Program-made: the position numbers and the translations under genes
NCBI RefSeq assembly: GCF_004022215.1
Contig: NZ_SAUZ01000035.1
Location: forward strand, 1 to 33,764
From: Paenirhodobacter populi
Lineage (GTDB): Bacteria; Pseudomonadota; Alphaproteobacteria; Rhodobacterales; Rhodobacteraceae
Reading direction: 5' to 3'
DNA length: 33,764 nucleotides
The notes under the pieces: generated by a model
Seen by the model: the letters and a program-made list of their open reading frames with translations, nothing else
What the model was told of the DNA's origin: nothing
Databases searched by the model: none
Shown here: positions 1 to 33,764 of the stretch, piece by piece
Position numbering within the stretch: position 1 is the stretch's first letter
How the letters are laid out: every line of letters begins with the position of its first letter

Positions 1-71
1 GAGACATCAGCCCCATGCGCCTGGAACACATTCTTCGCCAGATCGAGCCCGACAGTGGTAATCTCCGACAT
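1..71 (-). CDS. IS110-family transposase, N-terminal part (runs off the window)
   Basis: Read on the minus strand from the ATG at 71, the frame gives MSEITTVGLDLAKNVFQAHG and continues out of the window. The VGLDLAKNVF motif is the start of the RuvC-like DEDD domain of IS110-family transposases, with the Asp of LDLAK as the first acidic catalytic residue. A purine-rich AGGAGAG lies just upstream of the ATG as ribosome binding site. Only 23 codons are present, so intactness cannot be judged. The family assignment rests on this one motif but is characteristic. Confidence 0.8.
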   Translation of the reverse strand, partial: MSEITTVGLDLAKNVFQAHGADV

Positions 72-238
72 GACCGCTCTCCTATGTGGATCCTTGCAGG
101 CCCACCTTGGCACACAGATGCCGTCGGGGGGCGGTCACATCATCAAAGCCACATGAAGGTATAATCGTTACTTCCCCATCAAGGGGCAATTCCCGCCAAT
201 ATCAGTGCCTATCCCGCGTCAGCGGGGTCGTTCAATCC
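72..238 (-). other. Probable 5' non-coding end of the IS110-type element
   Basis: No convincing gene is seen here. The stretch is directly upstream of the IS110 transposase start. In IS110-group elements this non-coding end carries the element terminus and, in characterised members, the guide-like bridge RNA. The outer boundary cannot be fixed from a single copy. Short G- and C-runs at 130-200 could fold, but I do not assign a structure. Confidence 0.3.
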
Positions 239-433
239 TTAATGAAAATGCTCTCTATCCGCCCGCTCCATCAACTGCCACCCGTACCAGATCAAGAACC
301 GGATCCCGATCCACAGCGCGATGATCATGCCAACGGCAGTTGACCCGAGCTCAATAATGTGGAGGCTTGGGAGAGCCGAACCCAATGACAGGCACGGCAT
401 TCTTGCAACCTGATGGTGCGCATGATGCGACAT
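239..433 (-). CDS. Possible small single-pass membrane protein (or gene remnant)
   Basis: A minus-strand frame of 64 codons ends with a hydrophobic helix (residues about 32-50, containing GMIIALWIGIRFLIWYGW) followed by a charged tail, LMERADREHFH. That is the profile of a small inner-membrane protein. The first half is unremarkable, and the actual start is unclear: ATGs lie at 433 and about 396, and no strong ribosome binding site is visible. The frame overlaps the start of the divergent beta-propeller gene by about 20 bases if the longest form is used. I do not recognise a family. It may be the 3' end of a gene cut off by the neighbouring IS. Confidence 0.3.
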   Translation of the reverse strand: MSHHAHHQVARMPCLSLGSALPSLHIIELGSTAVGMIIALWIGIRFLIWYGWQLMERADREHFH

Positions 434-1786
434 TTCTCTATCCGTTCCCTGCTGCTGGCTACCACTATGGTCCTTTCCGCAACCACAGCTGCGATGGCCG
501 ATACTCCCTGGACCCCTGCTTCGACCAGTTTTCCCGGAAGCGTGCGGGCAGGATCGCGTGAAGTTCCGGTCAAGGCCGGCGACGAAACCACGATCGCGAT
601 TCAGCGTCTTCCCGCAGGTGCCAGCGTGTCAGTTCTGCATGGTGTGGATCTTCTGACGCCGGAACCACTAACCGTTGGCGAAGACGGAAAATTGTCCGTG
701 CCGGTTCAGGTTCCTGAGGGCATCGAGGATGGCTTCTACCCGCTGACCCTAGTTACGCAGAACCCGGCCAGCGTTTCGCAGGTGGTCCTCAAGATTTCGC
801 ATGTGGTTCCCGCGCAGAATGCCGAGGCTTTCACGCTTCGAACTGTACCGGTAGGTGAGCGCGCCTATCAAAGCGCGCTTTCGGCTGATGGAAAGCTGTT
901 TGTCACCTCGGCACGTGGTCCGAACGATGGCAGCAGGCTGCTGCGGCTGGATGCGGCGACGCTGACGGTAGAGGCCGAAGCTGAAGTGGCCCTTGATGCG
1001 AAGGGCGAACAGATCGGTGTCTTCGGCGTGGCCGTCGACAATACCCATGGCAAGGTCTGGACATCGAACACCCTTGCCGAAACCGTCACCGTCTATGACG
1101 CGGGTGACCTGAAGGTCGCAAAGATATTCCCCGAAGGGTCCGTGCAGCATCCGCGCGACATCGTGATAGACGAGGCCAACAACCGCGCCTATGTCAGCGC
1201 GGCGCTCAGCCCTTTCGTCGAAGTCTATGACACCGAAACGCTTGAGCATGTCGGTCAGTTGCAATTCGTGGCGGATCGCGGACGGGTCGCCTTTGGCACC
1301 ACGGATCTGGCGCTCGATGCCGAGGGCGGCAAGCTCTATTCGGTCAGCCGCGATACGCCCTGGATCGGCTGGATCGATCTGGCGACGGGGAAAAGCACGA
1401 CGATCGAGGTGCCGCAGGCACAGGGCGCCACCGATATCGCCCGAGACCCAGTAAGCGGCCGGATGTTCGTCGCTTCGCAAGAGACCAACAACGTGGTCGT
1501 TCTGGATGCCGAGGGTGAACTGCTCGCCGATACCTATATCGGTGCGGGTGGTGTGTCTGTGGTCTGGGATGCAAAGACCTCGCAGGTCTTTGCCGCTGCA
1601 CGCGCCGGCGGCACGGTCGCCGTTCTCGATGTGGATGGCAAGCTGGTCGCGAACATCCCGGTCGACGAAACCCCGAACCATCTGACCGTTGGTCCCGATG
1701 GCGCGGTTTATCTGGTCGCGATGTATGGGGTACCCGGAGACAAGTCCCAAGCCGGTTCAGTGACCAAAATCACCATCGCGCAGTAG
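425..1786 (+). CDS. Exported YncE-like beta-propeller protein
   Basis: The product is about 453 residues with a Sec signal peptide (MRHFSIRSLL, hydrophobic core, cleavage after AMA before DTPW). An all-beta region (about 30-145) precedes repeated propeller blades. The blades carry the YVS/VYD type motifs seen in YncE and 40-residue YVTN repeat proteins (VTVYDAGDLK, AYVSAALSPFVEVYD, NVVVLDAEGE, TVAVLDVDGK). It should act in the periplasm; YncE-type proteins are often linked to metal or TonB-dependent uptake, but nothing here proves a ligand. In-frame ATGs occur at 413, 422 and 425. The last gives the cleanest signal peptide, and none has a good ribosome binding site. This is the only intact non-mobile gene in the first 4.5 kb, with IS remnants on both sides. 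Confidence 0.75.
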   Translation: MRHFSIRSLLLATTMVLSATTAAMADTPWTPASTSFPGSVRAGSREVPVKAGDETTIAIQRLPAGASVSVLHGVDLLTPEPLTVGEDGKLSVPVQVPEGIEDGFYPLTLVTQNPASVSQVVLKISHVVPAQNAEAFTLRTVPVGERAYQSALSADGKLFVTSARGPNDGSRLLRLDAATLTVEAEAEVALDAKGEQIGVFGVAVDNTHGKVWTSNTLAETVTVYDAGDLKVAKIFPEGSVQHPRDIVIDEANNRAYVSAALSPFVEVYDTETLEHVGQLQFVADRGRVAFGTTDLALDAEGGKLYSVSRDTPWIGWIDLATGKSTTIEVPQAQGATDIARDPVSGRMFVASQETNNVVVLDAEGELLADTYIGAGGVSVVWDAKTSQVFAAARAGGTVAVLDVDGKLVANIPVDETPNHLTVGPDGAVYLVAMYGVPGDKSQAGSVTKITIAQ

Positions 1787-1797
1787 CGTCTTTTATG

Positions 1798-1823
1798 GGG
1801 CATTCCGCTTTTGCGGGGTGCCC
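1798..1823 (+). terminator. Hairpin after the beta-propeller gene
   Basis: Twelve bases after the stop codon the arms GGGCA-CCGC and GCGG-TGCCC can pair around a TTTT loop, with a TT/GG mismatch inside the stem. No T-run follows, so it is at best a weak or Rho-assisted terminator. Confidence 0.4.
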
Positions 1824-1911
1824 ATGCCCCAAGTGTTCCCGACGGCAGTACTCCGAAAATGGAACCGCCTTAGTCAAACTGCGCAGCTCTGGATCTAAGC
1901 TCGTGATAATT
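1824..1911. other. Short spacer without a gene
   Basis: Between the hairpin and the MITE-like element I see no supported coding region and no clear signal. Confidence 0.4.
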
Positions 1912-2079
1912 GGCCGAAGCTGTGTCAAAACTCGGTTCTGGCGCCGCACCGGAGAATACGGTTCTCCACAGTGGCACCTATGTTCACATCGGCGCGCGCA
2001 GATGGCCTAAGGGTGGCTTCGTGAGGGAATTTCATTCTAAGCCACTGTCATAAAGGTGAGTTTTGACACAGCCTCGGCC
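1912..2079. mobile_element. MITE-like element with IS1182-type terminal repeats (168 bp)
   Basis: The ends are inverted repeats: GGCCGAAGCTGTGTCAAAAC at 1912-1931 and, on the other strand from 2079 inward, GGCCGAGGCTGTGTCAAAAC. Over 22 bases they differ at one position. The same core (GTGTCAAAACTC) ends the adjacent IS. The interior codes for nothing convincing but is structured: GTGGCTT at 2013-2019 can pair with AAGCCAC at 2039-2045. It is best read as a non-autonomous derivative that a related transposase could mobilise. It abuts the full-length element at a shared CCTCGGCCGAGG palindrome (2072-2083). Confidence 0.65.
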
Positions 2080-3736
2080 GAGGGGGTGTCAAAACTCGGT
2101 GTCATGCTATGCTTTCTCGGTAGCGGGAGATCAGCATGTCGGGTTTCATCGAGGGCGTTCAGCGCAGCCAGATGGTGCTTTTCCCGGAACGTCTGGAGGA
2201 CTGGATCGGCGAGGATGATCTTGTTCGTGTTGTCGATCTGTTCGTCGATGAGCTTGACCTGTCTGGCCTCGGCTTCGTGCGTTCGATCTCCGCGCGCACC
2301 GGGCGGCCGGGGTATCATCCTGCGGTCCTGCTGAAGCTGTTCATCTATGGCTATCTGAGACCCTGATCCCGTCGAGCCGCAGGCTGGAGCGCGAGGCGGG
2401 ACGCAATGTCGAGGTAATGTGGCTGACCGGCAGGCTGGTGCCGGACCACAAGACCATCGCCGAGTTCCGCCGCATGAATGGCCGCGCGATCCGCAAAACC
2501 TGCGCGCAGTTCGTCGAGCTTTGCCGTCGGATCGGCGTGCTGAGAGGCGAGGCGGTCGCCATCGACGGCAGCAAATTCAAGGCGGTCAACAACCGTGATC
2601 GCAACTTCACCAAAAACAAGATCGCCAGCCGCCTCGCCCATCTGGAAGCCGACATCGAACGCTACATCAACGAGATGGTGCGCCTTGACCGCCAGGAAGC
2701 GGGCGAGGCCCGCGCCGGGAAAGTGTTTCACCTTGCCCGCCGCTACGGCCGTATCCGGCAGGAGATCGCATGGCTGAAAGCGATGGACAAAGCTCTGGTC
2801 GATACTCCGGACGGACAGATATCCCTCACCGATCCGGACGCCCGCGCTATGGCGACCAGCGCCCGGCACAGCGGTATGGTTGGCTATAATGTCCAAAGCG
2901 CTGTCGATACGGAGAGCCATATCATCGTCACGCACGAGGTCACGAACCAGGGCTTCGACCGCGACCAGCTCCGCCCGATGGCCATGGCCGCCAAAGACGC
3001 TCTCCGTCGCGAAGACCTGCATGCAATTGCCGACAAGGGATACTTCAGCGGCCCCGAGATCCTTGCCTGCCATGAGGCAGGCATCACCACGACCGTGCCG
3101 CGCCCGGCCACTTCGGGCAATGCGGCCAGGGGCATGTATGTGAAGGCCGATTTTGCCTATGATGCAGCCCGCGACGTCTATGTCTGCCCCGCAGGCGAAG
3201 AGCTCATCTATCGCTACACCACCGAGGAGCGCGGCGTTCAGGTCCGGCGATACTGGATCAACGAATGCCAGACCTGCCCGTTGCAGGGCCGATGCACCAC
3301 CGGCACGGAACGCCGCATCACCCGATGGGAGCACGAACATCTGATCGACGCGATGCGCGAAAGGCTGAGCCGGGACACCGATCCGATGACCCTGCGCCGC
3401 TGCACCGTCGAGCACCCCTTCGGCACGATCAAGGCCTGGATGGGACACACCCATTTCCTGATGCGGAGGCTGAAAAACGTGCGTACCGAAATGGCGCTGA
3501 ACGTCCTGGCCTACAACATCAAGCGGATGGTCTCCCTGATCGGGATCCGTAACCTGATGCAGGCCATTCCGGCCTGATAAGGGACCAGTCGTCTCTCCTC
3601 CGGTGCGGCACTGCGTCTGGCGAGGCTTATCGGGCCGCCACCCGCGCGAAAGGAAGACCTGACGTCGCTATGCCGGGCAGCACGGAGAATCACCCTCCGA
3701 CAGGCCCCGCCACCGAGTTTTGACACACCCTCCGCC
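2076..3736 (+). mobile_element. IS1182-type insertion sequence (about 1.66 kb)
   Basis: The left end GGCCGAGGGGGTGTCAAAAC (from 2076) and the right end read inward from 3736 (GGCGGAGGGTGTGTCAAAAC) form inverted repeats with 24 of 26 positions equal. They enclose a single transposase gene that is frameshifted. A target duplication is not obvious, because the left end is fused to the MITE end at a shared GGCC. Confidence 0.8.
2136..3577 (+). pseudogene. IS1182-family transposase, frameshifted
   Basis: The 5' part (2136-2366) encodes an N-terminal DUF772-type segment with GRPGYHPAVLLKLFIYGYL and then stops. The remainder continues in another frame to 3577 with the sequence IPSSRRLEREAGRNVEVMWL just after the break near 2358-2366. 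The length there (CTGAGACCCTGATCCCG) suggests about two extra bases, or one missing. The DDE residues are all present downstream: Asp in VAIDGSKFKA, Asp in AIADKGYFSG, Glu in TVEHPFGTIKAWMG. The end (RRLKNVRTEMALNVLAYNIK) is typical of the family. IS1182 elements normally use one frame, so this copy is probably inactive in cis. A GGGAGA ribosome site precedes the ATG at 2136. Confidence 0.85.
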
Positions 3737-4043
3737 CTTTGGTGCCGTCGCCCCGCCGGTCGTGGTTTTCAGGTTCTCTCGCGACCATGATGGGGAACAT
3801 CTAATGAGCATTTGAGGCCATTGCTGAGCGGCGCTGGCGCGTTACCCACTGTATGTTCTGCGTGGCATTCGACATCGATCCGCGAAATGATGTCGGTGCT
3901 CAGGTGGGAGACCGCTTCTAACTCGGTGCGATGACTCCGTCGGGGAGCGTGGCTCCCCACCTGTTTTATTTTCAGCCCGAACAGCCGGTAGGTCTTCGAG
4001 ATCCCATCTGACAGGTAGGTGCAGCTATTTCAGGAGCGGCATC
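3737..4043. other. Intergenic stretch between two IS remnants
   Basis: About 300 bases contain no supported gene. The only clear feature is the hairpin at 3942-3958. A purine-rich AGGAG at 4031-4035 belongs to the IS110 remnant that follows. Confidence 0.5.
3942..3972 (+). terminator. Intrinsic terminator-like hairpin
   Basis: GGGGAGC (3942-3948) and GCTCCCC (3952-3958) form a perfect 7-bp stem with a 3-base loop. ACCTGTTTTATTTT follows, giving the T-rich tail of a Rho-independent terminator on the plus strand. It could end transcription coming from the IS1182-type element, or shield the IS110 remnant from read-through. Confidence 0.6.
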
Positions 4044-4291
4044 TTGAACATCGCAGCAACCCCGATCCTCTCTGACACCCAGATCCTTGGCATCGACGTA
4101 TCCATGGCCTGGTTCGATGTCTTTCTACATCCAGGGCCGTCAAGGAACGCTTCAACAATGCTGCGGGTTTCCGCAAACTGGCCCGCTGGCTGCGCTCGGC
4201 CAACGTGGAAATCATCGTGATGGAGGCAACCGGCGGCTTGGAAACGCCGCTGTTCAACGCCCTTCAACGCGCGGAGTATTCGGTTGCCTGA
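4044..4291 (+). pseudogene. IS110-family transposase remnant (N-terminal domain, frameshifted)
   Basis: From a TTG at 4044 behind AGGAG the frame reads LNIAATPILSDTQILGIDVS followed by MAWFDVFLHP. This is the first DEDD segment, with Asp in GIDVS. Near 4135 the reading frame changes and continues as AVKERFNNAAGFRKLARWLR and VEIIVMEATGGLETPL, where Glu of VMEATGG is the second acidic residue. The sequence then ends at a TGA (4289-4291) shortly after AEYSVA. Roughly 80 codons of a normal 300-400 remain, so the element is dead. It differs clearly from the IS110 copy at 5155, so it is a separate insertion. Confidence 0.75.
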
Positions 4292-4565
4292 GCCGTGAGG
4301 AGAGGCGGGATCAGCTTGCTGGATAACGTGTTATGCCACAAGGTGTTTGGCGCTGCATCCCACCCCATCACTGGTCTTGGCCGGGATCGGTGATGGGGGT
4401 ATTTATAGCAGGATCGGGACACATAAGGGGGTTGAGTCCCGCGACGGCCTCCGGCAGCGTCAAACCGCTGCCTGACCCCGCGTCACCAAACTTTTGGCGA
4501 TATCTCTCATTGCCACTCACCATGTTGAAAGGCCATGGATATAATAATGACGGAGGAATTCTAAT
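4292..4565 (+). promoter_or_regulatory. Non-coding region upstream of the XRE gene
   Basis: No gene is supported. A hairpin of GGCAGCG (4453-4459) and CGCTGCC (4466-4472) lies in the middle. Close to the gene is a perfect TATAAT at 4540-4545, but no good -35 sits at 17-base spacing. The strong ribosome site GGAGGA (4552-4557) follows. A five-codon frame, ATG ACG GAG GAA TTC TAA (4547-4564), contains that ribosome site and ends one base before the TTG start of the XRE gene. It could be a leader peptide that couples translation, or simply chance. Confidence 0.4.
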
Positions 4566-4997
4566 TTGTCTGCTGCCACTTCTAAAATTGGCGAGCGTCT
4601 TAAAGCAGTTCGACTGCGCGCGGGCCTATCTCACGAACGGTTCTCAACCCTGTTAGGTTTTTCAAAGCGAACACTAATGAATTGGGAACAAGGTGTGTCT
4701 AAGCCACCAATATCGATACTTCCCAAGCTTCGTGAAATGTTCAATGTGGACCCAGAATGGTTGGTTATGGGGAAGGACACGATACCGAGAAGTTCTTTTA
4801 AACCGATGAACTGGAGGCGCCTTGAGCGTCTTGAGCGAGATGTGAGATGTGCTTGCTGGGACTCCCATCTGAATCTCTCTCCTGCGCAACTTACTGAACT
4901 GGTTCGATCGCTTTATGACGACGGTCCTGATCTAGATAAGGTGAACCGCGCGAAATTACCCGAAATTCTGATAGAACTAACGAGAGAACGTGGATGA
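4566..4997 (+). CDS. XRE/Cro-C1 family DNA-binding protein
   Basis: The 143-residue product begins with a helix-turn-helix of the lambda-repressor type (about 6-65: IGERLKAVRLRAGLSHERFS, then TLLGFSKRTLMNWEQGVSKP, then DPEWLVMG). The pattern ending in WEQG..KP and a short helix that positions 'WL' are typical of phage and plasmid repressors. The C-terminal half (about 85-143) is charged and not recognised; no peptidase domain is seen, so it is not a LexA/CI-type self-cleaving repressor. The start is a TTG with GGAGGA eight bases upstream, and no better ATG exists. The gene and its upstream region are clearly richer in A+T than the surroundings, a sign of separate origin. No partner gene survives beside it, so its target is unknown. 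Confidence 0.75.
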   Translation: MSAATSKIGERLKAVRLRAGLSHERFSTLLGFSKRTLMNWEQGVSKPPISILPKLREMFNVDPEWLVMGKDTIPRSSFKPMNWRRLERLERDVRCACWDSHLNLSPAQLTELVRSLYDDGPDLDKVNRAKLPEILIELTRERG

Positions 4998-5154
4998 TAT
5001 AAAATCAGTTTAGTTCCTATGGTAATCCTCCCTGTTTTAGCCCCCATGATCGTTGAACGAGCTGACTGGGTCGGTGGTCTCTCCCGCGGCATTCTCCGTT
5101 CGAGGGTTGCGCCGGATTGGCTGGTGCCGTGCCTCAGGAAGGGGGAGAGACCGA

Positions 5155-6271
5155 ATGGAACATAACACGTTTATCGGGCTGGACGTCCACAAGGCATCGA
5201 TTTCCGTTGCCGTTGCACAGGGCACGCGTGGCGGTGAGGTTCGGCATTGGGGATCCGTGCCGAGCCGACCAGACCAAGTCCGCAAGCTGGTGGAGAAGTT
5301 GGCTGTAGGCGGAGCGAGGCTGCACTTCTGGTATGAGGCTGGCCCCTGCGGCTATGGCGTGCACCGCCAGCTTGTCGAGATGGGACATGACTGCATCGTG
5401 GTCGCGCCCTCGCTGATTCCGGTCAAGGCGGGGGATCGGGTTAAGACGGACCGCCGCGATGCGCTTATGCTGGCTAAGCTGCACAGGGCGGGCGAGTTGA
5501 CGGCAGTCTGGGTGCCGGATGCGGCGCATGAGGCGATGCGCGATCTGGTCCGTGCCCGGGCAACGGCGATGCGGGTGGCGGGCAAGGCGCGCCAGCATTT
5601 GCAGGGCTTCCTGCTTCGCCACGGCCGGATTTGGCTGGACCGGGGCCTATCGGCGCTGGCTTTCGCTGGTGAGGTTCACGCATCCGGCGCAACAGATTGT
5701 CCTGCAGGATTACATCGACGCGGTCGCTGATGCCGAGGCACGGGTGGAGCGACTGACCGGGCAGATTGCCGATCTTCTGCTATGCTGGAGCCTTGCGGCG
5801 GTGGTTGCGGCGGTTCAGGCGATGCGTGGTGTCGGCTTCATCGTCGCGGTGACGGTGGTGGCCGAGGTCGGCGACTTCCAGCGCTTCGACAGCCCGCGTC
5901 AGTTGATGGCCTATCTGGGGCTGACCCCATCGGAACATTCCAGCGGTGCCAGCGTGCGCCGGGGTGGGATCACCAAGGCGGGCAGCGGGCTCGCGCGTCG
6001 TGCATTGATAGAGGGGGCGTGGAGCTACCGGATGCAGGCAAGGATCAGTGTGAAGCTGCTCGCCCGGCTTGAGGCGCTGCCCAGGCTGGTGCGCGACATC
6101 GCCTGGAAGGGCCAGCTCAGGATGTGCCAGCGCTACCGGCACCTGATTGCGGCTGGAAAGGCAAAGGTCGTGGTCGTGACGGCGATTGCGCGCGAGATGC
6201 TGGGCTTCGTCTGGGCCATTGCCCGGGCGGTGACGACACCACCTGCCGTGCCGAGTGCCACTGCTGCTTGA
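5155..6271 (+). pseudogene. IS110-family transposase, frameshifted near 5635
   Basis: From ATG 5155 (ribosome site GGGGGAG) the frame encodes the RuvC-like DEDD domain: Asp in FIGLDVHKASI, Glu in WYEAGPCGYG, the two Asp of KTDRRDALMLAKL. It then stays open without family resemblance to 5730. The C-terminal part is in the next frame, from about 5636 to 6271: AYRRWLSLVRFTHPAQQIVL, GVGFIVAVTVVAEVGDFQRF, QLMAYLGLTPSEHSSGASV and GGITKAGSGLARRALIEGAW, the Tnp domain with its conserved Ser region. One inserted base (or two missing) near GGATTTGGCTGGACC explains the break. The C-terminal half is well preserved, so the lesion looks recent. The family acts on DNA together with a bridge RNA made from a non-coding end of the element. 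Confidence 0.85.
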
Positions 6272-6595
6272 GAAGGAAAGGAAAGATCGCCCGGATCAGG
6301 CCGATGTGCAGGTGTGGGGGCGGAACGCGGTGGGGAACCCTCGTGCCCTGTTATGGGCCAACGCTGTCGATGCCCGATCTCTAGACCGAGGCAGCCCCAG
6401 GACGTAACCACGGTCAGGCGGTATCCAACCCGCGCATGAGAGCTTGCTCAACCGTCGTCTCAGTTCCGCCTCCTGCCCTGCGCATCCACATCACGCACCA
6501 CCCGGCAGCGCCGGATTAAAGGCCATGAAATAATGGGTTGACTGCGATCATGAGAACAGGCTGATGATTTAGTCCTGCGCTGAGAACGTTGTTCT
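6272..6595 (+). other. 3' non-coding flank of the IS110 element
   Basis: About 320 bases after the transposase stop show no supported gene. Part of this should be the right end of the IS110 element. Without a second copy or known target I cannot place the exact end. Several G-rich stretches (for example GTGTGGGGGCGGAACGCGG near 6312) could fold. Confidence 0.35.
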
Positions 6596-6670
6596 TTGCC
6601 CTGTCAGAACTTCGGTTTGTTCATCTGGCTTGGTTGGCGGGTTTGGCCTGCTCGCGACGCCATCTTCTGT

Positions 6671-6972
6671 TCACGCTGCGAGCAGCTTCGGCAATCTGGC
6701 GAGATTTTCGGCGGCCAGCGTCAGGATGAAGCGGGCACGTGCGCGTTCGATACCCCGAAAGGCGGTTTGGGCAGCGCCTCCGATGGTTTTGGCCCAGCCG
6801 AAAGCCTCTTCGATCCATTTGCGGTGCCTGAGAGACAGGGCGTAGGCCTTGTGCCGGGTGGTGCGCCCATCGAGCGCTGAATAGCGCGATTGTCTCACGC
6901 TATATGCGGAGTGACACAGGCTTGGCGCAGGTCTGCAACAAACTCTGCCGCATCATATCCCTTGTCGGCACC
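6671..6972 (-). pseudogene. IS5-type transposase, C-terminal remnant with frameshift
   Basis: On the minus strand, GADKGYDAAEFVADLRQACV and TPHIA are followed by a stop at 6897-6895. In a neighbouring frame the protein continues as RQSRYSALDGRTTRHKAYAL, RKWIEEAFGWAKTIGGAAQT and ENLARLPKLLAA, ending at 6671. DKGYD supplies the second Asp and EEAFGW the Glu of the DDE triad. The final ARLPKLL is common in IS5-group transposases. The N-terminal half is missing and the frame is broken, so this is a relic. Confidence 0.7.
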
Positions 6973-7041
6973 TGCGCACGAATGTATCGACGCCGTGGAA
7001 ATCTGCTCATGCTACCAGGGAGAACGTAGTATCTGTTTTGG

Positions 7042-7190
7042 TCAAGGGGCTGCTGGAGACCATTTTCGAGTATCAGCGATCAGGGTGTTTGCGAGTATGA
7101 CCAGCTTACGCATGACTGCCGTGAGAGCGACCTTCTGGCGTTTCCCGGCAGCGAGCAATCTTTGATAGACGCGCTTTAGATCGGGGTTGA
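7042..7190 (-). pseudogene. IS110-family transposase, C-terminal tail only
   Basis: From 7190 towards 7042 on the minus strand the frame reads NPDLKRVYQRLLAAGKRQKV, ALTAVMRKLVILANTLIA and ends at TGA (7044-7042). The NP.L...Y..L...GK..KVALTA.MRKL pattern is the last helix-rich segment of IS110-family transposases. The fragment is cut exactly where the oppositely oriented IS110 remnant at 7191 begins, so two different elements have been joined head to head here. Confidence 0.65.
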
Positions 7191-7664
7191 AGCGGCTGGC
7201 GCACGACGCGCCTGCAGGTCGCCAAACTCGGGCGGCAACTCGTCGCGGAGGCGCGCCAGAGCGAGGCCTGCCGGCTCCTAGCGTCGATCCCAGGCGTCGG
7301 CGCGATCACCGCGACTTCATTCGTCACAGCCATTGAAGACCCCGACAACTTCCGAAGGTCCAGTTCGGTTGGAGCCTGGGTGGGCCTGACAACCCGACGC
7401 TATCAATCCGGGGAAGTCGACCACGATGGTCACATATCCCGCCGCGGCGACCGTCACCTCAGAGGGCTTCTCTACGAGGCGGCAACGGTCATCCTGACCC
7501 GCAGCAGGGGGGACAGCGACCTGCGCACATGGGGGCTCAAGCTCCAGGAGCGTGTCGGCTTCAAACGCGCCGCCGTTGCGGTCGCCCGCAAGCTCGCCGT
7601 CATGATGCACGCCATGCTCCGGGACGGCACCCCGTTCGTGCAAACCGCCAAGGTCGTAGCCTGA
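7191..7664 (+). pseudogene. IS110-family transposase, C-terminal half
   Basis: After a stop at 7188-7190 the plus frame is open to TGA at 7664 and encodes about 157 residues of the Tnp (transposase_20) domain: LLASIPGVGAITATSFVTAI, DNFRRSSSVGAWVGLTTRRY, GHISRRGDRHLRGLLYEAA, ending RKLAVMMHAMLRDGTPFVQT. The N-terminal DEDD domain is absent because of the junction with the minus-strand fragment. The 3' non-coding part of this element continues to 8006 and includes the 158-bp sequence repeated inversely at 14301. Confidence 0.8.
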
Positions 7665-7848
7665 CGGCCCACCGACAGCGCTCAACCCCTGAGCGCGTCA
7701 GGACGTCCCTGCCGGGACGTAGGTCGAGCCATTCCGCTTGATGTGTTGCACCAGCTCAACAGCCGAGTGCGTACCCAACATTGGAAGGCTCCTCTGCGGA
7801 GACCCATCATGCGGCGACCGACCAACGTGTCGACCGCGAAGACGACCC
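7665..7848 (+). other. 3' non-coding region of the IS110-type element
   Basis: This lies between the transposase stop and the 158-bp repeat. No gene is supported. In the IS1111 branch of the IS110 family the bridge RNA is made from the non-coding end downstream of the transposase gene, so this stretch plus the repeat is where one would look for it. Confidence 0.4.
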
Positions 7849-8006
7849 TGAACCCGGCAAACGTACCAACGGCGCGCTCTTGAAAGCTCAAGCGCAACGG
7901 CCTCACATGACCACCGCCCGATCAACCTCCGACCGTCCACTCGTCTGGAGGCGCAAAGAAAGTGCTTGCAATTCCGGCCGCGATTAGACGACCCATCTTC
8001 AATGCC
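7849..8006 (+). repeat. 158-bp inverted repeat, left copy
   Basis: The sequence from TGAACCCGGCAAACG (7849) to CCATCTTCAATGCC (8006) is identical, in reverse complement, to 14301-14458. I compared it base by base and saw no mismatch. Similarity stops abruptly at the inner edges 8006/8007 and 14300/14301. In this copy it is joined to an IS110 transposase remnant, so the inner edge is probably the right terminus of that element. Confidence 0.9.
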
Positions 8007-8080
8007 GCTCAGAAGCCAAACTCGCTGGAGCACGCAGCGGAGAGAATACTGCTGAATGCACGCGCACGCCAGTTAGGCAC

Positions 8081-8109
8081 TTGCCGCCACCGGGTTTAGG
8101 CCCTAGCCT
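8081..8109 (+). promoter_or_regulatory. Putative sigma70 promoter of the thi operon
   Basis: TTGCCG (8081-8086) and TAGCCT (8104-8109) are separated by 17 bases. A start a few bases downstream would begin the RNA just before the first helix of the TPP riboswitch at 8121. The -10 box is a weak match, so this is a position-based suggestion. Confidence 0.4.
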
Positions 8110-8120
8110 CTGCCCACTTA

Positions 8121-8208
8121 CTCGTTGGGGTGCCCCGGGAAATCGGGGCTGAGAGGCGCAAGCCAACCCATCGAACCTGATCCGGTTAATACCGGCGGAG
8201 GGAACGGG
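8121..8208 (+). ncRNA. TPP riboswitch (THI element)
   Basis: The conserved THI-box blocks are present in order: GGGGTGCC (8127-8134), GGCTGAGA (8147-8154), the ACCCATCGAACCTGATC block (8166-8182) and AATACCGGCGGAGGGAA (8188-8204). CTCGTT (8121-8126) can pair with AACGGG (8203-8208) as the closing P1 helix. These are the two thiamine-pyrophosphate sensing arms. It sits 77 bases upstream of thiD and should repress the thi operon when TPP is plentiful. Confidence 0.95.
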
Positions 8209-8220
8209 TAGCTCGATTTC

Positions 8221-8242
8221 ACATGGCTCTCATCCGCCATGT
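8221..8242 (+). promoter_or_regulatory. Hairpin between riboswitch and thiD (possible expression platform)
   Basis: ACATGGC (8221-8227) pairs perfectly with GCCATGT (8236-8242) around an 8-base loop. No T-run follows. Control at translation (access to the GAGGG at 8276-8280 before the GTG start) is therefore likelier than termination. The actual switch between folds is not resolved. Confidence 0.35.
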
Positions 8243-8284
8243 ATAGCTCCCATAGCCAGTCCGTCGGTCCAGTTTGAGGGCGAC

Positions 8285-9082
8285 GTGACATCTATTGCAC
8301 TGACCATTGCAGGTTCGGACAGCGGGGGCGGGGCTGGTATCCAGGCGGACCTGAAGGCGTTTCCTGCTCTCGGCATCTATGGGGCGAGTGTGCTGACCGC
8401 CGTGACGGGACAGAACACTCATGGCGTGACGGCGATTGCCGGGCTATCGCGCGCCTGTGTTGCAGCGCAGCTTGCGGCGGTCTTCGATGATCTGGCGATC
8501 ATATCGGTCAAGATCGGGATGCTGGGCGATCCGGCGGTGATCCAAGTGGTGGCCGAGGCTTTGCGGGGCAGCGGGCTGCCCATCGTTTCGGACGCGGTGA
8601 TGGTGGTCAAGCCAGACGACAGGCTGCTTGCGGCGGAGTCTATCGACGCGCTCCGGACCGACCTCCTGCCGCTGGCGACGGTGCTGACCCCCAATCTGCC
8701 GGTAGCCGCGGATCTGCTGCGTGCGGACCCCGCCGTTGACGATGTCGCGCGCGAGGCGCAGGGCCGGGCGCTGCGCGATCTGGGGGCGGAGTGGGTGCTG
8801 ATGAAGAGCGGCGATGCCGGGGGTTCTGTCTACACAGACCTCCTGCTCGGCCCCGAGACGCATCGGTTCAGCGCGCCCCGAAAGGCCACGCGAAACACCA
8901 ATGGCCCCGACTGCACGCTATCCTCGGCGATCGCGGCAGGGTTGGCGCAGGGCCTGAGCGTGCCGCAGGCTGTCGCCCGCGCGCATAACTACCTGCAAGA
9001 TGCAATCGCGGTGGGTGCGTCGCTGCAGGTCGGGTCCGGGCATGGGCCGGCGCATCACTTCCACGAATGGTGGACGCCATGA
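8285..9082 (+). CDS. thiD: Bifunctional hydroxymethylpyrimidine kinase / phosphomethylpyrimidine kinase
   Basis: ThiD phosphorylates HMP and then HMP-P to HMP-PP, the pyrimidine donor for thiamine phosphate synthesis. The 265-residue product has the ribokinase-like fold signature IALTIAGSDSGGGAGIQADL at the N-terminus and ASVLTAVTGQNTHGV shortly after. VKIGMLGDPAVIQVV and VLTPNLPVAADLL are also typical. The final catalytic region normally reads GTGC.L..A; here the corresponding stretch is NTNGPDCTLSSAIAAGLAQG, where 'GTGCT' is replaced by 'GPDCT', a small deviation at the anion hole. The start is GTG with GAGGG just upstream. It is the first gene after the TPP riboswitch and overlaps thiO by ATGA. 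Confidence 0.93.
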   Translation: MTSIALTIAGSDSGGGAGIQADLKAFPALGIYGASVLTAVTGQNTHGVTAIAGLSRACVAAQLAAVFDDLAIISVKIGMLGDPAVIQVVAEALRGSGLPIVSDAVMVVKPDDRLLAAESIDALRTDLLPLATVLTPNLPVAADLLRADPAVDDVAREAQGRALRDLGAEWVLMKSGDAGGSVYTDLLLGPETHRFSAPRKATRNTNGPDCTLSSAIAAGLAQGLSVPQAVARAHNYLQDAIAVGASLQVGSGHGPAHHFHEWWTP

Positions 9083-10056
9083 GGGCGCGCATTCTGGGGG
9101 CGGGGGTCATGGGCATGGCCATTGCGACCGAACTCGCCGCGCGGGGACACCAGGTCGAATTGGTCGATCCCGAGCCGGCCCCCGGTCCCCATGCCTGTTC
9201 CTGGTGGGCGGGGGGCATGCTCGCCCCGCACTGCGAGGCGGAATCCACCGAAAAGGCCGTGGAGCGCCACGGCCTTTCGGCCATCGACTGGTGGGACAGG
9301 CACACGGGCGCGGTCAGCCGCAACGGCACGCTGGTCCTGACCCTGGCCCGCGACCGGGGGGAGCTTGCGCGCTTTGGCCGACGCAGCAGGGGCCACAGCA
9401 CCGTCGATGCAGAGGCCATCGCCAAGCTGGAGCCGGATCTGGCCGGACGTTTCACCTCGGGCCTGTTCTACCCGGACGAAGCCCATCTGGCACCCCGTGC
9501 CGCTCTTATGGCTCTGCGTGAGCGGCTGGTGGCGCAAGGCGCGACATTCCACACCTGGGCGCCAGATGGCGCCGCTGCTGTGGTGATCGACGCACGTGGC
9601 CTTGCTGCCCGCGATGCGCTTCCCGATCTGCGCGGCGTGCGGGGCGAGATGCTGGTGCTGCGCTGTCCCGATCTGTCGCTGTCGCGTCCGGTGCGGCTGC
9701 TGCATCCCCGCATTCCGCTTTATATCGTGCCGCGCGGCGAGGGCGTCTTCATGCTGGGCGCGACGATGATCGAAAGCGACAGGCGCGGTGTCGTGACCGC
9801 GCGCTCGTTGCTGGAAATGCTATCGGCGGCCTATGCGCTTCATCCTGCCTTTGGCGAGGCCGTGGTGCTGGAAACCGGCGCCGATGCCCGGCCCGCGTTC
9901 CCGGACAATCTTCCACGGCTCCGTCGGCGGGGTGCGACGCTTTATGCCAACGGGCTTTACCGCCACGGCTTCCTGTTGTCGCCCGCCGTGGCCCGAATGG
10001 CCGCCGACCATCTGGAAAGCGACACCATCCCCGAATTCATGGACGAGGTCAGCTGA
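9079..10056 (+). CDS. thiO: Glycine oxidase ThiO (FAD-dependent)
   Basis: ThiO oxidises glycine to the imine that ThiG uses to build the thiazole ring. The 325-residue product has the FAD dinucleotide-binding motif at the very N-terminus (ARILGAGVMGMAIATELAAR), then the DAO-type region with ACSWWAGGMLAPHCEAE. Near the C-terminus is LYANGLYRHGFLLSPAVARM, which matches the GHFRNGILLAP-type FAD motif of glycine oxidases. I chose ATG 9079, overlapping the thiD stop by ATGA; another ATG at 9076 or a GTG at 9067 would add only a few residues. Its stop overlaps the thiS start (TGATG), so thiO and thiS are translationally coupled. Confidence 0.92.
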   Translation: MRARILGAGVMGMAIATELAARGHQVELVDPEPAPGPHACSWWAGGMLAPHCEAESTEKAVERHGLSAIDWWDRHTGAVSRNGTLVLTLARDRGELARFGRRSRGHSTVDAEAIAKLEPDLAGRFTSGLFYPDEAHLAPRAALMALRERLVAQGATFHTWAPDGAAAVVIDARGLAARDALPDLRGVRGEMLVLRCPDLSLSRPVRLLHPRIPLYIVPRGEGVFMLGATMIESDRRGVVTARSLLEMLSAAYALHPAFGEAVVLETGADARPAFPDNLPRLRRRGATLYANGLYRHGFLLSPAVARMAADHLESDTIPEFMDEVS

Positions 10057-10250
10057 TGAATATCCTTCTCAATGGCGAGGGGCGCGAGACCCATGCCGCT
10101 ACGCTCGCCGAGCTTCTGGCCGAACAGGGGTTCGGCCCCAAGGTCGCCACGGCTCGCAATGGCGATTTCGTTCCTGCCGGGCTGCGCGCGGCCACCGCGC
10201 TGGCCGATGGCGACCAGATCGAGGTCGTCGCGCCCATGCAGGGGGGTTGA
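10056..10250 (+). CDS. thiS: Sulfur carrier protein ThiS
   Basis: The 64-residue protein has the ubiquitin-like beta-grasp pattern: [22 protein letters not shown], then [13 protein letters not shown] and [14 protein letters not shown]. It ends in the Gly-Gly that ThiF adenylates and that receives sulfur as a thiocarboxylate. The length is normal for the family. It starts on the last base of the thiO stop, and thiG follows one base after its stop. Confidence 0.95.
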
Positions 10251-10251
10251 G

Positions 10252-11016
10252 ATGCCGGTCTTCTATGACATCGAAGTCGGCAGCGCCCTGATGCTGGGAA
10301 CTGCACAATACCCCTCCCCCGCCGTGCTGGCAGAAGCGTTCCGCGCCGCCCGGCCGGGGATCGCCACCGTGTCCTTGCGCCGCGAACAGGGCGGCGGGCA
10401 GGATTTCTGGGGGCTGGTGCAGGGCCTCGGCGCAAAGATCCTGCCCAATACCGCCGGTTGCCATTCGGTGAAAGAGGCCGTGACCACCGCCCATATGGCG
10501 CGGGAGCTATTCAATACCCGCTGGATCAAGCTGGAGGTGATAGGCCATACCGACACCCTGCAACCCGATGTCTTCGCGCTGGTCGAGGCCGCGCGGATCC
10601 TGACGGATGACGGATTCGAGGTTTTTCCCTATTGCACCGAGGATCTGACGGTTTGCGGCCGCCTGGTGGATGTAGGCTGCCGGGTTCTGATGCCCTGGGG
10701 CGCGCCGATCGGATCGGGCCTCGGCATCAACAACGCCTGGGGTCTGCGCGCACTCCGGGCGCATTTCCCGGATCTGCCGCTGGTCGTCGATGCTGGGATC
10801 GGCCTGCCGAGCCACGCGGCGGAGGCGATGGAGATGGGCTATGACGCGGTCCTTCTGAACACCGCCGTGGCAAAGGCAGGGGATTCCGCCGGTATGGCAC
10901 GCGCCATGGCTCTGGCGGTGGAAGCCGGACGCGCGGCCTTCCTCGCCGACCCGATGGAGCCGCGCGACATGGCCGCGCCCTCGACCCCCGTTATCGGAAA
11001 GGCGTTCCTTGCATGA
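10252..11016 (+). CDS. thiG: Thiazole synthase ThiG
   Basis: ThiG condenses 1-deoxy-xylulose 5-phosphate, dehydroglycine and ThiS thiocarboxylate into the thiazole phosphate. The 254-residue TIM-barrel protein carries [20 protein letters not shown] and [10 protein letters not shown], with the imine-forming lysine at residue 93. It also has [17 protein letters not shown] and [20 protein letters not shown]. The ATG at 10252 is preceded by GGGGGG and lies one base after thiS. The end overlaps thiE by ATGA. The frame is open upstream of 10252, but that part overlaps thiS and shows no family match. Confidence 0.95.
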
Positions 11017-11609
11017 CCCTGCCGCGTTTCTATCCCATCTTCGAGAGCGCCGACTGGATCGCACGGATGCTGCCCCTTGGGGTGAAGCTGGTGCAGTTGC
11101 GCATCAAGGACCGGCCCGAGGCCGAGACCCGCGCTGAAATCATCCGCGCCCGTGACCTGTGCGGGGCCGCCGGCGCTATTCTGGTTGTCAACGATTACTG
11201 GCAGATTGCCATCGAGGAAGGCTGCGACTGGCTGCATCTGGGCCAGGAGGATCTCGATAGCGCCAATCTGGCGGCGATTCGGGCGGCGGGGCTACGGATC
11301 GGGGTTTCAACACATGACGAGGCGGAGCTTGGGCGGGCATTGGCTCTCGCCCCCGATTACGTGGCGCTCGGTCCGGTTTGGCCCACGATCCTGAAGCAGA
11401 TGAAATGGCACCGGCAGGGCACCGCGAAGCTGACCGAATGGAAGGCGCGGATCGGCGACATTCCCCTGATCGCCATTGGCGGGCTGACCACCGCCCGAGC
11501 GCCAGAGGCCTTTGCCGCAGGCGCCGATGTAGTCTCTGCCGTGACCGATATCACCCTGAACGCAGACCCTGAGGCGCGGGTCCGCGACTGGCTGCGGGTG
11601 ACGGGATGA
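11013..11609 (+). CDS. thiE: Thiamine phosphate synthase ThiE
   Basis: ThiE joins HMP-PP and the thiazole phosphate to thiamine monophosphate. The 198-residue TIM-barrel product has VQLRIKDRP (pyrophosphate/Mg site), [41 protein letters not shown] and [15 protein letters not shown], then [20 protein letters not shown]. All are in the expected order. It starts inside the thiG stop and ends overlapping thiF (ATGA). This is the shorter alphaproteobacterial form rather than a ThiDE fusion. Confidence 0.92.
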
Positions 11610-12619
11610 GTGGCCCGGCAAACACCACGGACCGCTATGCCCGGCAGGTGATCCTGCCGGAAATCGGCGCAGCCGGGCAGGCCCGCATCCGCGCGGCGCA
11701 TGTTCTTGTCGTCGGCGCCGGCGGGCTTGGCGTGCCGGTCGTGCAATATTTGGCGGCGGCCGGGATTGGGAGGATCACACTTGTCGATCCCGATCTGGTG
11801 GAGCGGACGAACCTTCACCGCCAGCCGATCTATGGCGGTCGCCTTGGCCGACCCAAGGCCCAGGCTGCGGTGGCCGTGCTGCGCATCCTGAACCCGGATG
11901 TCGTCGTGACCCCGGTCGTCGACTGGCTGACCCCCGCAAATGCGCCCGCTCTGGTCGCCGGGGCCGATCTGGTTCTGGATTGCGCCGACAGTTTCGCGGC
12001 AAGCTACACACTCTCGGACATCTGCCTACCGATGGGCAAGCCGCTGATCTCGGCCTCGGTTCTGGGCATGGCAGGCTATGTCGGCGGGTTCTGCGGCGGG
12101 GCGCCCTCCCTGCGCGCGGTGTTCCCCGACCTGCCGCCGACTCTGGCCACCTGCGCCACGACGGGCGTGCTTGGGCCGGTGGTGGGGATGTTCGGCACAC
12201 TTCAGGCGCAAATGGCTCTGTCGGTGCTTCTGGGCTTTGCACCCTCGCCACTGGGGCAACTGATCCGCCATGAGATGTCGGGTTTCCGCCTGTCGGGTTT
12301 CCGTTTCGACAAGGCTCCCGAGCCGGAGCCGACTCCGCATCGCTTCATCGCCCGGGGCGATCTGTCACCGCAGGACTTCCTGATCGATCTGCGCGATGCG
12401 ATCGAGGCCCCTCTGCCTGCCGCCCCCTTCGCGCGGCGCCACCGGGTTGAGGATTTCGGCCCCGGCGGACCCGTCCCCGAACCCGGCCAGCGTGCCGTAT
12501 TCGCCTGCCGGTCCGGCCTGCGCGCATGGCGCGCCGCCGACCGGCTACGCCCCCATTGGCCGGGCGAGATCGCCCTGCTGGCCGACCTGCCCGAAATTCC
12601 CGGAGGAGAGACCCGATGA
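11606..12619 (+). CDS. thiF: ThiF-type adenylyltransferase with fused rhodanese domain
   Basis: The protein should adenylate the ThiS C-terminus and, through its rhodanese domain, help hand over sulfur. Residues 1-220 form the E1-like domain: RYARQVILPEIGAAGQARIR, VLVVGAGGLGVPVVQYLAAA (ATP-binding), LVDPDLVERTNLHRQPIYG, LDCADSFAASYTLSDIC and PTLATCATTGVLGPVVGMFG. The last is around the reactive Cys. After a short linker a rhodanese-like domain (about 245-330) ends with ACRSGLRAWRAADRL, giving a persulfide-type Cys301. The first zinc CxxC of many MoeB/ThiF proteins is not seen: FCGGAPSLRAVFP stands there. It overlaps both neighbours by 4 bases. Confidence 0.88.
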   Translation: MSGPANTTDRYARQVILPEIGAAGQARIRAAHVLVVGAGGLGVPVVQYLAAAGIGRITLVDPDLVERTNLHRQPIYGGRLGRPKAQAAVAVLRILNPDVVVTPVVDWLTPANAPALVAGADLVLDCADSFAASYTLSDICLPMGKPLISASVLGMAGYVGGFCGGAPSLRAVFPDLPPTLATCATTGVLGPVVGMFGTLQAQMALSVLLGFAPSPLGQLIRHEMSGFRLSGFRFDKAPEPEPTPHRFIARGDLSPQDFLIDLRDAIEAPLPAAPFARRHRVEDFGPGGPVPEPGQRAVFACRSGLRAWRAADRLRPHWPGEIALLADLPEIPGGETR

Positions 12620-13563
12620 AAACACTGCGTTTGGTGGCCCTTGCGGCAACCCTTTGCCTTCCCCTGCCCGCGGTAGCCCAAGACCAGTTGACGCTGATCC
12701 TTGACTGGTATGTGAACCCCGATCATGCGCCGATCATCCTGGCGCAGGAACGCGGCTTCTTTGCCGATCAGGGGCTGGAGGTCGAGGTTATCGCGCCCGC
12801 CGATCCAAGCGAGCCGCCGAAGTTGGTGGCTGCTGGGCGCGCCGATCTTGCGATCAGTTACCAGCCGCAACTGCACCTGCAAGTGCATGAGGGTCTGCCG
12901 CTCGTGCGCGTCGGAACTTTGGTCGCGACACCGCTCAACTGTCTGATGGTGAAGGCCGATGGGCCGGTCCAGAGCCTGTCCGATCTGCGGGGCCGCAAGG
13001 TGGGCTATTCCGTTTCCGGGGTCGAGGAGGCGGTGATGGCGGCGATGCTGGGCTCGGTCGGACTCAGCATCGCGGATGTCGAAATGATCAATGTGAACTG
13101 GTCGCTGACGCCCGCAGTCCTGACTGGGCAGGTCGATGCAGTGATCGGGGCCTTTCGCAATTTCGAACTGACGCAGATGCGACTGGCCGGCGCAAACGGT
13201 CGCTGCTTCTTTCCTGAGGAGGCGGGTCTGCCCAGCTATGACGAGCTGATTTTTGTCGCCAATGCCGAGAGCCTCGACCGGAGCCGGGTGAACCGCTTCC
13301 TTGCTGCCATCGAGCGCGGCACCGAATACATGCTGAACCATCCCGATGAGGCCTTCGCGATCTTTGCCGCCACCTCGTCGGACCTATCGGACGAACTGAA
13401 CACCCGCGCCTGGGCTGATACGCTGCCGCGCTTTGCGCATAGCCCTGCCGCGTTGGATCATGGACGCTACGCGCGGTTCGAGGCGTTTTTGCATGAGGCC
13501 GGACTGATTGACAGCATCCTGCCGGTCTCGGCCCTCGCCCTTGATCCCGGGGCGGCGGAATGA
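12616..13563 (+). CDS. thiY: Pyrimidine-precursor ABC transporter substrate-binding protein (ThiY-like)
   Basis: The 315-residue product has a Sec signal peptide (MKTLRLVALAATLCLPLPA, cleavage after VA before QDQ) and the NMT1/THI5-like domain. Its diagnostic start is LTLILDWYVNPDHAPIILAQ, followed by ERGFFADQGLEVEVI. ThiY proteins bind N-formyl-4-amino-5-aminomethyl-2-methylpyrimidine or related degraded thiamine pyrimidines in the periplasm. The neighbouring tenA fits that salvage role. I chose ATG 12616, which overlaps the thiF stop and gives the signal peptide. The cognate permease is not in the window and the next transporter-like gene is truncated, so the uptake system is incomplete here. 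Confidence 0.88.
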   Translation: MKTLRLVALAATLCLPLPAVAQDQLTLILDWYVNPDHAPIILAQERGFFADQGLEVEVIAPADPSEPPKLVAAGRADLAISYQPQLHLQVHEGLPLVRVGTLVATPLNCLMVKADGPVQSLSDLRGRKVGYSVSGVEEAVMAAMLGSVGLSIADVEMINVNWSLTPAVLTGQVDAVIGAFRNFELTQMRLAGANGRCFFPEEAGLPSYDELIFVANAESLDRSRVNRFLAAIERGTEYMLNHPDEAFAIFAATSSDLSDELNTRAWADTLPRFAHSPAALDHGRYARFEAFLHEAGLIDSILPVSALALDPGAAE

Positions 13564-14237
13564 GTGCGCCGGACTACGGGCGCTGCTTTGTCGCGTGGCG
13601 CGCTGACTGTGCTGAACCGTGGTGGGCCTATACCCGCCACACCTTTGTCGAGGGGCTCTGCGACGGCACGTTGCCGCGCCCCGCATTCCTGACCTATCTG
13701 AGGCAGGACTATATCTTCCTGAAGCATTTCGCCCGCGCCTGGTCGTTGGCGGTAGTGAAGGCGGGTACTCTGACGGAGATGCAGACGGCGAGCGCCACGG
13801 TACACGCGCTGCTGCACACCGAGATGGCGCTTCATGTCGGCATCTGCGCGGCAGCCGGAATCGACCTTGAGGCTCTTGAGGCGACAGAGGAGGCCTCGGA
13901 GAACCTCGCCTATACCCGCTATGTGTTGGAAACAGGCTATTCCGGTGATTTCCTCGACCTCCTGGCGGCTCTGGCCCCCTGCGTTCTGGGCTATGGAGAG
14001 ATCGGCGCGCGCCTTCTGGCCGGTGCTGCGGATACGCCCTATCGCGACTGGATCGAGACCTATGGCGGAGCCGAGTATCAGCAACTCTGCTACGAGACCG
14101 GCGCGCTGATCGACAGGGCGGTCGCGGATCGGCTGGGGCCTGCGCCTGAGGCACTGCCGCGCTGGCGCGAGCTGTCTGCGCGATTTCGCACCGCCAGCCG
14201 GCTGGAAGCCGCGTTCTGGGGTCTGGGTCGGGCGTGA
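13560..14237 (+). CDS. tenA: Aminopyrimidine aminohydrolase TenA
   Basis: TenA hydrolyses aminomethyl-HMP to HMP for salvage of degraded thiamine; some members also split thiamine. The 225-residue all-helical protein shows LTYLRQDYIFLKHFARAWSL, HTEMALHVGICAAAGIDL, and LAALAPCVLGYGEIGARL with the catalytic Cys141. Glu residues near the C-terminus (RLEAAFWGLG) also match. It starts within the thiY stop (ATGA) and its own stop overlaps a GTG that begins another frame. Because thiC is not in this operon, TenA plus ThiY would supply the pyrimidine. Confidence 0.92.
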   Translation: MSAPDYGRCFVAWRADCAEPWWAYTRHTFVEGLCDGTLPRPAFLTYLRQDYIFLKHFARAWSLAVVKAGTLTEMQTASATVHALLHTEMALHVGICAAAGIDLEALEATEEASENLAYTRYVLETGYSGDFLDLLAALAPCVLGYGEIGARLLAGAADTPYRDWIETYGGAEYQQLCYETGALIDRAVADRLGPAPEALPRWRELSARFRTASRLEAAFWGLGRA

Positions 14238-14305
14238 GCGTCCCGGAAATCATATCGGTGCCGGTCGTGTCCGGGCAGGTGGTGATGGACGAAGCCCCGT
14301 GGCAT
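14234..14305 (+). pseudogene. 5' end of a further thi-operon gene, cut by the repeat
   Basis: A GTG overlapping the tenA stop (GTGA) opens a frame reading VSVPEIISVPVVSGQVVMDE and then APWH before TGA. The native sequence ends at 14300 where the 158-bp repeat starts; the last codons and the stop come from the repeat. In comparable operons thiY-tenA is followed by ABC transporter genes (thiX, thiZ). A start with '..I....V..SGQVVMDE' would suit an ABC ATPase, but 22 residues are too few to be sure. The coupling to tenA is the strongest sign that it is a real, truncated gene. Confidence 0.55.
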
Positions 14306-14458
14306 TGAAGATGGGTCGTCTAATCGCGGCCGGAATTGCAAGCACTTTCTTTGCGCCTCCAGACGAGTGGACGGTCGGAGGTTGATCGGGCGGTGGTCAT
14401 GTGAGGCCGTTGCGCTTGAGCTTTCAAGAGCGCGCCGTTGGTACGTTTGCCGGGTTCA
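14301..14458 (-). repeat. 158-bp inverted repeat, right copy
   Basis: This is the exact reverse complement of 7849-8006. Its inner edge (14300/14301) lies within the gene after tenA and matches the inner edge of the left copy to the base. At the outer edge (14458/14459) it passes into unrelated DNA, so unlike the left copy it has no transposase remnant attached and seems to be the stub of a deleted element. Confidence 0.9.
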
Positions 14459-14520
14459 CCCTCCACGGGTGATCTCTGCTGTCGCCATGGCGGACTTCCA
14501 GACGGAAGGCCAAGGCATCA

Positions 14521-15173
14521 TGACCGGCACAGTCAGCGTCGTCTGGCGGATCGAACCTGTCTCCCCGCCACGACCACGGAGAAATTGCAGCACCTGCGGG
14601 GACAGCCGCCTGTTCCGCTCAAGCGGCAAGATCAGATTGAATGCCAACGGGCGGCGGCTCGACGCATGGCTGATCTACAAATGTGACTCCTGCGAAAAGA
14701 CGTGGAACCTGTCGCTTGTCGAACGGGTGGCCGTCACCTCGATCGCCGAGAGGGATCTTCGGGCCATGCACGGGAGCGATCCTGCCTGGGTCCGCGAGCG
14801 GGAGTTCGATCTCGCCACGCTCGGGCGGTATTGCGACCGGATCGACATCCCACCCGACCTGACCGTGACAAAGATCGTCGAAGGCGACCTCGCGGGAGCC
14901 TGGTCGGTCATCGAGCTTGCGATCAATGTCCAGCGACGGACAGGGCAAAGGCTGGATCGTCTGCTGGCGCGTGAACTCAAGCTCACGCGATCCGAACTGC
15001 AATCGATGCAGCGGGCGGGTGGCCTGCAGTTCGATTCGGGATCCGGCAGGATTATGCGAAAACCGATAAGAGGCAGCGTCACCCTGCGGTTCGTCTCCTC
15101 CGGTCTGACCGAAAGTCAGCGCGCGGCTGTGTCGGACAACGTGTCCGACAGACGACAGGACCTGCTGCCCTAG
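14521..15173 (+). CDS. DUF1062 family protein
   Basis: The 217-residue product starts TVSVVWRIEP and contains NCSTCGDSRLFRSSGKIRLN, NGRRLDAWLIYKCDSCEKTW and NLSLVERV. This is the layout of DUF1062 (COG4332), in which two Cys-x2-Cys pairs suggest a small zinc-binding unit. The middle and C-terminal parts are mostly helical and end with a Ser/Arg-rich tail. No enzymatic function is established for the family. I chose ATG 14521 because the open frame further upstream runs into the 158-bp repeat and has no similarity to the family. The upstream spacer 14459-14520 has no clear promoter, so the repeat may have displaced the original one. Confidence 0.8.
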
Positions 15174-15189
15174 ATGTTCAACCGCCTAA

Positions 15190-15511
15190 CCGACACTGCC
15201 GCGCCACGATTGCTGCAGCAAGTATGAATGGCGGCTTCCAAGAAGGCCGTTTGACGGGACCGATCGGCCGGAAAGAGCCGCTCATGCTGTTGACCGAACG
15301 GACAGCGTATCGATACCCATCTTCGTCTCGAAACTGGCCTGTCGGCCGGGGTTCGGTATATTTCTACCGGCTGAGAGAAGGGGCTATGGCTCTGTCATTG
15401 CGCTGGCCGGAGCGGCGGTGGGATTCGTTCTGAGCTTCCTGTCGTGGACCTGGCTGTGGCTGAACGATGTGATTTCCGCTCCGGTGATCTGGCTTTCCGC
15501 CTTTCTTGGCC
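15190..15511 (+). pseudogene. Fragment of a membrane-protein gene (unrecognised)
   Basis: One plus frame is open from 15190. From about 15382 it encodes a clearly hydrophobic stretch (GYGSVIALAGAAVGFVLSFL, then SWTWLWLNDVISAPVIWLSA, then FLGHD) that looks like one or two membrane helices. The part before it is not protein-like, and no good start codon precedes the helices. After 15520 this frame becomes Arg/Pro-rich, while the hydrophobic pattern passes to the next frame (see 15512). It is either the 3' end of a truncated gene overlapping the next one, or the first half of one gene broken by a frameshift. Confidence 0.35.
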
Positions 15512-15790
15512 ATGACGTCGCTGGTTCTGACGTTGACCCTGATCGGCGCGTTCTGGCTGATCCTGCGCCAGCGCAGGGTAGAGGCTTCCACCCCAGCCGG
15601 CCGTTGGCCCGGTGTTCCGGTCGGTGTGATGCTGGGCTTGAGCGCGATGGTCGCGCTTGGCTGCACGGTCGGGGTGATCATGTCGGGGATCATGGTCGGC
15701 GGCCTGTCGGGATGGGTGTTTGCCGTCGCCTGCTTTACAGGGGCATGGACCGGTTGGCGCCTGCGCGCACCTCCCCGGCAAAGCGGGTGA
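15512..15790 (+). CDS. Small membrane protein of unknown function
   Basis: The frame from ATG 15512 encodes 92 residues with three predicted membrane helices: SLVLTLTLIGAFWLILRQ (about 3-20), PVGVMLGLSAMVALGCTVGV (about 36-57) and MVGGLSGWVFAVACFTGAW (about 62-82). The cytoplasmic end is Arg-rich. I do not recognise a family. The ATG lies inside the preceding hydrophobic frame, so the two could be overlapping genes or one frameshifted gene. Its 3' end faces the convergent regulator gene at 15842. Confidence 0.45.
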   Translation: MTSLVLTLTLIGAFWLILRQRRVEASTPAGRWPGVPVGVMLGLSAMVALGCTVGVIMSGIMVGGLSGWVFAVACFTGAWTGWRLRAPPRQSG

Positions 15791-15841
15791 TACATCGGGC
15801 TATCGTTCTCATGGCTCCGTAACGCATGCTCCCGTCTGCGG

Positions 15842-16924
15842 TCAGCCGGGTGCAAGCTCTGTCCGATGCACGTTGGGGAACGCAAGATGGACCTGCGGCG
15901 CCGCGCCGAACTTGGCGCGGAAGGCCTTGGAGAAGGCCGAGCGCGAGGAATACCCGCAGGCGATGGCGATATCCAGAATCGACATGTCCGTTTCCGCCAG
16001 CAGGATCCGCCCGCGCTGCAACCTCAGATCCGCCGCATATTGCTGCGGCGTCATGCCCAGATGCTGCCGGAACAGCCGCTGGATCTGTCGCCGCGTCACG
16101 CCTGCGTGGCGCGCGCAGCCTTCCAGATCGAAGCCGTTCTCGATCTCCGCCTCGATATGCTCCGCCGCGCGCACGACGGTCATGTTCCGCGTCGCCAGCC
16201 GCGAAGCGAGCGAGGTGAACTGCACCTCTCCCTCGCGCCGCGAACTGGACAGCAGGCACATCTCCATCACCGCGCGCGACAGCGTCGTGCCGAAATGCGT
16301 CGCGATCAGGTTGAGCGCGAGATCCGCCCCCGCCACGCCGCCGGCGCAGGTGATGATCCGGTCGTCGAGGCAGAAGACCTGCCGCACCGGCTCCAGCCCC
16401 GGGAAGGTCTCGCGGAAGCCGGGGATGTTTTCCCAGTGCAGCGTGAAGCGGCGGCCTTCGAGGATCCCGCCCCGCGCCAGCGCATAGGCCCCGGTGCAGA
16501 GCCCGCCGACCGTCCGCCCGCGCCGCCACTGCGCCCGGATCCAGCTGCCAAGCGCCGGGCGCATGGTCACATCGGGCGTGACGCCGCCGCAGATCAGCAC
16601 GCAACCCGGCTCGGCCTCGTCCGGCAGTTTCCCATCGGGCAGGACCGGGATGCCGTTCGAGCTGCTGACCGGCTGGCCGTCCAGCGAACAGACATGCCAG
16701 CGGAACAGCACCCGCCCCGCCAGCTGGTTCGCCACGCGAAAGGGTTCCAGCGCCGAGGTGAAGGCAAGCATGGTGAACCGCGGCACAAGGACAAAGGTCA
16801 CCGTCACCGGCCCCTTGCCCTCCGGCACCGGCACATGGGCGGCGCCGGGGGCGACGAACCGGCTGTCGGCTTCGCCGCCTGTGGCCGGACTTCCCCCGAA
16901 ACCTGCACTGCGTTGTGTGGTCAT
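15842..16924 (-). CDS. GlxA-type AraC family transcriptional regulator
   Basis: The 360-residue protein combines a DJ-1/PfpI-like sensor domain with a C-terminal AraC helix-turn-helix pair. The sensor (about 40-215) contains VTFVLVPRFTMLAFTSALEP and GGLCTGAYALARGG, with Cys at the nucleophile elbow. The DNA-binding part (about 255-350) contains LEGCARHAGVTRRQIQRLFR and ILDIAIACGYSSRSAFSKAF. Regulators of this architecture control choline, carnitine, glycine-betaine and arginine catabolism in proteobacteria. It lies 53 bases after the racemase-family gene, last in the minus-strand transport operon, so it probably controls that operon or the divergent arm. Confidence 0.88.
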   Translation of the reverse strand: MTTQRSAGFGGSPATGGEADSRFVAPGAAHVPVPEGKGPVTVTFVLVPRFTMLAFTSALEPFRVANQLAGRVLFRWHVCSLDGQPVSSSNGIPVLPDGKLPDEAEPGCVLICGGVTPDVTMRPALGSWIRAQWRRGRTVGGLCTGAYALARGGILEGRRFTLHWENIPGFRETFPGLEPVRQVFCLDDRIITCAGGVAGADLALNLIATHFGTTLSRAVMEMCLLSSSRREGEVQFTSLASRLATRNMTVVRAAEHIEAEIENGFDLEGCARHAGVTRRQIQRLFRQHLGMTPQQYAADLRLQRGRILLAETDMSILDIAIACGYSSRSAFSKAFRAKFGAAPQVHLAFPNVHRTELAPG

Positions 16925-16977
16925 GGCCCCCCGCTTGCCCGGATCGTCAACGCGATACCATGCGCATACCTCCGCCG

Positions 16978-17967
16978 TCAGGCAATCTGGAATCCGTGGC
17001 GAAGCGGATCGCGGTCATCGACAAAGATCGTGTTGTGCCCGGTGATCCGCGCCCAAGCCCCGAGGCTCGGCCGGATGCCCGCGAATGGGCCGATGCGGAC
17101 CGCCTCCTCGATCCGGCCTTCGAAGATCGTGCCGATCGGGCTTTCGTTGCGCCACGACGCGCCGACGGCCAGACGCCCCCTGCCGTGAAGCTGCGCCATC
17201 CGGGCGAAGGTTCCGGTGCCGCCCGGCGAACGGTCGATCGCCCTGTCGCCATAGAAGACCGCACCGCGGCCATCCCCGCCCGCGCGCGGCGCATCGCACC
17301 AGATCACGTGATGCAGGCCGCGGATGTCGGGGTTTTCGGGGTGGACCGGCTCGACCACGCCCTGCAATGCGCAGAGCAGCCTCTGACTGAGGGACACGGT
17401 TTCCGCCGCGCCGGACAGGCCCGGCCAATGCGCCTGCGGCTCCACCACCGCGTAGAAATTGCCGCCATAGGCGATATCGACGCTGAGGGGGCCAAGCCCC
17501 TCGACCTCGGCCACCACGTCGCGCGCATGCAGATAGCTCGGCACGTTGAACAGCCGGACGGAGGCGACCCTGTCGCCCTCCATCTCATAGCGGACATCGA
17601 CCCGGCCCGCCGGTGTTTCCAGCGACAGTATCCCCGGAACGCGGGGCGTCACCAACCCCTCCTCGATCAGCACGGTCGACAGGCCGATGGTGCCCGCGCC
17701 GCACATGGGCAGGCAGCCGCTGACCTCGATGAACAGCACGGCGACGTCGCAATCCTCGCGCCAGGGCGGATAGAAGATCGCGCCCGACATGATGTCATGG
17801 CCGCGCGGCTCGAACATCAGGGCGGTGCGGATCCAGTCATGGTCGCGCAGGAACAGCGCCCGCCGGTCCGCGATGGGCAGATGCGGCAGGATCGGCCCGC
17901 CGCCCGCGACGACGCGGACCGGGTTGCCGCAGGCATGGGAGTCGATGCAGAAGAAGGTCTTCCTCAT
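16978..17967 (-). CDS. Proline racemase superfamily protein with atypical active site
   Basis: The 329-residue product has the fold signatures of 4-hydroxyproline 2-epimerase/proline racemase: IDSHACGNPVRVVAGGGP at the N-terminus, LPMCGAGTIGLS around Cys89, YGGNFYAVVEPQAHW, and GDRAIDRSPGGTGTFARM. In racemases and epimerases two Cys face each other; in trans-3-hydroxyproline dehydratases the second is Thr. Here position 249 (codon 17223-17221, GGC) is Gly and the usual His after MCG is Ala91. Ordinary two-base epimerisation is therefore unlikely unless another residue takes over. It starts inside the permease stop (ATGA), so it is co-translated with the importer and should act on the imported compound. 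It could be a dehydratase-like variant or a damaged epimerase. Confidence 0.82.
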   Translation of the reverse strand: MRKTFFCIDSHACGNPVRVVAGGGPILPHLPIADRRALFLRDHDWIRTALMFEPRGHDIMSGAIFYPPWREDCDVAVLFIEVSGCLPMCGAGTIGLSTVLIEEGLVTPRVPGILSLETPAGRVDVRYEMEGDRVASVRLFNVPSYLHARDVVAEVEGLGPLSVDIAYGGNFYAVVEPQAHWPGLSGAAETVSLSQRLLCALQGVVEPVHPENPDIRGLHHVIWCDAPRAGGDGRGAVFYGDRAIDRSPGGTGTFARMAQLHGRGRLAVGASWRNESPIGTIFEGRIEEAVRIGPFAGIRPSLGAWARITGHNTIFVDDRDPLRHGFQIA

Positions 17968-18818
17968 GATTTGCCACCCTTGTCGCGACCCTGTTGCAAG
18001 ATACCGCGCGACAGCCGGTCCATCAGCAGGGCGACGGCGACGATGGCCAGTCCCGCCCGCAGGCCCAGCCCCATCTCCATCCGGGTCAGGCCGCGCGTCA
18101 CCTCGGCCCCCAGTCCGCCGGCCCCGACCAGACCGGCCAGAACCACCATCGCCAGCGACAGCAGGATGCACTGGTTTAGGCCCACCAGCAGCGTCGGCAT
18201 GGCGGTCGGGATCTCGATCCTGAACAGCACCGCACGGGGCGAGGCGCCGATCGCCGCCCCCAGTTCCCTGAACGCGACGGGCACCTGACGGAAGGCCAGC
18301 GTGGTCAGCCGCAGCATCGGCGGGATGCCGTAGATGATCGTCGCCATGATCGCCGGCACCCGGCCGAGGCCGAAGATCATCACCGCCGGGATCAGATAGA
18401 CCCACGGCGGCACCGTCTGCATAATGTCGAGGACCGGACGCAGGACCGCCTCGACCTTCGGCCGGCGCGCGGCGAGAACGCCGAGCGGGAAAGCGATGGC
18501 GACCGACAGGATCACCGCGACGGTGACCAGCGCGATGGCCTGCATCGTCTCGCGCCACAGCCCCATCAGCAGCACGAAGCCAAGACAGGCGGCGATCAGG
18601 ACCGCCAGCCGCCAGCCGATCAGGAAGAACACCGCCAGCGCCGCGATGGCGATCACCGCCGGCGCGGGCAGGACGAGCAGGACGAATTCAAGGGCCGACA
18701 GCGCCGCCTCGACCCCCCGGCCGATCGCCGCGAAGACCCCGTGGAAATGCGCGTTCAGCCAGTCGACAGCCGGCGCCAGCGCCCGGCCGGGCGAGATTTG
18801 CAGAAAGGACAGATCCAT
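17964..18818 (-). CDS. ProW-type ABC transporter permease (second)
   Basis: The protein has about 284 residues and several hydrophobic segments: FVLLVLPAPAVIAIAALAVF, VLIAACLGFVLLMGL, and more. The core is the BPD_transp_1 region with MQTVPPWVYLIPAVMIFGLG and the coupling-helix motif FRELGAAIGASPRAVLFRIE. This resembles ProW/OpuAB permeases of glycine-betaine/proline importers. ATG 18818 overlaps the stop of the first permease (TGATG). AAGGAG lies upstream. Two similar but non-identical permeases in a row indicate a heterodimeric channel. Confidence 0.88.
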   Translation of the reverse strand: MDLSFLQISPGRALAPAVDWLNAHFHGVFAAIGRGVEAALSALEFVLLVLPAPAVIAIAALAVFFLIGWRLAVLIAACLGFVLLMGLWRETMQAIALVTVAVILSVAIAFPLGVLAARRPKVEAVLRPVLDIMQTVPPWVYLIPAVMIFGLGRVPAIMATIIYGIPPMLRLTTLAFRQVPVAFRELGAAIGASPRAVLFRIEIPTAMPTLLVGLNQCILLSLAMVVLAGLVGAGGLGAEVTRGLTRMEMGLGLRAGLAIVAVALLMDRLSRGILQQGRDKGGKS

Positions 18819-19657
18819 CACGCCTTCTCCTTCGGCGGCACGAGCCCTTGGGTGATGCGGTCGATGATCATCGTCAGGATGACGATGGCGATGGCCGCGT
18901 CGATCGACTTCGCGATGTCGAGCGTGCGGATCGCGTCATAGATCGTCTTGCCAAGACCGCCCGAGCCGACGATCCCCGCGATCACCACCATGCCGAAGGC
19001 CATCATCAGCCCCTGATTGATGCCCGCCATGATCGACGGCAGGGCGAAAGGCAGGCGGATCTTCGTGAACATCTGCCAGCCGTTGACGCCGCTTGCCTCG
19101 CCGAGTTCGCGAAAGGCCTCGGGCGTCTGCCGGATGCCAAGGGCGGTCAGCCGGATCACCGGCGGCATGGCGACGATCACCGTGGCGACCAGCGCCGTCG
19201 CCGTCCCGTAGCCCAGCAGCGCGATGGCCGGCAGCAGGTAGATATAGGGCGGCAGCGTCTGCACGAGGTCCAGCACCGGCTCGATCAGCCGGTCGAGCCC
19301 GGTCGTATAGCCCACGAGAACCCCAAGCGGCAGCGCAAGCGCCAGCGTGATCAGCATCGCGCTGATCACCAGCGCGAGCGTGTCCATCGTCTCGGGCCAG
19401 AGCCCGGTCGCCCAGCACAGCCCAAGGCCGAGGGCCGCCAGCGCGCCGAACCCGCGCCCGACGAGCCACCAGCCAAGCGCCCCGCCGATCAGCGCGATTG
19501 TCCAGGCGGGCGGCCAGCCGACGCCATCGAGGACAAGGCGATAGAACCCGTCCAGCACGACCCGCGCGCCGTCGAACAGGAAATCCGCATTGTCGCTCAG
19601 CCAGAACAGCGCATCATCGACCGTGTTGTCGAACCCTTCGACAAAGCCGTCAGCCAT
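18818..19657 (-). CDS. ProW-type ABC transporter permease (first)
   Basis: The 279-residue permease shows a hydrophobic N-terminal part (WTIALIGGALGWWLVGRGF) and the conserved core VLDLVQTLPPYIYLLPAIAL. The EAA-type loop FRELGEASGVNGWQMFTKIR contacts the ATPase, and SIMAGINQGLMMAFGMVVIA follows. It is of the ProU/OpuA family. It starts 8 bases inside the ATPase gene behind GGAGGCG, and ends overlapping the second permease. Confidence 0.9.
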   Translation of the reverse strand: MADGFVEGFDNTVDDALFWLSDNADFLFDGARVVLDGFYRLVLDGVGWPPAWTIALIGGALGWWLVGRGFGALAALGLGLCWATGLWPETMDTLALVISAMLITLALALPLGVLVGYTTGLDRLIEPVLDLVQTLPPYIYLLPAIALLGYGTATALVATVIVAMPPVIRLTALGIRQTPEAFRELGEASGVNGWQMFTKIRLPFALPSIMAGINQGLMMAFGMVVIAGIVGSGGLGKTIYDAIRTLDIAKSIDAAIAIVILTMIIDRITQGLVPPKEKA

Positions 19658-20735
19658 GATCGCCTCCCTGCGCCGCGGGCGCTTCGCGCAGGCTCAGCAG
19701 CAGGTTCCGCATCGTGATCACGCCGACGGCCTGCCCCTGATCGACCACCGCCACCGCACCCTGCGCGGCCTCGGTGATCTGGCCGATCAGGGCGGCGACA
19801 TCGGCATCGGGCGCGGCTGCCGGCAGGGTGTCGAGCGCGATATCCGGATGCTGGTGCCGGAACTCGGCCACCGGGATCATCACCGAATGCGCCTTGACCA
19901 GATGCACACGCGAAATCCCCGCGACGAAATCCGCCACATATTGATCGGCCGGGTTCAGGATGATCTCTTCCGCCGTGCCGGTCTGGATGATGGCGCCGTC
20001 CTTCATGATCGCGATGCGGTCGCCGATGCGGATCGCCTCATCGAGATCATGGGTGATGAACACCGCCGACTTGCCAAGCTCCTTGGTCAGCTGCCGGAAT
20101 TCATCCTGCAATTGCCGCCGGATCAGCGGATCGAGCGCCGAGAAGGGCTCGTCCATCAGGATGATCTCAGGATCCGAGGTCAGCGCGCGCGCAAGGCCCA
20201 CCCGCTGCTGCATCCCGCCCGACAGCTCGGACGGATAGCGATCGAGCCATTCCGAAAGCCCGACCTTCGCCAGCGAGGCCCTTGCCGCGGCGTTGCGTTC
20301 CGCGCGTGGGACGCCCTGCACCTCCAGCCCGAAGCCCGCATTCTCCAGCACCGTCCGGTTCGGCAGCAGGGCGACCGACTGGAACACCATGCCGATGTGA
20401 CGGGCGCGCATCTCGCGCAGGCGCGCGGTGTCGAGGCGGGACAGATCCTCACCCTTGACCAGAACCTTGCCGAGGCTCGGGTCGATCAGCCGGTTCAGCA
20501 TGCGGATCAGCGTGGACTTGCCGGACCCCGACAACCCCATGATGCAGAAGATCTCGCCCCGCCGGACCTGAAGCGAGGCGCCGGACACGCCGACCACGCA
20601 ATTGAACTGTTGCAGCACATCCGCCTTCGTCGCGCCGCGTTCGGACACGGCGCGAATCGCGGCCTCGGTCTTGTCGCCGAAGATCTTCCACAGCGACTGG
20701 CAATCGACGAGCACCTCGGCTCTGGATTCGTTCAT
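19650..20735 (-). CDS. ProV-type ABC transporter ATPase with CBS region
   Basis: This 361-residue ATPase powers a quaternary-amine-type importer. It has Walker A MGLSGSGKSTLIRMLNRL, the Q-loop in IGMVFQSVALLPNRTVLENA, the signature LSGGMQQRVGLARALT, Walker B IILMDEPFSALDPLIRRQL and the H-switch FITHDLDEA. After residue 270 comes a shorter CBS-like tail (about 275-350, ending GVITMRNLLLSLRE). In OpuA such a region senses ionic strength; in ProV-type catabolic importers its role is open. An insert near residues 20-45 resembles the ProV N-terminus. The start at 20735 has GGGGAG upstream. It follows the binding-protein gene after a hairpin. Confidence 0.92.
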   Translation of the reverse strand: MNESRAEVLVDCQSLWKIFGDKTEAAIRAVSERGATKADVLQQFNCVVGVSGASLQVRRGEIFCIMGLSGSGKSTLIRMLNRLIDPSLGKVLVKGEDLSRLDTARLREMRARHIGMVFQSVALLPNRTVLENAGFGLEVQGVPRAERNAAARASLAKVGLSEWLDRYPSELSGGMQQRVGLARALTSDPEIILMDEPFSALDPLIRRQLQDEFRQLTKELGKSAVFITHDLDEAIRIGDRIAIMKDGAIIQTGTAEEIILNPADQYVADFVAGISRVHLVKAHSVMIPVAEFRHQHPDIALDTLPAAAPDADVAALIGQITEAAQGAVAVVDQGQAVGVITMRNLLLSLREAPAAQGGDHG

Positions 20736-20773
20736 ATGTTGACGCTCCCCGTCACGGCCTTGCGCAACGACAA

Positions 20774-20797
20774 CGCCCGCCCGGATCCGGGCGGGCG
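20774..20797 (-). terminator. Perfect 24-bp palindrome between binding-protein and ATPase genes
   Basis: CGCCCGCCCGG ATCCGGGCGGGCG is self-complementary over 24 bases and lies 16 bases after the binding-protein stop on the minus strand. There is no real T-run (TTGTCGTTG follows). It may act as a partial terminator or RNA-stabilising stem-loop, so that the binding protein is made in excess over ATPase and permeases, as is common in such operons. Confidence 0.6.
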
Positions 20798-20813
20798 CGA
20801 TCGTGCCGGCCGG

Positions 20814-21662
20814 TTATTGTTTGATGTTCTCCCAGCGGGAAATCAGATCGCCATGCGCGGCGATCCAGTCCGCAACCGCCTGATCCATCGTCTTGCCGTC
20901 GCTGACCTCGCTGTTGATCGCGGTGATGTCGGCAAGCGGCAGGTAGACGCTGGCGATGGCTTCGCGCGCCTCGGGATCGGCCTCGGAAAAGCCCTTCTGC
21001 CCGATCCAGTAATAGGTCTGCGGCGGCGGGAAGACGCCCTTCGGATCGTCAAGGAAGCGCAGGTTGAACTTCTGCATCATCCAGGACGGCTGCCAGACGG
21101 TGACGGCGATCCATTCCTTGCGGTCGACCGCGGATTTCAGCGCGGCGGTCATCGCGGCGGTGCTGCCCTCGACCAGTTGCGGCTTCAGATCGTATTCCTT
21201 GACCGCCTCGGCCGCATCCCGCATCAGGCCCGAACCCGGCTCGATGCCGATGATCTTGCCGCCGAACTTGTCCGCGTTGTCGTTGAGCTGCTCGATCGAG
21301 GTGATCCCGACGTAATCCGGCACCGCGATCGCCTGATAAAGACCATGCGACACGGGCGAGATCTTTTCCAGACGGCGCTTGTTCTTGTCCCAGTAGTCAT
21401 GCGCGGCATAGTCGGTCTGCGAGGTCAGCAGTTGAATGTCGCCCTTGGCCAAGGCCGCATAGGCGATCCCCCATTCCGAGAAGGACGTGACCTCGACCGT
21501 GTAGCCCTTGTCTTCCAGCACCTTTTTCGTGACCCCGGTGATCGGGGTCAGGTCTTCCCAGGACAGCGTGCCCATCTTGATGGTCTTGTCCGCGGCATAG
21601 CCGGGGATCGCGGTCATCGCGACCATCGCGGCCGCGCAGAGTGTCTTCCAGATGGCTTTCAT
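20814..21662 (-). CDS. OpuAC-type periplasmic substrate-binding protein
   Basis: The 282-residue product has a Sec signal peptide (MKAIWKTLCAAAMVAMTAIP, cleavage after YA before ADKT) and the type-II binding fold of glycine-betaine/choline binding proteins. KMGTLSWEDLTPITGVTKKV, GIEPGSGLMRDAAEAVKEY and WIAVTVWQPSWMMQKFNLRF are typical. The aromatic residues Trp and Tyr spread through the sequence could form the cage that binds a quaternary ammonium group. I chose ATG 21662 because AGGGAGA precedes it; the open frame upstream adds a segment without signal-peptide character. It leads the minus-strand operon. Confidence 0.9.
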   Translation of the reverse strand: MKAIWKTLCAAAMVAMTAIPGYAADKTIKMGTLSWEDLTPITGVTKKVLEDKGYTVEVTSFSEWGIAYAALAKGDIQLLTSQTDYAAHDYWDKNKRRLEKISPVSHGLYQAIAVPDYVGITSIEQLNDNADKFGGKIIGIEPGSGLMRDAAEAVKEYDLKPQLVEGSTAAMTAALKSAVDRKEWIAVTVWQPSWMMQKFNLRFLDDPKGVFPPPQTYYWIGQKGFSEADPEAREAIASVYLPLADITAINSEVSDGKTMDQAVADWIAAHGDLISRWENIKQ

Positions 21663-22233
21663 TTTTATGTCTCCCTGTGGTTTGAGCCAGTTCTTGTGCG
21701 CGCAAGGACCAAGATCCGGCATGGAGGAAAGCCGTGACCAAAGGCGAGTGGTGTTTCCGTAAGCTGATCTTCTCGGATAAGCTTAATCTTTTCCGGCCAG
21801 AGCAGCAGAAGTCACCCTTCCTCAGGATATCCCGGACCATACGCTTGGAATTTCCCGGGTTTTCACGGCGTTCAGCACCGGATTCGGCCACGGAACAGCG
21901 CATAATCTGGATGGCTAGCAAGGGAAATTGGATATGTATTGGATATTTACGACATTAAACTAAAATAATTGCGACATGCCTTCAGAAAGACCTTGGCCGC
22001 ATCAATATTCATCTCGATGAAAATAGGGGATGGTGTCTTTTTAGAGCATAATAATATTTTACTTATGTAAGTGCGATGAAAATTCTCGTTTGCAATGGGG
22101 CGGAATTTGGCCTGAACATCTGCCGATCCGCCGACCGCCCCGATCATGGACGGCCCCGGAAAAGGCAAGACCTGCCCCGCCCCGGCAGCCTTCCGGCCTG
22201 CTGATCTGAAATTTCGCTAGTGGTGATGCGACG
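21663..22233. promoter_or_regulatory. Divergent regulatory region of the catabolic island
   Basis: This 570-base gap separates two divergent operons and is much richer in A+T than its surroundings between 21920 and 22090. I see three regular elements. TAAGCT/AGCTTA are inverted arms at 21760-21765 and 21780-21785. A tandem ATTGGATAT lies at 21927-21935 and 21938-21946 (11-bp period). The palindrome ACTTATGTAAGT-like ACTTA-TG-TAAGT lies at 22062-22073. No gene is supported. These are natural places for GlxA/AraC, GcvA/LysR and RNA polymerase binding. Exact promoters are not assigned. Confidence 0.5.
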
Positions 22234-23151
22234 ATGACATTCCGACTGACGCTTGAGGGAATTTACACGCCCCTCGTCACGCCCCTGAAGGACGATGGCG
22301 GTTTCGACCTCGACCGGCTCGCCGATCTGGTGGAGCATTTGATTGACAAGGGCGTGCATGGCCTGATTTCCGGCGGTTCGACCGGCGAGAACTATGCCCA
22401 GACGGTCGAGGAACGGCTTGCGCTCGCCCGGTTCGTGACCGAGCGGGTCAAGGGCCGGCTGCCGGTCATCGTCGGCACCGGCGCGATGCGCACGCCCGAC
22501 AGCATCGCCCTTGCGCAAGGCGCGCGCGAGATGGGTGCGGATGCGCTGCTGCTGGGCACGCCGCCCTATTCCGTACCGACCGAGCGTGAAAACGCGCTCA
22601 ACGCGCTGGCCATCGACCGCGCGGCCGATCTGCCGATCATCCTGTATAACTATCCCGGCCGGATGGGCGTCTCGATGGGGGAGGATTTCCTCAACCGCGT
22701 CAGCCGCTCGCGCAATGTCATCGGGATCAAGGAAAGCTCGGGCGACATCAACCGCGTCCACCTGCTCGCGCGCGACTATCCGCATATCCAGATGTCCTGC
22801 GGCATGGACGATCAGGCGCTGGAATTCTTTGCCTGGGGCGCGCGGAGCTGGATCTGCGCGGGCTCGAACTTCCTGCCCGAGGAACATGTCTACCTTTATG
22901 AAACCTGCGTGCTGAACGGCGATTTCGCCAAGGGCCGCGGGATCATGTCGGCGATGATGCCGCTGATGCGGGTGCTGGAACAGGGCGGCAAGTTCATCCA
23001 GTGCGTCAAGCACGGCACGACCCTGGCCGGCATCCCCACCGGCCCGATGCGCCCGCCGCTCAAGGGCCTGAACAAGGACGAGAAACGCGAGCTGCAACAG
23101 GTCATCGCGGTTCTGAAAACCACCATCGCAGCGATCAAGGCAGGGAACTGA
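22234..23151 (+). CDS. Dihydrodipicolinate synthase family lyase/deaminase
   Basis: The 305-residue (beta/alpha)8 protein has LEGIYTPLVTPLKDDGGFDL, the substrate carboxylate motif GGSTGENYAQ, catalytic Tyr138 in ILYNYPGRMG and Schiff-base Lys166 in VIGIKESSGD. Members of this family act as aldolases or as deaminase/dehydratases; in hydroxyproline catabolism the family member converts pyrroline-4-hydroxy-2-carboxylate to alpha-ketoglutarate semialdehyde. Being first in an operon with an aldehyde dehydrogenase and a DAO oxidase fits that kind of step better than lysine synthesis. Three bases separate it from the next gene. Confidence 0.87.
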   Translation: MTFRLTLEGIYTPLVTPLKDDGGFDLDRLADLVEHLIDKGVHGLISGGSTGENYAQTVEERLALARFVTERVKGRLPVIVGTGAMRTPDSIALAQGAREMGADALLLGTPPYSVPTERENALNALAIDRAADLPIILYNYPGRMGVSMGEDFLNRVSRSRNVIGIKESSGDINRVHLLARDYPHIQMSCGMDDQALEFFAWGARSWICAGSNFLPEEHVYLYETCVLNGDFAKGRGIMSAMMPLMRVLEQGGKFIQCVKHGTTLAGIPTGPMRPPLKGLNKDEKRELQQVIAVLKTTIAAIKAGN

Positions 23152-23154
23152 GCC

Positions 23155-24663
23155 ATGACGGACCTTCTCACCCGCGAAGAATACGAGGCGCTGGCCGCAT
23201 CGCTCAGCTTCCCCGCGAATGCCTTCATCGACGGCGGCTTCCGTCCGGCGAAATCCGGCAAGACCTTCCCCACGACCAATCCGGCGACGGGGGCGAAGCT
23301 CGCCGATGTCGCCGCCTGCGGGCCGGAGGACGTGGATTTCGCCGTCGCCAAGGCGCGCGACGCCTTTGAAGACGGGCGCTGGTCGCGGCTCGCCCCCGGC
23401 GCGCGCAAGGAGGCGCTGGTGCGCCTTGCCAAACTGGTCGATCGCAACCGCCACGAACTGGCCGTGATGGAAAGCCTCGACAGTGGCAAGCCGATCTACG
23501 ATTGCGCGACGGTCGACATTCCCGAAACGGTCAACACGCTGAAATGGCACGCCGAGCTGATCGACAAGATCTACGATCAGGTGGCGCCTGCCTCGGACGA
23601 TCACATAGCGCTTGTGGTGCGCGAGCCGGTGGGGGTCGTCGGGCTGGTCGTGCCGTGGAACTTCCCGCTGCTTATGATGGCGTGGAAGATCGGCCCGGCG
23701 CTGGCCGCCGGCTGCTCGGTCGTGCTCAAGCCCGCCGCGGAAACCTCGCTCACCGCGCTGCGTCTGGCGGAGCTGGCGATGGAGGCGGGCCTGCCCGCGG
23801 GTGTGCTGAACGTCGTCACCGGATCCGGGGTCGAGGCGGGTGAACCGCTTGGCCGCCACCCGGACGTGGACATGGTGTCCTTCACCGGCTCGACCGTGAC
23901 GGGGCGGCGCTTCCTGTATTATTCGGCGGAATCGAACCTGAAGGAAGTCGTGCTGGAGATGGGCGGCAAGAATCCCTGCATCGTACTCGACGATGCCGAG
24001 GATCTGGACGCGGTGGCCGCCCATGTCGTCAACGGCGCCTTCTGGAACATGGGCGAGAACTGCTCGGCCGCGTCGCGGCTGATCGTGCAGAAGGGGATCA
24101 AGGCGCGGCTTTTGCAAAAGATCGCCGAACATGCGCGCGAATGGAACGTGGGCGATCCGCTGGATCCCGCGGTGCGGATCGGCGCGCTGGTGTCGAAGAC
24201 GCATTTCGACAAGGTGGCGGGCTACCTTGAGGCCGCGCAGGACGGCACCATCGTCATCGGCGGCAAGGCGCTGAACGGCACCCATGTCGAGCCGACGGTC
24301 GTCGAGGTCGCGGGCAACGACCACCGGCTGGCGCGCGAAGAGATCTTTGGCCCGATCCTCGCCGTGATCGAGGTTGCCAGCTTCGACGAGGCGATCCGCA
24401 TCGCCAATGACACGGATTACGGTCTGGCCGCCTCGATCTTCACCGCGAACGGCAAGCGGGCGCTGCGCGGCGCGCGGATGCTGCGGGCGGGCACGGTGAC
24501 GGTCAACAGCTTTGGCGAGGGCGACATCTCGACCCCGTTCGGCGGCTACAAGCAGTCGGGCTTCGGCGGGCGCGACAATTCGATCCACGCGCATGACCAG
24601 TATACCCAGCTCAAGACGATCTGGCTGGATCTTTCCGACGACGCGGATACCGCCATCGACTGA
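23155..24663 (+). CDS. NAD(P)-dependent aldehyde dehydrogenase
   Basis: The 502-residue protein is a complete class-I-type ALDH: PWNFPLLMMAWKIGPALAAG (cofactor site), SFTGSTVTGRRF, Glu268 in VVLEMGGKNPCIV, nucleophile Cys303 in NMGENCSAASRLIV, EEIFGPILAVI, and PFGGYKQSGFGGRDNS near the end. It resembles PuuC and betaine-aldehyde-type enzymes. In context it may oxidise a semialdehyde formed by the lyase before it (alpha-ketoglutarate semialdehyde if the substrate is hydroxyproline-like). The substrate cannot be read from sequence. A strong hairpin follows the stop. Confidence 0.9.
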   Translation: MTDLLTREEYEALAASLSFPANAFIDGGFRPAKSGKTFPTTNPATGAKLADVAACGPEDVDFAVAKARDAFEDGRWSRLAPGARKEALVRLAKLVDRNRHELAVMESLDSGKPIYDCATVDIPETVNTLKWHAELIDKIYDQVAPASDDHIALVVREPVGVVGLVVPWNFPLLMMAWKIGPALAAGCSVVLKPAAETSLTALRLAELAMEAGLPAGVLNVVTGSGVEAGEPLGRHPDVDMVSFTGSTVTGRRFLYYSAESNLKEVVLEMGGKNPCIVLDDAEDLDAVAAHVVNGAFWNMGENCSAASRLIVQKGIKARLLQKIAEHAREWNVGDPLDPAVRIGALVSKTHFDKVAGYLEAAQDGTIVIGGKALNGTHVEPTVVEVAGNDHRLAREEIFGPILAVIEVASFDEAIRIANDTDYGLAASIFTANGKRALRGARMLRAGTVTVNSFGEGDISTPFGGYKQSGFGGRDNSIHAHDQYTQLKTIWLDLSDDADTAID

Positions 24664-24691
24664 CCCCTGTCGGCCCGATGGGCCGTCCTCT

Positions 24692-24716
24692 GGCCGGAGG
24701 CGCCCCGCCTCCGGCC
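24692..24716 (+). terminator. Strong hairpin between aldehyde dehydrogenase and oxidoreductase genes
   Basis: GGCCGGAGGCG (24692-24702) and CGCCTCCGGCC (24706-24716) form a perfect 11-bp stem with a CCC loop, followed by CCTTTG. The T-tail is short, so it may attenuate rather than end transcription before the oxidoreductase gene, or protect the upstream mRNA. Confidence 0.6.
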
Positions 24717-24737
24717 CCTTTGATGCCGAGATCCCCG

Positions 24738-26090
24738 ATGCCCAGACCCGGTTCCTTCCGCGCCGTCCGCCTTCCCCGCCTCGCAGGTCCCGCGGCGTGG
24801 GACAGCATCCTTGGCCCGCGCCCCGCCGCGCCGCCGCCCGAAGGAACCCGACGCGCGGATTTCGTCGTCATCGGCGGCGGCTTCGCGGGGCTGTCCGCCG
24901 CGCGGCGGCTGTTGCAGCTGGCGCCCGAGGCGAAGATCGCGGTGCTGGATGCGGGCCAGATCGGGCAAGGCTCGGCCGGGCGCAACTCGGGCTTCATGAT
25001 CGACCTGCCGCATGAACTGACGTCCGAGGATTATGCCGGCGCGGATACCGGATCCGACCGCACGCTGATCGCGCTGAACCGGCAGGCCATCGCCTTCGCC
25101 GCCGAGGCGGTGCAGGAATACGCCATTCCCGCCGGCTATTTCCGCCGCGACGGCAAGGTGAACGGCGCGGCAAGCCGCCATGCCGACGCGCAGAACACCG
25201 CCTACGCCAAACACCTCGCCCTGATCCAGGAACGGTATGAGGTGCTTGACGCCAAGGCGATGCGCGACCTGACGGGATCCGCCTATTACCGCTCGGGCCT
25301 CTATACGCCGGGCACGGTGATGATCCAGCCAGCGGGCTATATCCGCGGCCTTCTGGCCGGGCTGTCGCGCCGGGTGGCGGTCCACGAAGACACGCCGGTC
25401 ACCGATCTGATCCGCTGCGATCACGGCTGGCAGGTGGTGACGCCGCAGGGCCGGATCGACGCGGGGACGGTGATCCTTGCGAACAACGGACATCTCGAAA
25501 GCTTCGGTTTCGCGCGCAGGCGGCTGATGCACATCTTCCTCTTCGCCTGCATGACCGAAGAGCTTTCGCCCGACGCCCTGCGGCGCACCGGCGGCGCCGA
25601 CTGCTGGGGGATCACCCCGTCGGACCCGATGGGCACGACGATGCGGCGGATCTCGACCGCACAGGGCGGCAACCGGATCATCACCCGGACGATGGCGAAG
25701 TTCCTGCCCCACATGGTCACTTCGGGCTGCCAGATGCGCCGCGCCATGACGATGATGCGGGCCAAATTCGACGCGCGCTATCCGCAGCTTGCGGATGTCA
25801 GGATGGAATTCGGCTGGAGCGGGCATCTGTGCCTGACGCAGAACAACAGCTCCGTCGCGGGGCGGCTGGATGAGGACCTTTTCGCCGCCTGCGTCTGCAA
25901 CGGGCTCGGCACCACGCGCAGCACGCTGACCGGCATCGCCGCCGCCGAAGCCGCGCTTGGGCACGACAGCGCGATCACCCGGTTCTTCGCCGCGCAACAC
26001 CTGCCCGCGCGATTGCCGCCCGCCCCCCTTGCACAGATCGGGGCAAACCTGTTCATTCGATGGAAGGAATGGCGTGCGCGCAAGGAGTGA
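24738..26090 (+). CDS. DAO-type FAD-dependent oxidoreductase
   Basis: The roughly 450-residue product has an N-terminal lead (FRAVRLPRLAGPAAWDSILG) and the FAD-binding motif DFVVIGGGFAGLSAARRLLQ. LDAGQIGQGSAGRNSGFMID follows, then a DAO fold ending in GRLDEDLFAACVCNGLGTTR near the second flavin contact. Relatives include gamma-glutamylputrescine oxidase (PuuB) and amine or D-amino-acid oxidases, which oxidise C-N bonds. In a hydroxyproline-like pathway it would oxidise the D-imino acid. In-frame ATGs at 24678 and 24723 are possible, but 24678 lies upstream of the hairpin, so 24738 or 24723 is preferred. No strong ribosome site is seen. Confidence 0.87.
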   Translation: MPRPGSFRAVRLPRLAGPAAWDSILGPRPAAPPPEGTRRADFVVIGGGFAGLSAARRLLQLAPEAKIAVLDAGQIGQGSAGRNSGFMIDLPHELTSEDYAGADTGSDRTLIALNRQAIAFAAEAVQEYAIPAGYFRRDGKVNGAASRHADAQNTAYAKHLALIQERYEVLDAKAMRDLTGSAYYRSGLYTPGTVMIQPAGYIRGLLAGLSRRVAVHEDTPVTDLIRCDHGWQVVTPQGRIDAGTVILANNGHLESFGFARRRLMHIFLFACMTEELSPDALRRTGGADCWGITPSDPMGTTMRRISTAQGGNRIITRTMAKFLPHMVTSGCQMRRAMTMMRAKFDARYPQLADVRMEFGWSGHLCLTQNNSSVAGRLDEDLFAACVCNGLGTTRSTLTGIAAAEAALGHDSAITRFFAAQHLPARLPPAPLAQIGANLFIRWKEWRARKE

Positions 26091-26173
26091 CGGATATCGG
26101 CGATCGAGCGGACAAGAATGGGTCTTCGGATCGGGATTCCCGACCAGTCTATCGGCTGCCCAAGCGGAGAAAT

Positions 26174-27103
26174 ATGCCTTCGTTGGGTGCTTTCGCGACC
26201 TTCGAGGTGGCCGCGAAGCATCTGAGCTTCACCCAAGCGGCGAGTGAGCTCAACGTGACGCAGGCGGCCATCAGTCAACAGATTCGGGGCTTGGAAAAGG
26301 CGCTTGATCGGCGGCTCTTCCTGCGCAAATACAACGGCATGGAACTGACCTTTGAAGGCCAGATGTTGCTCGAGGCGGTGACGCAGGGGCTCGACCGGCT
26401 GAGCGAGGCGATCTTCCGCATCGGCCAGAGTGGCGGTAGCCAGACCCTCACCATCGCGGGCACCTATGCGGGCGTGTCGAATTTCATCAAACCGATCGCC
26501 GATGATTTTCGCCGCACCAATCCCGATGTGGGATTCACTCTGCTCGCCTCGGACGAGAATGACCGGCTGCAGGATTTCGACGAGGTCGATCTCGCGGTGA
26601 TCTGCGGCCATGGCCGCTCCGAGATCGGTCCGAATCTGATAGCGCTGTTTCCAGAGGTGGTAGAGCCGGTTTGTTCGCCAGCCTATCTGGCGGCACATGG
26701 TCCTTTCGTCTCGCCCACCGATCTTGCACACGCCGACCTGATGGAGTTACACCGGATGCATTGGAGTTCCGACGCGATCGCATGGTATCCGCTGACCTGG
26801 CGCGACTGGTTCCGCAAGCATGCACCCGAAGTCGATGAGATCCCGCAGGATTTTGTCTCGAACAGCTACGGCCTTCTGGTCGATGCGGCCGAGGAGGGCC
26901 AGGGCGTCATCCTTGGCTTCCGCCATCTGGTGCATCAGGCAGTGACCGAAGGGCGGCTGGTGCGGATATTCGACCGGCCCCTCAACGCAGGGCGGACTTA
27001 CTACCTCAAGATCAATCCACGCACTGGCAAACATCCAAATGTCCGCGCCTTCGTCACCTATCTGCTTGATGCCATCGAGGACATCCCGATGCTGAAACGC
27101 TGA
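26174..27103 (+). CDS. GcvA-type LysR transcriptional regulator (first)
   Basis: The 309-residue protein opens with the LysR helix-turn-helix: LGAFATFEVAAKHLSFTQAA, ELNVTQAAISQQIRGLEKAL, FLRKYNGMELTFEGQMLL. It continues with the periplasmic-binding-like effector domain. The AFEVAA/LSFTQAA form is that of GcvA-like regulators. It is about 80 bases downstream of the oxidoreductase gene in the same direction. I chose ATG 26174 (GCGGAG upstream); the frame is open further upstream and relatives have about 9 more residues before PSLGA, so the start is uncertain. It is clearly related to the regulator at 28441, with many identical residues in the DNA-binding domain and in the VEPVC.P.YLAAHGPF segment. 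Confidence 0.88.
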   Translation: MPSLGAFATFEVAAKHLSFTQAASELNVTQAAISQQIRGLEKALDRRLFLRKYNGMELTFEGQMLLEAVTQGLDRLSEAIFRIGQSGGSQTLTIAGTYAGVSNFIKPIADDFRRTNPDVGFTLLASDENDRLQDFDEVDLAVICGHGRSEIGPNLIALFPEVVEPVCSPAYLAAHGPFVSPTDLAHADLMELHRMHWSSDAIAWYPLTWRDWFRKHAPEVDEIPQDFVSNSYGLLVDAAEEGQGVILGFRHLVHQAVTEGRLVRIFDRPLNAGRTYYLKINPRTGKHPNVRAFVTYLLDAIEDIPMLKR

Positions 27104-27138
27104 GCATAGTGCGGTTCCCGGCGCGCGGGGGGAATGCG

Positions 27139-28071
27139 ATGATATCTTCATGGTCATCCCTGCGTTTCGGGATTCTGCCACTCGAGGATTTCGAACTGGC
27201 CGCTTTGGCTGCGTTCATGGATGCGTTGCGCTTCGCGGGCGGAGCGGCTGATACCCGCTGCGCCTGGAATATTCTTTCATTGGACATGGAGCCTATACGG
27301 GCGGACAGCGGCATAGCCATTCAGCCCGATGCACCTCTATCCGATCCATCCCAGATCGACTATCTCGTTGTGATCGGCGGAGCCTCTCCCCCGGACAGGC
27401 CGATCCCGGAGGATGTCACTCGTCTACTTCGTTCCGCGGCGGAAGGCGCTACCCGCGTTATCGCTTTGCGCTCCGGTGTGTTCGCCCTCGCGGAGGCGGG
27501 GCTGCTCGATGGCTGCGGATGCAGTGTCGAGCTGGCTCTGCATATGGATTTCCGCGAAAGATTTCCGCGTACTATTCCGTTGCCGGACGCCTTCGTAATT
27601 GACGGATGCAGCCTGACCTGCGCGGAGAACCGAGGTGTTAGCGATTTGGCGGCACATGTTGCCTCTGCACACCACGGCAGAACTGGCCTCCGGGAGACCT
27701 CGACGCCATTGAGTTCAAGCGCGCAGGATCCACTCGTGGTTGCGGCTCTGCTCTGGATGGGGCAAAACCTCGAAATCGCGCAGACGATTGAGGACCTCGC
27801 CCGGGATATGCGCGTTAGTCGCCGCAAGCTGGAGCGTCATTTTCGCGCCGACATCGGGAAATCTCCTCAGAAGGCCTATATGTCGCTCCGGCTTGCAAAG
27901 GCGAAGCGCCTCCTGAGGACGACGGACGAGTCGATCAGCGAGATCGCCCTGTCCTGCGGGTTTTGCGATGCCTCGCATCTCGTCCGGTTGATGAAAGGTA
28001 ATCTCGGCATGACTCCCGCGCAGATCAGGAAAGTGATGGATACTCGCGATGACGAGGCGTCTGCCCCCTAG
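27139..28071 (+). CDS. GlxA-type AraC family regulator (second)
   Basis: The 310-residue product has an N-terminal DJ-1/PfpI-like domain (RFGILPLEDFELAALAAFMD, YLVVIGGASPPDRP, RVIALRSGVFALAEAGLLDG) and a C-terminal AraC domain (IEDLARDMRVSRRKLERHFR, ISEIALSCGFCDASHLVRLM). At the nucleophile elbow it has Ser ('LRSGV') where the regulator at 15842 has Cys ('LCTGA'). ATG 27139 follows GGGGGGAA; a GTG at 27109 would also be in frame. The gap to the preceding LysR gene is 35 bases, suggesting a joint transcript. The target is not known from sequence. Confidence 0.85.
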   Translation: MISSWSSLRFGILPLEDFELAALAAFMDALRFAGGAADTRCAWNILSLDMEPIRADSGIAIQPDAPLSDPSQIDYLVVIGGASPPDRPIPEDVTRLLRSAAEGATRVIALRSGVFALAEAGLLDGCGCSVELALHMDFRERFPRTIPLPDAFVIDGCSLTCAENRGVSDLAAHVASAHHGRTGLRETSTPLSSSAQDPLVVAALLWMGQNLEIAQTIEDLARDMRVSRRKLERHFRADIGKSPQKAYMSLRLAKAKRLLRTTDESISEIALSCGFCDASHLVRLMKGNLGMTPAQIRKVMDTRDDEASAP

Positions 28072-28216
28072 CTGTCTGGTTGCGACATGTCCGGCGCCGT
28101 CGGCTTGTAAAGAGGATTGGCGAGAGGGGGCATAAGGCCGATCCGTTCCTCTACCTTCTGGCGAGGTGAACTGCCCTGGAGCAGGCGCTGTCGTCGTCGA
28201 TTGTAGGCATGACTGC
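28068..28216 (-). pseudogene. Possible 3' remnant of a transposase
   Basis: A minus-strand frame reads YNRRRQRLLQGSSPRQKVEE, RIGLMPPLANPLYKP, TAPDMSQPDS and stops at 28068, overlapping the regulator stop. The start (YNRRR) recalls the C-terminal part of integrase-type transposases, where the chain passes through a 'YN.RR...L.G..P' motif. There is no catalytic part. This is a weak, pattern-based call. Confidence 0.3.
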
Positions 28217-28440
28217 AGCCGGTCATCACGATAGAGGAGGTCGACGTTAGCGTTCCTAGTGGTTTGCGATCCGATGCTAGTCAGGCCTGCATGTTATGGC
28301 AGGTCTGTCGATGCCTGTATCCGGATCGTGGTTGGTCGAGCTTCCGGCCGATATTCTTGCAAGCCGGCACAGCGCTTCGTTGATCGCCGTCTGGCAAACA
28401 CCTACTGTTGATGATGGAATAGCAAAGGAACCTCAGTAGG
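28217..28440 (+). promoter_or_regulatory. Upstream region of the second LysR gene
   Basis: No gene is supported. It contains a short hairpin CCTGC-GCAGG near 28285-28305. A purine-rich AAAGGAAC lies about 10 bases before the ATG at 28441 and should serve as the ribosome site. Autoregulatory LysR sites would be expected here, but I cannot single one out. Confidence 0.3.
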
Positions 28441-29376
28441 ATGAGACCCGTTCGCCGCAGATATCTGCCATCGCTGGGTGCACTGGCCACCTTTGAGGTC
28501 GCCGCCAAGCATTTGAGCTTCACGCTTGCGGCCAAGGAGCTGAACATCACCCAAGGTGCAGTCAGCCAGCAGATCAGGTTGCTGGAAAAAGCTTTGGAGG
28601 TAGAGCTTTTCATCCGCAAGCACAATGCACTGGAATTGACAGTTGCAGGGCGCGGCCTGCTTGGGGCCGTTGTCGCCGGACTTGACATGATCAGTGCTGG
28701 AGTAGGCTTACTGCAACCCACTGCCGACCCGCAGACTATCACGATTTCTGCAACGGATGCTCTTGCGACATATTGGTTGAAGCCCCTCATCGACAGTTTT
28801 CGCGCCACTCAGCCGCAGATCGAGTTCGTCGTGCTCGCTTCGGATGAGGATGCTGCGCTTAGCAGTTACGATGACGTCGACATCGCCCTCTTGTGCGGCA
28901 ACGAACGTAGCGATGTCGGGGAGGAATTGCATTTCATGTTTCATGAGGTCGCGCAGCCGGTCTGCACCCCGGAGTATCTTGCGGCACATGGGCCATTTAC
29001 CACCCCCGAAATGTTCAACGACGCCACACTTCTTCATTTGCACGAGCGACACTGGAGTGCGAGTTCTATCCAGTGGCATCCGCTCGGATGGCAGGAATGG
29101 TTTCATGCGCAGGGTGTCCGCGGGCAGAGAGGGTCCTCGAGCTTTACCACCAATAAGGTTCCGCTTCTCATGGAGGCGGCGCTCAGAGGTGAAGGTGTCA
29201 TGATGGGAATTCACAATCTGGTGCGGAACCATGTTGAAGCAGGTGCGCTGGTATACGCACACCCCGCCTCGATTACCGCTGGTCGCGCAAACTTCATGAA
29301 ATGCAACTCCCTTACCCGCAAACGGCCGGCGGTCTCTGGATTTATCGACTATTTACTGCGGGCTCTGCGTGGCTGA
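28441..29376 (+). CDS. GcvA-type LysR transcriptional regulator (second)
   Basis: The 311-residue protein has the LysR helix-turn-helix (YLPSLGALATFEVAAKHLSF, AKELNITQGAVSQQIRLLEK) and an effector domain with DALATYWLKPLIDSFRATQP, DVDIALLCGNERSDVGEEL and QPVCTPEYLAAHGPF. It is a paralogue of the protein at 26174, diverged mainly in the effector domain. No metabolic gene follows it: the IS66 remnant starts about 200 bases downstream. Its original target operon may therefore have been lost, or it acts on the upstream island. Confidence 0.88.
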   Translation: MRPVRRRYLPSLGALATFEVAAKHLSFTLAAKELNITQGAVSQQIRLLEKALEVELFIRKHNALELTVAGRGLLGAVVAGLDMISAGVGLLQPTADPQTITISATDALATYWLKPLIDSFRATQPQIEFVVLASDEDAALSSYDDVDIALLCGNERSDVGEELHFMFHEVAQPVCTPEYLAAHGPFTTPEMFNDATLLHLHERHWSASSIQWHPLGWQEWFHAQGVRGQRGSSSFTTNKVPLLMEAALRGEGVMMGIHNLVRNHVEAGALVYAHPASITAGRANFMKCNSLTRKRPAVSGFIDYLLRALRG

Positions 29377-29577
29377 ACCAAGGTGTGCGGTTCCCTCGCA
29401 GGTATATACCCCCGAAAATATAGCATGGGTCCCAAATACAGTGTCCGACCCCATCAGCCAAACTAATCCGTAACTCAGCCAATTGAGCTGCTTCCCGCTT
29501 CGTGGACAGTTGAACCGCTCCGGGTTTGCCGGCAACTGTATTCAGGCTGGTTGAACCTCCCTGAAGCAGGTTCCGGC
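29377..29577. other. Spacer between LysR gene and IS66 remnant
   Basis: I see no supported gene, RNA or clear terminator in these 200 bases. Confidence 0.4.
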
Positions 29578-31260
29578 GTAAGCATCCGGCGTAGGCCCCG
29601 GTCATGCAGCGAGTTTGCATTCCGTTGGCTGCCAGTTCCACGGCAGAAGGCCCGGGGCCCGTGAAGCCGTTGTGTTGGGGAGCCGGGCGAGGACGTCGGC
29701 GAGCCAAGCCAGCGGGTCAATGTCGTTCATCTTGGCGGTGACGATCAGGGAATACATGAAGGCGGCGCGGTCGCCGCCGCGCTCGGATCCGGCGAAGAGC
29801 CAGGACTTCCGTCCCAGTGCGACACCGCGCAGCGCCCGCTCCGCTGCGTTATTCGTCAGGCAGACCCTGCCGTCGTCGAGGAACCGGGTGAAGGCAGGCC
29901 AGCGCTCCGCCTTGAACATGTAGTCGATCGCCTTGGCGACCGGGTTGTGCTTCGACAGCCGGTCGCGCTCGGCGCGCAGCCAGCCCTGAAACCCCTCGAT
30001 CAGAGGCCGGGACAGCTGGTGCCTGGCCGCCTGACGCTCCGCTGCCGTCAGCCCGTTGATACCGCGTTCAATGTCGAAGATCTCGTCGATCCGAGCCACC
30101 GCCTCCAGCGCAACGGGGGAGATGTCATGGGCGGGCTTGCCCTTCCGCGTATTCCCCTTGAGGTCGGCAAGCTCGAAGAACTTGCGCCGGGCATGGCTCC
30201 AACACAGAGCCCCCTCGATCGGTCCGGGGTCGCGGTCGGCGCGGTATAGATCGTTGTAGCCGCCATAGGCATCGGCTTGCAGGATGCCCTGCCATCCCGC
30301 GAGATGTCGGTTCGGGTTGGCCATTCCTCGGTCACGGGAGAAGTGGAACAGCGCAGCAGGTGGGCTGTCGCCACCGAAGGGGCGATCATCGCGGACATAG
30401 GTCCAGAGCCGCGCGGTATGGGTGCCGCCCTTCGCCAGCAACGGCACTGTCGTATCGTCGCCGTGCAGCCGCTCGGCATCGAGAACATGGGCCCTGATCA
30501 GCGCATGGATCGGCTCGAGCGCAGCAGCGCAGGCCCCGACCTAGTCGGCCAGCGTCGAGAGGCTGATCTCGATGCCTTCCTTGGCATAACGCTCGGCTTG
30601 GCGGTTCAAGGGTTGATGCTGTCCGAACTTCTCGAAGATAATCATCGCCAGCAGGTTCGGACCGGCCCAGCCACGGGGTGTGGGGTGGAACGGCGCTGGC
30701 GACTGGCTGATCTTCTCGCACTGCCGGCAGGTGAACTTCTCACGCACCGTCTGGATCACCTTCCACTGCCGGGGAATGACCTCAAGCGTCTCGGTGACAT
30801 CCTCGCCCATCTTCAGAATGCGATCCGAACCGCAGCAGGAGCAGGTGGTGGGCGCTTCAATGACCACACGCTCGCGCGGCAGATGCTCCGGAAAGGGCTT
30901 GCGCGCCGGGCGGCGGCGCTCGAACCCGGTGACGGTCGTGGTCTTCGCCACCTTCTCGGCAACGATCTCGTCTTCGGTGGCCGCGGCCTCCAATTCCTCG
31001 AGTTGCAGCTCCATCTGGTCGATCAGGCGGGTGCGACGTTCCGAGCTGTGGCCGTATTGCTCTCGCCGGAGCTTGGCGATCTCGAGCCGGAGATGTTTGA
31101 TCATTGCTTCCGAGGTCGAGACGACGGCCCGGGTCTGCGCCAGCTCGCTCTCGGCAGCCTCGGCGCGGGCTTCCGAGGCCGCAAGGGCGGCGCGCAATCT
31201 GGCGATCTCGGAGGCAGTATCTGACATGGACGAGACCTACCACGTGGCCCTCTAAAAGCC
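29578..31260 (-). mobile_element. IS66-family element, partial
   Basis: Only the tnpC gene of an IS66 element is present. The left boundary is placed at GTAAGCATCCGGCG (29578), because IS66 ends begin with GTAA and this lies 24 bases outside the tnpC stop. The tnpA and tnpB genes that precede tnpC in complete elements should lie beyond 31260 but are absent, as is a matching right end. The element is truncated. Confidence 0.55.
29602..31227 (-). pseudogene. tnpC: IS66 transposase TnpC with internal amber codon
   Basis: Reading from ATG 31227, the first part (to 30541) has the coiled-coil and leucine-rich start (IKHLRLEIAKLRREQYGHSS), the zinc ribbon CSCCGSD...CRQCE and the region leading to ISLSTLAD, followed by TAG (30543-30541). 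The same frame continues VGACAAALEPIHALIRAHVL to 29602 with the DDE residues in LHGDDTTVPLLA, LQADAYGGYNDLY and LTNNAAERALRGVALGRKSW. Family members commonly read ...TLADWVGAC, so a TGG to TAG change explains the stop. The total of 541 codons is normal. Apart from that single stop the protein looks intact. Confidence 0.88.
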
Positions 31261-31406
31261 CATGCAAATAAGGCAGATTGCAGCGATTTACCCAGCCTTT
31301 GCAGGGCGTTGCGTCCAGCGTGGATTGCGCCAGTCGATCCCCTCCAGCGAAGGTGTTTAGGAATACCCCGTCCAGTGAGGCTGACGAATCCTTTCCCGAT
31401 GCGATC
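31261..31406. other. Spacer upstream of the recombinase module
   Basis: No supported gene. The frame that leads into the small gene at 31407 is open through this region, but its residues show no recognisable pattern. Confidence 0.35.
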
Positions 31407-31735
31407 ATGGTCCGCGACCCGCGTCACCCGTTGTATGGGCGCTCGTTTCAGGTTGTCCGTCGAACGAGCCATCGCGGTGGTAATTTTTACCATCCTACGA
31501 GGTTGAATTCCGAGACGGTGTCACACTCCTTATCCCCGTAATAGCAACAGATTCCGCTGCGCTGTCGCCAGATCCAACCAAACTGAGCATGGACGCTTTG
31601 CTGGATCTACTAAATGTTGTAGACTTCTATGATCATGACCCTGGCACCCGAAGTTCTTTGGACGACGCTGCCGCCGACCCTTCGACGACAGATCGTCGAC
31701 GACATTGCCGCAGTTCTGGCGGAGGTCTTTCGTGA
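31407..31735 (+). pseudogene. DUF5372-like small protein of the recombinase module, frameshifted
   Basis: From ATG 31407 the frame reads MVRDPRHPLYGRSFQVVRRT, SHRGGNF and is then lost. From about 31488 a second frame continues PSYEVEFRDGVTLLIPVIAT, SPDPTKLSMDALLDLLNVVD and ends at TGA 31733-31735, overlapping the recombinase ATG by one base. The HP.YGR.F..V pattern is that of small proteins encoded next to large serine recombinases in alphaproteobacteria (DUF5372 type). The break falls in AATTTTTACC at 31482-31491: one more T in the T5 run would restore one continuous frame. It could be a lesion, a sequencing slip, or slippage during translation. Confidence 0.55.
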
Positions 31736-31883
31736 TGTCCGAGCTTGTCCAGTTGACGCATCTGAAGCGCAAGGCCGTCGTCTACATCCGGCAGTCGACG
31801 CCCCATCAAGTGTTGAGCAATCAGGAAAGCCTGCGGCTCCAATACGCGTTGCGCCAACGCGCTCGCGAACTCGGATGGCATGA
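31629..31883 (+). CDS. Small overlapping ORF of the recombinase module
   Basis: The 84-residue frame begins IMTLAPEVLWTTLPPTLRRQ and IVDDIAAVLAEVFRD, which looks like a short amphipathic helix pair, then becomes Pro/Ala/Arg-rich. It overlaps the 3' end of the preceding small gene and the first 149 bases of the recombinase in other frames. A short protein with a '..LPP.LR..IV.D.A..L.EV' start is often found before recombinases of this type, which speaks for a real gene; the heavy overlap speaks against. Function unknown. Confidence 0.45.
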   Translation: MIMTLAPEVLWTTLPPTLRRQIVDDIAAVLAEVFRDVRACPVDASEAQGRRLHPAVDAPSSVEQSGKPAAPIRVAPTRSRTRMA

Positions 31884-33648
31884 AGCCGATATCGATGTGA
31901 TCGATGCTGATCTTGGCCTGAGCGCGGCGTCGGCCGCGCATCGTGGTGGTTTCAAGGAACTTGTCGGTCGCGTCGGGCTCAGCGAAGTAGGGCTGATCCT
32001 GTCGGTTGACGTGACGCGGATCGCGCGCAACTGTTCCGATTGGTATCCTTTGCTGGACATTTGCGGGCTGCGCGGGTGTCTCATTGCTGACCGTGACGGC
32101 GTCTACGATCCTGGAAGCCCAAATGGGCGCCTGTTGCTCGGCCTCAAGGGGACCATATCCGAACTCGAGTTGCACACGATCCGTAGCCGCCTGACGGCCG
32201 GTCTGATCGCCAAGGCCACGCGTGGCGAACTTGCCGTCTCCCTGCCGGTCGGCCTGGTTCGCGACGAGAGCGGCGTGGTGCTCAAGGATCCGAACATTGC
32301 TGTCCGGGATCGGCTCAGCCTGGTGTTTCAGCTCTTTCTGAAGGTTCGGACTGTCGCGGCCGTCATGCGGATGCTGAACGACCAAGGCCTCGATTTGCCG
32401 CGCCGGGACCGACATGGCGAGTTGTGCTGGGCGCGCGCCACGGTCTCGGCTGTTTCGATGATCCTGAAGAACCCCGCCTATGCAGGCGCCTTCGTCTACG
32501 GCCGAACCCGGATGCGGGACAATATTCGCACGGATCGCACTCCGGCGAAGATCGCGCGACCGATCGACGACTGGCGGATCGTCGTCAAAGATCGCTATCC
32601 GGCCTACATCGACTGGCCGACCTATGAGAAGATCCGCAACATCGTAAGCGACAATCGGGCCGAATATATGCGCACCAAGACGAGAGGCGCCCCTCGCGAT
32701 GGCGAACTTTTGCTGCACGGTATCGCCTGGTGCGCGCGGTGCGGCCACAAGATGTATGTCCGTTACAAGGGCGGCGGCGAGTATGTCTGCAACCACTTGC
32801 GCTCCCATGCGGGTTTGCCCACCTGCCAGCACATACGGGCCGCACGCGTGGACGCCGCCGTGGCCGACGCTTTCCTGACCGCGCTGGCGCCCGCCGAATT
32901 CGATGCGCTGTCGCGCGCCCGCAAAGCCCAGAGCCAGGTAGAGTTGGCGCTTCGAACGAACGCCGAACGCGAAGTCGAGCGCACACGATACGCTGCCGCT
33001 TTGGCGCAACGGCAATTCAATCGTGTCGATCCGGATAACCGTCTTGTTGCCGCGGAACTGGAACGTCGCTGGGAGACCGCGCTCATGGAGGTCCGGGCAG
33101 CCGAGGCAGCCCTCGCCGAACAGACGGCAGCGCGACCGAGCCCTCAGCGGCCCATGGGCAAGGCTCTCGAAAGCAAGGTCGTTGCCCTTGCCGGCCGTCT
33201 TCCTCAGATATGGGTCGATCCAGCCACCACGGATGCTCACCGCAAGGCATTGCTGCGCTGCCTTGTTGAGAAAGTGATCCTTGATCGCGGAGCACATGAC
33301 ATCACGCTCGCCCGGATCGTTTGGCGGGGCGGTGCAGTGACCGAACTCAACGTGAAGATGAGGGTGAACTCGGTGGCAAAGCTGAGCCGCGGTCAGGAGA
33401 TGCATGATCGCGTGCTCGAACTCGCGCGGGCCGGGATCCCTGACGACAAGATCGCCAATATCCTGACCAGCGAGGGGCATCGCTCACCGAACAGCGCCGA
33501 CACGGTATTGCCGATCACCGTTCAGCGGATCCGGTTTGCCGCAGGCATCAAGGTGGCAGTTCAGCGCACCAAATGGCGCCATGCACCAGGCATCCTCAGC
33601 GCAAACGAAGTCGCCACGACACTCGGCATCCCCGTCAACTGGCTCTGA
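31735..33648 (+). CDS. Large serine recombinase
   Basis: The 637-residue protein begins with a resolvase catalytic domain (about 11-155): KAVVYIRQSTPHQ with nucleophile Ser21, then VTRIARNCSDW and GRLLLGLKGTISELELHTIR with the E-helix. A recombinase domain follows (about 180-290, VAAVMRMLNDQGLDL, ILKNPAYAGAFVYGR). Next come a zinc ribbon (about 330-370, WCARCGHKMYVRYKGGGEYV then CNHL...C) and a coiled coil (about 400-460). The C-terminal tail has helix-turn-helix character (LARAGIPDDKIANILTSEGH, ILSANEVATTLGIP). Such enzymes integrate, excise or invert DNA at specific sites. ATG 31735 follows GGAGG and overlaps the upstream stop. The gene looks intact and is the only undamaged mobility gene in the window. 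I could not find its att sites. Confidence 0.9.
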   Translation: MSELVQLTHLKRKAVVYIRQSTPHQVLSNQESLRLQYALRQRARELGWHEADIDVIDADLGLSAASAAHRGGFKELVGRVGLSEVGLILSVDVTRIARNCSDWYPLLDICGLRGCLIADRDGVYDPGSPNGRLLLGLKGTISELELHTIRSRLTAGLIAKATRGELAVSLPVGLVRDESGVVLKDPNIAVRDRLSLVFQLFLKVRTVAAVMRMLNDQGLDLPRRDRHGELCWARATVSAVSMILKNPAYAGAFVYGRTRMRDNIRTDRTPAKIARPIDDWRIVVKDRYPAYIDWPTYEKIRNIVSDNRAEYMRTKTRGAPRDGELLLHGIAWCARCGHKMYVRYKGGGEYVCNHLRSHAGLPTCQHIRAARVDAAVADAFLTALAPAEFDALSRARKAQSQVELALRTNAEREVERTRYAAALAQRQFNRVDPDNRLVAAELERRWETALMEVRAAEAALAEQTAARPSPQRPMGKALESKVVALAGRLPQIWVDPATTDAHRKALLRCLVEKVILDRGAHDITLARIVWRGGAVTELNVKMRVNSVAKLSRGQEMHDRVLELARAGIPDDKIANILTSEGHRSPNSADTVLPITVQRIRFAAGIKVAVQRTKWRHAPGILSANEVATTLGIPVNWL

Positions 33649-33679
33649 TCAGCCCCACTTGAGTGGTCCATTTTGAAAG

Positions 33680-33764
33680 TTAGTGGATGAGCAGCCTCAG
33701 GTCCATCGCGATGATGGCTTCCGGAGCCGGTGGTCTGTAGCCCAATGCGCTGTGTGGTCGTTTC
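33680..33764 (-). CDS. IS3-family transposase, C-terminal end (runs off the window)
   Basis: On the minus strand the frame reads KRPHSALGYRPPAPEAIIAM and DLRLLIH before TAA at 33682-33680. RPHSALGYRPP is the hallmark C-terminal motif of IS3-family OrfB integrase-type transposases. Only 28 codons are in the window. The sequence TGAGTGGTCCATTTTGAAAG (33660-33679) immediately outside the stop has the form of the terminal inverted repeat of such elements, placing the IS boundary 10-15 bases after the recombinase stop. Confidence 0.85.
   Translation of the reverse strand, partial: KRPHSALGYRPPAPEAIIAMDLRLLIH

Follow-up and report, generated by a model that had tools for sequence, protein, structure and literature searches.

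What reaction does a member of the proline racemase superfamily catalyse when a glycine stands where the second catalytic cysteine is expected? The question is raised by a gene of Paenirhodobacter populi, found in positions 1 to 33,764 of contig NZ_SAUZ01000035.1 (assembly GCF_004022215.1), a stretch of 33,764 nucleotides referred to here as the window. The gene is encoded on the minus strand and specifies a protein of 329 aa (MRKTFFCIDSHACGN...HGFQIA). As the original prediction had it, the protein carries Cys89 in MCGAGTIG, Ala91 and Gly249 in DRSPGGTGT, and the codons, read directly, lie at 17701-17703, 17695-17697 and 17221-17223, respectively. The protein is also otherwise full length, as had been claimed: PF05544, the sole family that it matched, covers it with its entire profile (1-325/325; 388 bits, cut-off 27), which makes it a proline racemase superfamily member and not, like HpbD, an enolase superfamily member. 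The NCBIfam model NF010578, named '4-hydroxyproline epimerase', scores 509 bits (cut-off 376). Because the start codon of the gene and the stop codon of the permease gene before it share 4 bases (ATGA, in the junction CATGAGG), the proposed translational coupling to an importer gene is plausible. The enzyme gene and its neighbours are listed in Table 1.

Table 1. Genes of the Cys/Gly enzyme operon and adjoining regulators, in window coordinates.
Feature	Position	Strand	Residues, profile scores or remarks
Cys/Gly proline-racemase-superfamily enzyme	16978..17967	-	Cys89, Ala91, Gly249; also Ser61, His220, Tyr239, Asp245
ABC importer permease 2, betaine/choline type	17964..18821	-	TIGR03416 259 bits, below cut-off 363
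ABC importer permease 1, betaine/choline type	18818..19657	-	TIGR03416 232 bits, below cut-off
ABC importer ATPase, betaine/proline/choline family	19650..20735	-	TIGR01186 352 bits, above cut-off 326.6
Periplasmic substrate-binding protein (SBP), OpuAC family	20814..21722	-	PF04069 224 bits
DHDPS-family lyase	22234..23151	+	PF00701 202 bits
Aldehyde dehydrogenase (ALDH)	23155..24663	+	Best NF007352 PuuC 531 bits, below cut-off 850; 7uyy 729 bits
FAD-dependent oxidase, DAO family	24678..26090	+	PF01266 139 bits; TIGR03329 and AmaA weak, both below cut-off
GlxA/GbdR-like AraC regulator, downstream of enzyme	15842..16924	-	NF052371 GbdR 278 bits, below cut-off 480
LysR-type regulator, end of DHDPS-ALDH-FAD genes	26060..27103	+	LysR annotated at the same place in L092 and L093
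Second GlxA/GbdR-like AraC regulator	27109..28071	+	NF052371 154 bits, below cut-off

A scan of species genomes returned 261 relatives, the best 80 of which formed our locus set. All of these 80 carry Cys, Ala and Gly at the three positions, which rejects an isolated mutation or sequencing error; close homologues uniformly bearing Cys or Thr, the outcome named beforehand as fatal to the prediction, did not appear. The homologues among these best 80 of 261 come from Paracoccus, rhizobia, Pseudomonas, Azospirillum and others. Of 398 Pseudomonadota genomes sampled, 7 (that of the window among them) contained a DNA motif for DRSPGGTGT, against 0 for a reversed-pattern control, and the seven loci (L125-L131) are all absent from the alignment rows that depart from Cys/Ala/Gly. 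A wider alignment had 121 rows, each 290-420 aa long and together representing 120 distinct proteins, as the enzyme of the window was entered twice. It comprised 90 Cys/Ala/Gly, 18 Cys/His/Cys, 7 Cys/His/Thr, 3 Ser/Ser/Thr, 2 Ser/Gly/Cys and 1 Cys/His/Gly rows, a set assembled around the Cys/Ala/Gly clade and not a fair sample of the superfamily; the 90 clade rows represent 89 distinct proteins.

Two trees were built from this alignment. With the three catalytic columns included and no bootstrap, a 72-row tree (41 Cys/Ala/Gly rows out of 90, plus 31 others) separated the Cys/Ala/Gly rows from the rest by a branch of SH-aLRT 100 and grouped them with 14 Cys/His/Cys epimerases (support 99). With the catalytic columns and the long rows L155, L144, L147 and L115_5118 removed, a tree of 44 rows (17 Cys/Ala/Gly) gave the branch a support of 97/92, and it was present in 100% of 200 bootstrap trees. 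The suggestion that Cys/Gly together with CGAG would define a clade is thus borne out by the residue table and by both trees, and on the aligned sequences this clade is sister to the Cys/His/Cys hydroxyproline epimerases. A very divergent superfamily member elsewhere (L155; G448 C1:3182239-3183162), with Cys/His/Gly and DRSPGVGG, is not close to it and lies within 9 kb of two further superfamily genes. Among the matches listed in a literature search over titles and abstract starts, with most subscription papers outside its reach, there was no Cys/Gly member and no proline-racemase-type betaine epimerase; the main text of PMC4113996, in its accessible portion, contains neither 'glycine' nor 'Cys-Gly', and its 51 assayed proteins may still include a Cys/Gly one.

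We then mapped the substrate pocket, using the seven substrate sites that the accessible text of PMC4364671 lists from the 4J9X complex and a phmmer alignment of the enzyme to 6j7c. We infer 6j7c to be TlProR because it has a Trp six residues before the Asp of DRSP, like Trp241 of TlProR. On this mapping, site 1 changes from Phe62 to Ser61, site 3 from His90 to Ala91, site 4 from Leu221 to His220 and site 5 from Trp241 to Tyr239, and site 6 (Asp247) corresponds to Asp245. HypE enzymes carry Ser or Val at site 1, His at site 4 and Cys or Tyr at site 5; the enzyme has HypE-type residues at all three, and Ser61, His220 and Tyr239 are invariant in 90/90 clade rows. The same 90/90 holds for the retained Asp245 and for the replacement of the His90 equivalent by Ala and of the second Cys by Gly. 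Because sites 1, 4 and 5 are of HypE type, the clade keeps the HypE environment of the 4-hydroxyl group, while the nitrogen-binding His and the second thiol have been lost: in the parts of PMC4113996 available, the prolyl nitrogen is coordinated by Asp232 and His90.

The catalytic pair itself matches none of the patterns compared here. Cys89/Gly249 is not the Cys/Cys or Ser/Cys pair by which 4-hydroxyproline 2-epimerases have an acid/base residue on each of two opposite faces, Gly249 is not the Thr found opposite the first Cys or Ser in trans-3-hydroxyproline dehydratases, and Ser61, Tyr239 and Gly249 differ from the Phe at sites 1 and 5 and the two Cys of ProR. For the Ser/Cys enzyme B9JQV3, the first residue acts in the trans to cis direction, according to the accessible text of PMC4113996. 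The closed pocket of proline racemase is extremely confined, as the available portion of PMC8142540 describes it, which would fit a need for enlargement if N-methyl groups were to be taken in. When the 90 clade rows are set against the 14 rows of their Cys/His/Cys sisters, nine positions emerge as fixed differences at cut-offs of 95% and 85% (82, 91, 174, 224, 225, 233, 249, 280 and 297), and at six more (28, 103, 181, 273, 311 and 322) the clade residue is absent from the 14 sisters. Cys224 and Asp225, both fixed in the clade, lie beyond His220 in the sequence; we considered Cys224 as a possible replacement second thiol, but it stands four residues beyond His220, probably on the same strand.

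The expectation that the clade keeps the same neighbours largely held. Among the best 80 of 261 relatives, a permease match lies directly upstream of the enzyme gene in 75/80 loci, and in 71/80 loci an adjacent permease is joined by SBP, ATPase, DHDPS, ALDH and FAD genes within 10 kb (identity to the window's proteins of at least 50%, 60%, 45%, 50% and 30%, respectively). Nine loci fall outside the 71 (L013, L014, L015, L020, L024, L038, L042, L044 and L051), L051 being cut by a contig end and L038 having a different importer. A GntR relative is present in 62 of these 80 loci. Three annotated plasmids share the order GntR-DHDPS-ALDH-FAD-SBP-ATPase-permease-permease-enzyme, followed in two of the three by GlxA; a fourth has the permease, enzyme and GlxA only, and on two Paracoccus plasmids (L092, L093) the operon halves are divergent, as in the window.

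The solved structures nearest to the SBP are OpuA (7ahc/3l6g) and OpuAC (2b4l). Its WQPSWMM differs from the WSPHWMF/WTPHWMF of solved OpuA/OpuAC proteins by a His to Ser exchange, also seen in the four relatives compared, and its ligand may differ from glycine betaine. The window's DHDPS retains YNYPGR, the Arg of which we take to be DapA-like. In the mammal-type pathway, the FAD enzyme is a hydroxyproline dehydrogenase and the DHDPS enzyme a 4-hydroxy-2-oxoglutarate aldolase, and YNYPGR prompted us to consider this pathway for the window's FAD and DHDPS enzymes. The DAAO, DHDPS and ALDH superfamilies are tied to 4-hydroxyproline catabolism in the accessible text of PMC4113996; at the superfamily level, the enzyme's usual neighbours are those that act after epimerisation in that pathway.

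Elsewhere in the window, a perfect 158-base inverted repeat (7849-8006 and 14301-14458) flanks a thiamine gene cluster at 8285-14237, in which an NMT1-like SBP and TenA were recognised by Pfam and the other genes by eye; a TPP riboswitch lies at 8116-8220, and the whole looks like a mobile or IS-bounded cassette. Transposase- and recombinase-like ORFs, judged by eye, lie on both sides of the operon (2417-3577, 5053-6271, 29602-31227 and 31705-33648), which thus sits in a mobile-looking region, perhaps of a plasmid; many relatives of the enzyme are on plasmids.

The same genome also contains a separate, canonical hydroxyproline locus (L098), where a Cys/His/Cys epimerase is accompanied by DAAO, DHDPS and a gene that by eye looks aconitase-X-like. 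The window's FAD and DHDPS proteins are only 23% and 25% identical to those of L098, and so do not count as orthologous to the canonical c4Hyp oxidase and Pyr4H2C deaminase; they belong to other subfamilies, and their reactions are predictions. In 45 of the 80 Cys/Gly genomes we counted HypE and HpbD. A full-length relative of the L098 HypE (66-84% identity, judged by identity alone) is present in 16/45, a seventeenth genome (G502) has a partial match at 85%, and 29/45 are without a full-length relative. The canonical Cys/His/Cys loci L098, L099 (where the gene is near a contig end) and L100, taken with their flanks, gave no SBP, HpbD, MttB or Rieske match at E 1e-15, and in a small sample of ten genomes with Cys/His/Cys enzymes HpbD was found in 0/10 at 55% identity or more, with two matches at 35-37%. 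Beside the canonical HypE of the window's genome, L098:8181-10130 (G000 contig 10) has a short N-terminal PRS match and then a C-terminal fragment 60% identical to a second proline-racemase gene of P. pantotrophus; it is probably a decayed gene. On a plasmid of Mesorhizobium sp. NZP2077 (L115), the FAD-DHDPS-ALDH module occurs in another combination, with two other proline-racemase genes (Cys/His/Cys and Ser/Gly/Cys) and a ProX-type importer at its flanks.

A different comparison came from loci in which HpbD occupies the place of the Cys/Gly enzyme. In Leisingera (L112) and Cereibacter (L111), importer-GntR-DHDPS-ALDH-FAD genes are combined with SDR-SDR-HpbD-MttB; the betaine importer is present, and DHDPS, ALDH and FAD are 67-74%, 74-78% and 52-61% identical to those of the window. 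The Leisingera enolase gene scores 632 bits against 4e8g, which, like 4izg and 4j1o, we take to be HpbD of P. denitrificans, an enzyme whose part in the betaine pathway was reportedly described by Zhao in 2013 and Kumar in 2014. It scores 588 bits against 4h2h, a 4-hydroxyproline betaine 2-epimerase according to the accessible text of PMC11961199. The P. pantotrophus relative (72%) is annotated hpbD, in the order LysR-Rieske-Red-HpbD-FdhA.

Compared with HpbD loci L112, L111, L119 and L123, the Cys/Gly gene stands among genes that elsewhere accompany HpbD in three loci. Mesorhizobium L038 reads GntR-importer-DHDPS-ALDH-FAD-Cys/Gly enzyme-GlxA-MttB-SDR-SDR, its importer being of the P. pantotrophus hpb type (50-65%); the 21 kb locus contains no HpbD, and elsewhere on that contig, some 47 kb from the Cys/Gly gene, lies an HpbD relative of 55% identity. 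In P. versutus (L117), the Cys/Gly operon is followed by unassigned ORFs that look like transposases and then LysR (85%), Rieske (78%), reductase (93%) and FdhA (93%), about 5 kb from the operon on the same plasmid; 57 bases separate the Red and FdhA ORFs, where P. pantotrophus has HpbD, and the 2.24 Mb plasmid record gave no HpbD match at E 1e-60 (positive-control records, 4/4 matched). The L117 DHDPS is 28% identical to the window's and 69% to that of S. mexicanum L123, and its FAD is 63% identical to that of L123, where DHDPS and FAD lie 10-13 kb from an HpbD and the window-type ALDH was not seen. In Agrobacterium L039, the Cys/Gly gene is followed by hpb-type P5CR (41%), reductase (75%), Rieske (83%) and LysR (69%) genes. 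Pseudomonas loci L068-L070 have Rieske (53%) and FdhA (71-72%) genes on either side of the Cys/Gly gene; two SDRs are also present in L069 and in L070, and the latter has an enolase relative at 34%.

FAD and DHDPS matches occur in 3/8 HpbD loci examined (L111, L112 and L123) and in none of the other five (L119-L122 and L124), and HpbD loci L120-L122 and L124 have little or nothing in common with the core operon; in five further loci (L110, L113, L114, L116 and L118), a FAD-DHDPS(-ALDH) module occurs in the absence of both HpbD and the Cys/Gly gene. The module tracks HpbD only loosely. HpbD at more than 45% identity is in 0/80 Cys/Gly loci (best 80 of 261), and the window's genome gave no match. 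An HpbD relative of 55-76% identity is present in 8/45 Cys/Gly genomes, L038's among them, and we rejected the idea that the two genes are mutually exclusive. They share contexts and may replace each other; the argument from exchange is weaker because of the HpbD-locus counts and the HpbD relative in L038's genome. The core operon is without a demethylase gene. Among the best 80 of 261, a Rieske match occurs in 23/80 loci, only 15 of them above 45% identity, and MttB in 1/80. We did not use the presence of Rieske relatives in 41/45 Cys/Gly genomes as evidence, because glycine betaine monooxygenase (GbcA-type) is alike and matches too. On contig 45 of the window's genome, a Rieske relative (55%) adjoins a reductase (64%).

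Because of the HypE-type pocket, the operon and the HpbD-type context in three loci, we read the enzyme as an HpbD-type epimerase. It is, by a modest balance of probability, a one-thiol C2-epimerase for N-methylated 4-hydroxyproline and a non-orthologous counterpart of HpbD. More tentatively, at a confidence just short of even, the widespread clade may be a one-thiol epimerase for quaternary-ammonium 4-hydroxyproline betaine that convergently replaces the enolase-superfamily HpbD and has given up His and Cys for the N-methyl groups. The betaine would be imported by the co-encoded OpuA/ProU-type importer; Ala91, through loss of the nitrogen-binding His, and Gly249, through loss of the second thiol, would make space for the N-methyl groups. 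Cys89 would take the alpha proton on the L face, and the other face might be reprotonated by water in the Gly249 space, as a guess, or by another residue. A Rieske or MttB-type enzyme, whose gene may lie nearby or elsewhere, would demethylate the product, after which the FAD enzyme would oxidise it, the DHDPS-family enzyme would open or cleave it and ALDH would oxidise the result to central metabolites. The original prediction had offered an unusual substrate, to which a quaternary betaine-type compound, fitting pocket and gene context, lends support. It had also offered a lyase or dehydratase rather than an epimerase, and this part finds no support, with the clade among HpbD-accompanying genes in three loci and its usual neighbours belonging to superfamilies (DAAO, DHDPS and ALDH) that act after epimerisation in hydroxyproline catabolism.

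As a one-base dehydratase or lyase, the enzyme would use Cys89 to take the alpha proton and return it to a C3 leaving group, perhaps of a 3-hydroxylated betaine. One thiol at the first position with a non-acid second residue is the dehydratase pattern (Cys/Thr, Ser/Thr), and a Cys-to-Thr exchange in the human enzyme has been linked to dehydratase activity in the accessible text of a review (PMC8142540). Yet the clade groups with the Cys/His/Cys epimerases and not with the Cys/His/Thr group, the sites around the 4-hydroxyl are HypE-type, and a search with the OCD of L119 (E 1e-25) gave 0/80 loci (best 80 of 261) with a relative of the reductase, of ornithine-cyclodeaminase type, that follows dehydration, and so no Pyr2C reductase of the OCD type, which also counts against the dehydratase half of the original prediction. 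By our own reasoning, moreover, a product with a quaternary nitrogen could not become a ketimine, and a dehydratase seems unlikely.

An ordinary 4-hydroxyproline 2-epimerase acting on free hydroxyproline, with water in place of the second thiol and an importer for (hydroxy)proline, we consider improbable to a similar degree. It would agree with the NCBIfam name and with neighbours that, at the superfamily level, are those of t4Hyp catabolism (accessible text of PMC4113996), and it stays open in the 29/45 genomes that have no full-length HypE relative; it sits less well with the separate HypE locus, complete with DAAO and DHDPS, in the window's genome and with the 16/45 genomes that have a full-length HypE relative besides, and it gives no reason for a betaine-type importer or an HpbD-type context. 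Finally, it is distinctly unlikely that the enzyme epimerises or racemises some other N-methylated cyclic amino acid, such as proline betaine, pipecolate-type betaines or N-methyl-hydroxyproline. The SBP is OpuAC-type, the FAD protein is weakly like L-pipecolate oxidase, and the R. acidisoli operon is adjoined by a Rieske oxygenase (GbcA-like, below cut-off), an oxidoreductase and putA, all of which such a substrate would suit. The invariance of Ser61, His220 and Tyr239 would be needless for a substrate without a hydroxyl, but these residues are shared by descent with the Cys/His/Cys sisters, in which they are invariant too (14/14).

If the betaine epimerase reading is true, a superfamily of two-base enzymes includes an epimerase that needs only one base from the protein, and a hydroxyproline-epimerase-type enzyme has been re-tooled for betaines. 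Betaine catabolism would gain a second, unrelated epimerase, and the name '4-hydroxyproline epimerase' would be corrected for proteins of many soil and plant-associated bacteria. It would also raise the question of what protonates the face opposite Cys89.

Among known systems, the closest is 4HypE/HypE (for example PDB 4J9X, Cys88/Cys236), which shares the fold family, the first Cys, sites 1, 4 and 5 and, at the superfamily level, the DAAO, DHDPS and ALDH neighbours; the enzyme is 57-59% identical to Cys/His/Cys paralogues of the same genus. The clade differs in having Gly for the second Cys, Ala for the nitrogen-binding His, a betaine-type importer and other DAAO and DHDPS subfamilies. With proline racemase (Cys/Cys, Phe at sites 1 and 5), it shares the superfamily, the first Cys and the Asp of DRSP, whereas it has Ser61 and Tyr239 for Phe and no second Cys. 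Trans-3-hydroxyproline dehydratase (Cys/Thr, Ser/Thr) resembles it in that the first position alone supplies an acid/base residue, but has Thr as its second residue, keeps the His after MCG in the 7 Cys/Thr rows, forms a separate clade and has ornithine-cyclodeaminase or MLD2 neighbours. HpbD (PDB 4H2H), by contrast, is of an unrelated family, the enolase superfamily, and uses two lysines, at positions 163 and 265 (accessible text of PMC4532418); what it shares with the clade, in some loci, is the company it keeps, namely the importer, FAD-DHDPS-ALDH, SDRs and MttB, or the Rieske, reductase and FdhA genes.
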